Source: Treponema sp.
GTDB lineage: Bacteria; Spirochaetota; Spirochaetia; Treponematales; Treponemataceae
Direction: 5' to 3'
Assembly: GCA_017484285.1 (NCBI GenBank)
Contig: JAFUTH010000017.1
Location: forward strand, 78,541-142,540
Length of the DNA: 64,000 nt
The position numbers and the translations under genes were made by a program. Of the stretch, positions 1 to 64,000 are shown piece after piece; the stretch's first letter is position 1; each line of letters starts with the position of its first letter. The notes under the pieces are model-generated. The model saw only the letters and a program-made list of their open reading frames with translations, was not told where the DNA came from and made no database searches.

Positions 1-880
1 TTTTCTTTTTGCATTTTTTCGCTGCGTTCAGGTCAAACTCAAGCCAGTAATGGATTTCGTGGCTTTTGCTCATGGCGAGCGTGTCCGCCGTCACGGGCAT
101 TTTTTTGTTGAATGCATAGACAGGAATCATGAACGTCGAAGTGCCGCCTTTTTCGAGGATTTTCATGTCGACGGGGTATTTTTTGTGATTCACGGTCATG
201 TAATCGTAGTTTGCACTTCCCCACTCGATTTCGGCGGTCGCATATCCATCTTTTACGACGACATAGGCAGGATTTGTGAGCCGTGCCTTTCCGCTCCCCC
301 CTGAGAGCAAAAGCGGTATACGGTACGTGCCGTTTTTGAGCGAGATTTTTTGTGGAGCACGCGGAGAGACGAACAATGACTCAAGCGGAATGGTCGAGGC
401 GTCAAAAAGAATGAGACGGTCATACCATTTGCCCTTTTTCGCGCTAAATGCGGCGCATGAAATCGCTTCATTGAGGGCTGGAATGGGGAATGAGAAAACG
501 AACGCGCCGTTTTCATCGAGGGTATACGCAATATCCCCCGTTCCCTGCGCTTCTGCGGCCGCCCGTGCCGTACCCAAAAATAATTTTGAATACGACTTTC
601 CGCTCAAAGTGATGCTCACGGACAATGCACCGTCATGCGCAGTAACAACGGACTTCGTGATTCTGAACATCGACGAGCTTGACTCAGAATCAACGACATA
701 TGAGCCGTCAGCGATGTCAGTCGCATACACGGCGCACATATCGTCCGTCCCGACTGCGCGCGGTTTGAGCATTTCGCTCTCAGAGGCGACGAGCGAATCT
801 ACCGACTGCGCAAACAGTGAGGGCTGCAACGCAAAAAGCGTGACATTAAAACAGATTGCAAAGAGGGAACTGGCTCGCAT
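1..880 (-). CDS. Secreted protein with NEAT-like/iron-transport-associated domains (C-terminus beyond window)
   Basis: Reading the minus strand from an ATG at 880 gives an open frame to the window edge (293 codons seen, C-terminus missing). The N-terminus (MRASSLFAICFNV...) looks like a signal peptide ending near LFAQS. Two beta-rich units follow. The first, roughly residues 50-190, contains WYDRLILFD. The second starts near residue 195 and contains TYRIPLLLSGG, ATIEWGSANYDYM, the IPV strand and a TADTLAMSKSHEI segment. This pattern resembles NEAT/iron-transport-associated domains of surface haem or metallo-tetrapyrrole binding proteins; that is recognition from memory. The start codon shares its A with the stop of the upstream cbiK-like gene (TAATG), so translation is probably coupled, and both lie behind a cobalamin riboswitch. 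I therefore infer a role in corrinoid, cobalt or haem handling at the cell surface. No SPLTRK-type anchor or catalytic motif is visible. Confidence 0.6.
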   Translation of the reverse strand, partial: MRASSLFAICFNVTLFALQPSLFAQSVDSLVASESEMLKPRAVGTDDMCAVYATDIADGSYVVDSESSSSMFRITKSVVTAHDGALSVSITLSGKSYSKLFLGTARAAAEAQGTGDIAYTLDENGAFVFSFPIPALNEAISCAAFSAKKGKWYDRLILFDASTIPLESLFVSPRAPQKISLKNGTYRIPLLLSGGSGKARLTNPAYVVVKDGYATAEIEWGSANYDYMTVNHKKYPVDMKILEKGGTSTFMIPVYAFNKKMPVTADTLAMSKSHEIHYWLEFDLNAAKKCKKK

Positions 881-1758
881 TACTTATCAATCGCGGCTTT
901 TGTGTGAGCGACGTACAATTGCTGAATCGTTGCGTCCTGTCCCAATCCCTCAAGAATGCAGTTTACAGAATATCCTGCTTTCTCAAAGATTGACTTCCAT
1001 GAGTCGTCCTCATCGCCTGCCATGTCGTTGTTTGCGTGGTCGCCGGCGACAACCATGAGCGGGTGGAGCACGACGTTTTTGTACGAGCCGTTTGCCTGAA
1101 TCGCGGCGAGCACATCTTCGACACTCGGCGTTGCCTCGACTGTGCCGACATAGTAGTTCGCGAATCCTTTTGAAGTGAGCACGTCCTGCATTTTTGCATA
1201 CACGCCGTTAGACTCGGCTTCTGTTCCGTGCCCCATAAAGCAGATTGCCGTGTTTCCGTCATCGAATGCCTTTGTTTTTGCGGTGATTGCGTCGGCAACG
1301 GCAGAGAAATCATCATCGCTCATAAGAAGCGGCTGAGCGAGCGCGACTTTTGAGAACTTGCTTTCGTATTTTGCGAGCGTTTTTTGCAAGTCGGTGTATT
1401 CAAATCCGTTCATCAAGTGAGTCGGCTGAACGACGAGTGTCTTGATACCGTTGTTTGCGGCACGGGTAAGCGCTTCGTCAACGTTGTCGATTGCGAGGTT
1501 GTCTCGTTCTTTCAGAATGTTGATGATGGTGTCTGCGGTGAATGCGCGCGCGACAGTGTAGTCGGGGAACGCGGCAGCGATTGCGTTTTCGATTCCGCCA
1601 ATCGTGAGGTCGCGGGAATTGTTGTAGCTCGTTCCGAAACTGACGACTAAGATTTCTTTGTCATTTTTTGGTGCTTTGTGGCATGACGTGAAAACCGAAG
1701 CGAAAAGTGCGCTTGCGCCAAGAAGCGCGAGTGCGACCAATTTTGAACGTTTGTTCAT
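880..1758 (-). CDS. cbiK: CbiK-like anaerobic cobaltochelatase, lipoprotein form
   Basis: 292 aa. CbiK inserts Co2+ (or Fe2+) into sirohydrochlorin in anaerobic B12 synthesis. The core is clear: EILVVSFGTSYNNSR near the N-terminus, QPTHLMNG (His about 114), CFMGHGTE (His about 177) and LHPLMVVAGDHANND near the C-terminus, which match the metal-binding histidines of the family. A longer open frame begins at 1803, but the ATG at 1758 is preceded by AAGGAG at good spacing and starts a lipoprotein signal peptide with lipobox FTSC, so I chose it. The protein would therefore be periplasmic and membrane anchored, unlike cytosolic biosynthetic CbiK but like the exported CbiK form of Desulfovibrio. 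A role in metallating or stripping tetrapyrroles outside the cytoplasm is an inference. It is preceded by a cobalamin riboswitch and overlaps the next gene by TAATG. Confidence 0.85.
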   Translation of the reverse strand: MNKRSKLVALALLGASALFASVFTSCHKAPKNDKEILVVSFGTSYNNSRDLTIGGIENAIAAAFPDYTVARAFTADTIINILKERDNLAIDNVDEALTRAANNGIKTLVVQPTHLMNGFEYTDLQKTLAKYESKFSKVALAQPLLMSDDDFSAVADAITAKTKAFDDGNTAICFMGHGTEAESNGVYAKMQDVLTSKGFANYYVGTVEATPSVEDVLAAIQANGSYKNVVLHPLMVVAGDHANNDMAGDEDDSWKSIFEKAGYSVNCILEGLGQDATIQQLYVAHTKAAIDK

Positions 1759-1823
1759 TGAAAAACTCCTTGCACAGGTCATTCTGAGTGATTTTTGACG
1801 CAAAAAAAGTGCTCGGAGCGTAA

Positions 1824-1844
1824 GAAAAAAGCTATGCTCTAGCT
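1824..1844 (-). terminator. Riboswitch-linked intrinsic terminator
   Basis: On the minus strand the stem AGCTA / TAGCT with a five-base loop (1830-1844) is followed at once by a run of T (1824-1829). It sits between the cobalamin aptamer and the cbiK-like gene, so it is the likely expression platform. The stem is short (5 bp), so upstream pairing may add to it. Confidence 0.6.
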
Positions 1845-1872
1845 GCCGGCGCTTCTTTGGTCACGAAGAAGA

Positions 1873-2031
1873 TGTGTGCCTGACTCCAGGCTGGTGTCTG
1901 ACTCGAAGACGCTCGAAAGAATCCGAATTGCCTTCATACAGTAGCGGCACTGCTGGGGATTCCCACCCCATTCCCAGTTGGGCGCGCATTCCTCAAACGA
2001 GACTCTACGCGCACCTGAAATCGTTCCCTAC
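1873..2031 (-). promoter_or_regulatory. Cobalamin riboswitch
   Basis: The minus strand shows the ordered core of the AdoCbl/cobalamin aptamer: AGGTGCG near 2011-2017, AACTGGGAA followed by GGTGGGAATCC, then CAGTGCCGCTACTGT with GAAGGC, and finally AGTCAGACACC close to 1895-1906 (B12-box side). It lies just upstream of the cbiK-like gene and is followed by a terminator hairpin, so high cobalamin is expected to stop transcription of the CbiK-like and NEAT-like genes. Boundaries are estimated by eye. Confidence 0.9.
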
Positions 2032-2105
2032 TTTATCACAAGGGAAATCGGCTGTCAATTTGCGCATATGTGTCACCCTAGACATGAGTGACAAAAATCT
2101 CTATT

Positions 2106-2120
2106 ATGTCAACATGACAT
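2106..2120. promoter_or_regulatory. Palindromic operator ATGTCA-N3-TGACAT
   Basis: A perfect 6-bp inverted repeat with a 3-base centre (ATGTCAACATGACAT) lies 43 bases before the FadL-type start codon. A looser TGTCAC...GTGACA dyad lies upstream at 2071-2093, and a further TGTCA half site follows near 2133. The set looks like a TetR- or FadR-like binding region for the porin/lipase unit. The regulator is not in the window. Confidence 0.45.
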
Positions 2121-2162
2121 TTTTTGAAAAAGTGTCAGTTCAAAACGAGGAGAAATACAAGA

Positions 2163-3542
2163 ATGAAAAAGATTGTCGCATCGTCTGCAATCGCACTGAT
2201 GTCAGTCGCCGCTCTTTTTGCAAGTGGCGTCGAGAATAAGACAAACATGAATACGGGCTATTTACGAAACCCGAGCCGAAACACTGAGGCAAAACGCCCG
2301 GAAGCGTCATATTACAATGTCGCGGGAACGGCGTACATGGAAAACGGCTTGTATGTCGAGGCAGGAAACCAGTTTGTCTTTAAAGAGTACGGAAACGAAC
2401 TGAACACGGGCGACAAATTTGCGGCGAACGGACTTTCTGACTATTATTCAAACGACGAGACGACGGTCTGGCTCTATCCCGATGCGGATTTTGTGTACAA
2501 GCACAACAGTTTTGCCGTCTTCGGCAATTTCGGCGTGTATGCGGGCGGCGGCTCATTGACCTTCTCTGAGGGAACGAGCGCAACGTCGCTGCTCTTCGCA
2601 AACGCGGCGTCAGGCTACATGACGAAATCTGCGGCTGCCTATGAAGCCTCACAGAGCGCAACGACAGAGACGGCAAAAATCCAGTATCAGGCTGCCGCTG
2701 AGACTGCGAGCACGGCGGCGAGCTACCTTATGAAAACCGCGCAGCAAGGCGGGCACACGCTCAGCGTCACTTCGATTACCTACGGCGGTCAGCTCGGCGT
2801 GGCGTATCTCTTTTTGGACAACCTTTCGTTCGCCGCGGGCTTGCGCTACGTGCACGGCACGCAGGACATGAAAATCAAATCCGGCTATTTCACTTTGCTC
2901 GGGAACGGAAGCGACACGATTTCGTATAAGGCAAACGGCTACACGGTGAGCGGTGTGTTCGGTATCCACTACCGCCCGATTGAAGTCGTCGACCTTGCGG
3001 TGCAGTACCAGTCAAAATCTTCCGTAAAGTACAAGGTAAAGGACGTGCACGGCGAGCTTGCCGGTGACTTCGACATCTACTCTGGGAAGACCTTCCACAC
3101 TGACCTTCCTGCCGCGCTGAACTTGGGCGCCGGCTGGCAGGTGTTTGAGCCGTTGTACATAAGCGCGAGCTTCAACTACTACTTCAATACCTTCGCCGAC
3201 CAGAACTCCATCCTCGGCGAGACGGACTATGACAACTCATGGGAAGTCGCACTCGGCGCTGACTGGAAAATCTGCAAATGGCTCTCATACAGCCTCGGCT
3301 TCCAGTACGGAAAGCAGGGCACGACGGACGATTCAAACAGCTCCTTCAACCCGGTTCTCGACAGTTTCTGCGTGGGCACGGGCGTTGAGTTCTATCCGGT
3401 GGAGCAGCTGACGGTTACGCTCTCAGGTCTTTTCGCCCGTTACTTCGACACGGACTACTACTTGAGCGGAAACAAGACGACCTTGAGCAAGAAAGTGACG
3501 AACTTGAGCATCGGCCTCACCTACCACTTCCCCAACCTCTAA
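2163..3542 (+). CDS. FadL/OmpP1-type outer-membrane transporter
   Basis: 459 aa from the ATG at 2163, which has GAGGAG 10 bases upstream and opens a clear signal peptide (MKKIVASSAIALMSVAALFASG). The mature start NMNTGYLRNPSRN, an early aromatic, glycine-rich segment, the repeated amphipathic strands and the C-terminal YHFPNL are what is expected of a 14-strand FadL/OMPP1 barrel, which takes up long-chain fatty acids or other hydrophobic compounds. A middle region rich in Ala, Ser and Thr (about residues 140-195) would be an extracellular loop or an insert. Only 23 bases separate it from a secreted lipase gene, so I infer that the lipase frees fatty acids that this porin imports. Family assignment is by pattern, not by alignment; another hydrophobic-compound porin is possible. 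Confidence 0.7.
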   Translation: MKKIVASSAIALMSVAALFASGVENKTNMNTGYLRNPSRNTEAKRPEASYYNVAGTAYMENGLYVEAGNQFVFKEYGNELNTGDKFAANGLSDYYSNDETTVWLYPDADFVYKHNSFAVFGNFGVYAGGGSLTFSEGTSATSLLFANAASGYMTKSAAAYEASQSATTETAKIQYQAAAETASTAASYLMKTAQQGGHTLSVTSITYGGQLGVAYLFLDNLSFAAGLRYVHGTQDMKIKSGYFTLLGNGSDTISYKANGYTVSGVFGIHYRPIEVVDLAVQYQSKSSVKYKVKDVHGELAGDFDIYSGKTFHTDLPAALNLGAGWQVFEPLYISASFNYYFNTFADQNSILGETDYDNSWEVALGADWKICKWLSYSLGFQYGKQGTTDDSNSSFNPVLDSFCVGTGVEFYPVEQLTVTLSGLFARYFDTDYYLSGNKTTLSKKVTNLSIGLTYHFPNL

Positions 3543-3565
3543 TTTTTACCGAAGGAGAACATACT

Positions 3566-5092
3566 ATGAAACTTTCACGATTATTATGTGCATCTGTCGC
3601 GCTTGCGTCTGCTGCTTTCTTTATCTCGTGCGCAACTGATGACACCGATGATTACAACTATGACGCACAGAATGCGGTCATTAACTTTACGCTCGGCTCA
3701 AATGTCCTGAGCTACGACACCTCGTTTGCCTACAGCGACGCGCTGCTTATCGGCGCAGACAACAAGCAGTATTCCCCTGCCCTCGCCCGCTTTGCCTCAG
3801 CGCTTGCCTTTGATGTCTACGACACGGTAAAAGTCACGCTCAAGACGGGCGCGGCAAAACCGACGAGCTCATATGACAACGTGACGCTCTACACAAACTT
3901 CGGCTTTGAGGACGCGACATACGTGCAGCTTTCAGCAGACGATTATCTCGCCGACACGCAGGATTTGACGAACGCCGTTTTTGCGCATAAAGAAGTAACA
4001 TCGGGCGACACGACCTATCAGATTTTCACGGTTGCCGTGCAAGGCTCGTCTGGCAAAGACCAGTGGTTCAGCAATTTCGACGTGGGCGACTATTCTGACG
4101 CAGCGACGACGCACACCTACGCAACGCTTTCAGCGACTCACTCGGTTGCAGCAGCTTACGCAGCGGACAGCAGTGTAAACACCGCCGCCGTTCAGGCAGA
4201 ATCGCTTACAAACTACGGAATCCTGGCAGCTGGCTTTAGCACCGAGCACAAAGGCTTTGCGCTTGCCGCATACCGCCTCAATACAAAATTCGCGGCGTAT
4301 GTCGCAGAACACGCAGCGTCCGGCGCGAAAAAAATCATTTTGCTCACCGGGCACTCACGCGGTGCTGCCATCGCGAATATTCTCGGAAAAGTCTACGAAG
4401 ACAACTCGGACTGGACATCATTCTCATACGGATTTGCCACTCCGCGCACGACCACGGCGTCAAATGCGGCAGCCTACAAGACAATCTTCAACATCATCAA
4501 CACGGACGACCTCGTGACGGAACTTCCGTTGGCTGACTGGCTCTTCGTGCGCTACGGCACGGATAAAAGCGCAAGCATCTATGATACCTACACCTCGCAG
4601 TGGAAGAACAAGCTCCCGCTCGTCTCAACCTATGTCTCCGCGGGTGCGCAGAACACAAGCTACCTGAGCGGCGTTGCCACTGACCGCGCGGAATTGTACG
4701 CTTCGGAAAGCGGCACGTTCAGCCAGACTTTCGCCACGGAAGCCGAGGCAAATGCAGCGCTCGCCTACTTGCAGAAATATGGATTCGGAATTACGGCATA
4801 CGATCCCTACAGTACCTTTAGTGTAGCTGCGGCGACCGATTCTGACGGAAATGCAACCTACACGTTAACTGGCACATTCCGCCCGCAGTTCTTCTTGAAC
4901 TCAATGGTCATGGGAATCGTCCTTGCCTCGGTCAGCACGGAAACCGCCGCGACATTTGTCACGACGATGGTGACAGGCTATACTTCTCCGGTGCATAAAA
5001 TCGCACTTGGCACGATGGCAGGCAAAATCACCGGTTTCGCCTACTCACATGCCGTGCCGTGCTATACGATTCTCGTCGAGAACCTTGAGTAG
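3566..5092 (+). CDS. Secreted class-3 lipase-like lipoprotein
   Basis: 508 aa. The signal peptide ends in the lipobox FISC, so the protein is predicted to be a lipoprotein. The alpha/beta-hydrolase nucleophile elbow is GHSRG (Ser about 264), within IILLTGHSRGAAIANILGKV. The segment FNIINTDDLVTELP supplies a likely catalytic Asp, and a late His in AYSHAVPCY can complete the triad. This is the layout of Lipase_3 (triacylglycerol lipase) proteins. The N-terminal 180 residues are a family-typical region without further motifs that I recognise. A ribosome site (GAAGGAG) precedes the start. It follows the FadL-type porin gene and is closed by a strong terminator, so the two probably form an operon for use of host or dietary lipid. 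Confidence 0.75.
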   Translation: MKLSRLLCASVALASAAFFISCATDDTDDYNYDAQNAVINFTLGSNVLSYDTSFAYSDALLIGADNKQYSPALARFASALAFDVYDTVKVTLKTGAAKPTSSYDNVTLYTNFGFEDATYVQLSADDYLADTQDLTNAVFAHKEVTSGDTTYQIFTVAVQGSSGKDQWFSNFDVGDYSDAATTHTYATLSATHSVAAAYAADSSVNTAAVQAESLTNYGILAAGFSTEHKGFALAAYRLNTKFAAYVAEHAASGAKKIILLTGHSRGAAIANILGKVYEDNSDWTSFSYGFATPRTTTASNAAAYKTIFNIINTDDLVTELPLADWLFVRYGTDKSASIYDTYTSQWKNKLPLVSTYVSAGAQNTSYLSGVATDRAELYASESGTFSQTFATEAEANAALAYLQKYGFGITAYDPYSTFSVAAATDSDGNATYTLTGTFRPQFFLNSMVMGIVLASVSTETAATFVTTMVTGYTSPVHKIALGTMAGKITGFAYSHAVPCYTILVENLE

Positions 5093-5112
5093 ATTTTTAT
5101 CTCGGCAGCAGA

Positions 5113-5151
5113 AAAAAACGGGAACGAGCCAAAACGCTCGTTCCCGTTTTT
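5113..5151. terminator. Strong intrinsic terminator, bidirectional in form
   Basis: The stem AACGGGAACGAGC / GCTCGTTCCCGTT with a six-base loop is followed by T and preceded by A runs, so it can end the lipase transcript and also any antisense transcript from the cstA side. Confidence 0.85.
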
Positions 5152-5157
5152 ATGTAA

Positions 5158-5216
5158 GCACAGATGTTACAGATTACACGGATTTAGAAAGAATAATCTG
5201 TGCAATCTGTGTTTTT
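5158..5216. repeat. Imperfect inverted repeat built from ACAGATT units
   Basis: Left arm CACAGATgttACAGATT and right arm AATCTGTgcaATCTGTG can pair except for a 3-base internal mismatch, and a T run follows on the plus strand. It can act as a second terminator between the convergent lipase and cstA genes, but the internal repetition of ACAGATT suggests an intergenic repeat family. Confidence 0.5.
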
Positions 5217-6938
5217 TTACGCTTTTTTTGCCTGTCGAGAGAATGTTTTGACTCCCTCAACAACCAAAATCACAGCGAGAATTGCCATTGCCGCCGCAAA
5301 GAAGAGCTGGAACCAGTTGCCCCAGTGGAATGCGTTCTCTGCTCCTGCCGCCATTGCACTGCATTTTGCGATAACAGTGCGGACGAGCTGAGTGAGCGTT
5401 GCCGCGAGCATGAACACGGTCGGAATGCAGAACATTTTGTTGTTCTTTCCGACTTCGCCGAGCCACGCCGCAACTGCCATGAGCGCGATACCTGCCAAAA
5501 GCTGGTTTGCTGAGCCGAACAAAGCCCAAATCTGAGAGAGCGAGAGACCGCCGAGCGTACAACCGATTACGACCATCAAGAGCGTACCGAAGAGCGGATG
5601 AGCCAAGCACTTTCGCGCGCCAGAGGCGTCTTTGTATGACTCTTCGCCGTCTTTCAAGAACAATTCGCTGAACATAAAGCGGCTCAATCGGGTCGCTGAG
5701 TCCAAAGAAGTGAGCGCGAAGACAGAAACTGCCAAAGTCAAGAGCGCGTAGATTGCGTTGTTGTTGTCGATATAGCCGAACATTTTTGCGATACCAGAAG
5801 CGAATGCAACCGGAGGCGCACCTTTAAACGCACCGTCAACGATGAAGTTCTTTGAGACCATACCGACCGCAATCAAAGAGATGACAGCCAATGCAGATTC
5901 AATGAGCATTGAGCCGTAGCCGATAGCCTTTGCGTTCTTTTCGTTGTCGAGCTGTTTTGAAGTCGTTCCCGTTGCGATGAGCGAGTGGAATCCAGAAACC
6001 GCACCACAGGCAACCGTGATGAACAAAGCCGGGAACATCGGACCGATTTTTGTTGACCAGCCCGTGAACGCCGGAAGGTCGAATTCAGCGTTTCCCGTGA
6101 TTGCAGAAACCACGATACCAACGAGGGCGAGTGCCATCATGCCGTAGAGCAAGAATGATGAGAGATAATCGCGCGGCTGGAGCAAGCACCAGACCGGAAT
6201 CAAAGAAGCGACCGCGATATATGCGCCGATAAAGACAATCCAAGCGTTTCGGCTCATTGCGAAACCGAAGTTCAAGCCGATGACGATTGAAAGCACGATT
6301 CCCACGAGGCCGATAATCGTTGCAGGAAGCGTTTTCATGCCACAGCGGTTTGTAAGGATTCCGTAGATGACCGCAAGCACGATGAAGAGGAGAGAAATCA
6401 TTGCCGTTGTCTGCGGGCCAGTCGGATTTGAGACGATGCCGAACGCGACTTTTCCCGCTTCGTTTGCCGCCGTTGCAAAAGTTCCCGCGACGACATTGAC
6501 AAATGACGCGATAACCAAAATCAAAACGAGCAATGCGAAAATGATGAACAATTTCTTTGACGCTTTTCCCATTGAGTCTTTGATGATTTCGCCGACTGAT
6601 TTTCCGTCATGGCGAGCAGAAGCAAACAAAGAACCGAAGTCCTGCAAGCCGCCGAAGAAAATACCGCCGATAACACACCACAAGAAGACCGGAACCCAAC
6701 CGAACACAGCCGCCTGAATCGGGCCGTTAATCGGACCAGCACCCGCGATTGATGAGAAGTGATGTCCCATCAAGACTGCCGGTTTTGCGGCAACATAGTC
6801 CACGCCGTCTGCCTTTTCCTGTGCAGGCGTCTTTTTTGCGGGGTCGATTCCCCACTGCTTTGCAAGCCATGAGCCATAGAAAACATAGCCGATGAAAAGC
6901 AGAGCGATTGCAGCAAGAATGATAAGTAATGCTGTCAT
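5217..6938 (-). CDS. cstA: Carbon-starvation protein CstA, pyruvate/peptide transporter family
   Basis: 573 aa, within the usual range for shorter CstA proteins. The N-terminus shows the family run VDYVAAKPAVLMGHHFSSIAGAGPI (the histidine pair and the GAGPI motif are diagnostic), followed by GPIQAA and a chain of about 15-16 hydrophobic segments with short loops. CstA proteins import peptides or pyruvate during carbon limitation and sit in the inner membrane. A strong ribosome site (AAGGAGGAG) lies before the ATG. It is 33 bases downstream of an unknown gene on the same strand, and they probably share the promoter at 7483-7511. Confidence 0.92.
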   Translation of the reverse strand: MTALLIILAAIALLFIGYVFYGSWLAKQWGIDPAKKTPAQEKADGVDYVAAKPAVLMGHHFSSIAGAGPINGPIQAAVFGWVPVFLWCVIGGIFFGGLQDFGSLFASARHDGKSVGEIIKDSMGKASKKLFIIFALLVLILVIASFVNVVAGTFATAANEAGKVAFGIVSNPTGPQTTAMISLLFIVLAVIYGILTNRCGMKTLPATIIGLVGIVLSIVIGLNFGFAMSRNAWIVFIGAYIAVASLIPVWCLLQPRDYLSSFLLYGMMALALVGIVVSAITGNAEFDLPAFTGWSTKIGPMFPALFITVACGAVSGFHSLIATGTTSKQLDNEKNAKAIGYGSMLIESALAVISLIAVGMVSKNFIVDGAFKGAPPVAFASGIAKMFGYIDNNNAIYALLTLAVSVFALTSLDSATRLSRFMFSELFLKDGEESYKDASGARKCLAHPLFGTLLMVVIGCTLGGLSLSQIWALFGSANQLLAGIALMAVAAWLGEVGKNNKMFCIPTVFMLAATLTQLVRTVIAKCSAMAAGAENAFHWGNWFQLFFAAAMAILAVILVVEGVKTFSRQAKKA

Positions 6939-6971
6939 TTTGCTTTCTCCTCCTTAAGAGAAATAACTTTT

Positions 6972-7472
6972 TTATAGCGAGCCGACGAGTTTCTTCAAGT
7001 CTGAGCCGCGGCGATTTGTGACCGCCCGCCCCGTTGAAGTCTCGTAAGCCAATGCCCGAAACGCACTCCAGCCAAAAAGACCGAATTTATATGATTTGTA
7101 GAATTTGAGTTTTTTGACGAGCTTGAAGGATTCTTCGGAAAATCGCTCGGAAAGGAGAATGAGCGTGACATCAGAATTGCGATGCCCGTAGTACGGCGTG
7201 ATTCGCTCCAATCCCCGCCCCCAGGCGATTTTCGCAAGCTCGGTGATTTTTTGCGGAGCGAGAGCGTCGCCGTCCGCAGAATCAGAATAGAAGAAGACGA
7301 ACTCGTTGGAATCAATGTCCGCGATTTTTGCGGCTTTGACGAGCATGTACTGCTCGCTGTGGGATTTAAAAACGGCTTCGGCAACAAAGGGAACTGCACT
7401 CGTCTCGGTGAAAACAGTGTAGTAATCCTCAAAAGAATGTAACAATTTCTCCAAAGCGCCGTTGCTATCCAT
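6972..7472 (-). CDS. Unrecognised soluble protein upstream of cstA
   Basis: 166 aa from the ATG at 7472 (MDSNGALEKLL...). I do not recognise the family. The sequence is mixed alpha/beta with no signal peptide or membrane segment, a conserved-looking middle (AWGRGLERITPYYGHRNSD) and a basic C-terminus (TNRRGSDLKKL). A longer frame starts at 7601, but that extension would overlap a well-formed promoter (TTGACC-17-TACAAT) whose predicted start of transcription is about four bases before this ATG. No Shine-Dalgarno is seen, so the message may be leaderless. The 33-base gap to cstA and the same strand suggest a shared function with CstA, which is inference only. Confidence 0.6.
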   Translation of the reverse strand: MDSNGALEKLLHSFEDYYTVFTETSAVPFVAEAVFKSHSEQYMLVKAAKIADIDSNEFVFFYSDSADGDALAPQKITELAKIAWGRGLERITPYYGHRNSDVTLILLSERFSEESFKLVKKLKFYKSYKFGLFGWSAFRALAYETSTGRAVTNRRGSDLKKLVGSL

Positions 7473-7482
7473 AGTAACTAGG

Positions 7483-7511
7483 ATTGTAAGACGATTTAAA
7501 GTTTCGGTCAA
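7483..7511 (-). promoter_or_regulatory. Sigma-70 type promoter for the unknown gene and cstA
   Basis: On the minus strand TTGACC (7506-7511) and TACAAT (7483-7488) are 17 bases apart. The ATG at 7472 follows the -10 box by only 10 bases. Confidence 0.65.
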
Positions 7512-7695
7512 TAGAAACAGCGTTGTCGCGAATGTACATATAGCGGCCGGGCTGGTCAAAATTGTTGAACACATAGCGCAAAAGAGGTGGCTAACTAACA
7601 ATTTTTTGTCAAAAATAGCAAGTTTCGTGTTTTTTGTTTTTCAAAATAGATGGACTTTTTGACTTTTCAGACTTACAATGAGTTTGGAGGTGCTT

Positions 7696-8082
7696 ATGAA
7701 AAAAAATGTAGTATTCTTCGCTTCCATTGTCATCTTTTTTACACTGTCGTCAGTGTTCATTTCCGCCGAATCGGTTAAAAGATTCGCATTTACCGCCGTT
7801 ACCAAAACCGAAAAGGTCGTCATCACTATAGACACTGAGAAAGATTCTAAAACCATGAACTATTTTACGCCAAGTAAGGATTACAATTATAGGTTTCTTG
7901 ACTATGACTACAGCTTTGACCCAAACGAAAACACGTATATCCTCAAAGGAACGGTTTTAGACACACTGCTCAGCACGGCAAGTGATGTTGTCATCTACTC
8001 AAACGGTACATTTACCGACATGAGAATCGGCAAGAGGCGAGTTACGTTCTCGTATGTCGAAGAATGTACCGTTGAAAAATAG
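7696..8082 (+). CDS. Small secreted protein of unknown function
   Basis: 128 aa from the ATG at 7696, preceded by TTTGGAGG. The first 28 residues (MKKNVVFFASIVIFFTLSSVF...) are a signal peptide with a likely cleavage site after SAES or nearby. The rest is beta-rich and polar, with a tyrosine- and aspartate-rich middle (NYRFLDYDYSFDPNENTY) and no Cys motif, suggesting a small periplasmic beta-domain. I recognise no family. It stands alone between a divergent gene and an intergenic hairpin. Confidence 0.6.
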   Translation: MKKNVVFFASIVIFFTLSSVFISAESVKRFAFTAVTKTEKVVITIDTEKDSKTMNYFTPSKDYNYRFLDYDYSFDPNENTYILKGTVLDTLLSTASDVVIYSNGTFTDMRIGKRRVTFSYVEECTVEK

Positions 8083-8287
8083 CACCGATTCACGCGAATT
8101 ACGCGTACTTTCCCGAAAGAATCGGTGACACTTCTTCTCGTCGAATCAAAAGGCTCTTCACCACAATGCCGGGCTTTGTGTGCTCGAGGTTCACTTTGTA
8201 CACGCCTTTTTTGAGGTAAAGCTGCACGACAAATCCTGCTTGCGCGACAGATTGCTTTTCAGGTCGCAAGCAGGTAGAATATCGCTC
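8083..8287. other. Intergenic region with two inverted repeats and a possible gene remnant on the minus strand
   Basis: CACCGATTC (8083-8091) pairs with GAATCGGTG (8119-8127), a 9-bp hairpin just after the stop of the small secreted protein, probably a transcript end. CCTGCTTGCG (8235-8244) pairs with CGCAAGCAGG (8265-8274), 10 perfect bases with a 20-base loop, just before tcdA. The minus strand also carries an open stretch ending at 8099 whose product (GVYKVNLEHTKPGIVV...) reads like real protein, but it has no convincing start, so it may be the tail of a lost gene. Confidence 0.4.
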
Positions 8288-9013
8288 ATGGTGAACCAAT
8301 TTTCACGCACAGAACTGCTGCTCGGCAAAACCGCGATGAAGACGTTGCAGCACGCACATATTGCAGTCTTCGGCGTCGGTGGAGTCGGCGGATATGCAAT
8401 TGAAGCCCTTGTCAGAAGCGGCATCCAGCACATCGACATCATTGACAACGACACCGTGAGCCTCACCAATCTGAACCGCCAGATTATCGCCACGCACAAA
8501 ACGATTGGAAAATACAAGGTCGATGTAATGAAGGAGCGGATTTTGGACATCAACCCCGCCGCAACCGTCAACACATTCACGTGCTTTTACCTTCCCGAAA
8601 CGCGAGACCAATTTGATTTTAGCCAATACGACTACGTCGTCGATGCGATTGACACCGTAACCGCGAAAATCCAGCTCATCTCTCAGGCAAAAGAAGCCGG
8701 CACTCCGATTATCTCAAGCATGGGCGCAGGGAACAAACTCAATCCCACGATGTTTGAAGTCGCCGACATCTCAGAAACAAGCGTGTGTCCCCTCGCCCGC
8801 GTCATGCGCCAAGAGTGCAAAAAACGCGGCATCAAAAACGTAAAAGTCGTCTACTCAAAAGAAAAAACAATCACGCCCGTCTTAAGCGATGAAGAAAAAG
8901 CCGCCGCCGAGCACAAAGGCAACGGAATAGCACCGGGAAGCAGCGCGTTCGTGCCCTCAGTCGCCGGACTCATTATCGCAAGCGAAGTGATTAAGGATTT
9001 GGCAAGTATTTGA
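8288..9013 (+). CDS. tcdA: tRNA threonylcarbamoyladenosine dehydratase (TcdA/CsdL, ThiF/E1-like)
   Basis: 241 aa, usual length for the family. It adenylates the carboxyl group of t6A37 in tRNA and closes it to cyclic ct6A. The N-terminus gives the Rossmann ATP site HIAVFGVGGVGGYAIEALVRSG, then IIDNDTVSLTNLNRQ, the E1-family signature for the nucleotide. The stretch ISSMGAGNKLNPTMF and PLARVMRQECKKRGI are typical of TcdA rather than of ThiF or MoeB, and no zinc CxxC pairs are present. The ATG at 8288 starts just before FSRTELLLG, the usual beginning. The only ribosome-site candidate, CAGGTAG, lies partly within the 3' arm of the hairpin at 8235-8274. Confidence 0.88.
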   Translation: MVNQFSRTELLLGKTAMKTLQHAHIAVFGVGGVGGYAIEALVRSGIQHIDIIDNDTVSLTNLNRQIIATHKTIGKYKVDVMKERILDINPAATVNTFTCFYLPETRDQFDFSQYDYVVDAIDTVTAKIQLISQAKEAGTPIISSMGAGNKLNPTMFEVADISETSVCPLARVMRQECKKRGIKNVKVVYSKEKTITPVLSDEEKAAAEHKGNGIAPGSSAFVPSVAGLIIASEVIKDLASI

Positions 9014-9045
9014 AGAATAGTGCAAATTTGGATGGGGCGCAGGGA

Positions 9046-9180
9046 AAAGCCCAATTAGGAATGTATGTGTTCCCAGTAAGGAATGTGTCTATTTCCGGCA
9101 GGGAATGCATTCATTTCTAGCAGGGAATGCACTCATTTCTAACAGGAAACGTACTCGTTTCCAGTAAGGAACGCACGGAC
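9046..9180. repeat. Six imperfect 22-bp tandem repeats
   Basis: Units of the type TTTCCAGCAGGGAATGCACTCA recur with a constant 22-base spacing: the GGAATG-type core starts at 9058, 9080, 9102, 9124, 9146 and 9168. Units differ by about 3-6 bases. The array is in the 336-base gap between tcdA and the AAA-ATPase-like gene, and no open frame spans it. The rest of the gap (9181-9330) shows nothing that I can name. Confidence 0.75.
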
Positions 9181-9336
9181 GACTGACCTGAAATTGCTTA
9201 TTAGATGGAGCGCAATTCTGTAGGCGTGTGTCATGCTGCGGTATGCAAGCATGTTTTGGTGCCGAAGCAAGATGTTTGTAAGGCTGAAAGACTGTTTTTA
9301 GATTTTTTAACTCTTTTAGAAAATCAAATTCCGTGA

Positions 9337-9342
9337 TAAAAT
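9337..9342 (+). promoter_or_regulatory. -10 box placing transcription start at the start codon
   Basis: TAAAAT ends seven bases before the ATG of the AAA-ATPase-like gene and no Shine-Dalgarno is present between them, so the message may be leaderless. A -35 match is weak (TTTTAG, 17 bases upstream). Confidence 0.4.
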
Positions 9343-9349
9343 ACGCCTT

Positions 9350-10939
9350 ATGGGAATAAGAAAACTTCCAATCGGAATCCAGGATTTTGAAGATTTAAGA
9401 CAGAATGGCTATCTCTATGTAGACAAAACTGCTTTCGTGTACAAACTCGTCACTGAAGGAAAGCCTTATTTTCTCTCTCGCCCGCGCCGTTTTGGGAAGA
9501 GCCTCCTTCTTTCCACGCTAGAAGCGTATTTTCTAGGCAAAAAAGAGCTTTTTAAAGGCTTAAAGATTTATGAAGAGGAAGAAAAGTCCGAAAACCCGTG
9601 GCAGGTGTACCCTGTGCTTACATTTTCGCTTGCGGCGGGGGAATTTACGACACCAGACGGATTAAGAAAGGCTCTTTCTTATTGTCTGAAGAAATTTGAA
9701 GAAAAATATGAGTTGAAACAAAAAGATGATTGGGATTTGCCAGTGCGTTTTAAAGAAAACCTGATGGAAGCCACAAACAAGACAGGCAAAAAGGTCGTCG
9801 TCCTCGTCGATGAGTACGACAATCCGCTTTTAAAGAACCTCGGCGTAAACGAAGAGCAGGCAGAAGCAAACCGCACGCTCTACAAGGCGTTTTTCGCAGT
9901 TCTCAAAGACCAGGACGCTTATCTCCGCTTCGTTTTTTTTACTGGAGTCACCAAATTCAGCAAGGTTTCGATTTTCTCTGATTTGAACCAGCTAAAAGAT
10001 GTTACCCTCAACAAAAGTTTTGACGCAATCTGCGGGATAACGCAGGAAGAACTGGAGTCAAATTTCAAGCCGGAAATCGAAAAAATGGCTGAAGAAAACG
10101 GAATGACTGGCGAGGAATGTCTTTCCGAGCTCAAAAAAATGTACGACGGCTACCATTTCTGTATGAATTCGCCCGACATTTACAATCCGTTCAGCCTGCT
10201 CAGGGCATTTGACGAAAATAAATTCGGCTCCTACTGGTTTTCAACGGGGACTCCTACATTCTTAATCAACAGACTCAATGAAATCAATTTTTCCCCGCGT
10301 AATTTCATTGAGACCGTTAAAATATCAGAATCCCAAATAAACGATTACCGACCAGAAAATCCTGACCCAATTCCGCTTTTGTATCAGAGCGGCTATCTCA
10401 CCATAAAAGATTGGAATTTAAGGCAGCTTTCCTACAAATTGGGGTTCCCGAACAACGAAGTGAAATACGGCTTTTTGGACGCATTAGCCCCAGGTTACCT
10501 GCATATCGAAGACAAGCCCGCACCGTTCAACATCGACCTTCTTGACGATGCCGTGGAGGAAGGCGACTGTGAGGGAATCAGAAAATGGTTCACCGCGCTT
10601 TTTGCGATTTTACCGTACACTGCGGGAAAAGAAACTGAAACCGTCATCGAGCAGAATTTCCAGAATGTGATTTACATCTCGCTCCTCGTTTTAGGGAAAT
10701 ATGTCCGCACGGAAGTTCACCAGTCGCTTGGCAGGACGGATTGCATTATCGAAACGCCTGAATATGTGTATATTTTTGAGTTCAAGCGCGACGGCTCAGC
10801 AAAAGAGACTTTGGAGCAAATTGAAGCACAAGTTTATGCAAAACCTTACGAGGCAGACAGCCGCAAAATCTTTAAAATTGGCGTGAATTTTTCAAGCGAG
10901 ACGAAAAATATTGCCGAGTGGGAAGTTGCGGAGCATTAA
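9350..10939 (+). CDS. AAA-ATPase-like/PD-(D/E)XK nuclease family protein
   Basis: 529 aa. The N-terminus KLPIGIQDFEDLR...YLYVDKT followed by FLSRPRRFGKSLLLSTL (P-loop GKS, about residues 45-52) and VVVLVDEYDNPLL (Walker B) is diagnostic of the AAA-ATPase_like family (PF09820). The C-terminal part contains YIFEFKRDGS and the segment AYAKPYE-like (QVYAKPYEADSRKIFKIGVNF), the PD-(D/E)XK-type nuclease module PDDEXK_9 (PF08011). These proteins are common in many copies in gut Treponema and Bacteroidetes; their role is unknown, with mobile-element or defence functions suggested. Motifs look intact. The start matches the family's usual first residues although no ribosome site precedes it. Confidence 0.9.
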   Translation: MGIRKLPIGIQDFEDLRQNGYLYVDKTAFVYKLVTEGKPYFLSRPRRFGKSLLLSTLEAYFLGKKELFKGLKIYEEEEKSENPWQVYPVLTFSLAAGEFTTPDGLRKALSYCLKKFEEKYELKQKDDWDLPVRFKENLMEATNKTGKKVVVLVDEYDNPLLKNLGVNEEQAEANRTLYKAFFAVLKDQDAYLRFVFFTGVTKFSKVSIFSDLNQLKDVTLNKSFDAICGITQEELESNFKPEIEKMAEENGMTGEECLSELKKMYDGYHFCMNSPDIYNPFSLLRAFDENKFGSYWFSTGTPTFLINRLNEINFSPRNFIETVKISESQINDYRPENPDPIPLLYQSGYLTIKDWNLRQLSYKLGFPNNEVKYGFLDALAPGYLHIEDKPAPFNIDLLDDAVEEGDCEGIRKWFTALFAILPYTAGKETETVIEQNFQNVIYISLLVLGKYVRTEVHQSLGRTDCIIETPEYVYIFEFKRDGSAKETLEQIEAQVYAKPYEADSRKIFKIGVNFSSETKNIAEWEVAEH

Positions 10940-11007
10940 AAACGAGTCTTTTTTTATTTACCAGACTTAAAGTCAAGAAAAATCCCGCCGAAAAGATTCT
11001 TGTTTAA

Positions 11008-11044
11008 ACAAAAAAAGCACCTGATTGCAAAAATCAAGTGCTTT
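11008..11044 (-). terminator. Intrinsic terminator of the giant surface-protein gene
   Basis: On the minus strand AAAGCACTTGATT pairs with AATCAGGTGCTTT around a short loop and is followed by a T run, 37 bases after the stop codon at 11081. Confidence 0.75.
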
Positions 11045-11080
11045 GGGTTTGCTTATTGTAGTGCAGCAGTAGATACTATT

Positions 11081-12386
11081 TTACTCTGGAAGCAATACGC
11101 TTTGTTCCAAATGAGTGGAATTGTATCCAACTGTTAAATTGCCAGTATACCCTGTGCCCGCAGTTTCGATGAAAGTATTATCTTGACTCGGCGGATTTGC
11201 CGCGCAAACTACAACCGTCTCCCATTTTCCTGTGTATTCCGAATCGGTATTTGCACCGGCTTCAATGTTTTCCACAATTGTAAGCGGCCAAGACGTTCGC
11301 AGTGAATACTTTGTTCCACCGTAAGAAATCGAATAGCTACAGATTACAGGGCGCACATCATTTGTTCCAAACTGCTTGAGCGTTATGCTGTTGTACATAC
11401 CGTTTGTAAAGAGAGTATCTACAAGGATTTTCTTTGTAACTGTAAGTCCTGATACAGCACCGCTTGTTCTAGTTGGGGTAAGAAGCGCATACTTTAAGTA
11501 AGAACCCGTTGAGTCGTAGTACGCAAGATGAATACGACCGCTTGCGTCTGTAATCATCGTAACATACTGCCCCGCAGCATCCGGGTCTACTTCTACTGCG
11601 TCTTGCCAAGAATTTGTCCAATTGCCATAGTAACCACTTGCAGGAGAGTTAAGATAGGTAATTTTGAGACCGCCAGCAGCTTCATCATAGTAGGCGATGT
11701 ATACAACATCCAAAACTGAATCGTAAGCCATGTCGAAGTAAGAAGAATCTGCTTTGCTAGAAGTAATTTCTTCGCGTCCAGCTGGGGTGTCAAGACCAAC
11801 ATCGGTTTCTTGAGTTACTGAATTATATTGATATGTATTAGCGACTATTCGACTCAGATCTGAATAAGCGGTTTGACCAGTTTGCTCTTTTTTCTGCGAA
11901 ATACTCGTTCCTTCATGGAATCGCCAAAACACAATAGAACGAGATTCATCCGCTTTGTCAAAATATGCCACCATATTCAATGTGTCTCTTGCGTTGCCAG
12001 AGACTTGCATTTTAATATTCTCATAGCGTTTCATTGTTGTACCAGAATAAGAATAGCCCGTTGTATTGCCATTGAAAGATAAATTACCGAGTCCTAATCT
12101 TCCAGATTTTTGATCGTTATATGGTCTATTCCAATAATATGCAGCAGGTAATGTTGAGAATGTCTTACCCCATTGCACAGAACCAAAATCAGTATAAGCG
12201 GCTCCTCCCCAGTTCATATTATGAAGGAAAACCCATGTTGGAGTACCTGCCGCATTATAGGCAAAGTCTCCGCCATAGATTGCACCAGCCCAAGAATATG
12301 TTAACTGTGTTCCATTAGCTCGTAAATACTGATTATTATCCGCATACATCCACATCATAGCACCAGTCTTATTACCGCTTCCATAT
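11081..12386 (-). pseudogene. C-terminal part of the giant surface lipoprotein, out of frame (+1)
   Basis: This frame is open from the frameshift site (about 12386) to the stop at 11081, about 434 codons. Its first ATG (12358) has no ribosome site, and the residues just before it (YGSGNKTGAMMWMYADNN) continue the upstream protein smoothly if one base is dropped at the CTT-A-TAT junction near 12386. It is therefore the 3' end of the same ancestral gene, not a separate gene. The content is beta-rich, with repeated short blocks such as YDSVLDVVYIAYYD and GRIHLAYYD that look like beta-propeller or sialidase-like blades, a plausible end for a large extracellular protein. It could still be made through ribosomal frameshifting or after a sequence correction. 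Confidence 0.75.
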
Positions 12387-15300
12387 AAGAACAGGTTTCA
12401 TAACGGCTTCGCTTCCACTGTAATTCGTAGTAGTTGTATCCCACATGTAAATGTAACGTTTATCAACATGGTTCGGAGCGAAAGTAGAAGATTCCTTATT
12501 GTAATCGGCTTCATCACTATTTGAGTTATTTAAAGATTCAATGGTGTTGTTAACGACCTTGATGCTTCCCGATTTTGTAAGGAGACTCTTAAGAACTGTC
12601 AGATTGCTTCCATCGGCAACAGTTGTTTTAGAAGTTGTTCCTAAGTACACAGTACCGCCTGTAAGGTTAAAGCCTTTTACCGTAATCTTTTCATTTGTCG
12701 TATCATCAATACTTGCGACAAAGGCACCACTTGCAGAACGTCTCAGATATTTCTTTGTGCCCGAGTCAAGGTCACCACTAGAGATGTCGGTGATATACGG
12801 CACGACGTCCATCTGATAGCTCGGGCTGTGCGTAGTCCCGTCGGTTACTGTATATGCGCCGCCTGTTGTGTCAGGTGCGCTTACCGTAGAGGCAGTTGAA
12901 TATTTGTTTCCGTCATATGCAGTTACGACGAGACTTATATCCGTCTCAGCGACATTCGGAATCTGAGCAGTATCGATGCTGACTGTCCAATACACTTTGT
13001 GTCCTTTTTGGGCAAAATAATACGTATCGTCGTAATGACCAATTGTTTTTTCTGAGCCAGAGGCATCTTCGCTGATTGTCCATTCATAAGAACCCGTTGA
13101 GCTGCTTCCGCTTGTCGCGTTCCAACCTGATGCTGGACTATAGGTTGCCATTGTTATATTGGCAAAGCCTGTTAATGCAGCTCCATCTTTAGCATTAAGA
13201 GTAAACGCAAGGCTCTCTAACGCATGATCATCATACGCCGTACCAGTGAACGTAATCTTTCCTGAGACTTTCGGGTCACCGTCATATTCGCCGCTTGTTG
13301 CACTAGAGTTATAACCTGTCGCATTCTGCCAATCTTTTTCCAACTCAATATGACCGTTTGCGCTCTTGTTGTCATAGAGTGAGTTTTCGTCTGCGCTTGC
13401 CCAGTAGAACGGATTCACGACGACTTTTGGCGGAACTGAGTCCACAAGGTCAATCGTAAAGTCGTTTACATAAAGAACACACTTCTGGCTTGTTGAGCCT
13501 TGTGTTGTTTCTTCGGTGCTATCCCAGAATGTGAATGAACCGCCTTTGCCTGCTCCGTCATTTGTTTCTGCAACGCTTGCAACGAGTGCTGTATTAGCGA
13601 GCGTGTAACCGTAAAGGTCGGTCGCTGTGTTATCTATCTTGTTGTAGGTAACTTTGCCAAGTTTGCCATCTTCCACAAGACTTGTAATGCTAGAGTTTTC
13701 CGTTCCCGCAGTTCCGCTTGAAGAAGTGATAGGTGTTGTTCCCGAAGCATCTTTTCCGTAGACCATCATAATATCGCCGTTTCCGCCGACAAGTTCTGCC
13801 ACGACAGCGAGTTTATTCTTTATGATGAATGAAGAGCCGTAGTTTGCGGTTGCGATTTCTTGCGCAGCCTTGACCTCTGTCGTTTTGATGTCTTTATCAT
13901 TAGCATCGTAAAGGTTATAGCCCACGAATTCGTTTTCCGTCCATGTGTCGCTTGAGTTCAAGTCTGTTCCGAGCCAAACTTTTGCAAGACGAGGAGCATT
14001 ATTCTCAATTTTTACCGAATATTCCGTGCCCGAAACATTGCCCGCTTTGTCGAACACAAGCACGACGAGTTTTGCAGGTCCGTCAGGCATATTCGTTGAG
14101 TGAATTGACGCATCCCATGTAAAGCCCGTTGATTTTGAGCCGCTCACGCTTTCAGGCATTAAGTCGCCATCATCGCCGCTTGTGAAAGTGAACGGATTTG
14201 CCGAGTCACTTGAAGAATTCTCAGAACCTGTGTTGTCAACGACCTGTGCGTACGGGAAGTAAGCGGTTGTCTCTGTTTGCTCGGTTACGCCCGTGCTCGT
14301 GTCGAATGTGATTGTCGTACCATCGATAGAATCAATCTTTCGCAACACGCCACCGATTTCAATCAAGCCGCCTTTGCGAATATGTTTGTTATCAGAAAGT
14401 GAAGAATCAGCCGTAAAGGTGTAGCCGTCCGTCTCCATTTTTCCTGTGACAGCCAAAGCCCACAATGTGTAAGTGTTTGTACCTTGCGTGAATGGGCGTT
14501 TTGTGAGAATTGCACGTGAAGTATCATCGACTTTAACTTCATTCTCCGTTTTTGAACCATACAGATACGCCTTAGAGTCCTCAGTTCCACTCGTGATGAG
14601 CGGGTCAAGAACAGCCTGCCGCTTGTAAGAATTGCCTTCCCGAACATAGTAGAACACGGCTCGCTCAAATCCAGAGCCAGGTTCGCTCACTTTTCCGCCA
14701 AGAATGAATTTGTAGTTTGAATCCACAACGCTGAAATCGTTAGAAAGTGACTCGCTTGTTTCTGAATCAGAGCCGTTGTAGATTTTGTTGATTGTCGGAG
14801 CATCGTTATCAATGTTGAGATTATACGTTGTCGTTACGGTATGTCCGCCACTATCTGTCGTGTCGGTTACTGTGACAGTGTAAGAAACAGAGTCGCTAGA
14901 TTTATCAACAGGAATAAAGAGATACTGAGTTTTTGAATTACCGTCATCGCCTGTTGTTATAGTTGAAGCAAAATAATCTGTTCCTGCTGTCAGCTGAGTA
15001 GAGCCTTTTTTAACCGTGTAGCTTTCAAGTTTAGATTCATCGTACAATTGAACCGTCAAATACCAGTCGCCTTTGAGATACATGCCGTCTTCATACACTC
15101 GGAGAGCAGAAGCGGTAGAACTTGCCGTGCTGCTGTCTGCATCATTTGAAGGAGAAATTTCTGTGCTGTACTGTCGGAGCGTTGCTTTCTGCGTCGGAGC
15201 AGTTGCATCGACATTGATGTAGTAAATCTGACTCCATGCGCCCACTTTTCCGTTTGAGTTGATTGCGCACGCACGGATTGCGATTTTGTTTACGCTACCA

Positions 15301-18300
15301 GATGCAGGATCCATTTCGCCACTAGTGTTGATTGAAAGATTCCAAGACGTCGTTTTGTTCGCCTTTACGCCCCACCATTCATTTGCCGCAGAGTCAGAAG
15401 TGAATGTAAGCGCAGAATCAAATCCCAAATCAGTCTGTGCGGAATCTTTGTCGTAAACGGCGTAGCCGTAACCGCCTTCGTTCACACCGCTTGTATTTTT
15501 GCTTACCGCAGAAGAAACTTTGCTTGAATTCCATGCAACCGTTCCGTCATCTGCGACAGAGCCAATCTGCAAGTAAACGGCAGAAACGCTTGCTTCGCCT
15601 ATAGGAATTTCAGAACTTCCCGTTACGCGGATAGTGCCGCCCAAAATCACGCCGCCTGTCGCCGTTCCTGTTGAATCGGGATAAGAGATTGTCGTTCGCG
15701 GTCGGTCGCCCTCTGGGTTATGCAGGATTGAATGTTTTCCGATTGCAGCATTTCCAAGTTCGTCAACAGAAAGAATATACACGGGCAATGTGTAAATTCC
15801 ATCATCAGAAATAGCAGTTGCATATGTGTTGTTGTCGTAATCTTTAATTACATCATCAGCAATCAAGAACTTGTACTGAGAGGCACTTGCATCATCGGCA
15901 AAGCCCTTATCAAGCCATGTTGCACTTTCTATCAAAGTTATGTCGTCTGAAGTTCGCTGAGTTTCGTTTGGAATGAGCCATTTCGTGCTTGCTGTCGAAG
16001 AGCCACCATTGTCAATTGCGCTTCCGTTGAGTGTAATCGTTCCCGTGACTTCTTCCGTTGACTTCGGATTTGAGATTGTGATTGTCGGTCCAGTCTGGTC
16101 AACAGAGAATGAAGGTGTCGTGTTACCCATCAAGTCCGAGGTATCGTATGCATAGGCAGTACAAGAAATAGAACCTGTCGCGAATTGGGAGACATCAACA
16201 ACATTTGTTGTCCATGGTGCGGGCGAAGCCTCAGTTGTGCCGAGGATACCGTATTTTGAAGACCAACTCTCTTCATCTGTTGTTTCATCTGTGGAAAGCG
16301 TAACTTTTTTCTCGAGTGTGTTGTCGGTACTGTCAATGCCAGTCAAAACAAATTGCATTCTGTCAATGCCGTTTGCATCGTATGCCTTGAGAATAAATCG
16401 CACATACCGTCTAGTTGTGCCACCGAAAACAATTGATGAAAGATTCACACCATCAGAGATTTCTTCGCCTGCCGCATCATGGAGCGTATCTTCCTCTGTT
16501 CCCTTCGCGTCTTTGTACACTTTCGCTTTGACAGAGACGATTGTCGGTGAGTCGGAATCTGAGCGGTATACAACACAGACATCGTTGTCGGTTTTGGTGT
16601 CGGTCTTAAACTGGAAGTACGGACGCGCAAGAGCAGTCGATGTGCTGCTTTCGGTTATGTATGTTGCATTTCCTGTGTAGAAGACTTTGCCAGTGTTGTC
16701 TTTGACATAGAAGTAGATTTTATGTGAGCCATCAGTTGTAGTCTCTGGCTCGAAAGTCCACTCACCGCTCGTTGGCTTATACTCTGTGAAGTCTCCCGTT
16801 TTACCCGAAACCGTTCCATCGTCAGCGACAGTAAACGGGCTATCTGAGACTATGAATGTATCGACGACCGCCGTTGCTGTTGCGTCATCGTCTTTAATCG
16901 TACCGCTGATTTGCGCATTCGTACCGAATTTGAGAATGTAAGAAGGAGATTCGTTATCTTTCGCTACATTTGCGAGATTCGTAATCTGTACGACAGGGCG
17001 GTCTGAATCTTGTGCGACAATCACTAAAACCGGCTCAGAGTAGCCTTTGTTGCCCGCGATGTCTTTTGCAACGGCGCGAAGATAGTACGAGCCATCTGGG
17101 AGCGCGGTCGTGTCGAATCCTTTGACCGTAAAACTGTAATTTCCTGTAATCTCATAAGTAGTGGAGTCAGTTGGAATCGATGTCCACGTGTCATTGTCTA
17201 CCGTATTGTTTTCCGTTGGCGTTGCGTACTCAATTCCAATGACAGAATCATTTGGCAACACGTTTGAGTCGCTTACCGTACCGCTCAGTGAGATTACACC
17301 GTTTACCTGTGTGCCCGCCGCCTTCTCCGACGAATCGGCATCGGTGGGGGCAGTGAGTGTGACTGTCGGCAAAATTTTGTCGAGGGCGAGTGTTCCGATG
17401 CTGACAATTTGGCTGTTTCCCGAGCCTGCGTTGTCGGTGACTTCTGCATAGACAGTAAAGTTGCCCGTTGTATCACTTGCATCAAATACGGCTGCGCTAT
17501 TGATGGTCAGTTCCCAGTTCTTTTTATTTTTGTCAGAACTATCGTTCGCCGATGTAATCGTGATTTTCCCGTAGGCACTTTCGGTCGTCGTAATTTTTTT
17601 GTCATTTATTGTAACGACAATCGTTCGCACACCCGCGTCAGCATCGGTCGCCGTACCGCTGAATGAACGATTGCTTTCTGCGTTCGTGTATTGAATTGCG
17701 GTTGCATTTGAGATAATAGTTGGAACTTGCGTGTCGACATTAATAGACGCCGAGCGATAAAGCACCTCTGTCTCAGAACCATTCTCATCAGTCTCCGCAA
17801 CAGTGACGGAATCGAGAGCGGTATTTCCCACATTATCTTCTGCGACGAGCACAAGATAATTACTACCTTCGGTAAAGCCTGAAAGCACGGTGTCAAAGGT
17901 TGATTCAACGGTCACGTAATATTTGCCGTTAATCACATCTTGAGAATCTGGCGCAATAAAACCGCCCAATGTGCCGTTTGTATTTGTGGTATCGGTATAG
18001 AAGACACGCTTTTTCTCAACCGTTGCCAATGGAGCAAAGTAGCCGGTCGGGCTCGACATGACTTCGGTAATAATATCATCGCTCGTTTTGTCAGTGGCAA
18101 GTTCTTCTGTATAGACCTTGTAGTAAATCATCTTTACGCCACTGCCACTGTCATCAGCAAAGTTTCCGCGAATAGTAATGGTGCTCGCGTTTCCGTAAGT
18201 GCCTGCTGAGTATTTTCCACCGACGTTTTTGTCGAGGTCATTGTCCCATTTAGGATTTGTAGAATTAGAGTCAATATCATCGTTGTCGTTTGTGCCGACT

Positions 18301-21300
18301 CGAAAGTAGATGTCCTTGTTCTTTGAGTCAGACAGATGTATGCCTCTCGGAGCTTGCGTATCAAACACAAGTGAAATATTTGCCGCTGCTGTATTGCCTG
18401 CCTTATCGGTAACGGTGAGGACTGCCGTTGCCCCGCTCGACCACTCCTTCATGTCGAGTGATGCAAAAGCCCATTCAGAGACTTTTTCGGTTTCGGTTCG
18501 AGAGATGACATGTGAGCCACTCGTTTCAGTCACACTGAGCGTCACGCTTGCAATGCCGAGGTTGTCGGTTGCAATGCCGGAGAGCGTAAATACTTGCTTT
18601 TTGTTGTTGACGTAATAGACCGTCGTGTTGTCGGTCGTTTTTTTGTATGAATCGCTGAGCACATAGCTCTGGATAACTGGATTGGTTGGGTCATAGGTGA
18701 TAGAAACAAGCGATACGTCAGTGATATTGCCCGCCTTGTCAACAAAGCGCGCATAGATGTTGCCTGTCTTTGTAACCAAGTCAACCGGAATTGAGACAGC
18801 GAATGAGAATATGCCTGTTTCATTGCCCTCACTATCTGTGAGCGCACTAGGCGTGATGGTCTGAATGTGTGCGTCAGCAATGGTCTCAGCCGTGGCGAGC
18901 GCATCTGAGCTGACTTTTTCATAGGGGCGCACGTAGACTGAGTTGATACCACTGCCCTTTTCTTCGATATGTGCCGTAATATAAATCGCAGCTTTTCCGT
19001 TTGTGTAGTAAGTTGAGTCGATTGCCTGTGCATTTGCCGCAGCCGTGCCGACTTTGACGCTTGTTTCGTCGAGCGTCGGGGCCGCGGTATCAACGACGAT
19101 GCGCATCGTGCCCAAAGAAGAAGGCGCGTTTTTATCGTTGCCTGTATAAGAAGCCGTTTCTGGAACAGCGGTGCTGTTCGTTGAGTATGCGATTCCGTTT
19201 CCAAAGGTGTCTTTTGCAATAATGACAATATTGTATTTGTCTTCTTCGAGACCCGTAAAACTTGCATCCCACGTGTACAAACCGTCACTCTCAGCAGTGC
19301 TCCCCGCGGTGATGATAACCGCACCCGTTTTGACTGTAGTGCCAGTCTCAGGAATAAGGAACACCTTGAGATATTCATTTGTGGTCGCGAAGTTTGCGTC
19401 GGTGACAGTACCCGAGAGCACGAATGCGCTTGAAACATAACCGCTTACGTCAGAGCTGATAGCAACACGGGGCGTGATTGTATCGCATGAAATAGTGGCA
19501 GTTGACTCTGCGCTGCGGTTATTTTTGTCAGTGGCGGTGAATATAACAGTCTGCTCTTCTTCAAGCCCTGCCTCCGTCTCTTGCTGCCAGTTGACAGTGA
19601 CAGCATACTTTTTGCCCGTTTCGGCACCGCTTTCATCAGTGACTGTCTCGCCCTCACCCACAACGACATACTGATTGTTTGAAACAAGCGTGTCGATGTT
19701 CGTATCGACAACTTCGACGTACACGGTGGTTGCCGTATCGGTTGTGGTGAGCGTTGCCTTGTCCGCAACCACGCTGTCATCTTTTGCTGCTTTTATCGTG
19801 ACAACCGGCTTTGTTGCATCGAGCGTGAGCGTTGTTTTTTCGGAATAGATAGCAGTGTTTCCCGCGTTGTCTTTTGCACCGTAGTAGATGTGAACCGTAC
19901 CGTCCGCACAATTATTCGTCTCGGCAAATTCTTTGATGGAGACGGTCGCGTTCCAGTTCTTCTCTCCCTGATTCATCTGAGTCCAGGTAACTGCGTCATA
20001 GTCAGTCGGAACAGTGCCGCTCGTTGAGACAACGTAGCCGAATGTGGCGACACCACTATAGTCATCGGTGACTTCTGCATTAATCGTGAAGTATGTTGAC
20101 TCATCAAGGAATACAGAAGCGTCTGCCGTCGCATTGCTGATAACCGGTGCATTGCCGTCCATCATGAAAGCAAACTTTGTTGCGTTCTGCTGCTCGTATT
20201 TGTCAGTAAGCGTAAACAAGATGGTGTAGCTTTCGCTCACTGGAGAATCGAATGTGATGGTCGCGTTGAACGCCGTGCCACTGTTTGCATAGGTAACGGT
20301 TGCAGGCTGCGTTTCAAGCACTTTGCCGTCTGCGTCGATGAACACGGCAGAGACCGTTGTGCCGTTGTCAAAGCCTTTGCTCGACGGTGAAACGATGCCT
20401 TCGATAGCAAATCCGTTCTTTTTGTATCCCGTTGCCGTCGTGATGTTCAATGAAGGCGCGCCTGAATCCACCGCGATTGCAAAATTGCCAACCACACAGT
20501 TTCCGTAAGGATTTGTGCTGTCATCACTCAATTCAGTCACGGCATAGTCCCGTGCTAGAACTTTTACGAAATAGACGCCCTCGGTCTCAGGGAGAAGGTA
20601 ATTGATTGAAGCAGAAGTTTTTCCTGACAAAACCTTGTAAGGATTCGCTCCATACGCCTCGTTTACATCGCTGTCAGCAAGCAACGCAAAGCCGCTTTCT
20701 TGAGTTGAGTCTTCTTTATATAAGCAGATTTCGTATTCTACGATTGAGTCATCATCAGTGAATGAGAGAGAAAGTTTGTTGTTCGTCGTCGTGCCGAAGA
20801 GGTTCGTTTCGATGTTTATGCCGCTCGCGCTCGTGACGCTTTCGTCTGCGTTTCCGAGCGTGATTTTCGGGCGGTCAGTCTCCTGATAGATGATGAAATT
20901 CTTGCCATCATTGCTGTCTTTTGACGAGTACGTGCCCTTGTTGCCCACCGTGTCGACTGCCGTAACGATGACTTCCGCCTGAATTCGCGCGTCATCGCCC
21001 GCCTCTTTGACGTCACGGAAGAACGCGGTGACAAGGCTGCTCGGGAATTCTTTATTGATTGAGTAAATCTTGCCCAATGAGCCGTCGAGGTCAATCGTCG
21101 TCTCGTTTTCTTTTAGGTATTCCTGCAATTCAGCGAGAATTGAATCGTCACTCGTAAGCTCTTTTTCGAGGTCGGTGCTCGCCCACACATCATAGGTGAC
21201 TTCCTCAAGGTTCTGCTCGTTGATGCTTCCCTTGATGCTCACGCTGCCGTTGATATAGGTGTGCGTGTCTTCATTTCCAAAGTAGTCCGAGCCGGAGACT

Positions 21301-23369
21301 GTCGGTGTAATTGAAGAAATCGTAACTTCTGGTGCCGTCGTGTCGATGTGGACGCTTCGGGTCTCAGTGGTTGCCAATCCCGCGCTGCCCTTTGCTTCGA
21401 CAGCGACCGTGTACATGTACGCAAGAGCCGCCTCTTCCGCCGCGACAGACGCATAGCCCGCGCATGAAGCCGGCGTGAATGTCCATTTGTTCGTTTTGGT
21501 GTCGGCGTCATACGTGCATGAAAGCCCGTCGACCGATGTCCAGCTGTGATTTGAGCTTCCCGTAATGGTGATCGTAATCGGGCTGCCCACCGTGTCGCCC
21601 GTATTTTCGTTGGTGACGGTGAGCGTTGCCGAGAGTGCTTTGAGTGTCATGCCGGAATTGTTTTCGACAGCAGTACCCTCAAAGACGAGCGTTTCTGCCT
21701 TTGAATTTGCGAAGTATGCGAGGCTCGCCGGAGAAGTGAATGTGACTGACGGCGGAACTGCCGAGATTGAGCCGATAAAGCCGTAGAGCGTACTCTGAGA
21801 GAACACGACGTCATCCTTGTCTTTACCCGTGACGATGACTGAATAGTAGGCATCCGCTTCGATGAAATTCTCGCCCGGAATCTGTGTGCTCACGGTGACC
21901 GTAGTGGCGCTCGGGTCGGTGTTGTCGGCATTGTTGCAGATGAGCGTCCAGCCATGCACTTCGTCAAATGCGCTCGTATCGAACGAGTCGTTTTCTTCCT
22001 GTTCTGCTTCAAGCGCCTTGACCGCCGAAACGAGCGCATCGATGTCAGTTGCAAGGCCCGCTTTTGTGAGAAGTTCGGTATCAGAACCGCCGATTTTTTT
22101 AATCCATACTTTGATAGAAGACGGAATGATGTTTACCTGGTCGAGACCCGCGCTCGCAACGACGGTAAGCGGCTGCTCGCCCATCGCCTTGTTTGCCGAG
22201 GCGAGAATTTCAGTGCCATCGTCGTTGTATGCAATCTGGAAGCTTGAGATGCTGTATGTGGGATCTGCGTTCGGGTTGAGGGAGAATGAAAGCGAATTAT
22301 TTGACGCGCTGCTCGTGTCGCGTGCAAGTTCTTTGAGCGCGACGCGGACTTCTTCAACCGTGGGAGACGTGACGCCCTTGCCCGAGATGTCAGAATCAGC
22401 GGCGCTTCCGTTGAGAATAGCGCGGAAATCATTTGCCGTAAGCCCCGCGCCCTTTTTGGTGCTCATGTAGTCATCGTAAATATCATCATAGAGATAGACC
22501 ACCGATGTTTCGTTTCCGCCGGCAACACCGCCATCTCCCGGAACAAGGTAGGTCTTCGCTGAGTCGGCAATCGTAATCGTACATGAATAGACTTTGTTGC
22601 CCGTTGCGTCGGCGGTGCCGTAATTGTAAATCTCGTTGTAGCGCGTGTTTGCCGTTGACTCATCATCCTCGCTGATATAGCGCGCAATGGTGACGCTCGT
22701 GCCGCCCGTAGTTGAAATTTCTTCTTCGGTGTATGGCTCGTTGTTCAAGAGCTCGCCGTTTTCGTCGTACACCAAGATGTCCATTTTTTCGATTGAGTGG
22801 TCATCGGCAATCGTACCCTCGACGGTGAACAGCGAGCCGTATTTTGAGAGCGAGCCCGTTGAGCCGTATGATGAGCGGATTACGCCCGGCTTTGTGATAA
22901 CAAAAACCGGAGCAGTATTGTCGATGTCAAACTGGCGAGAGTTTTCGCCCGAAGAATGCCCCGCGTTGTCATACGCGATAACAGAAAGCTGGTATTTACC
23001 GTCGGGTAACTGCCAGCCGTTCGTGTATGCGGCGTTTGTGCTATCGTATGCGTTCAACTTGACCTGCCAAGTGAGCGAGTCTTTGATGTCGGCATAGAAC
23101 GGCCCGTATTTCATTTTTGTGTCGAGATTTTCGACCGTTACTTGGACTTTGGTGACTGCCTTGTCGTCAGAGCATGTCCCGTAAAAAATGAATTCGCCCT
23201 TGATGGTCGCCGCGGCAGACGGATACTCAATAGAAAGTTTTGGAGCTTCTGTATCAACTGATGAGCCTAAGCCTGCGTTATCGCCACACGATGCGAACAC
23301 AGCAAGCGCACAAAGAGAGAGAAACGTTTTAGAAACACAAAAGAGTTGACTGAAGATACGGTTTTTCAT
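12372..23369 (-). CDS. Giant Ig-like-repeat surface lipoprotein, ended early by a frameshift
   Basis: 3665 codons from the ATG at 23369, which has AAGGTG upstream and starts a signal peptide with lipobox FASC (KNRIFSQLFCVSK...ALAVFASCGDN). An in-frame start at 23429 is further upstream but lies before the promoter-like TATAAT. The rest is a long array of bacterial Ig-like units with the recurrent phrases DTEAP or DTTAP, SGTVTD, VTDKAGNTA and DNAGN, typical of very large adhesin-like proteins. No enzyme motif is seen; one would expect an extracellular, outer-membrane-anchored filament used in adhesion or matrix. The frame stops at 12372 after VLIWKR, where a one-base insertion removes the last 430 or so residues (see the entry at 11081). 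The total intact length would be about 4,095 aa. Confidence 0.8.
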   Translation of the reverse strand: MKNRIFSQLFCVSKTFLSLCALAVFASCGDNAGLGSSVDTEAPKLSIEYPSAAATIKGEFIFYGTCSDDKAVTKVQVTVENLDTKMKYGPFYADIKDSLTWQVKLNAYDSTNAAYTNGWQLPDGKYQLSVIAYDNAGHSSGENSRQFDIDNTAPVFVITKPGVIRSSYGSTGSLSKYGSLFTVEGTIADDHSIEKMDILVYDENGELLNNEPYTEEEISTTGGTSVTIARYISEDDESTANTRYNEIYNYGTADATGNKVYSCTITIADSAKTYLVPGDGGVAGGNETSVVYLYDDIYDDYMSTKKGAGLTANDFRAILNGSAADSDISGKGVTSPTVEEVRVALKELARDTSSASNNSLSFSLNPNADPTYSISSFQIAYNDDGTEILASANKAMGEQPLTVVASAGLDQVNIIPSSIKVWIKKIGGSDTELLTKAGLATDIDALVSAVKALEAEQEENDSFDTSAFDEVHGWTLICNNADNTDPSATTVTVSTQIPGENFIEADAYYSVIVTGKDKDDVVFSQSTLYGFIGSISAVPPSVTFTSPASLAYFANSKAETLVFEGTAVENNSGMTLKALSATLTVTNENTGDTVGSPITITITGSSNHSWTSVDGLSCTYDADTKTNKWTFTPASCAGYASVAAEEAALAYMYTVAVEAKGSAGLATTETRSVHIDTTAPEVTISSITPTVSGSDYFGNEDTHTYINGSVSIKGSINEQNLEEVTYDVWASTDLEKELTSDDSILAELQEYLKENETTIDLDGSLGKIYSINKEFPSSLVTAFFRDVKEAGDDARIQAEVIVTAVDTVGNKGTYSSKDSNDGKNFIIYQETDRPKITLGNADESVTSASGINIETNLFGTTTNNKLSLSFTDDDSIVEYEICLYKEDSTQESGFALLADSDVNEAYGANPYKVLSGKTSASINYLLPETEGVYFVKVLARDYAVTELSDDSTNPYGNCVVGNFAIAVDSGAPSLNITTATGYKKNGFAIEGIVSPSSKGFDNGTTVSAVFIDADGKVLETQPATVTYANSGTAFNATITFDSPVSESYTILFTLTDKYEQQNATKFAFMMDGNAPVISNATADASVFLDESTYFTINAEVTDDYSGVATFGYVVSTSGTVPTDYDAVTWTQMNQGEKNWNATVSIKEFAETNNCADGTVHIYYGAKDNAGNTAIYSEKTTLTLDATKPVVTIKAAKDDSVVADKATLTTTDTATTVYVEVVDTNIDTLVSNNQYVVVGEGETVTDESGAETGKKYAVTVNWQQETEAGLEEEQTVIFTATDKNNRSAESTATISCDTITPRVAISSDVSGYVSSAFVLSGTVTDANFATTNEYLKVFLIPETGTTVKTGAVIITAGSTAESDGLYTWDASFTGLEEDKYNIVIIAKDTFGNGIAYSTNSTAVPETASYTGNDKNAPSSLGTMRIVVDTAAPTLDETSVKVGTAAANAQAIDSTYYTNGKAAIYITAHIEEKGSGINSVYVRPYEKVSSDALATAETIADAHIQTITPSALTDSEGNETGIFSFAVSIPVDLVTKTGNIYARFVDKAGNITDVSLVSITYDPTNPVIQSYVLSDSYKKTTDNTTVYYVNNKKQVFTLSGIATDNLGIASVTLSVTETSGSHVISRTETEKVSEWAFASLDMKEWSSGATAVLTVTDKAGNTAAANISLVFDTQAPRGIHLSDSKNKDIYFRVGTNDNDDIDSNSTNPKWDNDLDKNVGGKYSAGTYGNASTITIRGNFADDSGSGVKMIYYKVYTEELATDKTSDDIITEVMSSPTGYFAPLATVEKKRVFYTDTTNTNGTLGGFIAPDSQDVINGKYYVTVESTFDTVLSGFTEGSNYLVLVAEDNVGNTALDSVTVAETDENGSETEVLYRSASINVDTQVPTIISNATAIQYTNAESNRSFSGTATDADAGVRTIVVTINDKKITTTESAYGKITITSANDSSDKNKKNWELTINSAAVFDASDTTGNFTVYAEVTDNAGSGNSQIVSIGTLALDKILPTVTLTAPTDADSSEKAAGTQVNGVISLSGTVSDSNVLPNDSVIGIEYATPTENNTVDNDTWTSIPTDSTTYEITGNYSFTVKGFDTTALPDGSYYLRAVAKDIAGNKGYSEPVLVIVAQDSDRPVVQITNLANVAKDNESPSYILKFGTNAQISGTIKDDDATATAVVDTFIVSDSPFTVADDGTVSGKTGDFTEYKPTSGEWTFEPETTTDGSHKIYFYVKDNTGKVFYTGNATYITESSTSTALARPYFQFKTDTKTDNDVCVVYRSDSDSPTIVSVKAKVYKDAKGTEEDTLHDAAGEEISDGVNLSSIVFGGTTRRYVRFILKAYDANGIDRMQFVLTGIDSTDNTLEKKVTLSTDETTDEESWSSKYGILGTTEASPAPWTTNVVDVSQFATGSISCTAYAYDTSDLMGNTTPSFSVDQTGPTITISNPKSTEEVTGTITLNGSAIDNGGSSTASTKWLIPNETQRTSDDITLIESATWLDKGFADDASASQYKFLIADDVIKDYDNNTYATAISDDGIYTLPVYILSVDELGNAAIGKHSILHNPEGDRPRTTISYPDSTGTATGGVILGGTIRVTGSSEIPIGEASVSAVYLQIGSVADDGTVAWNSSKVSSAVSKNTSGVNEGGYGYAVYDKDSAQTDLGFDSALTFTSDSAANEWWGVKANKTTSWNLSINTSGEMDPASGSVNKIAIRACAINSNGKVGAWSQIYYINVDATAPTQKATLRQYSTEISPSNDADSSTASSTASALRVYEDGMYLKGDWYLTVQLYDESKLESYTVKKGSTQLTAGTDYFASTITTGDDGNSKTQYLFIPVDKSSDSVSYTVTVTDTTDSGGHTVTTTYNLNIDNDAPTINKIYNGSDSETSESLSNDFSVVDSNYKFILGGKVSEPGSGFERAVFYYVREGNSYKRQAVLDPLITSGTEDSKAYLYGSKTENEVKVDDTSRAILTKRPFTQGTNTYTLWALAVTGKMETDGYTFTADSSLSDNKHIRKGGLIEIGGVLRKIDSIDGTTITFDTSTGVTEQTETTAYFPYAQVVDNTGSENSSSDSANPFTFTSGDDGDLMPESVSGSKSTGFTWDASIHSTNMPDGPAKLVVLVFDKAGNVSGTEYSVKIENNAPRLAKVWLGTDLNSSDTWTENEFVGYNLYDANDKDIKTTEVKAAQEIATANYGSSFIIKNKLAVVAELVGGNGDIMMVYGKDASGTTPITSSSGTAGTENSSITSLVEDGKLGKVTYNKIDNTATDLYGYTLANTALVASVAETNDGAGKGGSFTFWDSTEETTQGSTSQKCVLYVNDFTIDLVDSVPPKVVVNPFYWASADENSLYDNKSANGHIELEKDWQNATGYNSSATSGEYDGDPKVSGKITFTGTAYDDHALESLAFTLNAKDGAALTGFANITMATYSPASGWNATSGSSSTGSYEWTISEDASGSEKTIGHYDDTYYFAQKGHKVYWTVSIDTAQIPNVAETDISLVVTAYDGNKYSTASTVSAPDTTGGAYTVTDGTTHSPSYQMDVVPYITDISSGDLDSGTKKYLRRSASGAFVASIDDTTNEKITVKGFNLTGGTVYLGTTSKTTVADGSNLTVLKSLLTKSGSIKVVNNTIESLNNSNSDEADYNKESSTFAPNHVDKRYIYMWDTTTTNYSGSEAVMKPVLIWKR

Positions 23370-23411
23370 AAAGCACACCTTTTCCATTGTGATGATAGAA
23401 ACTCTAGGGTA

Positions 23412-23417
23412 ATTATA
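23412..23417 (-). promoter_or_regulatory. Candidate -10 box (TATAAT) of the giant gene
   Basis: A perfect TATAAT on the minus strand lies 42 bases before the chosen ATG at 23369; the -35 region (AGCTTT, 17 bases upstream) is poor. Confidence 0.45.
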
Positions 23418-23543
23418 CATGAAGGTCATAAAAAAGCTATAATTCTCTTATTTTTTTTCTTAAAAAAACGCAACAAGCGAAAATCGTGCTAAATATCACA
23501 AAAAAAATCCATGCGAAGCACACAATCCCGCCCTACACTTACA

Positions 23544-23559
23544 CTGTAAGCAGTTGCAG
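23544..23559. promoter_or_regulatory. LacI-type operator (CTGTAAGCAGTTGCAG)
   Basis: An imperfect palindrome preceded by ACA, 31 bases before the symporter start, directly after a TACACT that may be the -10 box. It closely resembles the site at 28347-28362 upstream of uxuA (consensus CTGTAAnCnGTTnCAG). Confidence 0.6.
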
Positions 23560-23590
23560 AAAATGCAACGAGCGATAAAGGGGGCTTTTT

Positions 23591-24979
23591 ATGGCAAACG
23601 AAACGACGACGGCTGAGGTAAAACCCTTCGGCTTAAAAGACAAAATCGGCTACATGTTCGGTGACTGTGGCAATGACTTCACGTTCATCTTGTGCGCGAT
23701 GTTCCTGATGAAATTCTACACGGACGTCATGGGCGTGTCCGCCGCAATCGTCGGTCTTATGATGATGGCTGCGAAATTCGTGGACGCGGTGACCGACGTG
23801 CTCATGGGGCAAATCTGCGACCGCAGCCCGGTCACAAAGAAAGGCAAGTTCCTTCCGTGGATTCGCCGCGTGATGGGGCCTGTCGTGCTCGCAAGCGTGC
23901 TCATGTACGCGGTGTGGTTCAAGAACATGCCGATGGGCTTCAAGGTCTTCTGGATGTTCCTCACCTACCTGCTCTACGGCTCAATCTGCTACACGGGCAT
24001 CAATATTCCGTACGGCTCAATGGCGTCAGCAATCTCCCCGAACCCGAAAGACCGCACTTCTCTCTCGACCTTCCGCTCAATCGGCGCGACTTGTGCCGCG
24101 ATGAGTTTGGGCGTCGGCGTACCGATGGTCGTCTTCTATAAGAATGAGGCGGGACAGATGGCATTCTCGGGCGAGCGCATGTTCCTCGTCGCAATCGTCT
24201 GCTCGATTCTCGCGCTCATTGCCTACAGCCTCTGCTATGCGCTCACGACCGAGCGCGTGAAGATGCAGCAGGTCACCACGAAATTCTCGTTCGCGGGCTT
24301 CGCAAAGACAATTCTTTCAAGCCGCTCGCTTCTCGGCATCATCGTCTCGGCGCTCGTGCTCATTCTGGTGCAGATGACCTTGCAGGGAATGAACAACTAC
24401 ATCTTCCCGAACTACTTCGGAAGCCGCTCCGCGCTCTCGCTCGCGTCGTTCCTTTCAAGCGGCGTGCTCTTGCTGCTCTCTACGTTCATCGGAAAAATCG
24501 CCGCCGCTATCGGTAAAAAGGAAGTGTCTATTGTCGGCGCTATTATCGGTGCACTCGCCATGTTCGCGGCATATATTGTCCACACGCACAGCATCGTTGT
24601 CTGGCTCGTCTTCTACTGCATCGGCTATGTCGGTCTTGCCTGCTTCAACCTGCTCTGCTGGGCGATGATTACCGACGTGATTGACGACACGGAAATCAAA
24701 AACGGCGTGCGCAACGACGGCTCGATTTACGCGGTCTATTCGTTCGCCCGAAAGCTCGGTCAGGCGGTCTCTTCCGGTCTCACGGGCTTCCTCTTGAGCC
24801 TTGTCGGCTACACAAAAGAAACGGCGTTTGACCCAGCTGTCACCGACGGCATCTACAATGTCGCAAGCCTGTCGCCCGCAATCACGTTCGCCGTGCTTGC
24901 CGTGGTGCTCGCACTCTGCTACCCGCTCGGAAAGAAGCGCGTGCTTGAGAATACCGCAAAACTGCATGGCGCAGAGTAA
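23591..24979 (+). CDS. GPH-family sugar:cation symporter, probably for glucuronides
   Basis: 462 aa with 12 predicted hydrophobic segments. The start GLKDKIGYMFGDCGNDFTF and the loop MGQICDRSPVTKKGKFLPWI, with the later ALTTERVK, are hallmarks of the glycoside-pentoside-hexuronide (MelB/UidB/XynP) family, which moves sugars with Na+ or H+ across the inner membrane. The MFS-like DR...GKF/RP signature is present. GGGGGC precedes the ATG. The next gene, 18 bases on, is a beta-glucuronidase, so the likely substrate is a glucuronide, imported intact and cleaved inside. The LacI-type operator at 23544 should control the unit. Confidence 0.85.
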   Translation: MANETTTAEVKPFGLKDKIGYMFGDCGNDFTFILCAMFLMKFYTDVMGVSAAIVGLMMMAAKFVDAVTDVLMGQICDRSPVTKKGKFLPWIRRVMGPVVLASVLMYAVWFKNMPMGFKVFWMFLTYLLYGSICYTGINIPYGSMASAISPNPKDRTSLSTFRSIGATCAAMSLGVGVPMVVFYKNEAGQMAFSGERMFLVAIVCSILALIAYSLCYALTTERVKMQQVTTKFSFAGFAKTILSSRSLLGIIVSALVLILVQMTLQGMNNYIFPNYFGSRSALSLASFLSSGVLLLLSTFIGKIAAAIGKKEVSIVGAIIGALAMFAAYIVHTHSIVVWLVFYCIGYVGLACFNLLCWAMITDVIDDTEIKNGVRNDGSIYAVYSFARKLGQAVSSGLTGFLLSLVGYTKETAFDPAVTDGIYNVASLSPAITFAVLAVVLALCYPLGKKRVLENTAKLHGAE

Positions 24980-24997
24980 CAAAACGAGAGGTGAATT

Positions 24998-26821
24998 ATG
25001 TTGTATCCGATTCTGACATCTTCGCGCCTGCTCTCTGATTTGAGCGGCGTCTGGAACTTTAAGCTTGATAAAAACGGCATGGGCTTTACCGAGGACTGGG
25101 CGCGCCGCCCGCTCGAAGGAAGCCGCACGATGGCAGTGCCCGCTTCTTTCAACGATTTGATTGACGAGGCGGACGTGCGCGACCACTGGGGCTGGGTTTT
25201 CTATCAGCGCACCTTTGCCGTGCCCGCGTTCGTGCGGAAGACACAGCGCGTGGTGCTGCGGTGCGACGCGGTGACGCACTATGCGAAAGTCTTCGTGAAC
25301 GGCGCGCTCGTCACCGAGCACAAGGGCGGCTTTCTGCCGTTCGAGGTCGAGCTGAACGACGCGCTCACCGACGGCGAGAACCTGCTTACGATTGCCGTGA
25401 ACAACGAGATTGACTACACGACGCTCCCGGTCGGGCGCGAGGGCGGCATGTTCAGCGGGCGGGGAGAACCGAGCACACACAACGAGCCGAACTTCGACTT
25501 TTTCAACTATGCGGGCATCAACCGCCCCGTGCGCATCTACACCACGCCGCGCGCCTACATCAAGGACATCGTGCTTTCAAACGAGGTCGCCTGGAATGCC
25601 GACGGAAGCGCGAAGGGCGCGACCGTGCGCTACCGCGTGGAGACGGCAGGCGAAGCAAGCGACGCAAAATGCAGCGTCTGCTTAAAAGACGCAACCGGCG
25701 CGGTCGTGGCGGAAAGCCGGGGAGACGAGGGCGAGCTTTCGGTCTCCAGCGTGCACCTCTGGCAGCCGCTTGCCGCCTACCTTTATGAGGTGTGCGTCAC
25801 CTACGGCGAGGACGTCTACACGCTCCCCTACGGCATCCGCACGGTGGAAGTGTGCGGAACTCAGTTCCTCATCAACAACCGCCCCTTCTACTTCAAGGGC
25901 TACGGAAAGCACGAGGACACCTTCCCGACGGGGCGCGGCATCAACATTCCGATGAACACGAAGGACATCTCGCTCATGAAGTGGCAGGGCGCGAACAGCT
26001 TCCGCACGAGCCACTACCCGTACAGCGAGGAGATGATGCGCCAGTGCGACGCCGAGGGCATCGTCGTGATTGACGAGACGCCCGCCGTCGGTCTGAACTT
26101 CGCGTTCGGCGGAGGCGCGGCATTCGGCGTAAAGGCGGCTGACACCTACGACAAAGAGAAAGGCTTGCAGACGCAGGAGCACCACGCCGACGTCATCCGC
26201 GACTGGATAGCCCGCGACAAAAACTACGCATGCGTGGTCATGTGGAGCATCGCGAACGAGCCTGACAGCTACGCGCCCGGCGCCTATGAATACTTTGCGC
26301 CGCTCTACGCGCTTGCCCGCAGCCTCGACGTGCAGAAACGCCCGTGCACGCTTGCGAGTGTCGCCGTCGGCGGAAAGCCCGAGGACGACGTTTCCTTGAA
26401 ACTCAGCGACGTCATCTGCCTGAACCGCTACTACGGCTGGTATTTCGGCGGCCCGGACTTGCAGATTGCCGAAGAAATGCTCAGAAAAGAGCTTGATTTC
26501 TGGAAGACGACCGGAAAGCCGGTCATGTTCACCGAGTACGGCGCGGACACCGTGGCGGGCTTCCACGACACCGTACCCCAGCTCTACACCGAGGAATATC
26601 AGGTGGAATTCTACAAGGTGAACAACAAGGTCTTCGATGAGTGCAGTTTCGTCGTGGGCGAGCAAGTCTGGAACTTCGCTGACTTCGCGACGAGCCAGAG
26701 CATGATGCGCGTGAACGGCAACAAAAAGGGCATCTTCACCCGCGACCGAAAGCCGAAGATGGTGGCGCACTACTTCAAAGAGCGCTGGCACGCAATCCCG
26801 GACTTTGAGTACAAGAAATAA
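24998..26821 (+). CDS. uidA: Beta-glucuronidase (GH2)
   Basis: 607 aa, close to E. coli UidA (603). It cleaves beta-D-glucuronides to free glucuronate. The GH2 sugar-binding domain is at about 10-180 (DHWGWVFYQRTF), the Ig-like domain at about 180-285, and the TIM barrel follows. The acid/base is Glu421 in WSIANEPDS, the nucleophile Glu513 in MFTEYGADT. The uronate-recognising stretch NGNKKGIFTRDRKPK (N-x-K motif) and NRYYGWY are conserved, which separates it from beta-galactosidases. No signal peptide is seen, so it works in the cytosol on substrate brought by the upstream symporter. GAGGTG lies before the ATG. Confidence 0.95.
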   Translation: MLYPILTSSRLLSDLSGVWNFKLDKNGMGFTEDWARRPLEGSRTMAVPASFNDLIDEADVRDHWGWVFYQRTFAVPAFVRKTQRVVLRCDAVTHYAKVFVNGALVTEHKGGFLPFEVELNDALTDGENLLTIAVNNEIDYTTLPVGREGGMFSGRGEPSTHNEPNFDFFNYAGINRPVRIYTTPRAYIKDIVLSNEVAWNADGSAKGATVRYRVETAGEASDAKCSVCLKDATGAVVAESRGDEGELSVSSVHLWQPLAAYLYEVCVTYGEDVYTLPYGIRTVEVCGTQFLINNRPFYFKGYGKHEDTFPTGRGINIPMNTKDISLMKWQGANSFRTSHYPYSEEMMRQCDAEGIVVIDETPAVGLNFAFGGGAAFGVKAADTYDKEKGLQTQEHHADVIRDWIARDKNYACVVMWSIANEPDSYAPGAYEYFAPLYALARSLDVQKRPCTLASVAVGGKPEDDVSLKLSDVICLNRYYGWYFGGPDLQIAEEMLRKELDFWKTTGKPVMFTEYGADTVAGFHDTVPQLYTEEYQVEFYKVNNKVFDECSFVVGEQVWNFADFATSQSMMRVNGNKKGIFTRDRKPKMVAHYFKERWHAIPDFEYKK

Positions 26822-26833
26822 AAGGAGACTATC

Positions 26834-27019
26834 ATGAAAAAAATCGCACGATACGTACTGACTGCTTCTGCGCTTATTGCAGGGGGAACAGCGTTCGCGC
26901 TCGACGTTGACGCGCACTTAAATCTTGAGGGCAACCTTGCCAACGGCGGCAAAGGCACGAGCACGGGCGTAAGCGACATTGGCTGGCGCATTCCGTTCGG
27001 AATCGACATCAAGCTCTAG
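26834..27019 (+). CDS. Tiny secreted protein, probably an internally deleted outer-membrane protein
   Basis: 61 aa with a good ribosome site (AAAGGAG) and signal peptide (MKKIARYVLTASALIAGGTAFA). The mature part begins LDVDAHLNLEGNL, the style of the first strand of Treponema outer-membrane proteins, then after only about 15 residues ends GWRIPFGIDIKL, which resembles a C-terminal beta-signal strand. The join suggests that the middle of a full-length barrel gene has been lost in frame. It sits 12 bases after uidA, where an outer-membrane channel for glucuronides would be expected. A genuine short peptide is the alternative. Confidence 0.5.
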   Translation: MKKIARYVLTASALIAGGTAFALDVDAHLNLEGNLANGGKGTSTGVSDIGWRIPFGIDIKL

Positions 27020-27033
27020 CAACTTCGAGAAAC

Positions 27034-28266
27034 TTATTTCCGGTGCTCATTCCGATATTCCGTCGGACTGACACCGGTTATTTTTTTAAAGACACGCGCA
27101 AAGTAGTTCATGTCGTCAAACCCGCACGAATTGGCGATTTCCCGGATTGTGCGCGTACTCTCGCCGAGCATCGGAAGCGCGTGATTCACCCGCGTTCTGT
27201 TGATATACGCGGTAATCGTCTGCCCCGTCTCTTTCGCAAACTGCGCGGAAAGATACGACGCGTTCAAAAAGACTTCATCGGCAAGCTCTTGCAGCGAAAA
27301 ATGCTCCATGCAATGAAAATCGATATAGGTGATGCACCGCTGAATCGGCTCTGAGTAACCGCCAATGTGATGCTCTCGCACTTGCGCGCAATAGGATTTT
27401 ATCATCTGAATCGACAAATCAAAGAGCTGCACCTGACTCGTGCACTGCTCAATGCTGATGGCAAACCCGCGCGACACTTCGTCGATGTAAAATGAATGCA
27501 CGCCACACTGCTCCACGGTCTTTCGGAGCAAGGTGTTCAGTATTATCGTAAAATTCTGGATATTTCGGACAGCATTCGACGTACGCGCCGTAAGCCCGAG
27601 CTGCCCCATTTTTTTGTGAAGCGCGATGGCTTTTTGCTCATCTCCGATACGAACGCACTCGAGCAAGGCGTTTTCTGTCTCATAGCGTTTTTGGGTAAGG
27701 GCGAGGCTTGCCTTGTCAATCTCCTCGGCTTCTTCGTTTGCAAAGAGATAGTTCGCTTTTTTCGCAAAATAGTGATAGATGAACTGCGAACGAGATGCCA
27801 TATCATCATCGAACAGGGCGGGAAAGAACGCACTGACGAACGACTGGAATTTATCGCGCGAAGAAACGACAGGCAGCCCCTCATAAAACGAAAGCACCTG
27901 CTTGTCATCGCACGCCTCCCCTGCCCCGATTTCCTGCATGATGGCGGCAACATCGTCTTGGCTCACGCGCTCAAACGTAAACGGCGCGGCGATAAAATAG
28001 TGCGAGCCACCCGTTTTTGTCCAGGCGTGGGGAATCGGCACGACAACGGCAGAGAGACGAAAAAAATCTTCCATGAGGTAGATGTTCCCGACAGTGCAAT
28101 GCGTCGCAATCCAGGCGATGATACGGTCATAGCCCTCGCTCGGGAAGAACTGCTTGCGCAATCCGCCGTCAAAGAGAGAAATATCGCCCTCGGCTAAGTC
28201 GAAGATAAACGAGTGAATATTCTGGCTCTCAAAAAGCCTGCGTGCGAGTTCTTTTTCACAAACCAT
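27034..28266 (-). CDS. AraC-family transcriptional regulator
   Basis: 410 aa. The C-terminal 100 residues form two helix-turn-helix units: FSLQELADEVFLNASYLSAQFAKETG and TIREIANSCGFDDMNYFARVFKKITGVSP, the latter being the AraC signature. The N-terminal 300 residues are a divergent sensor region with a Cys- and His-containing middle, without a recognisable periplasmic or receiver domain. It lies between the uid genes and uxuAB and is transcribed the other way, so it probably regulates hexuronate use. Its stop is 14 bases from the end of the OMP stub (convergent). A TATAAT on the minus strand (28273-28278) lies only six bases before the ATG and no ribosome site is present, so the message may be leaderless. 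Confidence 0.85.
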   Translation of the reverse strand: MVCEKELARRLFESQNIHSFIFDLAEGDISLFDGGLRKQFFPSEGYDRIIAWIATHCTVGNIYLMEDFFRLSAVVVPIPHAWTKTGGSHYFIAAPFTFERVSQDDVAAIMQEIGAGEACDDKQVLSFYEGLPVVSSRDKFQSFVSAFFPALFDDDMASRSQFIYHYFAKKANYLFANEEAEEIDKASLALTQKRYETENALLECVRIGDEQKAIALHKKMGQLGLTARTSNAVRNIQNFTIILNTLLRKTVEQCGVHSFYIDEVSRGFAISIEQCTSQVQLFDLSIQMIKSYCAQVREHHIGGYSEPIQRCITYIDFHCMEHFSLQELADEVFLNASYLSAQFAKETGQTITAYINRTRVNHALPMLGESTRTIREIANSCGFDDMNYFARVFKKITGVSPTEYRNEHRK

Positions 28267-28346
28267 GCGTCCATTATATACAAAAAAAGTGCTAAAAAAA
28301 ACTGTTTTTGTGCTTTCCCGTCTGCGATATGTGACATAGAATTACA

Positions 28347-28362
28347 CTGTAACCGGTTCCAG
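28347..28362. promoter_or_regulatory. LacI-type operator (CTGTAACCGGTTCCAG)
   Basis: An almost perfect 16-base palindrome (one mismatched pair) that includes the central AACCGGTT, 41 bases before the uxuA ATG. A TAGAAT at 28337-28342 can serve as -10 box, so a bound LacI-family repressor would cover the transcription start. Confidence 0.65.
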
Positions 28363-28402
28363 AGAAATCAAATCTATGCTGCGCCGGTCGGAGGAAACAC
28401 TT

Positions 28403-29536
28403 ATGGAAATGACATTGCGTTGGTACGGCTCCAAATTCGACACCGTCACCCTTGAACAGATCCGCCAGATTCCCGGCGTAAAAGGCGTCATCACCACGCT
28501 CTACGACACAAAGCCCGGCGAAGTCTGGAGCCGCGAGAGAATCCGCGCGCTCAAAGACGAAGTAGCCGCCGCTGGCCTTACAATCGCGGGCATCGAGAGC
28601 GTGAACGTCAGCGACGCAATCAAGACCGGAAGCGCCGACCGCGACAAGGACATCGACGCATATATCGAGACGCTCAAAAACCTCGGCGAGGAGGACATTC
28701 ACCTCGTCTGCTACAACTTCATGCCCGTGTTCGACTGGACGAGAACCGAGCTTGCCCGCGTGCGCGAGGACGGCTCAACGGTGCTCGCCTACACGCAGGA
28801 CGCCGTGGACGCAATTAGACCTGAGGAGATGTTCTCTTCAATCTCTGGCGACATGAACGGCTCGGTCATGCCGGGCTGGGAGCCTGAGCGCATGGCAAAA
28901 GTCAAAGAGCTCTTCGCGCTCTACAAGGACATCGATGAGGAAAAGCTTTTTGAGAACCTCAAATACTTCCTCGAGCGCATCATGCCCGTCTGCGACCAGT
29001 ACGACATCAACATGGCAATCCACCCCGACGACCCGGCGTGGAGCGTCTTCGGTCTTCCGCGCATCATCACGAACCAGAAGAACATCACCCGCATGATGCA
29101 GATGGTCGATAACCCGCACAACGGCGTCACCTTCTGCTCGGGAAGCTACGGCACCAACCCCGAGAACAATCTGCCCGAGATGATTCGCTCGCTCAAAGGT
29201 CGCATCCACTTCGCCCATGTGCGGAACCTGCGCTTCAACGCGTTCGAGCGACCCGACGGAAGTGCCGTCACCTCATGGACGGGCGAGAAAATCAAGCAGG
29301 GAAAGCCCGACTTCGAGGAAGCCTGCCACCTTTCGAGCGACGGCAGCTTCGACATGTACGAGATTGTAAAGGCGCTCTACGACATCGGCTTCACCGGCCC
29401 TATCCGCCCCGACCACGGACGCATGATTTGGGGAGAAAAAGCCATGCCCGGCTACGGCCTCTACGACCGCGCGCTCGGCGCCTGCTACATTCAGGGCTTG
29501 TGGGAAGCGGTTGAGAAAAGCAGCAAGCGGAAATAA
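28403..29536 (+). CDS. uxuA: Mannonate dehydratase
   Basis: 377 aa. UxuA converts D-mannonate to 2-keto-3-deoxygluconate in the hexuronate pathway. The start MEMTLRWYGSKFDTV and the family stretches AIHPDDPAWSVFGLPRI, TFCSGSYG and IHFAHVRN (metal-binding His and Cys residues), RPDHGRMIW near the C-terminus, are all present. The ATG at 28403 follows GGAGG by eight bases; an upstream in-frame start at 28376 is not needed. It is 12 bases ahead of uxuB. The enzymes before and after it in the route (uronate isomerase UxaC, KDG kinase, KDPG aldolase) are not in this window. Confidence 0.95.
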   Translation: MEMTLRWYGSKFDTVTLEQIRQIPGVKGVITTLYDTKPGEVWSRERIRALKDEVAAAGLTIAGIESVNVSDAIKTGSADRDKDIDAYIETLKNLGEEDIHLVCYNFMPVFDWTRTELARVREDGSTVLAYTQDAVDAIRPEEMFSSISGDMNGSVMPGWEPERMAKVKELFALYKDIDEEKLFENLKYFLERIMPVCDQYDINMAIHPDDPAWSVFGLPRIITNQKNITRMMQMVDNPHNGVTFCSGSYGTNPENNLPEMIRSLKGRIHFAHVRNLRFNAFERPDGSAVTSWTGEKIKQGKPDFEEACHLSSDGSFDMYEIVKALYDIGFTGPIRPDHGRMIWGEKAMPGYGLYDRALGACYIQGLWEAVEKSSKRK

Positions 29537-29548
29537 GGAGATTTTGCT

Positions 29549-31159
29549 ATGAAACTGACGATTGAAGGACTTAAAGACAAAGACGCATGGAAAAAGGTGG
29601 GCGTTTCAATTCCGACCTATGACGTTGCCGCCGTGCAGAGCGCGACGCGCAGTGCGCCCGTGTGGATTCATTTCGGCGCGGGAAACATCTTCCGCATGTT
29701 CATCGGCGGCTTGCAGGACACGCTCCTGAACAAGGGGCTAGCCGACAAGGGCATCATCGCCGTGGAGACCTTCGGCTACGACATCATCGACGAAATCTAC
29801 GCGCCGCATGACAACCTCGTGCTCGGCGTCACCTTGAAGCCGGACGGCAACGTGGACAAGCGCGTCATCGGCTCGCTCGCCGAGGGCATCAAGTCGATTC
29901 CGGGCGACACGGCTGAATGGGCGCGCATGAAGCAGATTTTCGCGTCCCCGAGCTTGCAGATGGTGAGCTTCACGATTACCGAAAAAGGCTACGCGCTCTA
30001 CGGAAGCGACGGCTCGCTCCTCGCGCCCGCTGCCGCCGACATCGAGGCAGGACCTGCCGCCCCCAAGACCGCGATGGGACAGGTCGCCGCCCTGCTTGCG
30101 CACCGCTTTGCAAACGGCGCGACACCGGTTGCCGTCGTGAGCATGGATAACTGCTCGCACAACGGCGAGAAGCTCCGCGCGTCCGTCGTCACGATGGCAC
30201 AGGAATGGCAGAAAAAAGGCTTTGTGAGCGCAGAATTTGTCGCGTGGCTCTCAGACGAAAGCAAAGTCTCCTTCCCGTGGTCGATGATTGACAAAATCAC
30301 CCCGCGCCCGAGCGAGGAAATCGGAAAGAAGCTCGAGAACGCAGGCATCGAACAAATGAAGCCCTTCATCTCAAAGCACAAGACCTACATCGCGCCTTTC
30401 GTGAACGCCGAGGGGCCGCAATACCTCGTGATTGAAGACCGCTTCCCGAACGGTCGCCCGCCGCTTGAGAAAGCAGGCGTATACCTGACCGACCGCGACA
30501 CCGTGAACAACGTCGAGCGCATGAAAGTCACCACCTGCCTGAACCCGCTCCACACCTCGCTTGCCGTCTACGGCTGCCTCTTAGGCTACAATCTGATTGC
30601 CGACGAGATGAAAGATAAAGACCTTGCCGCATTGGTGCACAAAGTGGGTCCGGTGGAGGGAATGCCAGTCGTCACCGACCCGAAAATCCTCTCGCCAAAA
30701 GCATTCGTTGACGAAGTGATTAACGTGCGCCTCCCCAACCCCTTCATGCCCGACACGCCGCAGCGCATCGCCTGCGACACCTCACAGAAAGTGGGCATCC
30801 GATTCGGCGAGACGATAAAGAGCTACGTGGAGAAGGACGGCGACGCAAAGAAGCTCACAGCGATTCCGCTTGCAATCGCAGGCTGGCTCCGCTACCTGCT
30901 CGGCATCGACGACGAGGGAAAGGCATTCGAGCTTTCGCCCGACCCGATGCTCGACGAGCTTACGGCAAAGCTTTCCGGCATTACGCTCGGTAAGCCTGAG
31001 AGCGCAGACGGAAAGCTCACGCCGATTCTCTCGAACGCTAACATCTTCGGAAGCGACCTCTACAAAGCCGGCATCGGCGAGAAGATTGAGGTGATGTTCA
31101 AGGAAGAGCTGGCAGGAGTCGGAGCTGTCAGAGCAACATTGCACAAGTATATGAGCTAA
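29549..31159 (+). CDS. uxuB: Fructuronate reductase (mannitol dehydrogenase family)
   Basis: 536 aa, a normal length for the long-chain polyol dehydrogenase family. The N-terminal NAD site is WIHFGAGNIFRMFIG. The central catalytic region contains PWSMIDKITPRP and the Lys-rich stretch before the C-terminal helical domain (NPLHTSLAVYGCLLG, RLPNPFMPDTPQRIA). These features fit UxuB, which reduces D-fructuronate to D-mannonate, the substrate of UxuA encoded just upstream. Tagaturonate or mannitol oxidoreductases are related alternatives, but the pairing with uxuA and the glucuronidase supports UxuB. AAGGAG precedes the ATG and a strong terminator follows the stop. Confidence 0.9.
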   Translation: MKLTIEGLKDKDAWKKVGVSIPTYDVAAVQSATRSAPVWIHFGAGNIFRMFIGGLQDTLLNKGLADKGIIAVETFGYDIIDEIYAPHDNLVLGVTLKPDGNVDKRVIGSLAEGIKSIPGDTAEWARMKQIFASPSLQMVSFTITEKGYALYGSDGSLLAPAAADIEAGPAAPKTAMGQVAALLAHRFANGATPVAVVSMDNCSHNGEKLRASVVTMAQEWQKKGFVSAEFVAWLSDESKVSFPWSMIDKITPRPSEEIGKKLENAGIEQMKPFISKHKTYIAPFVNAEGPQYLVIEDRFPNGRPPLEKAGVYLTDRDTVNNVERMKVTTCLNPLHTSLAVYGCLLGYNLIADEMKDKDLAALVHKVGPVEGMPVVTDPKILSPKAFVDEVINVRLPNPFMPDTPQRIACDTSQKVGIRFGETIKSYVEKDGDAKKLTAIPLAIAGWLRYLLGIDDEGKAFELSPDPMLDELTAKLSGITLGKPESADGKLTPILSNANIFGSDLYKAGIGEKIEVMFKEELAGVGAVRATLHKYMS

Positions 31160-31172
31160 TTTTTCATAACAG

Positions 31173-31230
31173 AAAAAGGGCTGCCTCAAACAAGCGCGTT
31201 TACACACGTGTTTGCAGGCAGCCCTTTTTT
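31173..31230. terminator. Terminator between convergent uxuB and solute-binding protein genes
   Basis: AAAAAGGGCTGCCT pairs with AGGCAGCCCTTTTT, extended inward by CAAACA/TGTTTG. A and T runs flank it on both sides, so it can work for both strands. Confidence 0.85.
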
Positions 31231-31243
31231 GTGCCCATCAGTT

Positions 31244-32497
31244 TTATTTTTCTTTTTGCCGCATTTCCTGTAATTTGACCTGCGCGGACGACAATCCCGT
31301 AAGCAATGACTTTTCTCCAGAGATGATACGCTTCATCTCGCCGCCAAGAATCGTGTAAAATTCGCTCCAGTCTTCCATAACTGGACGGTACACGCCATTT
31401 TCGAGCGCCTTGCAAACGACCTCGTACTGCGGGAATTTTTCAAGCACGTGCGTATCTTTGAGACTCGAATAGCGGCACGGAACACCGCCATAGGCAACCG
31501 TCTCTTTTTGCACGTCGGCATCCATGAGGTAGCGGAGCAGCATTGCCGCCTGTTCTTTGTGCCTGCTGTTCTCCGGAATTCCGACCGTCCAAATGCCATA
31601 GATGTTCGCATTGTATGCACGAGATGTGCCGTTCACTCTTCCCGTGAGCGCGAGATAATCCATCGATGAATTGCGCGTCGGCGTATACCAGCCCGGCCAC
31701 CCGATTCCGACCGCCGCAGAGCAATTCGCAACCGCCGCAATCAAATCATCTTTTTGCGCAGCGCGCCCCGTTTTTATCAGTTTAAGATAGAATGAAAGCG
31801 CTTCACGGAATTCCGTCGTGTTCACGGTCGGATTGAAATCGGCGTCAACAACCCATCCCCCGAATGAAAGCAAAATCGGCAGAAAATCAACGACGATATT
31901 GTTTGGCGTGTCGCCGCGATACATGAATCCGAGGTTATGACGCTTATTCGTAACACGGCAAATCCGAAGAATATCATCGAGCGATTCCATTGACTCCGGC
32001 GCATAGCCCGCTTCTTTGATGAGCTGTTTGTTATAGAGAAGAACCGTCACATTTCCGTAATACGGCGCAAGATAGAGCGCACCGTTCTGATAGCAAATGC
32101 TTTTTGTCGCGGGAATAATGTCATCATCGAGCTCATAGTCCAACTCACTCAGATTCGCAAGCACGTTCTCTGCGGTGTACTCCGCCATCCATGAGCCATC
32201 GACCATACAAAAATCATACACGCCCACATCACGCTTTGCATCAGCAAGCACCGCCTCACGCAAACCAGACTCAGAAAACTCCTCAACGACACAGGTGATG
32301 CCGAAGTCCGTCTGAAAACGCGGGATTGAATGCTTTATGACATCGGCATACGTACCCTGACGAAGCGCGAGCGTCAGATAGTGCCCCTCAACGGGCATAT
32401 CAGTGACAACGTGCACGGAATAAAAGACGATAAATCCAATCAGCGTTGCGAGCACGAGAAAACTCAGCGCAATCAGTTTGAGCGTTGTTTTTTTCAT
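31244..32497 (-). CDS. Membrane-anchored family-1 extracellular solute-binding protein without transporter
   Basis: 417 aa from the ATG at 32497 (GAGAGG upstream); a GTG two codons earlier is the alternative. The N-terminus (KKTTLKLIALSFLVLATLIGFIVF...) is a single membrane helix without lipobox, so the protein is probably tethered to the inner membrane and faces the periplasm. The body is a sugar-type SBP (SBP_bac_1): LYLAPYYGNVTVLLYNKQLIKEAG, GIGWPGWYTP, IWTVGIPENSRHKEQAAMLLRYLMD. No ABC permease or ATPase gene is near. It is instead the last gene of a unit with a diguanylate cyclase and an HD-GYP protein, 24 bases after the latter, so a sensory role for the ligand is likely. Confidence 0.8.
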   Translation of the reverse strand: MKKTTLKLIALSFLVLATLIGFIVFYSVHVVTDMPVEGHYLTLALRQGTYADVIKHSIPRFQTDFGITCVVEEFSESGLREAVLADAKRDVGVYDFCMVDGSWMAEYTAENVLANLSELDYELDDDIIPATKSICYQNGALYLAPYYGNVTVLLYNKQLIKEAGYAPESMESLDDILRICRVTNKRHNLGFMYRGDTPNNIVVDFLPILLSFGGWVVDADFNPTVNTTEFREALSFYLKLIKTGRAAQKDDLIAAVANCSAAVGIGWPGWYTPTRNSSMDYLALTGRVNGTSRAYNANIYGIWTVGIPENSRHKEQAAMLLRYLMDADVQKETVAYGGVPCRYSSLKDTHVLEKFPQYEVVCKALENGVYRPVMEDWSEFYTILGGEMKRIISGEKSLLTGLSSAQVKLQEMRQKEK

Positions 32498-32521
32498 AGA
32501 CACCTCTCGTTTAGCCGCTGA

Positions 32522-33445
32522 TTAGCGAAAATTCTCTTCATCGTATCGCTGCATTTGTTTGTGCACGTCGGCCATGCAGGCTTCGATTTTTCGGAGCGGA
32601 ATCGAGCAAAAGATGTCGACAAGAGCCGGGTCAAGCTGCGTGCCCGCTGCAAGCTTAAGCTCAGAAATCGCCTCTTCATACGTGAGCGATGCCTTATAAG
32701 AACGCTCCATCGTGACCGCCGAATACGTGTCGGCGACCGCGATAATCCGAGAAGCAAGCGGGATTTCGTCTTTCTCAAGATGATAGTAGCCACTTCCGTC
32801 AACGCGCTCGTGATGGTATTTTATCCAGCGGAGAATCGGCGAAGACATGGCAACCGGATGCAGAATCTTAACGCCGATGCCCGGATGACGGCGCATGAAT
32901 TCCCACTCGTCTTTTTCGAGTTTTCCTGCTTTTTGGATAATGCTTCGCGGCACACCGAGCTTTCCGACATCAAGCAGCAGCGACGCATATTCAAGATTGT
33001 ACGGATTGATAGCAATCCGCTGATGCAGGGGAAGGTGCGCGTACATGAGCATCGTGAGCTTTTGCACATGGAGCGAGTGCCCGTCAAGATTAGGGTCGCC
33101 CGCCTCAAGCACGCCGACAATCGCTTTGAGCAATTCAATGGATGTTCGCTCAATGCCATGAAGGTACGCAAAAAACCACAGGAAACCGATGATGATGAAG
33201 GCCTCGATTACAAGCAGCGGAATGCCGTATATCGCACACAGGTCTTCGTTCTGATACAAAAGAATAAAGAGCGCGCCCACAACGACAAGAAAGAGAAGCA
33301 CAAGCACCACTGAAAAAACGCGCGGGACGGTAGGCTGCATGAGCACGTTCTGCCGAATGAACACCTTAAAGACAAACGCGCCGATAACCGCGAGATGCAG
33401 CAAAAAACCAATGACAAGCAAGTTCTCCATGATGATGATATACAT
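32522..33445 (-). CDS. HD-GYP-type protein with altered HD pair
   Basis: 307 aa. Three to four hydrophobic helices occupy residues 5-105, then a cytosolic HD-GYP-like domain (c-di-GMP phosphodiesterase family). The HHERVDGSGY block (about 210) that contains the GYP-type signature is clear, here ending GYY instead of GYP, as is IIAVADTYSAV. The metal-binding pair that normally reads LLHDIGK is LLLDVGK here (about residue 155), so the key His is replaced by Leu; hydrolysis may be lost and the domain may only bind ligand. The start overlaps the stop of the upstream cyclase gene (TAATG) with AGGGGG before it, so the two are translated together. Confidence 0.85.
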   Translation of the reverse strand: MYIIIMENLLVIGFLLHLAVIGAFVFKVFIRQNVLMQPTVPRVFSVVLVLLFLVVVGALFILLYQNEDLCAIYGIPLLVIEAFIIIGFLWFFAYLHGIERTSIELLKAIVGVLEAGDPNLDGHSLHVQKLTMLMYAHLPLHQRIAINPYNLEYASLLLDVGKLGVPRSIIQKAGKLEKDEWEFMRRHPGIGVKILHPVAMSSPILRWIKYHHERVDGSGYYHLEKDEIPLASRIIAVADTYSAVTMERSYKASLTYEEAISELKLAAGTQLDPALVDIFCSIPLRKIEACMADVHKQMQRYDEENFR

Positions 33446-34629
33446 TACGCGCCCCCCTGCGATTCCTCTGTTTCGTCACTAAAAAAGATCCGATTCTTTC
33501 CCGCACGCTTTGAGCGATACAAGGCTTCGTCAGCACGTCGGTACGCGCCATCAAAATCGGTATCGCTGGGAATAATCTCAGTCGCGCCGAATGATGCCTG
33601 AATTCCGTTGAGACCAGTAATCTCCGCCTCGTTGAGCGACGCGAGCATTGCCGCCAATGCCGTCCGAACCTCTGCCCTTCCCGACGCGCCCTGAATAAAG
33701 ACAATGAATTCGTCGCCACCGAGCCGCCCTGCAAAACTCAGTTTTTCTTTGAGGACTTTTTCGGAAAGCGCCCAAATGTCACAATTTGCAATGCCGATTG
33801 ACTCAAGGAGCGTGCGACCAGCAATTTGAATAACCTTGTCGCCCATCTGATGACCGTACGTGTCGTTTACCTGTTTGAAACCGTCCAAATCAAGCAGGCA
33901 GACCGCAAGATAGTCTTCTTTTGACTGACGAATGATTTCTTCGGCGAGCGCAAAGAATTTTCCGCGATTAAACAACGACGTGAGCGCGTCAAAACTCGAT
34001 TTTATCTCAAGCTCCCGCTGGATATGCAAATCCCGCTGATAGAGAACGAACTGCTGCACGCGGGTGCGCTGGTACATATAGTGCAAGCCGAGCGCGAGCG
34101 TAAGGACAATCAGGCCATTGTACATGTCATGATACGCAATCGAGAATGTCTTGTAGATGAACGATGATGCAAGAAACGTCGCGAAGAACAGCAGAAACGT
34201 CACCACGATGCGGTACATCATGTCGATAAACGAAAGCGCGCTCAGAATCAACAGGACGAGGTACATCGTCGCGGGCATGTACGGCTGCAACACCGATGCA
34301 ATGATTCCATATGAGAGAAGAATGATAATCGTCAGATAAACGAACGCAGTGCTGTTTCGATTCGCGAACTGAGGAAACAGAAAGAGCAACATGTCGAGCA
34401 AAAATGCAATCGCGACATACGAAACATAAAACGGGATTCGCATCTGCGAGAGACCAAACAAATTGAGCGTCGAGAAAATCAAGTAAAGCACATTGACGAA
34501 CAAAAACCATGAAATCATGATGAAGATGTGCTTGCGATTCGTCATGGTAATCAGCTCAGAACACTCGAGGTATGTTTCTTTGTCATATCCATAGTAATTG
34601 AAGCTATTTTCCGGCAAAGCATCCTCCAT
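33445..34629 (-). CDS. Membrane diguanylate cyclase (GGDEF)
   Basis: 394 aa from the ATG at 34629; an in-frame GTG at 34647 would add six residues, and neither start has a clear ribosome site. Six hydrophobic segments (residues about 35-190) are followed by a GGDEF domain: DALTSLFNRGKFF, LLDLDGFKQVNDTYGHQMGD and the active site RLGGDEFIVFI. It makes c-di-GMP from two GTP. No RxxD inhibitory site is visible before the GGDEF motif. The membrane part has no known sensor signature that I can name. It is the first gene of a unit continuing with the HD-GYP-type protein and an anchored solute-binding protein. Confidence 0.88.
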   Translation of the reverse strand: MEDALPENSFNYYGYDKETYLECSELITMTNRKHIFIMISWFLFVNVLYLIFSTLNLFGLSQMRIPFYVSYVAIAFLLDMLLFLFPQFANRNSTAFVYLTIIILLSYGIIASVLQPYMPATMYLVLLILSALSFIDMMYRIVVTFLLFFATFLASSFIYKTFSIAYHDMYNGLIVLTLALGLHYMYQRTRVQQFVLYQRDLHIQRELEIKSSFDALTSLFNRGKFFALAEEIIRQSKEDYLAVCLLDLDGFKQVNDTYGHQMGDKVIQIAGRTLLESIGIANCDIWALSEKVLKEKLSFAGRLGGDEFIVFIQGASGRAEVRTALAAMLASLNEAEITGLNGIQASFGATEIIPSDTDFDGAYRRADEALYRSKRAGKNRIFFSDETEESQGGA

Positions 34630-34662
34630 AGTAAATGATGGCTGCACACACTCAGCACTTTC

Positions 34663-34691
34663 ATTTTAAACATACACTGTGAAAAAAGCAA
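34663..34691 (-). promoter_or_regulatory. Promoter of the cyclase/HD-GYP/binding-protein unit
   Basis: On the minus strand TTGCTT (34686-34691) and TAAAAT (34663-34668) are separated by 17 bases. The ATG at 34629 lies about 27 bases after the expected transcription start. The divergent macrodomain gene has its own TATACT near 34744. Confidence 0.6.
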
Positions 34692-34787
34692 AACAATTCT
34701 GAAAATATTTCAATATTTCTCAGCGATTTCGGCAGTAGCGTGATATACTAAAAAAAACTTTTTATCAAACCAGCACGAGGACGAACC

Positions 34788-35585
34788 ATGAGCAATAGAC
34801 CACAGACACAGGCAGACCGAAGACGATTTTTGATTGCATACTTGCTTGCAGAACGCCCCGAATGGAAAGACACGCCCATTCCCGAGCGCGAAGATGAACA
34901 ACGAACGCTCCTTCGCTCGCTCATGAACGTACGGAATCCGCTTCCTGCAAGCGAAGAATTCCTGCGCATTCAAGACGAGTATTTGCGCGAAGTGAACAAA
35001 AGCCACGGCATCACCGACATTGCTGACTTGCCTCGCATAGGCGACGGCCTGTACCTGTGGCGCGGAGACATCACGACGCTCCGCGTAGGGGCAATCGTCA
35101 ACGCGGCGAACAGCGGCATGACGGGCTGCTGGCAACCATGCCATGCCTGCATCGACAACTGCATCCACACATTCGCCGGAATCCAGCTTCGCAGCGTCTG
35201 CGCACAGATTATGCAAAAACAGGGGCATGAAGAGCCAACCGGAGACGCAAAAATCACGCCCGCGTTCAATCTCCCCTGCGACTATGTTCTGCATACAGTC
35301 GGCCCGATTATCAGCGGCCCGCTCACGCAATCTGACTGCGATCTGCTCAGCTCCTGCTACAAGAGCTGCCTCGACCGTGCAGCGGAAAACGGTGTTGAGA
35401 GCGTTGCATTCTGCTGTATCTCAACGGGCGTGTTCCGATTCCCCGCGGACAGAGCGGCAGAAATCGCCGTCGCCACCGTCAAGGAATGGAGACGCGCGCA
35501 CAAGAGCACCATCAAAGTGGTGTTCAATGTGTTCAGCGAAAAAGATGAGTCGATTTACAAGCGCGTTTTGGGAATCGTGGACTAG
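34788..35585 (+). CDS. Zinc-dependent macrodomain protein-ADP-ribose hydrolase
   Basis: 265 aa. An N-terminal helical segment (RRRFLIAYLLAERPEW) precedes a macrodomain starting near residue 85. IVNAANSGMTGCWQPCHACIDNCIHTFAG is the typical loop of the Zn-containing macrodomain class, with Cys and His ligands after the NAAN motif; GDAKITPAFNLP, YVLHTVGP and ISTGVFRFP complete the ADP-ribose pocket. The class removes ADP-ribose from proteins and is often found beside a sirtuin (SirTM) and lipoylation genes; neither is near here. GAGGA lies before the ATG. The stop overlaps that of the convergent dctP-like gene by the palindrome CTAG. Confidence 0.9.
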   Translation: MSNRPQTQADRRRFLIAYLLAERPEWKDTPIPEREDEQRTLLRSLMNVRNPLPASEEFLRIQDEYLREVNKSHGITDIADLPRIGDGLYLWRGDITTLRVGAIVNAANSGMTGCWQPCHACIDNCIHTFAGIQLRSVCAQIMQKQGHEEPTGDAKITPAFNLPCDYVLHTVGPIISGPLTQSDCDLLSSCYKSCLDRAAENGVESVAFCCISTGVFRFPADRAAEIAVATVKEWRRAHKSTIKVVFNVFSEKDESIYKRVLGIVD

Positions 35586-36610
35586 TTACCAGACCACGCA
35601 CGCAATTTTTGCAGCAATTCCTCTCCGTACACATTCGTGAATACGTCCATGACACCGCTCGTTGCCGCCTGAAACGCCTTTAGGTCAGGCGTGGTGATTG
35701 TCATGCCCGCTTCTTTGAGTTTTGTGACGTATGAGTCTGTCTGCTCCTTGACGAGCTGACGGTCAAGATTCTGAGCCTGTAGCGCAGCATCGAGAATGAT
35801 TTTTTGGTCGCTCGCAGAAAGCACATCCCACAAATCCTTGCGGATAACGAGCGGCATCGCGTCGTAGCTGTGGTTTGTAATCGCGAGGAATTTTTGCTCT
35901 TCATACAGCTTGTTGTTGTAAATAATCGGAATCGGGTTTTCCTGAGAATCAAACAAGCCGTCGCGCAGTGCCTGTTTGAGCTCCGTGAACGAGTACGGCT
36001 TTGGAATCGCGCCCAAAGCGGACATCGTTTCCATGACAATCTGATTCGGTGGCGTGCGAATATTGAGCCCTTTCATGTCCTCAACTGATTTTACGCTTTT
36101 GTTCGTGGTGGTCACACAGCGGAACCCGTTGTCATAGTGCGAGAGAACAACAATACCGAATTCCTCAAGCGTTTTGTTCACTTCCGCAACAATATCGCTT
36201 TCCATAAAACGCCATGCTTCATCGAAATTTGAGAACAGGAACGGCATCGCAGAGATTCCGAGCTTTGTCGCATAGATTGCGAAATTGCCCGCACTTGAAA
36301 CGGTCATATCAACCTTCCCGTTGATGACACCCTCAATCAATGCGCCGTCGCCACCAAGCTCACCGTTCGGATAGATGACGATTTTGATTCGTCCGTTAGA
36401 ATTCTTTTCGACCTCTTCTTTGAAAAGAGCAGACGCCACACCACGCGGATCTTCCATGTTTGTCGAAAATCCCAAAGAAATCGTCACATTTGAGGTGACT
36501 TCCTCATCGACCTTTTTTGCCGAGTCTTGCATCACATTCTTTTTATTGCACGACGCAAAAAGAAGAGCGAACAATGAGAACGCACACAGCGCTGCTTTTG
36601 TCTTATTCAT
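35582..36610 (-). CDS. TRAP-type (DctP) solute-binding lipoprotein without transporter
   Basis: 342 aa from the ATG at 36610 with GGGAG upstream. The signal peptide ends with lipobox FASC (FALLFASCNKKN). The rest is a DctP fold: VTISLGFSTNMEDPRG, IYPNGELGGDGALIEGVINGKVDMTV, GLNIRTPPNQIVMETMSALGAIPKPYSFTELKQAL with the conserved Arg that binds carboxylate ligands, and SHYDNGFRC. The DctQ and DctM membrane genes needed for transport are absent. The start overlaps the stop of a dCache-GGDEF gene (ATGAATAA), so the two products are made together, and I infer that the loaded protein signals to the cyclase. Confidence 0.88.
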   Translation of the reverse strand: MNKTKAALCAFSLFALLFASCNKKNVMQDSAKKVDEEVTSNVTISLGFSTNMEDPRGVASALFKEEVEKNSNGRIKIVIYPNGELGGDGALIEGVINGKVDMTVSSAGNFAIYATKLGISAMPFLFSNFDEAWRFMESDIVAEVNKTLEEFGIVVLSHYDNGFRCVTTTNKSVKSVEDMKGLNIRTPPNQIVMETMSALGAIPKPYSFTELKQALRDGLFDSQENPIPIIYNNKLYEEQKFLAITNHSYDAMPLVIRKDLWDVLSASDQKIILDAALQAQNLDRQLVKEQTDSYVTKLKEAGMTITTPDLKAFQAATSGVMDVFTNVYGEELLQKLRAWSGN

Positions 36611-38489
36611 AGACTGATTCTCCCGCATTTTTCATGCTTGTATTGTAGATTGCAAAATTATTTTTTCCATTGTTTTTCACATGATAGAGCGCAATGTCGG
36701 CGCGCTTGAACAAATCCCTGTATGAGCCCGCCTGCTCCGGGAAGAGCGAAATGCCAATACTCGGCGTGACTTGGACAGTCTCTTCGCCGTTTGAGTAGTA
36801 TTCAGCGAGGATGTCTTTGAGCGTGTTCGCTTTTTCTTCAACGATTGATAGCGCATGGGGAACGCTGTTTTTGAGGCAGAGGAACACACAGAACTCGTCG
36901 CCACCAATACGACCGATGAAATCTTTTTCTGAGAAAACGAGCGAGAGTTTTGTCGCCGTGTCGCAGATTGCCTGATCGCCGAACGAATGACCCAGCTTGT
37001 CGTTAACGTGTTTGAAATTATCCAAGTCGATGATGTAGAACGCACCGAACGTTGTATCGGCATTGCCCGTGATGAATTTAGTAACGTTCTTTTCCATAGA
37101 GATTTTGTTGAGCAAGCCGGAAAGCAAATCGGTCTCCGCCATCGTCTTTAACTCTTGCTCGTGCACGACCTGCGCGTTCACGTTGACCACATTACCGATG
37201 AATTTAATCGGCTTGTTCTCTTTGTCGAGAATAATCGTGCCCGAAAGCCGGTACCATACATATTCGCCGTTTCGAGAAAGCAGTCGAAGCTCCGAAGAAT
37301 AGCTCGTCTCACCAGTGTTGATGAAGTCACGCAACTTTTTAAGCAGCCCTTTTTCGTCCGCGTGGATTCGCTCGTCGATTTTTTTGAAGTCGGAAAGCGG
37401 CACCTGTTTGATGTTCTCGCCGAACACAAAATCAGAATTGCCCGTGAACTCAATGACGCCTTTCTCAAAATCGTACTCAAAGATGAGCGTCTGACTATTC
37501 TCGCTGTTAATTGCGTAACGGGAATTGTCTTTTTCGACCCGTGCGCTGTGAAGAATCAGACTCGTAATAAAAACGGTGATGACAGCAAACACGAGCATCA
37601 TCACGATGATGAGGATGATGGTAATCCGCGTGATTTTGTGCTGCTGAGAGAGAATGTAATCCGACGTGACGACAGAAAACACGTACCAGTCATTGAGACC
37701 GACCGGCGTATATACGACGATTCGGTTCTCGCCGTTGATTGAATAGTCAGCGATTCCCGTGCGGTTCGACTGCAAATCAGAATAGATGGCACTCAACTGC
37801 GAAACCGACAGAGCCTTGTTCGTCTCAAAGAACGTGAACCAGTTTTCTGCAAAGCAGAGTCTGTTCGGGCTTTTACTCCCGATGAGGATAGTTCCCTCTT
37901 TGTCGATGATGAACGAGTAGCCCTTGCCGCCGAACGTATCAACAGAAAAGATGTTGTCGAGGATTGAGTACGCGAACGTGCCCGTAATGACTCCGACAAC
38001 CTTTTCGTTTTGAAAGATAGGCACGGCAAGCGTGAGCACTTTTTCGCCATCCTCATCAGTGGAAATCGTCGATGAGATTTGCGCCTGCCCTTTTATTGCC
38101 TTTTTAAAATAGTCCTTCATGAGGATATTACCGGAGGATTGCCCGTCGTAGTTGACCGTCATGCCGCTCGCATTGGCAACGGCAATCCGTTTGAATTCAC
38201 CCACGCCCTTTGTTTCCATAATAGTGCGCTTGACGGCATTGTAGTCGTCCATATCGACATTCTCAAAATAACGTGCCTGCGACTCAAGCATGAACAGCTG
38301 GTCATTCAATTTGACCTGAAACGTTCCTGCATACAAAAAAGCTGTTTCTTTCAAGAAATTCGTTGAACTCTCGGAAACCGTTCCGTTGACTGCCCGCCCG
38401 AACGTAAAAAACGAGACGATGACAACAAGAATGAGAAACGCTACAAATGAGATACGAAACGTAAGCCGTCGTGATTCGGAAAAAGTCAT
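36603..38489 (-). CDS. dCache-PAS-GGDEF diguanylate cyclase
   Basis: 628 aa. One membrane helix at about 10-30, a periplasmic dCache-type sensor at about 35-280 (FLKETAFLYAG, IRRVAVANASG-like KRIAVANASGMTVNYDG, ILIGSKSPNR), a second helix near 290-315, a PAS domain with PAC tail at about 330-450 (RNGEYVWYRLSGTI) and a GGDEF domain at about 465-620 with RIGGDEFCVFL at about 526. It makes c-di-GMP. No RxxD product-inhibition site is seen. dCache domains bind small ligands directly or through binding proteins; the DctP-like gene overlapping its end is the obvious partner. Confidence 0.9.
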   Translation of the reverse strand: MTFSESRRLTFRISFVAFLILVVIVSFFTFGRAVNGTVSESSTNFLKETAFLYAGTFQVKLNDQLFMLESQARYFENVDMDDYNAVKRTIMETKGVGEFKRIAVANASGMTVNYDGQSSGNILMKDYFKKAIKGQAQISSTISTDEDGEKVLTLAVPIFQNEKVVGVITGTFAYSILDNIFSVDTFGGKGYSFIIDKEGTILIGSKSPNRLCFAENWFTFFETNKALSVSQLSAIYSDLQSNRTGIADYSINGENRIVVYTPVGLNDWYVFSVVTSDYILSQQHKITRITIILIIVMMLVFAVITVFITSLILHSARVEKDNSRYAINSENSQTLIFEYDFEKGVIEFTGNSDFVFGENIKQVPLSDFKKIDERIHADEKGLLKKLRDFINTGETSYSSELRLLSRNGEYVWYRLSGTIILDKENKPIKFIGNVVNVNAQVVHEQELKTMAETDLLSGLLNKISMEKNVTKFITGNADTTFGAFYIIDLDNFKHVNDKLGHSFGDQAICDTATKLSLVFSEKDFIGRIGGDEFCVFLCLKNSVPHALSIVEEKANTLKDILAEYYSNGEETVQVTPSIGISLFPEQAGSYRDLFKRADIALYHVKNNGKNNFAIYNTSMKNAGESVYE

Positions 38490-38581
38490 ATAATCTGCCC
38501 GGTGAATCCCTTACTGTATACACATTCTACCACAGGTTCTCAAAATAAGAAATGAAATAAGAAATGAAATTCAAAAAAAGT

Positions 38582-38609
38582 TTGACTTCTCGCAATAATG
38601 GCGTACACT
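38582..38609 (+). promoter_or_regulatory. mglB promoter
   Basis: TTGACT (38582-38587) and TACACT (38604-38609) with 16 bases between them, 60 bases before the mglB start codon; AAGGAGG lies before the ATG. Confidence 0.65.
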
Positions 38610-38627
38610 AAAAAGAAAATGATTTAG

Positions 38628-39872
<1,245 letters not shown>

Positions 39873-39887
39873 TCTAAAATAACCAGT

Positions 39888-39914
39888 GCCCCACAAATCT
39901 TGTGGGGCTTTTTT
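39888..39914 (+). terminator. Partial terminator between mglB and mglA
   Basis: GCCCCACAA pairs with TTGTGGGGC around a short loop, followed by six T. It lies between two genes of one operon, so read-through must occur. Confidence 0.75.
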
Positions 39915-39928
39915 CTATAAGGAAGTTT

Positions 39929-41422
39929 ATGAGCGAACTTGTTCTACAAATTAAAAACCTGTCAAAATCGTTCGGCAAAAATAAGGTTCTTGACGGAATC
40001 AATCTGACGGTCGGCGAAGGCTCGGTTTTGGGGCTGATGGGTGAAAATGGTGCGGGAAAGTCCACCATGATGAAATGTCTGTTCGGCATTTATGCCAAAG
40101 ACGAAGGGCAGTTCCTTTTATGCGGAAAGCCCATTGATTTTAAGAATCCGAAAGAAGCGCTTGAAAGCGGCGTTGCGATGGTTCATCAAGAATTGAATCA
40201 GTGTCTTGACCGTTCCGTTTGCGACAATCTCTTTCTCGGTCGCTACCCGAAGAAATTCGGCGTGATTGACGAAGCAAAAATGCTCAAAGACAGCATCAAT
40301 TTGTTTGCTTCCCTCAATATGAATGTAAATCCGCGCACAATCATGCGCACCATGTCGGTTTCTCAACGGCAGATGGTTGAAATCGCGAAGGCTGTCTCGT
40401 ACGACGCGAAAATCATCGTTCTTGACGAACCGACCTCTTCTCTCACCGAAAATGAAGTTCAGAAACTCTTCTCTATCGTCAATGATTTAAAGAAAAAGGG
40501 AGTTTCATTTGTCTATATCTCGCACAAAATGGACGAAATCTTCCAAGTGTGCGACGAAGTTGCCGTTCTCCGCGACGGTAAAATGATTATGCAAAAGCCG
40601 TCAAAGGAAACGGAGATGGGCGAGCTTATCACGGCTATGGTCGGTCGCTCGCTCGACAAACGCTTCCCCGATGTTGACAATACGCCGGGCGATTTCTGCC
40701 TTGAAGTCAACAATCTTTCCACAAAATACGAGCCGCATCTTGAAAACATTTCGTTCAAGGTCAAAAAAGGCGAGATTTTTGGTCTCTACGGGCTTGTCGG
40801 CGCGGGTCGCTCGGAATTGCTTGAGTCTCTCTTCGGCGTGCGTACCATCTCAACGGGAACGATTTCCTACGCGGGCAAAAAACTGCACTTTGCGAACAGC
40901 AAGGACGCAATGGAGCACGGTTTCGCACTCGTCACTGAGGAACGAAAACTCAACGGTATGTTCGGCAAGGACACGATTAAATTCAACACGGTCATCACGA
41001 ACCTCGAAAGCTACAAAACGGGCGGAATTCTTTCCGAGCGAAAAATGGCGGAGGCAGCAGACCGCGAAATCAAGCAGATGCACACAAAATGCGTTTCTTC
41101 CGAAGAGCTTATCACTTCCCTTTCGGGCGGAAACCAGCAGAAAGTCATCATCGGAAAATGGATGGAGCGAAGTCCCGAAGTTTTCTTGCTTGACGAGCCA
41201 ACGCGCGGTATCGATGTCGGCGCAAAATACGAAATCTACCAGCTGATTATCCGCATGGCAAAAGAAGGAAAGACAATCATCGTCGTTTCGAGCGAAATGC
41301 CTGAAATTCTGGGCATCACGAATCGAATCGCCGTCATGTCGAACCACCGCCTTGCCGGAATCGTAGACACCAAAACAACCGACCAAGAAGCATTGCTGAA
41401 ACTCTCGGCTATGTATCTGTAA
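39929..41422 (+). CDS. mglA: Galactose ABC transporter ATP-binding protein MglA
   Basis: 497 aa from the ATG at 39929 (AAGGAAG upstream), the usual size of a tandem sugar ATPase. First half: Walker A GENGAGKST, signature VSQRQMVEIAKA, Walker B IIVLDEPTSSL. Second half: GLVGAGRSE in place of a strict Walker A (normal for this family), LSGGNQQKVIIGKW and VFLLDEPTRGIDVG. It powers uptake through MglC. It is 12 bases ahead of mglC. Confidence 0.94.
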   Translation: MSELVLQIKNLSKSFGKNKVLDGINLTVGEGSVLGLMGENGAGKSTMMKCLFGIYAKDEGQFLLCGKPIDFKNPKEALESGVAMVHQELNQCLDRSVCDNLFLGRYPKKFGVIDEAKMLKDSINLFASLNMNVNPRTIMRTMSVSQRQMVEIAKAVSYDAKIIVLDEPTSSLTENEVQKLFSIVNDLKKKGVSFVYISHKMDEIFQVCDEVAVLRDGKMIMQKPSKETEMGELITAMVGRSLDKRFPDVDNTPGDFCLEVNNLSTKYEPHLENISFKVKKGEIFGLYGLVGAGRSELLESLFGVRTISTGTISYAGKKLHFANSKDAMEHGFALVTEERKLNGMFGKDTIKFNTVITNLESYKTGGILSERKMAEAADREIKQMHTKCVSSEELITSLSGGNQQKVIIGKWMERSPEVFLLDEPTRGIDVGAKYEIYQLIIRMAKEGKTIIVVSSEMPEILGITNRIAVMSNHRLAGIVDTKTTDQEALLKLSAMYL

Positions 41423-41434
41423 AAAGGAGAACCT

Positions 41435-43096
41435 ATGGAAGACAAAGAACTCAATGAATATTCTGAGCGACTGAATGAACTCCGCAAAGACGGCGTGAAT
41501 CTGATTTCTGCGCTCAAACAGGAAAATGCCGCCACCAAGCGAAACCGCCTTCTTTCCGTTGAAGAGCGCGAAAAGCTCATTTCGGCGAACAACGCCAAAA
41601 TCGAGACGGCAAAAGGCGTCGCCGCACAGAACAAGGCCGAAATCGCCGAACTCGTCAAAAAAGCGGTGAGCCGCAACAACGAGCTTTCAAAGCCCGAAAT
41701 TGAGCGCGTGAACACCGAGCAAAACGAAGTCATCGCGCGCCTCAAAACCGAATATGCGGCAAATATCGCAAAAATCGAAGAAAACACGCTCGCGCGCAAA
41801 AAGGAAATCGTCGCTTCGTATGCGGGCAAAACGAGCCAAAAAGACAACGAAGACTGCAAAGAAGACTTGCGCGTTGCCGAATACGAGCACAAATCTGCCC
41901 TCTTCGACGCAAAAAACAAATTCACTTCTGCGGTGGATGCGGCAAAAGCCGTCAAAAACCAAGCCTATGTCGATTTCGTTCAGAAAAACCGTGCGCTCCG
42001 CAATGGTCAGACGAACTTCAAAGAAGACTGCACGCTTGCCGTTCAGAACTACATCAACAAGTTCAAGATGTCGAAATTCTTGCTCGACAACGGCTTGTAT
42101 CTTGCGATTATCGTCTTCTTCATCGTGTGTATCATTCTCGCGCCGATTTCTGGCAACGGCAATTTGCTCACGCTCCCGAACATTTTCACGATTTTGGAGC
42201 AATCATCAGTGCGTATGTTCTACGCGCTCGGCGTTGCAGGCTTAATCTTGCTCGCGGGCACGGATTTGAGCGTCGGTCGAATGGTCGCGCTCGGTGCTGT
42301 CATCACGGGTCTTATTTTGCACCCGGGTCAGAACATCGTCACATTCTTCGGCATGGGACCGTGGGATTTCACCGCGCTTCCGACATTCGTTCGCCTTATC
42401 ATGGCATTGGGGCTTTCAATTATTCTTTGTGTGGTCTTCTCTGCATTCGCGGGCGTGTTCAGCGCAAAGCTTAAAATCCACCCGTTCATCTCAACGCTTG
42501 CAACCCAGTTGATTATCTACGGCTTGCTCTTCTTCGGAACGAGCGGCACACCAGTCGGCTCAATCGACGGCGGAATCAAAGACATGCTCGGCGGTCGCTG
42601 GATTTTGGGCACATTGGGCGGTGAACTCATTACCTTCCCAAAACTGATTATTCCTGCGGTCATCGCAATCGTGGCGGCATGGTTCATCTGGAACAAAACC
42701 ACCTTCGGAAAGAACATGTACGCGGTCGGTGGCAATGCCGAGGCTGCGAGCGTTTCGGGAATCAGCGTGTTCTGGGTAACAATGGGCGTGTTCATCATGG
42801 CGGGCGTGTTCTACGGCTGTGGCGCATTCTTGGAAGCATTCAAGGCAAACGCAAGCGCGGGAACAGGTCAGGGCTACGAGCTTGACGCAATCGCGGCCTG
42901 TGTCGTCGGTGGCATCTCATTCAACGGCGGTATCGGCAAAATCGGCGGTGCGGTCATCGGTGTCATCATCTTCACGAGTCTTACCTACTGTCTCACCTTC
43001 TTAGGAATCGACACCAACTTGCAGTTCGTCTTCAAAGGTTTGATTATCATCGCGGCGGTCGCACTCGACAGCGTGAAGTATCTCAAACGAAAGTAA
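41435..43096 (+). CDS. mglC: Galactose ABC permease MglC with long N-terminal coiled coil
   Basis: 553 aa, about 215 longer than the 336 aa of E. coli MglC. The C-terminal part is a standard BPD_transp_2 sugar permease: LLAGTDLSVGRMVALG, FVRLIMALGLSI, NMYAVGGNAEAASVSGI and the GISFNGGIGKIGGA loop. The extra N-terminal 210 residues are highly charged and helical (EREKLISANNAKIETAKG, RVNTEQNEVIARLKTEYAA), predicted coiled coil in the cytosol, without a signal peptide. It ends just before the first membrane helix. The reading frame is continuous, so it is a real extension or fusion. It might link the permease to MglA, the cytoskeleton or itself; nothing in the sequence decides this. Confidence 0.92.
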   Translation: MEDKELNEYSERLNELRKDGVNLISALKQENAATKRNRLLSVEEREKLISANNAKIETAKGVAAQNKAEIAELVKKAVSRNNELSKPEIERVNTEQNEVIARLKTEYAANIAKIEENTLARKKEIVASYAGKTSQKDNEDCKEDLRVAEYEHKSALFDAKNKFTSAVDAAKAVKNQAYVDFVQKNRALRNGQTNFKEDCTLAVQNYINKFKMSKFLLDNGLYLAIIVFFIVCIILAPISGNGNLLTLPNIFTILEQSSVRMFYALGVAGLILLAGTDLSVGRMVALGAVITGLILHPGQNIVTFFGMGPWDFTALPTFVRLIMALGLSIILCVVFSAFAGVFSAKLKIHPFISTLATQLIIYGLLFFGTSGTPVGSIDGGIKDMLGGRWILGTLGGELITFPKLIIPAVIAIVAAWFIWNKTTFGKNMYAVGGNAEAASVSGISVFWVTMGVFIMAGVFYGCGAFLEAFKANASAGTGQGYELDAIAACVVGGISFNGGIGKIGGAVIGVIIFTSLTYCLTFLGIDTNLQFVFKGLIIIAAVALDSVKYLKRK

Positions 43097-43116
43097 TGCA
43101 TTCAGATTGCATTTTT

Positions 43117-43142
43117 CCCCGCTTCGGCGGGGATTTTTTTTC
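43117..43142 (+). terminator. mgl operon terminator
   Basis: CCCCGC-TTCG-GCGGGG hairpin followed by nine bases that are nearly all T, 20 bases after the mglC stop. Confidence 0.9.
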
Positions 43143-43213
43143 AAATTCTTTCATTTCAGTCTAGACACAAATCTCAAACTCTGATATAGTCTTATTCAAC
43201 ATCAGCACTGTCT

Positions 43214-43287
43214 GCGGGGTTAGCTCAGTTGGTTAGAGCATCACGTTGACATCGTGGGGGTCAGTAGTTCGAGTCTACTATTCCGCA
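43214..43287 (+). tRNA. tRNA-Val (anticodon GAC)
   Basis: 74 bases fold as a full cloverleaf: acceptor GCGGGGT/ATTCCGC, D arm GCTC...GAGC, anticodon arm TCACG-TTGACAT-CGTGG with GAC at the anticodon, T arm AGTAG-TTCGAGT-CTACT, discriminator A. CCA is not encoded. It stands alone. Confidence 0.93.
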
Positions 43288-43331
43288 TAGAGTGCTGATG
43301 TTTTTTTATTTTTGGGGCGAATTGCACTGTC

Positions 43332-43402
43332 TACGGGTGTTCCGCAACTCGCTCACGCTCGGTCGATTCTCGACCGCCTTCGGCGTTGCTCCATACCCGT
43401 GC
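43332..43402. repeat. GC-rich palindromic element after the tRNA
   Basis: Outer arms ACGGGT...GCAAC and GTTGC...ACCCGT enclose a perfect inner hairpin GGTCGA-TTC-TCGACC. No open frame uses it. Its ACTCGCT and GCTCGG motifs recur in the palindrome inside addA (45158-45227), suggesting a REP-like family. Confidence 0.5.
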
Positions 43403-43414
43403 CGCATTTTTTGT

Positions 43415-43900
43415 TCAAAACAATTTTTTCTCTTCATTCCATTTTTCTAATTTTTCTTCTATTTCGGAACGCTCTTTTTCATATTCAGCGATTTCACGGT
43501 TCAATTTTTCTTCTTTTTCAAAATCAGTCGTTGTGATTTTCTCGCGCCGGGCTTCTTCAAGCAAAGATTCTAGCTCCGTGCGCCGCTTTTTCATATCGGT
43601 GATTTCTTTTGGCGGGCGACCGCCCTTCTTGCCGTTCTCCTTGCTTGCCCGGGCTTTCGCATTGCTCGTGGACTTTCCGTTATAAGAATAAAGAGAGCCA
43701 ATCCAAAAACGAAGGCTTTTCAGATTCTGCGCCATTTCAAATTCGATGGTCTCCAAGTGACGGCTTTCTTCCGCCCACTCGGATTCTGAAATTTCGGAGC
43801 TGTTTTTTGTTTTCGCAAGCTGATTGATGATTGAAATCTGACTCTGCAAGTCTTCAAGCGCGGAAAGTGCTTTGTAAATTTGCTCGGTTTTCTTCGACAT
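43415..43900 (-). CDS. Coiled-coil protein with an AT-hook-like motif
   Basis: 161 aa from the ATG at 43900 (MSKKTEQIYKALSALEDLQ). Two helical coiled-coil regions (about 1-75 and 110-160) flank KARASKENGKKGGRPPKE, which contains a GGRPPK AT-hook-like core. I do not recognise the family. Such small helical proteins with a GRPPK linker occur near mobile or repeat-rich regions, and DNA binding is plausible. No signal peptide or membrane segment. It lies alone on the minus strand, back to back with the superoxide reductase gene. Confidence 0.55.
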   Translation of the reverse strand: MSKKTEQIYKALSALEDLQSQISIINQLAKTKNSSEISESEWAEESRHLETIEFEMAQNLKSLRFWIGSLYSYNGKSTSNAKARASKENGKKGGRPPKEITDMKKRRTELESLLEEARREKITTTDFEKEEKLNREIAEYEKERSEIEEKLEKWNEEKKLF

Positions 43901-43946
43901 GCTTTTATTGTAACCCAAGACTTTCGGTTTTTGCAAGAAAATCTTT

Positions 43947-43975
43947 TTGCGTTCTTAAGGATTGTCGTTTATAAT
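43947..43975 (+). promoter_or_regulatory. Promoter of the superoxide reductase gene
   Basis: TTGCGT (43947-43952) and a perfect TATAAT (43970-43975) are exactly 17 bases apart, 29 bases before the ATG. Confidence 0.75.
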
Positions 43976-44004
43976 TAAGGCAAGAATTTTTTAAGAGGTA
44001 CACT

Positions 44005-44379
44005 ATGGCACAATTCTTCAAATGCAAAAAATGCGGAAAAATCATCGAAATCGTCAACAAAGGCTGCCCTGTGGTGGTCTGCTGCGGCGATGAAATGACC
44101 GAACTCAAAGCAAACACCACCGACGGCGCGAGTGAAAAACATGTTCCCGTCATCGAAGCAAGCGGAAACACCGTTACCGTCAAAGTAGGCTCTGCCGTTC
44201 ACCCGATGGAAGCCGATCACTACATTCAGTGGATTGAAATCGAAACCGACAAAGGCATCCAGCGAAAATACTTAAACCCGGGCGAAGAGCCAAAAGCCGT
44301 TTTCGCACTCGCAGACGAAAAACTCCTCGCCGCGTACGAGTATTGCAACAAGCACGGGCTGTGGAAGGCTGACGCGTAA
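44005..44379 (+). CDS. dfx: Desulfoferrodoxin (superoxide reductase)
   Basis: 124 aa, the usual size of two-domain superoxide reductases. The N-terminal desulforedoxin-type iron site is CKKCGK...CPVVVCCGDEM (CxxC plus CC). The catalytic domain has EKHVPVIE, VGSAVHPMEADHYIQWIE and YCNKHGLWKA, with the four His and one Cys that bind the active iron. It reduces superoxide to peroxide without forming oxygen, a marker of anaerobes. It has its own strong promoter, an AAGAGG ribosome site, and a hairpin after the stop. Confidence 0.96.
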   Translation: MAQFFKCKKCGKIIEIVNKGCPVVVCCGDEMTELKANTTDGASEKHVPVIEASGNTVTVKVGSAVHPMEADHYIQWIEIETDKGIQRKYLNPGEEPKAVFALADEKLLAAYEYCNKHGLWKADA

Positions 44380-44395
44380 TCGTTTAAAGCCAGTA

Positions 44396-44428
44396 CGACA
44401 TCAGGGCAAAACGCAAGCCCTGATGTCG
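44396..44428. terminator. Hairpin between convergent dfx and addA
   Basis: CGACATCAGGGC pairs perfectly with GCCCTGATGTCG over a nine-base loop. There is no long T run, so it may be a transcript end for both genes, but of a weaker intrinsic type. Confidence 0.6.
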
Positions 44429-44436
44429 CGCGGAGT

Positions 44437-47400
44437 TTATAACTCTTCCGTAATGTCCACTTCCTCAGCAAAGCGCAGATAATACAGCACACAGCGGATT
44501 TCGCTTTCGGCGCAGGCGAGCATTTGGCTCACGGCTTTGCGGTAACAGGCGAGTTGAGCATAATAAATTTCTGGCTCAATTTTTTGGTTCGTTTTGTAAT
44601 CGACTATGGTGAATTTGTATTTTGAATCGTCCGCATTCTGATACACCAAGTCAATCTGACCGTTTACAATCAGCTCGTCGGCGTAAGTCTCGCTCATCTC
44701 TTCACTTTCTGCCGCAACGAAAGATTTTTCTACCACGCTTCGGAACGAGTATTCGCTCTTTTTCCACGGAGAAGCGAAGGCTTCTTTGTAAAGCGCAGAA
44801 TCGTCAAATCGGCGTGCCATGTCAGCACACAATTCGCGGATTTTGGCGATTTTCTTTTCGCGGTTTGTCTCGCCCGCCCATTTTTCCATTCCCACGCCCG
44901 AAATGAATTTTTCGTTCATGCCAATCCACTCGCGCCCGCTGATTTTCGGCTCTGCGCCCAGCACCTTCCCTTCCATGTACGCGTGGGCAATCGTTCCAAA
45001 ATTCGTGAAATTGAACAGAGGAGCAATTTCATTATCACTTTCCCCGCCCTCATCTTCCAAATCAAGCACTTCCCCACTCGGCACAGTGCTCGCGACAATC
45101 TTGTTAATCAGCTCATACTCGAAATTAGCAGGCGACTTCCCCTCTTCATTTTCCCCTTCGCAGCATAGCTGCTCGGAGACTCGCTCAAAACCTGTCTCAC
45201 AGGTTTTGCCGGCAAGCCGTCGCTCCCTATTTCCATTTTCCACTTTCAATTTACTCGGTGAAACATACACCTTCGGCGAAAGCGTTTCGCGCTCGACTTC
45301 GACCGTCTCCGAATCGGAAAGCTGCGCGATGAAGCTGGATTTCTCGAGCGTTTTTTCGTCCTCTTTCGCGACGGGCTTGAAGGAATCCTTGTCGTTCACG
45401 AAATTGAAGGCGGGATTTTTTACCGTCGTTCCGCCGTTTTCATCTGCTGCGACTCCTTCAAACAGAATCGGGAGCAAAAGTTGGTAGATGTTCTTGGGGG
45501 CGGCAGTTTCAGCAAGCTCGTCTTTTTTGAACTCGCCGTTTTCGCTTCCAATAATATAGAGTTTTTCTTCGGCGCGCGTAAAGGCAACATACGCAAGGCG
45601 GCGCAATTCCGCGCTTTCCTGCCGCTCGTTTTGCTCCTGTGTTAGCGCAAAAAAATAATTTTTATCGTATTTTTCTGATTCCGCTTTTGAAATCTTTAAA
45701 GCGGCTTTCTGATAATCTTGCCAAGCAGGAGTTTTTAGTAAAAATCCAAATTCAGTTGCATATCCGATTTTTGCAGGCGGCGGATTACTTTTTCCCGAAA
45801 CCGCGCACACGAACACGACTTTGAATTCCAAGCCCTTGCTTTTGTGCACCGTGAGAATCTGCACCGCGTCCTCGGCATCCATAATCACATCGAGACCGTC
45901 GAGTTTTTGGTCAGCGTCCTCATAGCTTTTCACCATGTCGATGAAACTCGCAAGACTCTGCGTTTTGTCCTCGGCAAGCCGCGCCATCTCAAACAAAATG
46001 TCGTAGAACGAAGCGTAGAGCGAGACCGTCTTGTTCCACAGTGTCTCGTAGCGGTAGCCAAGCTCATACCAAATGTAAGAAATCGTTTTTGTGAGTTTTT
46101 CGGTTTTGAGCCGCACATTGATGTCGTCGTAGATTGCTTTGAGATTCATGATTTTCGCCGTCAGGTCGGAATCGTCTGAAATCGCGGCGAGCATTTTTTC
46201 GTCAAAAGGGGATTTGTACGGGCTTTCCGTATTCACGAGAATTTTTTCAAGCTCGGCAAAGGTGAGCGAGCAGAACGGAGAGCGGAGCACTTTCGCGTAG
46301 GCATTTTTGTCCTCGGGGTACACGCAGAGTTTCAAGAGAGAGATGATGTCGTTAATCGGTCCGTCGGAGAAAAATCCCTTGTAGACTTCGGTTGAATAGG
46401 GAATTCCCGCGCCAAGAAGCACATTTTCGTAGGCGGCGGTGGGCGTTGCCGTGCGGAAGAGGAGCGCAATGTCGCGGTAGTGGTATTTTTGATTTCCGCC
46501 TTTGTCCGTTTCTTCGAGCAGTTTTTTGATTTCACTGGCGACAAAACTTGCCTCGCACTCGTAGACTTTTCGGTCAGCTTCAGGATTTTCGCTTTCGGCG
46601 CGGGCATTTTCTTCGCGTGGAAGCGGAATCTGATTTTCAGCCTCTTCGTCTTTTTTGGGATAGAGGGCGAGCGTGATTTTCTTTTCGGAGAAGTCGCAGT
46701 CTTTTAATTTGAACTCAGGCACTTCGACCCGCTTGTAATCCGCTTCAAAATCGGGGATTCCCTCGGCTTCTGTTAGACCGCTTTCGTCCGTGTGCGATGA
46801 GAATTTTTCTTTGGTCATGAAAAGTGCCGGGAGCGCGTCGTTCACTTTTTCGCCGTTCGGGTAATCGTAGCCGCCAAAAATCGTATTGAAACCGCGAATC
46901 AGCTCTGGCTCGGAGCGGTAATTCGTTTTGAGCTGAATTTCATTCTGAATCGAAGAAGAAAGATTTCGGAACACGGAGACATCAGCCCCACGGAATCGGT
47001 AAATGCTCTGCTTGTCATCACCGACGAAGAACAACTTATGCGTGTCGAGCCGTTCCAAAAGGTCAGAATCCGAAAGCTTTGGGATACTGTAGTTTCCATT
47101 TTCGTCATATTTTTCGTGCGCGTCAGAAAGAATCAAAAGCACATCGCACTGAAGCTGATTGTCGTCCTGAAATTCGTCAATCATAATCGCGTCGAATTTC
47201 TGCTGCTCAATGTGGCGGATTTCCTCATGCTCGCGGAGCGAAGCAAAGGCAAGTTCGCTCACATCGCCGAACGAAAGCAAGCCCGAACTGCGCTTGGTGC
47301 GAATCACTTCGTTCTGAAAAAGCGCGAGATGAGCGAAAATCTTTTTGATGAGCGCAAAGCCCGCGATTGAATTGGCGAGCAAATAGAGCCGTTCGAGGAG

Positions 47401-48381
47401 CGGAAGCAGATTTTTTTTCGTCTGCTTGTAATTCGCATCCCCCACCCGTGAAAAATTCGTGCCGCAATATCCCGAGACATCCTTGCAATACGAAGAAAAA
47501 TTGTTTTTGAGGAAAGAATCGGCATTCTCGCCATTTTCAAAAATTTCCGCCGTCATGCGTGGAGCATCAGGATTTCCGATTTCTTCGATATAATTGTAAA
47601 GATTCAGAAGCGTGGGACTTGCCTTCGGATTTCGCGGAAGCAGAATAAACGAGCCGATTTCGTCCGCAATCTGCGCCGTGACTTTCTCATATTCGGAAAG
47701 AATCGCGTTTTTCTGTTTTTGAAGGCTCTCCGCAAAATCAATCGGCGTGAGAATCGTTGAGAATTTCAGAATCGAAGAAGCGAACAAGTCGGAAGCGACA
47801 TTCTGAATCTCAAAAACCTGCGCGATTTCCTTGATTTCCGCGCTCTCAAGATGCTCAAGCACATATTTCGTCGCCTTGTAGTTCACCAAGTTCGTGATTT
47901 TTTCGTCATCAAGCGAAAAATTCGGGTTGATTCCGTAATACCGCGCCCCCTTTTTCGCGATTTCAGAAAAATAGCTGTCCAAAGTCTGAATGTGCGTTTT
48001 GTCGAACGACTCGATTGCCGTTTTTGCCCGCGCCTTGATTTCTGCCAAGTGCGGAAGATTCGCCGACAAGTCCGCCTTTCCTTTTACATCCTTCCCGTGG
48101 AGATGGGAGCGCAAGCCGTTGAAGATTCGTTCCTTCATTTCGTTCGCGGCTTTTTTGGTAAAAGTGAGCGTAAGAATCTTCTCACAGGGAACATTTTTCG
48201 CCTCGACAAGATACGCATAGCGCGAAGCCAGCACGGTAGTCTTGCCGCTCCCCGCCCCCGCCGAGACCACGACATTGCGCGTCTCCTTGACCGCAGAAAG
48301 CTGCTCGTCATTCAGATTCGCCGAAAGCTGGCGCAGAGACTCGTTATCAAGCTCAAAAGAATCGCGTTTGTGTTCTATCAT
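44437..48381 (-). CDS. addA: ATP-dependent helicase/nuclease subunit A (AddA)
   Basis: 1314 aa. UvrD-type helicase with C-terminal RecB-like nuclease of the AddAB double-strand-break repair complex. Walker A is VSAGAGSGKTT (about 39-49), then LTFTKKAANEMKERI, Walker B MIDEFQDDNQLQ, FVGDDKQSIYRFRGA (motif III) and QILTVHKSKGLEFKVVFV. The nuclease shows GQIDLVYQ and IVDYKTNQ near 1250-1285. A palindromic element inserted in frame (45158-45227) adds a Cys-rich linker of about 25 residues. It is 35 bases after a small unknown gene, and its usual partner addB is almost 12 kb upstream, beyond a defence island, so it can no longer be co-transcribed with addB in the simple way. Confidence 0.93.
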   Translation of the reverse strand: MIEHKRDSFELDNESLRQLSANLNDEQLSAVKETRNVVVSAGAGSGKTTVLASRYAYLVEAKNVPCEKILTLTFTKKAANEMKERIFNGLRSHLHGKDVKGKADLSANLPHLAEIKARAKTAIESFDKTHIQTLDSYFSEIAKKGARYYGINPNFSLDDEKITNLVNYKATKYVLEHLESAEIKEIAQVFEIQNVASDLFASSILKFSTILTPIDFAESLQKQKNAILSEYEKVTAQIADEIGSFILLPRNPKASPTLLNLYNYIEEIGNPDAPRMTAEIFENGENADSFLKNNFSSYCKDVSGYCGTNFSRVGDANYKQTKKNLLPLLERLYLLANSIAGFALIKKIFAHLALFQNEVIRTKRSSGLLSFGDVSELAFASLREHEEIRHIEQQKFDAIMIDEFQDDNQLQCDVLLILSDAHEKYDENGNYSIPKLSDSDLLERLDTHKLFFVGDDKQSIYRFRGADVSVFRNLSSSIQNEIQLKTNYRSEPELIRGFNTIFGGYDYPNGEKVNDALPALFMTKEKFSSHTDESGLTEAEGIPDFEADYKRVEVPEFKLKDCDFSEKKITLALYPKKDEEAENQIPLPREENARAESENPEADRKVYECEASFVASEIKKLLEETDKGGNQKYHYRDIALLFRTATPTAAYENVLLGAGIPYSTEVYKGFFSDGPINDIISLLKLCVYPEDKNAYAKVLRSPFCSLTFAELEKILVNTESPYKSPFDEKMLAAISDDSDLTAKIMNLKAIYDDINVRLKTEKLTKTISYIWYELGYRYETLWNKTVSLYASFYDILFEMARLAEDKTQSLASFIDMVKSYEDADQKLDGLDVIMDAEDAVQILTVHKSKGLEFKVVFVCAVSGKSNPPPAKIGYATEFGFLLKTPAWQDYQKAALKISKAESEKYDKNYFFALTQEQNERQESAELRRLAYVAFTRAEEKLYIIGSENGEFKKDELAETAAPKNIYQLLLPILFEGVAADENGGTTVKNPAFNFVNDKDSFKPVAKEDEKTLEKSSFIAQLSDSETVEVERETLSPKVYVSPSKLKVENGNRERRLAGKTCETGFERVSEQLCCEGENEEGKSPANFEYELINKIVASTVPSGEVLDLEDEGGESDNEIAPLFNFTNFGTIAHAYMEGKVLGAEPKISGREWIGMNEKFISGVGMEKWAGETNREKKIAKIRELCADMARRFDDSALYKEAFASPWKKSEYSFRSVVEKSFVAAESEEMSETYADELIVNGQIDLVYQNADDSKYKFTIVDYKTNQKIEPEIYYAQLACYRKAVSQMLACAESEIRCVLYYLRFAEEVDITEEL
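45158..45227. repeat. Palindromic element inserted in frame inside addA
   Basis: Holds three hairpins in a row: GCAGC-ATA-GCTGC (45160-45172), AAAACCTGT-CTC-ACAGGTTTT (45187-45207) and a GCCGGC/GCCG segment. In the addA frame it codes for a peptide unlike its surroundings (RRLAGKTCETGFERVSEQLC), between two conserved parts, and causes no frameshift. It resembles protein-coding palindromic elements known from Rickettsia. Confidence 0.6.
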
Positions 48382-48416
48382 CTAAAATTTCCCCTGTACT
48401 GGGATTAGGATATATT

Positions 48417-48872
48417 TTATTCCTCTTCATCGTCAATTATTTCTTCAAAATCATAACAATCTGAGGCATCGGTTAATCGTTTCTCATAACTTTCTTTGTC
48501 AATTTGTTTCCAGTCGGGATGGTCAAGATACATATGTTCCAACCGCCATCGATGCTTGCACTCTTTGCCAGTGAATTCTTTACAGAGAGAACATTTTTTT
48601 AGTTGAGGCACGATTATTTCTGGATTTTTCTCCAATGCTTCCAACTCCTCTTTTAGTCGTTCAGCAAAATCATCCTCACCGTCATCACCACTCAAAAGCC
48701 ACTCAACTCTTCGTGAATAAGTCTGTGCGATTTTCAAATATTTAATCGCATTTTGAAATTCCAAAAGAGTCTCTGGAGACCATTTGTTTTTTCCCCATTT
48801 TATTTCTCTTGAAATTGTTGCAATGGGGTCATCAAATTTATAACAAAAATAATCTAAACTTCCACCGCTCAT
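48417..48872 (-). CDS. Small unknown protein (MSGGSLDYF family)
   Basis: 151 aa with GGAGG eight bases before the ATG. The start MSGGSLDYFCYKF is a pattern I recall from small, poorly characterised proteins of phages and bacterial accessory regions. The middle is helical (LLEFQNAIKYLKIAQTYSRRVEWLLSGDDG), followed by a CSLCKEFTGKECKH stretch with three Cys and a His that could bind zinc, and a very acidic tail (EEIIDDEEE). No function can be assigned. It lies between addA and the divergent recombinase and probably opens the transcript that now reads into addA. Confidence 0.65.
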   Translation of the reverse strand: MSGGSLDYFCYKFDDPIATISREIKWGKNKWSPETLLEFQNAIKYLKIAQTYSRRVEWLLSGDDGEDDFAERLKEELEALEKNPEIIVPQLKKCSLCKEFTGKECKHRWRLEHMYLDHPDWKQIDKESYEKRLTDASDCYDFEEIIDDEEE

Positions 48873-48903
48873 AAGACCTCCGAATTAGTATTCTTTAAAT
48901 CTT

Positions 48904-49041
48904 CTAGTCTATTAGTTTTGAATATTCATCACCGAATCGCTCTTTAGCTTTCTCAACAATGATGTTTTTATCATTACAACCCGCAGATAGTCCTTCAATG
49001 AGATATTCAATGTCGTTTGCTTTTTCCATAAGATGATTCAT
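48904..49041 (-). CDS. 45-residue protein at the island edge
   Basis: A short frame starting MNHLMEKANDIEYLIEGL and ending DEYSKLID. It has a perfect GGAGG nine bases before its ATG, a helical composition and a stop only 32 bases before the next gene on the same strand (48872), so it is probably real and co-transcribed with it. No family recognised. Confidence 0.55.
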   Translation of the reverse strand: MNHLMEKANDIEYLIEGLSAGCNDKNIIVEKAKERFGDEYSKLID

Positions 49042-49235
49042 TTTGACTGACCTCCAGTTTAATTCTAAACCTAGTGTCAAAAAAAATCATTAAGTTAGAA
49101 GTTTAAAAAGGCTTTTCGTTGAATAAGGTTGCCCATTACGGATTTGCATTGCTTTTCGTTTTGTTTCTGTCATTCTGCAATCTTCCTTTCCGCACTATTA
49201 TACCTTTAAAAACACAAAATTTACAGAGGTACAAA

Positions 49236-49871
49236 ATGACATACGGTTATATCCGCGTTTCGAGCGACAAGCAGACGGTGGAAAACCAGAGATTTGAAAT
49301 CAACAAATTCTGCGTGAAAGAACGACTTCGCATTGACGGTTGGATTGAAGAGACCATCAGCGGAACAAAAAATTACGACAAGCGCAAGCTCGGCGAACTG
49401 CTGAATGTGGTGCAGAAAGATGATTTGATTATCTGTGCGGAACCTTCAAGGCTGGGGCGCAATCTTTTTATGATTATGGAAATCCTGCACATCTGCATGA
49501 ACAAGGAATGCAAGGTGTGGACGATAAAAGACAACTATCGGCTCGGCGATGACATTCAGAGCAAAGTGCTTGCGTTTGCATTCGGGCTGAGCGCAGAGAT
49601 TGAGCGGAATCTTATCAGTCAGCGGACAAAGGAGGCGTTGGCTCGCAAAGTAAATGAAGGCATTGTTTTGGGCAGACCGAAAGGAAGAAGAACATCTCCT
49701 GCGAAGCACAAGTTGTATCAGAAAGATGAAATCATTTGCGAACTGCTCATTTTCGGAATCTCCCAACGGAAAATTGCAAAAATCCTTCATGTGGACAGAA
49801 ACACGCTCGCGCGATTTATGCAGGGAAGCAAAACAATCAGCAAGTACAAAAAACTGAGTGATAAAAAATGA
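49236..49871 (+). CDS. Small serine recombinase (invertase/resolvase type)
   Basis: 211 aa from the ATG at 49236 with AGAGGT upstream; an open frame extends back to 49119 but codes for a hydrophobic leader that does not belong to the family. YIRVSSDKQTVENQ carries the catalytic Ser, EPSRLGRN and AEIERNLISQRTKEAL (with the conserved Arg residues and long helix E) follow, and GISQRKIAKILHVDRNTLARFM is the C-terminal helix-turn-helix. Length and layout fit Pin/Hin-type DNA invertases. Its stop TGA lies within the left copy of a 136-bp inverted repeat and overlaps the ATG of the spare recognition cassette (ATGA). The other repeat copy is in the methyltransferase gene, so this is the likely enzyme for inversion. 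Confidence 0.9.
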   Translation: MTYGYIRVSSDKQTVENQRFEINKFCVKERLRIDGWIEETISGTKNYDKRKLGELLNVVQKDDLIICAEPSRLGRNLFMIMEILHICMNKECKVWTIKDNYRLGDDIQSKVLAFAFGLSAEIERNLISQRTKEALARKVNEGIVLGRPKGRRTSPAKHKLYQKDEIICELLIFGISQRKIAKILHVDRNTLARFMQGSKTISKYKKLSDKK

Positions 49872-50004
49872 GCGATTTTGTTAGGCAGGAAAGTTATCCG
49901 TGCGCATTTACAAGCAATGAAAGCTGGGTGATTCTCAGCCCGATTGAGCAGAGTATAAAGCGCAAGATTGAAGCCGTTGGCGTTCCGCTCAAAGACTGGG
50001 ACAT
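49869..50004 (+). repeat. Left copy of the 136-bp inverted repeat
   Basis: Compared base by base with the reverse complement of 53450-53585, 135 of 136 positions are identical; the difference (A here, C there, in GTTnGGCAGG) keeps the Arg codon. Identity ends sharply on both sides. The reading frame through both copies is the same. Confidence 0.95.
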
Positions 50005-50367
50005 TAGCATAAACTATGGAATCAAAACAGGTTTCAATGACGCTTTTATCGTAAGCGGAGCAAAACGCGATGAGATACTTGCGAATTGTAAAACTGACGA
50101 TGAGCGCAAGCGCAGTGCGGAACTTATTCGACCGATTTTGCGCGGACGGGATATAAAGAGATACAGTTATGAATATGCAGACTTATATTTAATCGCAACC
50201 TTCCCATCTAAACATTATGACATTGATGACTATCCCGCCGTGAAAGATTATTTGCTTTCATTTGGAATGGAGCGGCTTGAACAGACGGGCAAGAAATACA
50301 AAGGCTTCTCGGCTCGAAAAAAGACCAATAACAAATGGTTTGAAACGCAAGATAGCATAAGTTATTG

Positions 50368-50386
50368 GGACGAATTTAATAAGCCA
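50368..50386 (+). repeat. Short mid-cassette repeat, copy in cassette 1
   Basis: GGACGAATTTAATAAGCCA, coding for DEFNKP, is shared with copies at 52247-52268 and, inverted, 53038-53059. Here the match to the methyltransferase copy runs on for 13 more bases, to 50399, giving 32 identical bases. Confidence 0.8.
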
Positions 50387-50665
50387 AAAATCGTATGGGG
50401 AAATTTAAATCTTTCTGCAACATATACGCTTGCCCCTGCGGGAATGATGATAAATGCTCCTGCAACAATGATTGTTCCTGCAAGCGAAAACCTTTTGTGC
50501 ATTCTTAATTCAAAACTGGCTGATTATTATATTCGCAATCTTGGCGTTACAAGAAACGGCGGATATTTTGAATATAAACCGATGTTCATTGAGCAATTGC
50601 CCGTTCCGAAAAACATTGATGAAAATTTATTTTCAGAATTTACAGGAAAAGAATTACAGAATGAA

Positions 50666-50694
50666 AAAGAAATAGACCGCAAAGTGTATGAACT
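50666..50694 (+). repeat. 29-bp direct repeat, copy 1 (cassette 1 tail)
   Basis: The stretch AAAGAAATAGACCGCAAAGT and the nine following bases are identical to 52578-52606 in cassette 2; it codes for KEIDRKVYEL near the C-terminus of both tails. Confidence 0.85.
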
Positions 50695-50763
50695 GTATAA
50701 GCTGACAAACGAAGAGATTGAATTTATCGAGCAGAAATAAATGAAAAATATTGAATCATCCTG

Positions 50764-50807
50764 TTGCTTTTATACATACTTTTGTACTAAAATGTGTATA
50801 AAAGCAA
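50764..50807. promoter_or_regulatory. Operator of the abiE operon (13-bp inverted repeat)
   Basis: TTGCTTTTATACA (50764-50776) and TGTATAAAAGCAA (50795-50807) are perfect inverted copies with an 18-base spacer; the second ends right at the ATG of abiEi. AbiEi proteins are known to repress their own promoter through inverted repeats, which this matches. Confidence 0.75.
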
Positions 50808-51398
50808 ATGAATCAAACAGAAGAACTGATAATAAAAAAAGCATCTTCTCTTAATGGATATATAACCATACAGGACTGTGAATTATTGGGAATTCACAAA
50901 AATGTTGTATTCAATATGTCAAAAAATAATCTTCTGACTCGTATGGCTTCTGGCATTTATGCACTGACACAGACAATTCCAGATGAGCTTTTTATTCTTC
51001 ACTTGCGCTTTCCCTCCCTTGTTTTTTCCCATGAAACTGCTCTTTATTATTTAGGTTATAGCGACCAAGTTCCATTTCAGTATTCAGTGACTGTGCCGAA
51101 CGGTTTTCATTCGGTTGCATTAAAAGATTATATTGTCATTCAACAAAAAACTGATTTTATTGAGCAAGGTAAAATTGAAGTAGAAACCGAATGTAAAAAC
51201 AAAATTCCTGTTTATTGCATTGAACGCACCTTGTGTGATTTGCTTCATAAGCCAAGCAATTTGGATTTAGAGCGTTTTATACCCGCATTTAAAAAATATA
51301 TTTCGTCAAAAGAGCGAGACAACATAAAACTTTTAGATTTTGCAAAAAAGTTACGAGTTGAAAAAAAGATTCGTACCTATATGGAGGTATCACTTTGA
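50808..51398 (+). CDS. abiEi: AbiEi-family antitoxin/autorepressor
   Basis: 196 aa. The N-terminal winged-helix (EELIIKKASSLNGYITIQDCELLGIHKNVVFNMSKNNLLTRMASGIYAL) and the following C-terminal domain (SHETALYYLGYSD, PVYCIERTLCDLLH) are the layout of AbiEi, the antitoxin of type IV AbiE systems, which neutralises AbiEii without direct contact and represses the operon. A 13-bp inverted repeat directly before the ATG is the expected operator. Its stop overlaps the TTG start of abiEii. Base composition is more AT-rich than the addAB genes around the island, a sign of transfer. Confidence 0.88.
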   Translation: MNQTEELIIKKASSLNGYITIQDCELLGIHKNVVFNMSKNNLLTRMASGIYALTQTIPDELFILHLRFPSLVFSHETALYYLGYSDQVPFQYSVTVPNGFHSVALKDYIVIQQKTDFIEQGKIEVETECKNKIPVYCIERTLCDLLHKPSNLDLERFIPAFKKYISSKERDNIKLLDFAKKLRVEKKIRTYMEVSL

Positions 51399-52243
51399 AA
51401 ACTGATAATGCCATGCAATTAAAATCAAAAATTAACAACAAAGCAAAATCATTGAATATTTCTCCTCAGTTTGTATTGCAAAATTACATAATGGAATGTT
51501 TCATAAAGCGTATTTCTATTTCAGAATACAAGAACAATTTTATCCTAAAAGGCGGACTTTTAATTGCTTCCCTCGTAGGAATTCAAAACCGATCTACGAT
51601 GGATATGGACACAACGATAACAGGCTTTACACTTGAAAAAGAGGAAACAATCAAAATTCTGAAACAGATTTGTTCTATTTCGTGCAATGATGATTTTAAC
51701 TTCATCTTTGACAGAATTGAAGATATTAGGGAAGATGACGAGTATTCTGGACTTAGGGCATTTCTTTTTGCCGATTATGAAAAAATCCATGCACCATTTT
51801 CAATAGATATAACGACAGGAGACAAAATTACTCCGAAAGAAATCAATTATTCGTTTAAGAGAATCTTTGATAAAGATGTGATTGAAATTTATAGCTATCC
51901 GATTGAAACAGTTATTGCTGAAAAACTGGAAACAATACTTTCGCGAAATATTGAGAATACTCGTCCACGTGATTTTTATGATATTCTTGCTTTAATGCCA
52001 TTAACTCATAATTGTAACAGTGAAATTTTACGAGAAGCCTTGTTTAATACTTCCAAGCGGCGAAGCAGTGAGAAATATCTTAAAAACACAAAAGTTTTAG
52101 TTGAAACAATAAAAGTAGATACATTTATGAATTCTCTGTGGCAAAAATATGCCAAAAAACAACCTTATGCAGAAAACATTACATTTGAAAAAGTCTGTTC
52201 GACAGTTGAAAATCTGTTAGATAAAATTGGATTATTGAATTAA
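51395..52243 (+). CDS. abiEii: AbiEii-family nucleotidyltransferase toxin
   Basis: 282 aa from a TTG at 51395, chosen because GGAGG lies seven bases upstream; an ATG at 51413 is the alternative. NNFILKGGLLIASLVG and RSTMDMDTTI are the nucleotidyltransferase G-G-x-D-x-D-type motifs of AbiEii (PF08843), and PIETVIAEKLETILSR with RPRDFYDILAL are its later conserved blocks. AbiEii transfers nucleotides to tRNA in related toxins and stops growth. All motifs look intact. Its stop is only three bases from the short repeat that opens spare cassette 2. Confidence 0.88.
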   Translation: MKTDNAMQLKSKINNKAKSLNISPQFVLQNYIMECFIKRISISEYKNNFILKGGLLIASLVGIQNRSTMDMDTTITGFTLEKEETIKILKQICSISCNDDFNFIFDRIEDIREDDEYSGLRAFLFADYEKIHAPFSIDITTGDKITPKEINYSFKRIFDKDVIEIYSYPIETVIAEKLETILSRNIENTRPRDFYDILALMPLTHNCNSEILREALFNTSKRRSSEKYLKNTKVLVETIKVDTFMNSLWQKYAKKQPYAENITFEKVCSTVENLLDKIGLLN

Positions 52244-52246
52244 AAT

Positions 52247-52268
52247 TTCGGACGAATTTAATAAGCCA
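52247..52268 (+). repeat. Short mid-cassette repeat, copy in cassette 2
   Basis: 22 bases (TTC then the 19 bases GGACGAATTTAATAAGCCA) identical to the reverse complement of 53038-53059. The bases on either side differ. Confidence 0.85.
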
Positions 52269-52577
52269 TTCATAGCATGGATTGAATTGACCGATGAATC
52301 AAAATTTGTATACTGCGAAAACATGATTGCACTCAATACGGTCTTTTTCCTTAACGGTGAAAAGTTGTTTGATATTCTTGGTATGCTTAATTCAAAACTT
52401 ATATTGCATTATTTTAAAAATTGTTTGGGAACAACTTCTGGTGTTGGAACAAATAGATGGCTGAAATTCACTGTTGAGAAACTTCCGTTGGCGCATAATA
52501 CTCAACAGGAGTTGGAAAAACTTGTTAAAGAACGCATAAAAACAAAGTCGGAAACAAAACAGGCGGTTGTTTTGGAT

Positions 52578-52606
52578 AAAGAAATAGACCGCAAAGTGTA
52601 TGAACT
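52578..52606 (+). repeat. 29-bp direct repeat, copy 2 (cassette 2 tail)
   Basis: Identical to 50666-50694; same orientation, so recombination between them would delete the abiE genes. Confidence 0.85.
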
Positions 52607-52656
52607 TTACGGTCTAACACAAGAAGAAATCGATTTTATAGAGCAAAGATAATTCT

Positions 52657-55600
52657 TTATTTTATAAGACTTTCTATCTCCTTCTTCTTGTTGGAGATGG
52701 AAGTTTTTATAAAATCAATTTCTTCTTCCGTAAAATTGAAAGCTTTGTAGATTTCTTCATTTACAGAGTTTTCAATTTTATTTAATCTTGGCAAAGGTAT
52801 TTCTTCTACATATTGTTGACGCATTTGGAATCCACCATTGTCCAATGTTGCAACACTATTGAAAAAATAATATGCCGCAAATTCTGAATTCAATTCTTTT
52901 ACAAGAATATCTAGGTCAGAACCAGAGAAAAAACATAAGCTATCAACGATGAAAAAACCTTCTGGTACAAAACAGAATCTAGGGAAAGCGTTCAAGTCTG
53001 ACTTCGACAATCTCATCAATCTTGCCCATACGATTTTTGGCTTATTAAATTCGTCCGAATAATTTGCACCCCATCTTTGCATCGCATACCATTCATAACG
53101 GATTCCTGTTTCTGCTTTGTTTCGTGCAGATAATTCTTTCTTGTACTGCAACAAATGAGCATAAACAGCTGGGTATTGCTTTTTAAATTCCATCTCAGCT
53201 TTTTCAGATGCACCTTGAATTGTCTGGTCAAACTGCAAAGGAAAGTGCCACGGTATATAAATAAGCCATAAATCAGCCCAGTTGTAAGAATATCTCTTTA
53301 TATCCCGTCCGCGCAAAATCGGTCGTATTAACCCGTCCGTTCTTTTGCGCTCGGCTTCTGTTTTGCAATTGTCTAAAATTTCTTGGCGTTTATCACCAGA
53401 AATAATGAAAGCATCGTTAAATCCTGTAAGCACTCCACGGTAGATATTGATGTCCCAGTCTTTGAGCGGAACGCCAACGGCTTCAATCTTGCGCTTTATA
53501 CTCTGCTCAATCGGGCTGAGAATCACCCAGCTTTCATTGCTTGTAAATGCGCACGGATAACTTTCCTGCCGAACAAAATCGCTCAAATTTGCTAAGCCAG
53601 CTTTTGTAAGCGCCGTGGCAATGCAACTTTGTGTTTTCCCTGCGTTTTTACCTTTCTCAAAAAGCAGAATATTCGTGTCTACCGTTGCGCTTTCAAACAC
53701 TTTTACGCCTGCAAAATCAACAAGCAGTTTCGGGTTCACCTTGCTGGCAAAGAACTCACGCAGTTTTTCGCCATAGCCCGCGCGCATCCATTTGTTGGAA
53801 GTGATAAAACACAGTCTGCCTTTTTCGCTCAAAAGATTGTAGCCTTTTTCATAAAACAGGCAGTAGATGTCTCCCATTTTTGTGTAAGTTTCATATCCCT
53901 TGCCGTCATACAGTTTTGCCAACCTGCCGTCGTCTTTTTGCAGCTGCACATACGGCGGATTTCCGATTACGATGTCGAATCTATCTTTTACGCCGTACAT
54001 CCAATCCGCGTCAAAAAATGAGCTTGTCGCATTCTGGTCATAGGGATTCCATTCTGCAAGTTGAATCGCATCTTCGGGTGGATAGATTTTGTCCTCAGTG
54101 AGTAAGTCTGCCAATTCTTTACGAAGTTTTGCATCTTGATTTCTTATTGTCTTTTTTTCGTTGGCATCCTTTGCCGCAAAATGCTTCTTTCGGATTAAGT
54201 TCAACTCATTTTGAATTTCTTCAATCCGTGGATTCGCAAACAGATAGCCGTCTTTTGATTTCTTCTTTTTTTCGGTCAGCGTGTCTGCCGCAACGAATTT
54301 CGTTTCGAGATTCGGAAGCGGATTGTAACCGTAGTTGTCTTCTTCATCGTCATTCTTGGGCTGCTCGCAAATAAGGCTGATGAAAAAGCGGAGTTTACAA
54401 ATCTGCACAGCAATCGGCTGAATGTCCACGCCATAAATTGAATTCTGAATGATTTCCTTTTTCAGACTGTACAGATATTTTGCGTACTCATAATCATTGT
54501 TCAGCACAGTTTCTGAGACAGCTGCATCGGCATCTACATTTCGATACGAACGGAATTTGTTTTCGACATTGTATGTCTTATACTGCCAGATAATTTCTTT
54601 CGTGTCGGCATCAACAATCTGACGGATTTCTTGCTTGGATTTTATTGAATTGAAAGAAAGCCCGTCATCAATGCGCCCCTGTGAAAACAAGTTTGCGATG
54701 GTCTTTTTATTCTGGCTTTTATTGTATTCGTTTATCACTTCTTTTACATACAATGCCAAATCCTGAGAATTGTACAAAGTTTTCTGCAATTTTCCATTCA
54801 GTTTAAGCGTAAACATCTGGTCGCCAATGTATTCGGCTTTTATATTCAAGTCCGAGCCGCTCGGCGCATAATTGATGCACTGCCCTTTTTTGATGGGAAG
54901 CGTGTTTTGCTCGTCTTTCTGTGCGGAAATTTTATCAAGAATGGTATGCAGTTCGACAAGCTGATTTAAGATGCCCATCGGGAAGGCGCCTGAACCGCAG
55001 GCAGGGTCAATGATTTTTATCTCAAACAACGCTACACGCATTGCGTTTATCTGCTCTGGAGAAAGATGAATATTCTCAAAATTAAGAAGCGCATTCTCGT
55101 CAAACAACTTCTTCAATTCAGTCTCGCTGATATTCAGCACTTCTTTATGCAGATAGTCCAAAAGCGACTGCTCAACCATAAATGAAACAATCTCACGGGG
55201 CGTATAGAATGAGCCTGAATCTTTGCGAGCTGTTTCCTGTGTTTCGGGGTTATATGTACCCAAAAGATTTTCAAAGACTTTTCCCAACAACTCAGGGTCA
55301 AGCGCAACTTGCACATCGTTCGGGCTGCTTTCTTCCACCGTAAAATTGTAACGGCTCAAAAGCGGGATAAGTCCCTGTTGCTTTTCATCTTCGCTCCAAA
55401 AAAGTGAATTCGGCACAAATGCGCGGCGGCGCGGTTCTCTGCTAAAACCGTCAATGTAATGAACAGTGTGCGTTTTTCCATTCTCGCTTATTTCGTCCCA
55501 ATCCAGGCATTCAAACAACCCGCCGTTCAAGAACGGAACAGCCTTAAACTTCTCCACCATTTCTTCATGTGACACAGTGAAAAATGAATCTTTATTGTTG

Positions 55601-56514
55601 TCGCGATAATAAGTCTTAATGCCATAATGACTGTCTGCGCCGTCATGGTCTGAATTGTTCGCAAAGGCACGCTCGGAAATCTTTTTGTTCAACGCGCCAA
55701 AAAACAAATTCTGCAAGACGGCATTGTAATAGTTTCCGTCTTGTTCAGAATTCAACATAGGTTTTGAAAGAATGCTATTCAGCTGCTTCTTGTCAAAAAT
55801 CCATGCAGGCACTAAGTCCTTGTGCTTGATGAACCACACGAACATAAGACGAGTAATCAGGCGGATAAGCTGCAAGTTGTTGTTTTCTTTTGTAAGTTCA
55901 GCATATTTCCCGACACAGTTTGCGCTAGGAAATTCAGCAAGATTACATGCTGTTTCATACCACTTGAATAGTTCGCCGAAGAACTCTTTTGTGAGACTTT
56001 CCACGCTGAAGGCGGCGGTCATCGCGTCGTTGTCGGGGTAGCCGCCCGCTTTTGCCAAGTCCGCGAATCGTTCTGCGGCGGTACGGCAGTGCATTCCGTT
56101 TCCGCAGAGGTAGGTATAGCGTTTGAGGTTCGTCGTCTCGGAAAGCGTCGCGCCCTTGTACACATAGCTTACGCGCCATTCTTTTGACGGGTCGGTGTAA
56201 TGGAAAAAGATGAGCGCACTTTGATAGGCATCGACGATTGATTTTGTGATGTAGCGGTTAATCGTGACGCGGTTGTTTTTGAGCACCACGGACTCGGCGA
56301 GTTCCACATCCACAAAGTTTATGTCGGAGCTCTGGTTCGCAAAAATCGTGATGGCTTTGATTTTGCCCGCGTCCTTTTCTTCCACGGGAACGCGCAGGGA
56401 AGGACGGTCAATGCCAGCCCACAAGGGCGCGATGAGCTGTTCGCGGAGCGTTTCGATTCCGGGATAGTCGCCTTCAAACAATGCCTTGAACTGATTCTGT
56501 ACTGCTTCGCTCAT
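52657..56514 (-). CDS. Eco57I-like N6-adenine DNA methyltransferase with switchable recognition tail
   Basis: 1285 aa. An N-terminal region (1-420) with no recognisable nuclease precedes the Rossmann methyltransferase: GSFYTPREIVSFMVEQSLL, SAM motif IDPACGSGAFPMGIL (about 502) and the catalytic NPPYVQLQ (about 852-855), typical of amino-methyltransferases. From residue 977 comes the target-recognition tail, in two halves divided by SDEFNKPKIVW, with a short helical end. The 136-bp inverted repeat covers residues 977-1022. The start overlaps the stop of the helicase gene by ATGA. The gene should set both self-marking and, with the helicase/nuclease, restriction specificity. Similar proteins belong to type IIG, BREX (PglX) and DISARM systems; this one lacks their other genes. 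Confidence 0.9.
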   Translation of the reverse strand: MSEAVQNQFKALFEGDYPGIETLREQLIAPLWAGIDRPSLRVPVEEKDAGKIKAITIFANQSSDINFVDVELAESVVLKNNRVTINRYITKSIVDAYQSALIFFHYTDPSKEWRVSYVYKGATLSETTNLKRYTYLCGNGMHCRTAAERFADLAKAGGYPDNDAMTAAFSVESLTKEFFGELFKWYETACNLAEFPSANCVGKYAELTKENNNLQLIRLITRLMFVWFIKHKDLVPAWIFDKKQLNSILSKPMLNSEQDGNYYNAVLQNLFFGALNKKISERAFANNSDHDGADSHYGIKTYYRDNNKDSFFTVSHEEMVEKFKAVPFLNGGLFECLDWDEISENGKTHTVHYIDGFSREPRRRAFVPNSLFWSEDEKQQGLIPLLSRYNFTVEESSPNDVQVALDPELLGKVFENLLGTYNPETQETARKDSGSFYTPREIVSFMVEQSLLDYLHKEVLNISETELKKLFDENALLNFENIHLSPEQINAMRVALFEIKIIDPACGSGAFPMGILNQLVELHTILDKISAQKDEQNTLPIKKGQCINYAPSGSDLNIKAEYIGDQMFTLKLNGKLQKTLYNSQDLALYVKEVINEYNKSQNKKTIANLFSQGRIDDGLSFNSIKSKQEIRQIVDADTKEIIWQYKTYNVENKFRSYRNVDADAAVSETVLNNDYEYAKYLYSLKKEIIQNSIYGVDIQPIAVQICKLRFFISLICEQPKNDDEEDNYGYNPLPNLETKFVAADTLTEKKKKSKDGYLFANPRIEEIQNELNLIRKKHFAAKDANEKKTIRNQDAKLRKELADLLTEDKIYPPEDAIQLAEWNPYDQNATSSFFDADWMYGVKDRFDIVIGNPPYVQLQKDDGRLAKLYDGKGYETYTKMGDIYCLFYEKGYNLLSEKGRLCFITSNKWMRAGYGEKLREFFASKVNPKLLVDFAGVKVFESATVDTNILLFEKGKNAGKTQSCIATALTKAGLANLSDFVRQESYPCAFTSNESWVILSPIEQSIKRKIEAVGVPLKDWDINIYRGVLTGFNDAFIISGDKRQEILDNCKTEAERKRTDGLIRPILRGRDIKRYSYNWADLWLIYIPWHFPLQFDQTIQGASEKAEMEFKKQYPAVYAHLLQYKKELSARNKAETGIRYEWYAMQRWGANYSDEFNKPKIVWARLMRLSKSDLNAFPRFCFVPEGFFIVDSLCFFSGSDLDILVKELNSEFAAYYFFNSVATLDNGGFQMRQQYVEEIPLPRLNKIENSVNEEIYKAFNFTEEEIDFIKTSISNKKKEIESLIK
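53038..53059 (-). repeat. Short mid-tail repeat, copy in the methyltransferase
   Basis: Reverse complement of 52247-52268, 22 of 22 identical, and 32 bases shared with cassette 1 (53028-53059 side). It codes for SDEFNKP, in the same frame in all three copies. Confidence 0.85.
53450..53585 (-). repeat. Right copy of the 136-bp inverted repeat
   Basis: Lies in the methyltransferase gene at the start of its recognition tail. 3445 bases separate it from the left copy; that segment (50005-53449) is the predicted invertible DNA. Confidence 0.95.
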
Positions 56515-59500
56515 TTTTGCTCTCCTATGCTCTCCAGTTTATCAATACTCTCCAAAAAATGCTTTTCCTGATAGGTCTTGCCATCAGCGGCAGTTGTTGC
56601 AAAATTTGCAACAACTGAATCGCTTATATATTCCCCATCTTTCTTCGCCACCAGCATAAAACGCACCTCGGGCATCGCCCCGTTCACTTTCTTTGTAAGC
56701 ATGGCGTGCCAGTCCTGCAACAGCGAATCGATTTCAAGAAGCCCGTCGCAATCCGCGTCAAGGATTTTTCTGATGAGTGGCGCATTGTTTCCACGGACGC
56801 TTGCTTTTATGTCGTTGAAAAGCGGAAGCACCTCGGCGGAAAGCGGATAGTGCTTTTTCAGCTCGTCCAGTTTTTTCATCGCAGAAAGGCGGTCTTTTTC
56901 GTTCACGCGCGTTTTTGACTTTACGCTCAAGCCCTCATTGCTCCGCTGAGTCTGGAACGCGACAAGGCACTTCTGCTGACAGTCCTTGTATTCAGAAACG
57001 GAAAGCTCCCGCATCTCCTTTTTCGCAAATTCGCGGATTGCACGGCAAAACGAAATCTGATTCGGCGCATAAAAGCCTGTCGTGTGCGCTTCGTCCACAC
57101 AGAAAAATCCGTTCTGCACAAGAGAATACATGCCGGAATGATTTTGCCCGCCGTTGTTCTGCGCAACTGCCGTCACCACGGGCTTTTTTATGGCGAGCAA
57201 GTCAGCGTATTTCGCCGGTTCTTTTTCCTTAAAATCCCGAAGCTCCGTAATGAATTCGATTTTGGGGTCAAGACTTTCGGCTTCCGCAAAGTCGGGGCGT
57301 TCGATTTCCACAAGCTCCTCGTCCTGCGTGTAAATCTGGCTGTCCTCGCCGAACATGTTGTGGAACGCCTGCAATTTTATGAGCGTCCGCTTGTACAGGT
57401 TAATCTGATTGTCGCCAAGCGTGGACGGATAAAAGTTGTAGCTGTAGATTTTTTCTGATGTAGAGCCAATGCGGTTGATTCGCCCGAGCCGCTGCATGAG
57501 CCGCGTAGAATTCCACGGAGAATCGTAGTTAATCAGCGTGTTCGCGCAGTGCAAGTTCACGCCCTCGGCAAGCACATCGGTGGTCACAAGGATTTTGTAG
57601 GTGTCCTGCGGCGTTCCCTTGTAGTTCGCATCGAAATTCGCTTCCAAGACTTCCTGCATGTCCGTGCGATTCTTCGCCGTGATTTTGAGCACTTGCCCAG
57701 GGTAGTTCTCGTTTAAAAACTCGTAGAGCATGTTTTGCGTGGCAATGCATTCGGTAAAGACCACGATTTTTTGGCTGGGATTTCGCTTCTTGTTCAAGAA
57801 TTTGCTTTCGATGTTCATCACGAATGTGTCGCGCTTCTTGTCCTGCTTGTTCTTTGCCCACTCGTCCACGAGCGAGCCGATGAGCGCAAGATCATTCTGT
57901 AGATTCTGCACATATTCATCGGTAAAATCTTTCGCCCTGTATTCCGCATTTCGGTCAGTCTGGTGCTTTTTGTTGTAGGTGGCGATTTTCGCCCTGATTT
58001 CCGCAAAGGCTTTTTCCCGCTCGCTTACTGAATACGCATTGAGAATCTTATGAATGTCAAAGTCCGGGCAGACAAACACGCTGTCGCTCTCAAACATTCG
58101 GAGCATGTTCTGCGTGTTTGCATACAGATTTTTAAGCGACTCTTCAAAGGCATCGCGGCTGCTTTCAAGGCGTTTTACAAGGTGCAGCTCCATTAAGCCC
58201 GCAAGTCGCTCGGAAATTCCCTCGGCGGTAATCGTGCCGCTCGCTTCCCTGCCCCGCTTTGAGTCATATTCGTAGCGTCTGCGGTTTTTCGCGTCTTTCA
58301 AATACTGAATCGCGCGGTAGCGGTAGTAGCCCAAGCAGTTCACGCCTTCTTCGCGGAAGTCAAGCTCCTGCATTCCGTTTTCGTCCACATCAACACGGGA
58401 GACTTTCGGCGCAATCACATCAAGCGTATGCACAAAAAGCTGTGCGAGCGAGCCTGTCATCTCGTAGGGCAAGCCCTCCGGCGGCTGAATCTTGGGGAAC
58501 ACGATGCCCTGCTTTTCCATGTCCGCTTTGTACAAGTCAGACTGCAAATCAGTGCGGGTGCGGCGGATAACGAGCTGGTTCAGCACATCGTCTCGTATCT
58601 GGTCGGCAAGTTCTTTCAGCGTGAGCATGTCCTGTTTTTTCTGCGCCTTTGTCTTAGGGATCTTGTTCCCCTCGCCGTCTTTTTCGCTCCAGTCGCGGAT
58701 ACACGCCTCGTATACCTTTTCTTTTTCGGAAAAATACGACTCCAGATTGCTTTCATGCTGCCCAAGAGCCGTGAGCGTAGAATGGCGGCGGTCATGCTCA
58801 AAAAGATAGAGCTGATTTGCGATGTCGGACGGGCGGTTGTTCTGTGGGGTCGCGGAAAGCAGTACGACAAAAGGCTTTGTTTCGGCAAGCAAATCTTCAA
58901 GTTTCTGATACATAATCGTGCCGCTGTTGCGGAAGCGGTGGCTTTCGTCCACGACGACCATGCCGTACGCTTTTTTTACGAATGCGGAATCAAAATCATC
59001 CGTCTGGGCTAAGTTTTCGCCGTTTTCTGTGCCGCCCTCGGAATCAAGACAGCCGATTGTCGTGAGCGTGATGTACGAGCCGATTTTCTTCTCTGCGTCC
59101 TTGTCAAAATAGTCAATCGAATCCTGCCAGCTTTTTTTGACGGCGGGCGGCGTGATAATCAGAACGGGCTTTGCAAAATCGCTTTCCAAAAGGGAGCGTT
59201 TCACAATCATCAGCGCGGTAAAAGTCTTTCCCAAACCCACCACATCCGCAAGAATCATGCCGTGGTGCTTTTCCAGAATGCCGAACGCCTGATTGACCGC
59301 CTGAAGCTGATACGAGAGCAACTTGAATTTCGGGTCGCGTGGCACATACTCCGACGGCGCAATTTTTCCCGCAGAATCAAGATAGGAAGCAAACTGCGTG
59401 ATGAGCAACTTGCGGTAGGCGTCTTTGGGAGAAAGGAGGGCGAAATCAAACTGATTTTCAGGTGAACAAACCTTTTCTGCTGCCCGCCCGATTTTTGACG

Positions 59501-60170
59501 GACGAAGAATTTCTTCAAGAAATACTCCTTCCCAGGGATTCGACAATTTCCATTTTTCTTCAAACCACTGAGTATGGGTTTTATGTTTTTTCGTTCCACT
59601 GCCTACAACATGCAACCAATTTGATTCAAGATAATTCAGTTCTGCATTCTCAAAAAGTCCGTTTTTAGTAAAATTACTGCTTCCGACAATTCCATACGCT
59701 TTTTCATTTTCGACATCTTTTTCGGTTCTAAAAATCCAGCACTTTGAATGCAAGAATTGAACTTCATCGTTCTCATTCTTTTTAAAAATATGCACTTCAA
59801 ACTTTTCAGTATTTCCAAGATTTTTGAGAAGAAATGCAACAGCCTCTACATAATCATCTTTTACTTCAATTTCATTTATGTCGGTTTTTATAAAATCTTC
59901 AGGAAATTGCTTTGCGTCTCCATACTTCGGATTTTTGTTGTATTTCGCATACAGATACGGGTCTTTTCCGATAAGAATACGAAGTTTCGCTTTTTCTCTC
60001 TGCAAAAAATCCTTCAATGTGCCAAAAATAAGCGCAAGACCTGGAATATCCCAATAGCCCGTGGCAATATCAATCTGCGTAATTGACTCATCTGCTATAA
60101 TTTTGTTCACAATATCCACGAGTTTCAGACTTTCTGAATTGTCAATGAGCGTGTTGCCAATTTCTATCAT
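56511..60170 (-). CDS. PLD-nuclease/SNF2 helicase fusion, restriction subunit
   Basis: 1219 aa. Residues 20-200 form a phospholipase-D-like nuclease domain with HSKCWIF (HxK, about 142) and GSSNFTKNG (about 160). A SNF2/superfamily-2 helicase follows: motif I ADVVGLGKTF (about 305-315), motif II VVDESHRFRN (about 407), and the C-terminal half with FTECIATQNML, ILVTTDVLAEGVNLH and LMQRLGRINRIGS. The last 300 residues are helical. With one HKD-type motif, the nuclease may need to dimerise. The gene starts 10 bases after addB, with AGGGGGG spanning the addB stop, and overlaps the methyltransferase gene by ATGA. I infer that it translocates on and cuts unmodified DNA. Confidence 0.88.
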   Translation of the reverse strand: MIEIGNTLIDNSESLKLVDIVNKIIADESITQIDIATGYWDIPGLALIFGTLKDFLQREKAKLRILIGKDPYLYAKYNKNPKYGDAKQFPEDFIKTDINEIEVKDDYVEAVAFLLKNLGNTEKFEVHIFKKNENDEVQFLHSKCWIFRTEKDVENEKAYGIVGSSNFTKNGLFENAELNYLESNWLHVVGSGTKKHKTHTQWFEEKWKLSNPWEGVFLEEILRPSKIGRAAEKVCSPENQFDFALLSPKDAYRKLLITQFASYLDSAGKIAPSEYVPRDPKFKLLSYQLQAVNQAFGILEKHHGMILADVVGLGKTFTALMIVKRSLLESDFAKPVLIITPPAVKKSWQDSIDYFDKDAEKKIGSYITLTTIGCLDSEGGTENGENLAQTDDFDSAFVKKAYGMVVVDESHRFRNSGTIMYQKLEDLLAETKPFVVLLSATPQNNRPSDIANQLYLFEHDRRHSTLTALGQHESNLESYFSEKEKVYEACIRDWSEKDGEGNKIPKTKAQKKQDMLTLKELADQIRDDVLNQLVIRRTRTDLQSDLYKADMEKQGIVFPKIQPPEGLPYEMTGSLAQLFVHTLDVIAPKVSRVDVDENGMQELDFREEGVNCLGYYRYRAIQYLKDAKNRRRYEYDSKRGREASGTITAEGISERLAGLMELHLVKRLESSRDAFEESLKNLYANTQNMLRMFESDSVFVCPDFDIHKILNAYSVSEREKAFAEIRAKIATYNKKHQTDRNAEYRAKDFTDEYVQNLQNDLALIGSLVDEWAKNKQDKKRDTFVMNIESKFLNKKRNPSQKIVVFTECIATQNMLYEFLNENYPGQVLKITAKNRTDMQEVLEANFDANYKGTPQDTYKILVTTDVLAEGVNLHCANTLINYDSPWNSTRLMQRLGRINRIGSTSEKIYSYNFYPSTLGDNQINLYKRTLIKLQAFHNMFGEDSQIYTQDEELVEIERPDFAEAESLDPKIEFITELRDFKEKEPAKYADLLAIKKPVVTAVAQNNGGQNHSGMYSLVQNGFFCVDEAHTTGFYAPNQISFCRAIREFAKKEMRELSVSEYKDCQQKCLVAFQTQRSNEGLSVKSKTRVNEKDRLSAMKKLDELKKHYPLSAEVLPLFNDIKASVRGNNAPLIRKILDADCDGLLEIDSLLQDWHAMLTKKVNGAMPEVRFMLVAKKDGEYISDSVVANFATTAADGKTYQEKHFLESIDKLESIGEQK

Positions 60171-60179
60171 TTTCCCCCC

Positions 60180-63100
60180 TCACTCCCCGCTTACCGTGAA
60201 ATATCGTCTGCACAGTGCCTGATAGTCTATGCAGTTGTCAAATTCGCCTTTAGCAGTGCAGACGGTGCGGCTTTGGTTCAGCGCGGTCACGGCAAATTGT
60301 TCGCTTGTCACTTCTTCGTAGAATCGGCGGGTGTATTTAAGCATTTCGGCTTTTGCGAGATTCACTTCTTCGTCGGTGATTTTGTTCGCCTTTCCGTTTT
60401 CGGTCTGCCCCAAGAAGGGCGTTTCGGCGACGTTTTTTATCGAATAGAATTGCGCGATTGTGACGGCGAGGCGTTCGGATTCGTTCACATTGTTTTCGAG
60501 CAAGTACAAATAGAGCGGAAGCTGGAAGTCGATGATTTTTTCTTTTTTGTTCGGCTCTTGCTCCTTGACTTTCAGATTTTTCGGCACGGAAGAAGTTTTG
60601 TAGTCAACGATGGCGAATTCCGTTTCATTCGGAGAAGCGAGAATGCAGTCGATTTTGCCCGCAAGATAATAGCCGCACTCCCCGCTTTCACTTTCGGGCG
60701 GAAGGGCGCACACTTCCTTTTCGACGGCATACACCGTAAATCCGCGGAAAATGTCGCACAAGTGGAAAAGGCTTTTTTCGAGCATTCGGAAATTCGCGTT
60801 TTCTTCGGCTCGCGCTTCGTCGGCGATTTTGTATTGCGAAGAGATGATTTTGATTGTCGTCTGGCTTGCCTGCGTGCGCTCGCTCAATTCAGAAAAAATC
60901 TCTTTGAACGCGGAATTTTTATGCTCGGGTGAGACCGCTTCGTTTATCGAGTCAATCAGAATCTTTCGGTACTCGCTTCCCAAATGGTCGGCAGTTTCGC
61001 CCGTGCAGAGCGGCTTTTTTGCTTCCATGAGTTTTTTTGAGAACAGCTCGAAGATTTTGTGGTTCACCGTTCCGAGAATATATTCGTCAATCAATTCGGC
61101 TTCGTTGTCGAGCGGGGCAAGGCGAAGCACATTCTTAAAGAGCCATTTCCGCGGACAAGTGAAGTATTGCTTTAAAGTCGTGGGCGTGACTTCGATTTTT
61201 TCAAGAAGAAGCGGATTTTTCGCGCGGTAAGAAGAAGCATTTTCCTTTAAAAAATGAAGCCGGTTCTGAATGAGCGCGGTGAATTTCTCGTTTTTTTCAA
61301 AAAGACCCGAATCTTTTTTCTCAGAAGCGTGCGATTTCTTCCATAAAGAAAGCCCTGCCGCCTGTTTTGCGTACACTTTTTTGAGATTCGAATACGGATT
61401 TCCCGAAAGAAGCGATTTTTTCTCCTCGGAGAATGAATCCGTGCGATTTTTTGAGGATTTTCCCTCCGTTTCGCTCAGTTTTCCGTAGAAAAAGCCGTAC
61501 TCGCCGTTGTAGGCATGGCGCGACGCGGTGAAATATGCTTTTTCGAGCGCGGAATGCTGGTAGAGCTTCACAAAGTCAAAAGTCGGGTCGGAGTCAGAAA
61601 ATCCGAGCGACTGGTCGATTTCGCCCATCTTCATGAAAATCCGCCGTTTGTTCTCGTTCAAAAAATCAAGCGGCTTGAAAGAATCCGCCACCGAAAGCGA
61701 ATCCTGCGTTGAGTCCACCACCACATGGATTTTGTACGGAGCGGCGGGCGCACTTTTGTACGGATAGACCTGCACCGCCCTACTCTCCCCTTGCGAAAGG
61801 TACTGCACCGTGGAAAGATGCGAGACAAAAAACGAGAACGGAGAAGCCACCGCGTAGTCGTGAAATTCTTCTTCCAAATCGACGATTTCATTCAGCGAAG
61901 TGATGCATCGGCTCAGCACATTGTTGCTCAACGGCATTTCTTGGAACGCCGCCATGTCAAAGAAATTTTCCTTGAACCGCTCGTAGCCTTCACGAATCTC
62001 GGAGAATTTTTTTGCGCGAACCATCGGCGGAATCAGCTCGGCAAGATTCTTATAAAGATTTTTAATCAGCTCGTCGGAATTGAGCAGCGTTCCCCGGTCG
62101 TCCTTCGGGTGAGCGAACGACTCGTCCCACACCGTGACCGCCCGATTTTTCTCAAAGCGAAGCTCGCCCGCCGTGCAGATACAATTGTTCATGCGCCCGA
62201 AAAGCAGCAGATTCTCAATCGTCGCCTTGTTCGCCCAGGGAATATCCTCGTTTAGCAGAAGATTTTTCAGGCTCTCATACGAAAACTGATTCTCCACGCA
62301 CTCCTGAAGCTGGGAAAAGAACGCGCCCGCGCCGTACGAAGAAAGCGGTCGGCTGTAGCGGACAGAATGCGGAATCTCGTAAAGCGAGAATTCACGATCA
62401 AGGTACGAGCCGAAGTTGTCAAGATTCGGCACATTCACCGCCATGTCGCTCCACTCAATCCCGTTCTGCTCGTGCATTTCACGCAAAAAGAGCGCAACAT
62501 CTTTCAGCTCCAAGCCCGAATTCTCAAAAAAATACGCCTCGTACGCGCCTTCTTCTTCGGGAACGCCCACAAAATGAATTTTTTCGATTCCCGAAAGTTT
62601 GTGGCGGTACTGCTCCCAGTCTTCAAGCGTCTCAGGATAAATCAGAAAATACTCGCGCCCGTCGCCCGAAAAGTCAGGCTCAATCCAGGCGGGGTCAAAA
62701 AGCGAATGCGCGTGCAAAAAAGCCTTGTATTCATCGTACAGAATCTGAAAATCACGGTCTTCGTCGTCGGTAAAGCCCGCCGCTTTGTAGGAATTGTAAA
62801 ACGCTTTGAGATGCGCGTCGTCCTCAGAATCAGAAAAAGACTGTTCGACACCCTCAGAACCGCGAGCTTCCAACTGCGTATCCCGCAATTTTTTCCACAA
62901 CTGCAAGGACGGCAGAATCGAAGCAATCCACGAGGCAAATCCGCCCGACTCCTTCGCGTAGGCTTCAACGATAAGGCTTTTAAAGAACGGACTTTCCGCG
63001 TTTTTCTGAATGAGACAGTCCGAAAAGATTTTTCGCATGAGCGACGGCACGGTGCGCAGATTCTCAGCCTTCGCACGAATGCACTCGCCCTTGAATTTAT

Positions 63101-63254
63101 CCCACGCCATGAACCGCTCCATAGCCACGGCTTTAACGGGCGTATTTTTAATCACCCAGTCTGCCCATTTTTGGCAGGCAATGTCCGTCGGAAAGACAAA
63201 AACGGCATTCTGATTTGAAATTTGTTCGGTGAGAAGCGATTTGAGTTCTTGCAT
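60180..63254 (-). CDS. addB: PD-(D/E)XK nuclease/helicase-like subunit AddB
   Basis: 1024 aa, shorter than Bacillus AddB (1166) and without a Walker A at the N-terminus, like other AddB proteins from this group. The C-terminal nuclease shows YFTCPRKWLFKNVLRL (about 695-710), GKIDCILASP, and FAIVDYKTSS (about 884), the RecB-type D..K core, followed by FQLPLYLYLL with the Q-x-x-x-Y motif. Cys residues at the CPRKW site and the C-terminal NCIDYQALCRRYF could hold an iron-sulphur cluster as in AddB. It should work with AddA in end resection and recombination. The defence island begins directly after its stop. Confidence 0.85.
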   Translation of the reverse strand: MQELKSLLTEQISNQNAVFVFPTDIACQKWADWVIKNTPVKAVAMERFMAWDKFKGECIRAKAENLRTVPSLMRKIFSDCLIQKNAESPFFKSLIVEAYAKESGGFASWIASILPSLQLWKKLRDTQLEARGSEGVEQSFSDSEDDAHLKAFYNSYKAAGFTDDEDRDFQILYDEYKAFLHAHSLFDPAWIEPDFSGDGREYFLIYPETLEDWEQYRHKLSGIEKIHFVGVPEEEGAYEAYFFENSGLELKDVALFLREMHEQNGIEWSDMAVNVPNLDNFGSYLDREFSLYEIPHSVRYSRPLSSYGAGAFFSQLQECVENQFSYESLKNLLLNEDIPWANKATIENLLLFGRMNNCICTAGELRFEKNRAVTVWDESFAHPKDDRGTLLNSDELIKNLYKNLAELIPPMVRAKKFSEIREGYERFKENFFDMAAFQEMPLSNNVLSRCITSLNEIVDLEEEFHDYAVASPFSFFVSHLSTVQYLSQGESRAVQVYPYKSAPAAPYKIHVVVDSTQDSLSVADSFKPLDFLNENKRRIFMKMGEIDQSLGFSDSDPTFDFVKLYQHSALEKAYFTASRHAYNGEYGFFYGKLSETEGKSSKNRTDSFSEEKKSLLSGNPYSNLKKVYAKQAAGLSLWKKSHASEKKDSGLFEKNEKFTALIQNRLHFLKENASSYRAKNPLLLEKIEVTPTTLKQYFTCPRKWLFKNVLRLAPLDNEAELIDEYILGTVNHKIFELFSKKLMEAKKPLCTGETADHLGSEYRKILIDSINEAVSPEHKNSAFKEIFSELSERTQASQTTIKIISSQYKIADEARAEENANFRMLEKSLFHLCDIFRGFTVYAVEKEVCALPPESESGECGYYLAGKIDCILASPNETEFAIVDYKTSSVPKNLKVKEQEPNKKEKIIDFQLPLYLYLLENNVNESERLAVTIAQFYSIKNVAETPFLGQTENGKANKITDEEVNLAKAEMLKYTRRFYEEVTSEQFAVTALNQSRTVCTAKGEFDNCIDYQALCRRYFTVSGE

Positions 63255-63298
63255 GATGATACTATTTTATCATCTATGCGCAACTAGCGACAAGAAAA

Positions 63299-63865
63299 TT
63301 ATTTCCAAATGAATTGAAGCATGGTGATGTCGTCAAACTGCTCGGCGTCGCCCACGAATTCATCGATTTTCTCGCGGACTTTTTTTAGCACATCAGGAGC
63401 GGAAAGATTTTCGGTCGTTTTCATCGCCTCTAAAAGCCGCTCTTCCTCAAAAAGCTGTTTCTCGCTATTCGTTGCTTCGGTCACGCCGTCGGAATAGACG
63501 AAAATGCGGTCGCCCTTTGAAAGCGTGATTGTATGCTCAACATACGGAAAATCTTCCATGCCGCCGAGAACGAAATTCGGCTTTTCTCTAAGATACGAGA
63601 ATTCACCCTCATGATACAGCACGGGATACGGATGCCCCGCGCTCACAAAGCGAAGCTCGCCCGTACTGAAAGTGAGAATTCCGAGCCAGCAGGTGACGAA
63701 CAACTCCGACTCGTTTCCCTTGCAGAGCTGATTGTTCGTTTTCTCGAAAATTTCAGCGGGAGAAAGCCCGATCATTGCATAAGAATCGAGAAGTGCCTTG
63801 CTCTTTCCCATAAAAAGCGCGGCGGGAACGCCCTTCCCCGAAACATCGCCCACCGTAATCTGAAG
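63299..63865 (-). pseudogene. RsbU/SpoIIE-type phosphatase, N-terminus removed by an IS element
   Basis: About 189 residues remain, all PP2C/SpoIIE-like: ITVGDVSGKGVPAALFMG (metal-binding DVSGKG), FVSAGHPYPVLY, DRIFVYSDGVTEATN (DGVTEA) and QFDDITMLQF at the end. These phosphatases dephosphorylate anti-anti-sigma factors or act as signalling outputs. The start of the phosphatase domain (the GGDFYD part) and any sensor are missing because the frame runs into the left end of an insertion sequence at 63866; residues before LQITVGD come from the IS. It should be inactive. Confidence 0.85.
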
Positions 63866-64000
63866 TGCACCCCAAAAGTTAGACATAAAGTTTAATTTTG
63901 GAGGTGCATTTTTTATGTCCAAATACACAGAAGCTTTTAAGATGTCAGTTATAAAAAAACATCTTGAAGAAGAAATACCTGTAAGGCAATTATCAAGAGA
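63866..64000 (+). mobile_element. Left end of an IS3-family (IS150-like) insertion sequence
   Basis: The end sequence TGCACCCCAAAAGTTAGACA resembles IS150-group terminal repeats and is followed after 30 bases by a GGAGGTG ribosome site and the first transposase frame. The element continues past the window. Confidence 0.85.
63915..64000 (+). CDS. IS3-family transposase OrfA (N-terminal 28 residues)
   Basis: The visible part (MSKYTEAFKMSVIKKHLEEE...) is the beginning of the helix-turn-helix DNA-binding protein OrfA; OrfB with the DDE domain would follow outside the window. GGAGGTG lies 8 bases before the ATG. Confidence 0.85.
   Translation, partial: MSKYTEAFKMSVIKKHLEEEIPVRQLSR

Follow-up and report, generated by a model that had tools for sequence, protein, structure and literature searches.

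How many forms can one DNA methylase take when an invertase gene and spare recognition sequences lie beside its own gene? This question is raised by a locus in the 64,000-nucleotide stretch of Treponema sp. DNA analysed here (the window; G000:C4:78541-142540 of a genome assembly of 3.17 Mb in 26 contigs). The first-pass annotation had proposed switching by inversion between two states, in which a single flip exchanges the 3'-terminal part of the methylase gene for a spare tail. The locus starts with a gene for a serine DNA invertase of 211 aa (49236..49871, plus strand, ATG at 49236), whose TGA overlaps the ATG of a silent open reading frame of 290 aa (49868..50740, plus strand; Pfam TaqI_C 1.8e-12). 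This frame is a full-length recognition-tail cassette, 51–53% identical to the tail of the expressed methylase, an Eco57I/TaqI_C-type N6-adenine DNA methylase of 1285 aa encoded on the minus strand (52657..56514). The expressed and silent tails are oriented toward each other, and between them, within the predicted invertible segment, there are genes for an AbiEi-like antitoxin (50808..51398, plus strand; PADLOC AbiEi 1.4e-55, no match in a Pfam search) and an AbiEii-like nucleotidyltransferase toxin (51395..52243, plus strand; Pfam AbiEii 1.2e-33, PADLOC 7.7e-97), followed by a silent half cassette (52247..52652, plus strand), which resembles residues 1151–1255 of the methylase and has a TaqI_C score of 21.8 bits, under the Pfam cut-off of 26.5. 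On the other side the methylase gene shares 4 bp with the gene of a PLD-SNF2 helicase (56511..60170, minus strand; Pfam Helicase_C, SNF2-rel_dom, PLDc_2). An adjacent inverted repeat with 22-nt arms of 86% identity (50764-50807), a possible operator, is situated directly ahead of AbiEi. Outside the locus, one flank encodes a UvrD-type helicase that includes a PD-(D/E)XK domain and the other a distinct PD-(D/E)XK protein (44437-48381 and 60180-63254), which we take to be perhaps an AddAB-like pair split by insertion of the locus, and an open reading frame of 3685 aa occupies positions 12372-23429 of the minus strand.

The invertase was assigned to the Mpi family on the basis of its score with the NCBIfam equivalog NF009949 (325.2 bits against a cut-off of 272), a Pfam Resolvase match and an alignment with the solved DNA invertase 4m6f that starts from residue 1; inverting activity is predicted by this membership. 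One more gene of Mpi-family type, 54% identical, was found in the same genome (G000:C5:24185-24772, L002, L033), and the surrounding 19 kb that were read contain no methylase tail. The methylase matched Pfam Eco57I (1.1e-40) and N6_Mtase (8.8e-16), while its TaqI_C score of 24.1 bits lies under the cut-off of 26.5. It also matched the PADLOC model REase_MTase_IIG (7.1e-121), which places a methylase and a recognition domain in one Type IIG-like protein. No nuclease family was detected by Pfam within this chain; a PLD domain is present in the neighbouring helicase, which may participate in restriction. A relative of this helicase stands upstream in 68 of the 73 related loci with room for it. 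Membership in BREX as PglX was rejected (best BREX model 78.8 bits for the methylase, cut-off 500), as was membership in DISARM (DrmD model 142.3 bits for the helicase, cut-off 610). An AlphaFold model of methylase residues 640–1285 had a mean pLDDT of 75 and gave loose fold matches, CamA being the first (TM about 0.4, rmsd 12.8); the blocks described below were placed without it.

Comparison of the tails at the DNA level confirmed the 136-bp inverted repeat seen before, with one mismatch between 49869..50004 (plus strand) and 53450..53585 (minus strand, methylase residues about 977–1022), as well as the end of the recombinase gene in its left copy (stop at 49871) and the agreement of tail reading frames on both sides. 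However, a single repeat does not describe the relation between tails, since their identity is concentrated in three patches, designated X1, X3 and X2 in the order of translation. X1 is the 136-bp repeat. X3 is a 35-bp exact run (50129..50163, plus strand, and 53291..53325, minus strand) encoding RPILRG at residues about 1064–1069, and X2 is a 32-bp exact run (50368..50399, plus strand, and 53025..53056, minus strand) encoding DEFNKPKIVW at residues about 1154–1163. A further X2 copy opens the half cassette (52247-52268), where 22 bp exactly repeat the expressed X2. Weaker similarity extends around the 136-bp repeat over 338 nt at 79% (49849-50186 / 53268-53605), while X2 lies in a separate 44-nt inverted pair of 93% identity (50359-50402 / 53022-53065) with an additional copy at 52247-52280. 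Three blocks, B1, B2 and B3, are thus delimited in each full tail, and the half cassette carries B3 only. Three patches were also found in a single-contig genome (G270), where inverted stretches of 144, 41 and 33 bp, each apart from the others, have 92, 98 and 94% identity. The window therefore contains expressed and silent recognition sequences in inverted arrangement with common repeats, as is characteristic of inverting specificity loci.

With a probability of about 0.8 we suppose that the Mpi-type invertase inverts DNA between copies of X1, X3 and X2 and in this way swaps three blocks of the methylase tail, producing up to 12 versions of the enzyme. Inversion between paired X1 sites would exchange the whole tail B1-B2-B3, inversion between X3 sites would exchange B2-B3, and inversion between X2 sites would exchange B3 with either of the two spares. 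Taken together, such suffix swaps would reach every combination, 2 x 2 x 3 = 12 in the window. The adjacent invertase likely performs the swaps, and the blocks would set the sequence to be methylated. Recombination between the directly repeated X2 copies (50368, 52250) would delete the AbiE pair together with one B3, and one may speculate that the toxin-antitoxin pair might select against such deletion. The proposed kind of mechanism, switching by inversion, is strongly supported by the comparative and population data presented below, while the two-state flip turned out to be too simple for a locus with three exchange places per cassette and an additional half cassette.

If blocks are exchanged independently, they should be found in different combinations on the same methylase body, and alternative tails on one body were indeed found in relatives. 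Two protein searches were analysed, each through the best 120 of 7999 scored proteins; these are 90% clusters mostly derived from metagenome assemblies, and all counts refer to clusters rather than cells. Among the best 120 obtained with the window methylase, 52 clusters, including entries named Candidatus Treponema excrementipullorum, have bodies (residues 60–940) at least 98.1% identical to the first one. Two B1, two B2 and three B3 types were registered in this group, and 10 of 12 combinations are present if the truncated B3 type (P0080) is merged with the full one. Twelve forms is the number predicted by a window-like layout with two full tails and a half tail, for a group that is known from proteins alone. 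From residue 987 onward each variable column shows its strongest association with a single block, the blocks following one another in order. The blocks are mutually unlinked (pairwise p values of 1.00, 0.37 and 0.81). The gaps between them, 968–987, 1061–1076 and 1153–1161, contain X1, X3 and X2. Near-identical bodies therefore carry independently assorting blocks with breakpoints at the sites. Of the other groups in the same search, one of 18 clusters showed 12 combinations (truncated forms included) and one of 3 clusters showed 3, while three control groups of 12, 5 and 4 clusters had one tail type each.

The distribution of the module was estimated by a contig scan with the methylase alignment, from which the best 80 loci were kept out of a larger number. 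Cassette and invertase were scored in 45 of them; the other 35 were omitted, since they showed no cassette and had less than 3 kb of downstream sequence. Of the scored loci, 15 have a silent cassette downstream in the opposite orientation, and an Mpi-like invertase accompanies it in all 15. Among the 30 loci scored without silent cassette an invertase was present in three (L120, L129, L144) and 27 had neither (Fisher test, 2.4e-9); L120 has a silent tail, yet was scored without it by the position rule. Invertases of related loci are 56–91% identical to that of the window and belong to sequences titled Prevotella, Porphyromonas, Fibrobacter, Bacteroidales, Victivallales and others. In each of the 15 loci with two B1 copies, one copy is of [YN]RG type and the other of NYG type, and the expressed copy is [YN]RG in 7 cases and NYG in 8. 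Blocks resembling the silent ones of the window are expressed elsewhere: in a locus of a rumen spirochaete (L095) expressed B2 and B3 are 82 and 84% identical to the silent blocks of the window and 25 and 19% to its expressed ones. The silent cassette of G022 is itself a mosaic, with B2 95% identical to the expressed and B3 89% identical to the silent block of the window and a break at X2.

The DNA of the patches was then compared between loci in a codon scan, which registers where identical residues also carry identical codons; 60 shuffles preserving protein and codon usage served as control. The sample comprised 19 loci chosen because a tail, expressed, silent or both, was visible in them. 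Of these, 16 come from the 80 loci of the contig scan, and the others are the window, L035 and G022, the latter with its silent tail only, so that 18 have both tails; the silent tails of L120, L128 and L153 begin at X3. Across these 18 loci of several phyla and the silent tail of G022, scan windows starting at residues 971–979, 1055–1066 and 1145–1160 stand out, with maximum z of 22.5 at X1, 20.6 at X3 and 11.8 at X2. Elsewhere z does not exceed 4.4, and the largest z in 60 shuffles was 4.6. The signal resides in this per-window z, because windows vary in residue degeneracy and the raw maximum of codon identity (0.90) differs little from the largest shuffle value (0.87). Since strong conservation of synonymous codons is confined to three places, the DNA itself seems to be constrained there across phyla. 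At X1 this constraint is located at the start of the 136-bp repeat, and the idea that the whole repeat serves as a site was rejected, as the codon signal drops after about residue 980.

Mosaic tails might alternatively arise by homologous recombination of RecA type or gene conversion between cassettes, with the invertase acting elsewhere or being a passenger. Patches of 32–136 bp could support such exchange, and the inversion of hsdS in SpnIII is reported, according to the title of PMC6620402, to be independent of all known pneumococcal site-specific recombinases. The silent B1 of G022 also fits this explanation, being mixed within the block (0.77 to the expressed and 0.82 to the silent B1 of the window); therefore some exchange must lie outside the three sites, and the three-site model alone does not explain this case. 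However, homologous recombination needs identity within a locus rather than the same codons across phyla, the invertase accompanies every one of the 15 silent cassettes, and the breakpoints are confined to three narrow intervals. We consider it unlikely, though it is the most serious of the alternatives.

What the invertase might recognize was approached through short elements common to the patches. The element [CG]GA[AT]TTT encodes -SDF- at X1, -DDF/DEF- at X2 and, in another frame, -PIL- at X3; it occurs in 12 of 34 cassettes at X1, 15 of 37 at X3 and 31 of 37 at X2. Its presence in only part of the cassettes means that one common recognition sequence is not established, and the element is a hint of a candidate invertase site. 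A consensus, GNNSGAWTTTNNNNRGC, derived by visual fitting to X1 and X2, is matched 7 times in the window, where 0.56 matches would be expected; five of the matches are at X1/X2 and two are strays. X3 deviates from the consensus by one base, and over the whole genome the consensus shows about twofold enrichment (56 versus 25 for the reversed pattern); given the strays, the missed X3 and this enrichment, it was dropped as a recognition sequence. A palindromic core was also sought in the 136-bp repeat, where only weak dyads were seen.

Returning to programmed inversion, its expected products can be looked for in relatives of a strain whose two tails are both known. Among the best 120 proteins of the search with Prevotella denticola NCTC13067 (L108), a group of 33 clusters has 12 full-length combinations; groups of 48, 16, 6, 4, 4 and 3 clusters have 7, 11, 4, 1, 2 and 2, respectively. 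Silent blocks of NCTC13067 are expressed elsewhere on the same body at 100% identity, B1 alone in P0127/P0128 and both B1 and B2 in P0129/P0130, together with its expressed B3 at 98–99%. These data bear on the possibility that a cell line keeps its tails unchanged, differences between strains being due to horizontal module exchange rather than to programmed inversion. The module moves, as invertases and tails are alike across phyla, and the block types of P. denticola exceed what the two tails of one strain can supply: in 19 of 33 clusters the silent B1 of NCTC13067 is joined to a B2, a B3 or both that score below 0.93 against each of its two tails, and therefore blocks are also imported or diverge. 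Still, static tails leave without explanation the expression of silent B1 and B2 on the same body at full identity, the joint retention of both B1 types in all 15 loci and the existence of control groups (n = 12, 5 and 4) in which tails do not vary, and we regard this explanation as quite improbable.

Contig ends merit separate consideration. In 25 of the 80 loci the contig stops no more than 75 bp from where the methylase match ends, and 13 of these contig ends, assigned by eye, fall inside three site windows covering 73 of 885 residues (2.1 expected, binomial 1.6e-8); L121, for example, ends at GAGCGATTTT; in L115 the end is CGACC, with GATTTT expected next. This coincidence has a supporting role, as repeats alone can break short-read contigs. 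Although contigs do break at the patches and most of the listed proteins come from assembled metagenomes, the idea that block combinations are short-read chimeras joined at common patches can practically be dismissed, because the layout occurs in single-contig genomes (G068, G270), some forms are backed by many contigs (21 for P0029, 14 for P0060), P0131 and P0146, named P. denticola by their source, have the silent B1 of NCTC13067 as their expressed B1, and chimeras cannot produce codon conservation between species.

Inversion of methylase tails appears to exist in more than one format. In a second subtype inverted repeats of 44–83 bp are placed at the NPPY motif, where the silent open reading frame begins, and the whole C-terminal half would be exchanged. 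The loci noted are L043, L079, L083, L085, L086, L088 and L089, and Treponema loci of this kind occur in genomes G018, G073, G151, G074, G222, G179 and G219. Between or beside the tails of five second-subtype genomes and of G022 there are genes for HigBA, MqsA, PIN, AAA ATPase and UPF0175/DUF3368 proteins. In L098, L105 and L108 the tails have almost nothing between them, which bears on the deletion-guard idea raised for AbiE. Genes resembling toxin-antitoxin or abortive-infection systems were noted at the tails in the window (50808-52243), L032:7217-8046, L083:1743-2312, L086:4757-5904 and L043:5482-7388, their families being AbiE, UPF0175/DUF3368, HigBA, MqsA and AAA ATPase. Another locus, L197 (G262:C1:1858000-1874000), has genes for a pair of Mpi-like invertases, which share 48 and 70% identity with that of the window, and also an inner tail-to-tail cassette pair together with an outer 49-bp inverted repeat of 100% identity at the NPPY motif; these are possibly nested switches.

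A more far-reaching scheme would be that one invertase acts on one short site present at three places in two reading frames, that the module has spread through spirochaetes, Bacteroidota, Fibrobacter and others, that different blocks read different parts of the target and that the AbiE pair, lying between directly repeated X2 copies, punishes deletions shrinking the array. As a whole it is offered tentatively and is more doubtful than probable. If the exchange of blocks itself is true, a clone would have about 8 to 12 methylation specificities at its disposal in advance, and its epigenome would be altered with every inversion. Natural combinations would then serve as a code book, as methylomes of their carriers would show which block reads which base, and such a block-to-base code would help methylase engineering. 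Described inverting loci, as far as the passages considered go, shuffle two half domains of the Type I S subunit, while the tail in the window consists of three blocks predicted to be exchangeable. Searches of the openly licensed literature brought up no title or abstract dealing with the shuffling of a one-chain methylase at three sites. A survey of gene-altering programmed inversions that change coding sequence was reportedly made by Milman et al. in 2023 (NAR gkac1166) and may include such loci.

Judging from its sequence, the locus would be a new three-site variant of invertible specificity switching, which is known for hsdS and BREX pglX. Passages of the literature describe inversion in Type I hsdS loci and, in Lactobacillus rhamnosus BREX, a partial pglX accompanied by an integrase (PMC11892184, PMC11868660, PMC5903667, PMC5608340, PMC12707154, PMC13076061, PMC7394358, PMC7513527). 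Inverting hsdS loci of Streptococcus pneumoniae, S. suis and others, as presented in the relevant part of PMC7394358, resemble the window in that specificity sequences occur in expressed and in silent form, that inverted repeats stand ahead of the recognition domains and between them, that switching of specificity is combinatorial and that a recombinase gene is often present at the locus. In those loci, by contrast, two repeats generate four alleles from the two half domains of a separate S subunit, whereas the window combines a serine invertase of Mpi type with a one-chain methylase in three blocks, three places of predicted exchange and an additional half cassette. The pglX locus of L. rhamnosus BREX likewise combines a methylase gene, its partial copy and a recombinase gene, and phase variation was proposed there; in contrast, the window methylase reaches 78.8 of the 500 bits set for the BREX model, and three exchange sites do not appear in the BREX passages of that source (PMC7513527). 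The invertase belongs to the same NCBIfam family as Mpi of Bacteroides fragilis, described in the passage cited as a master invertase of at least thirteen regions, seven polysaccharide loci among them (PMC5903667), while the likely targets in the window lie inside coding sequence and adjoin the invertase gene.
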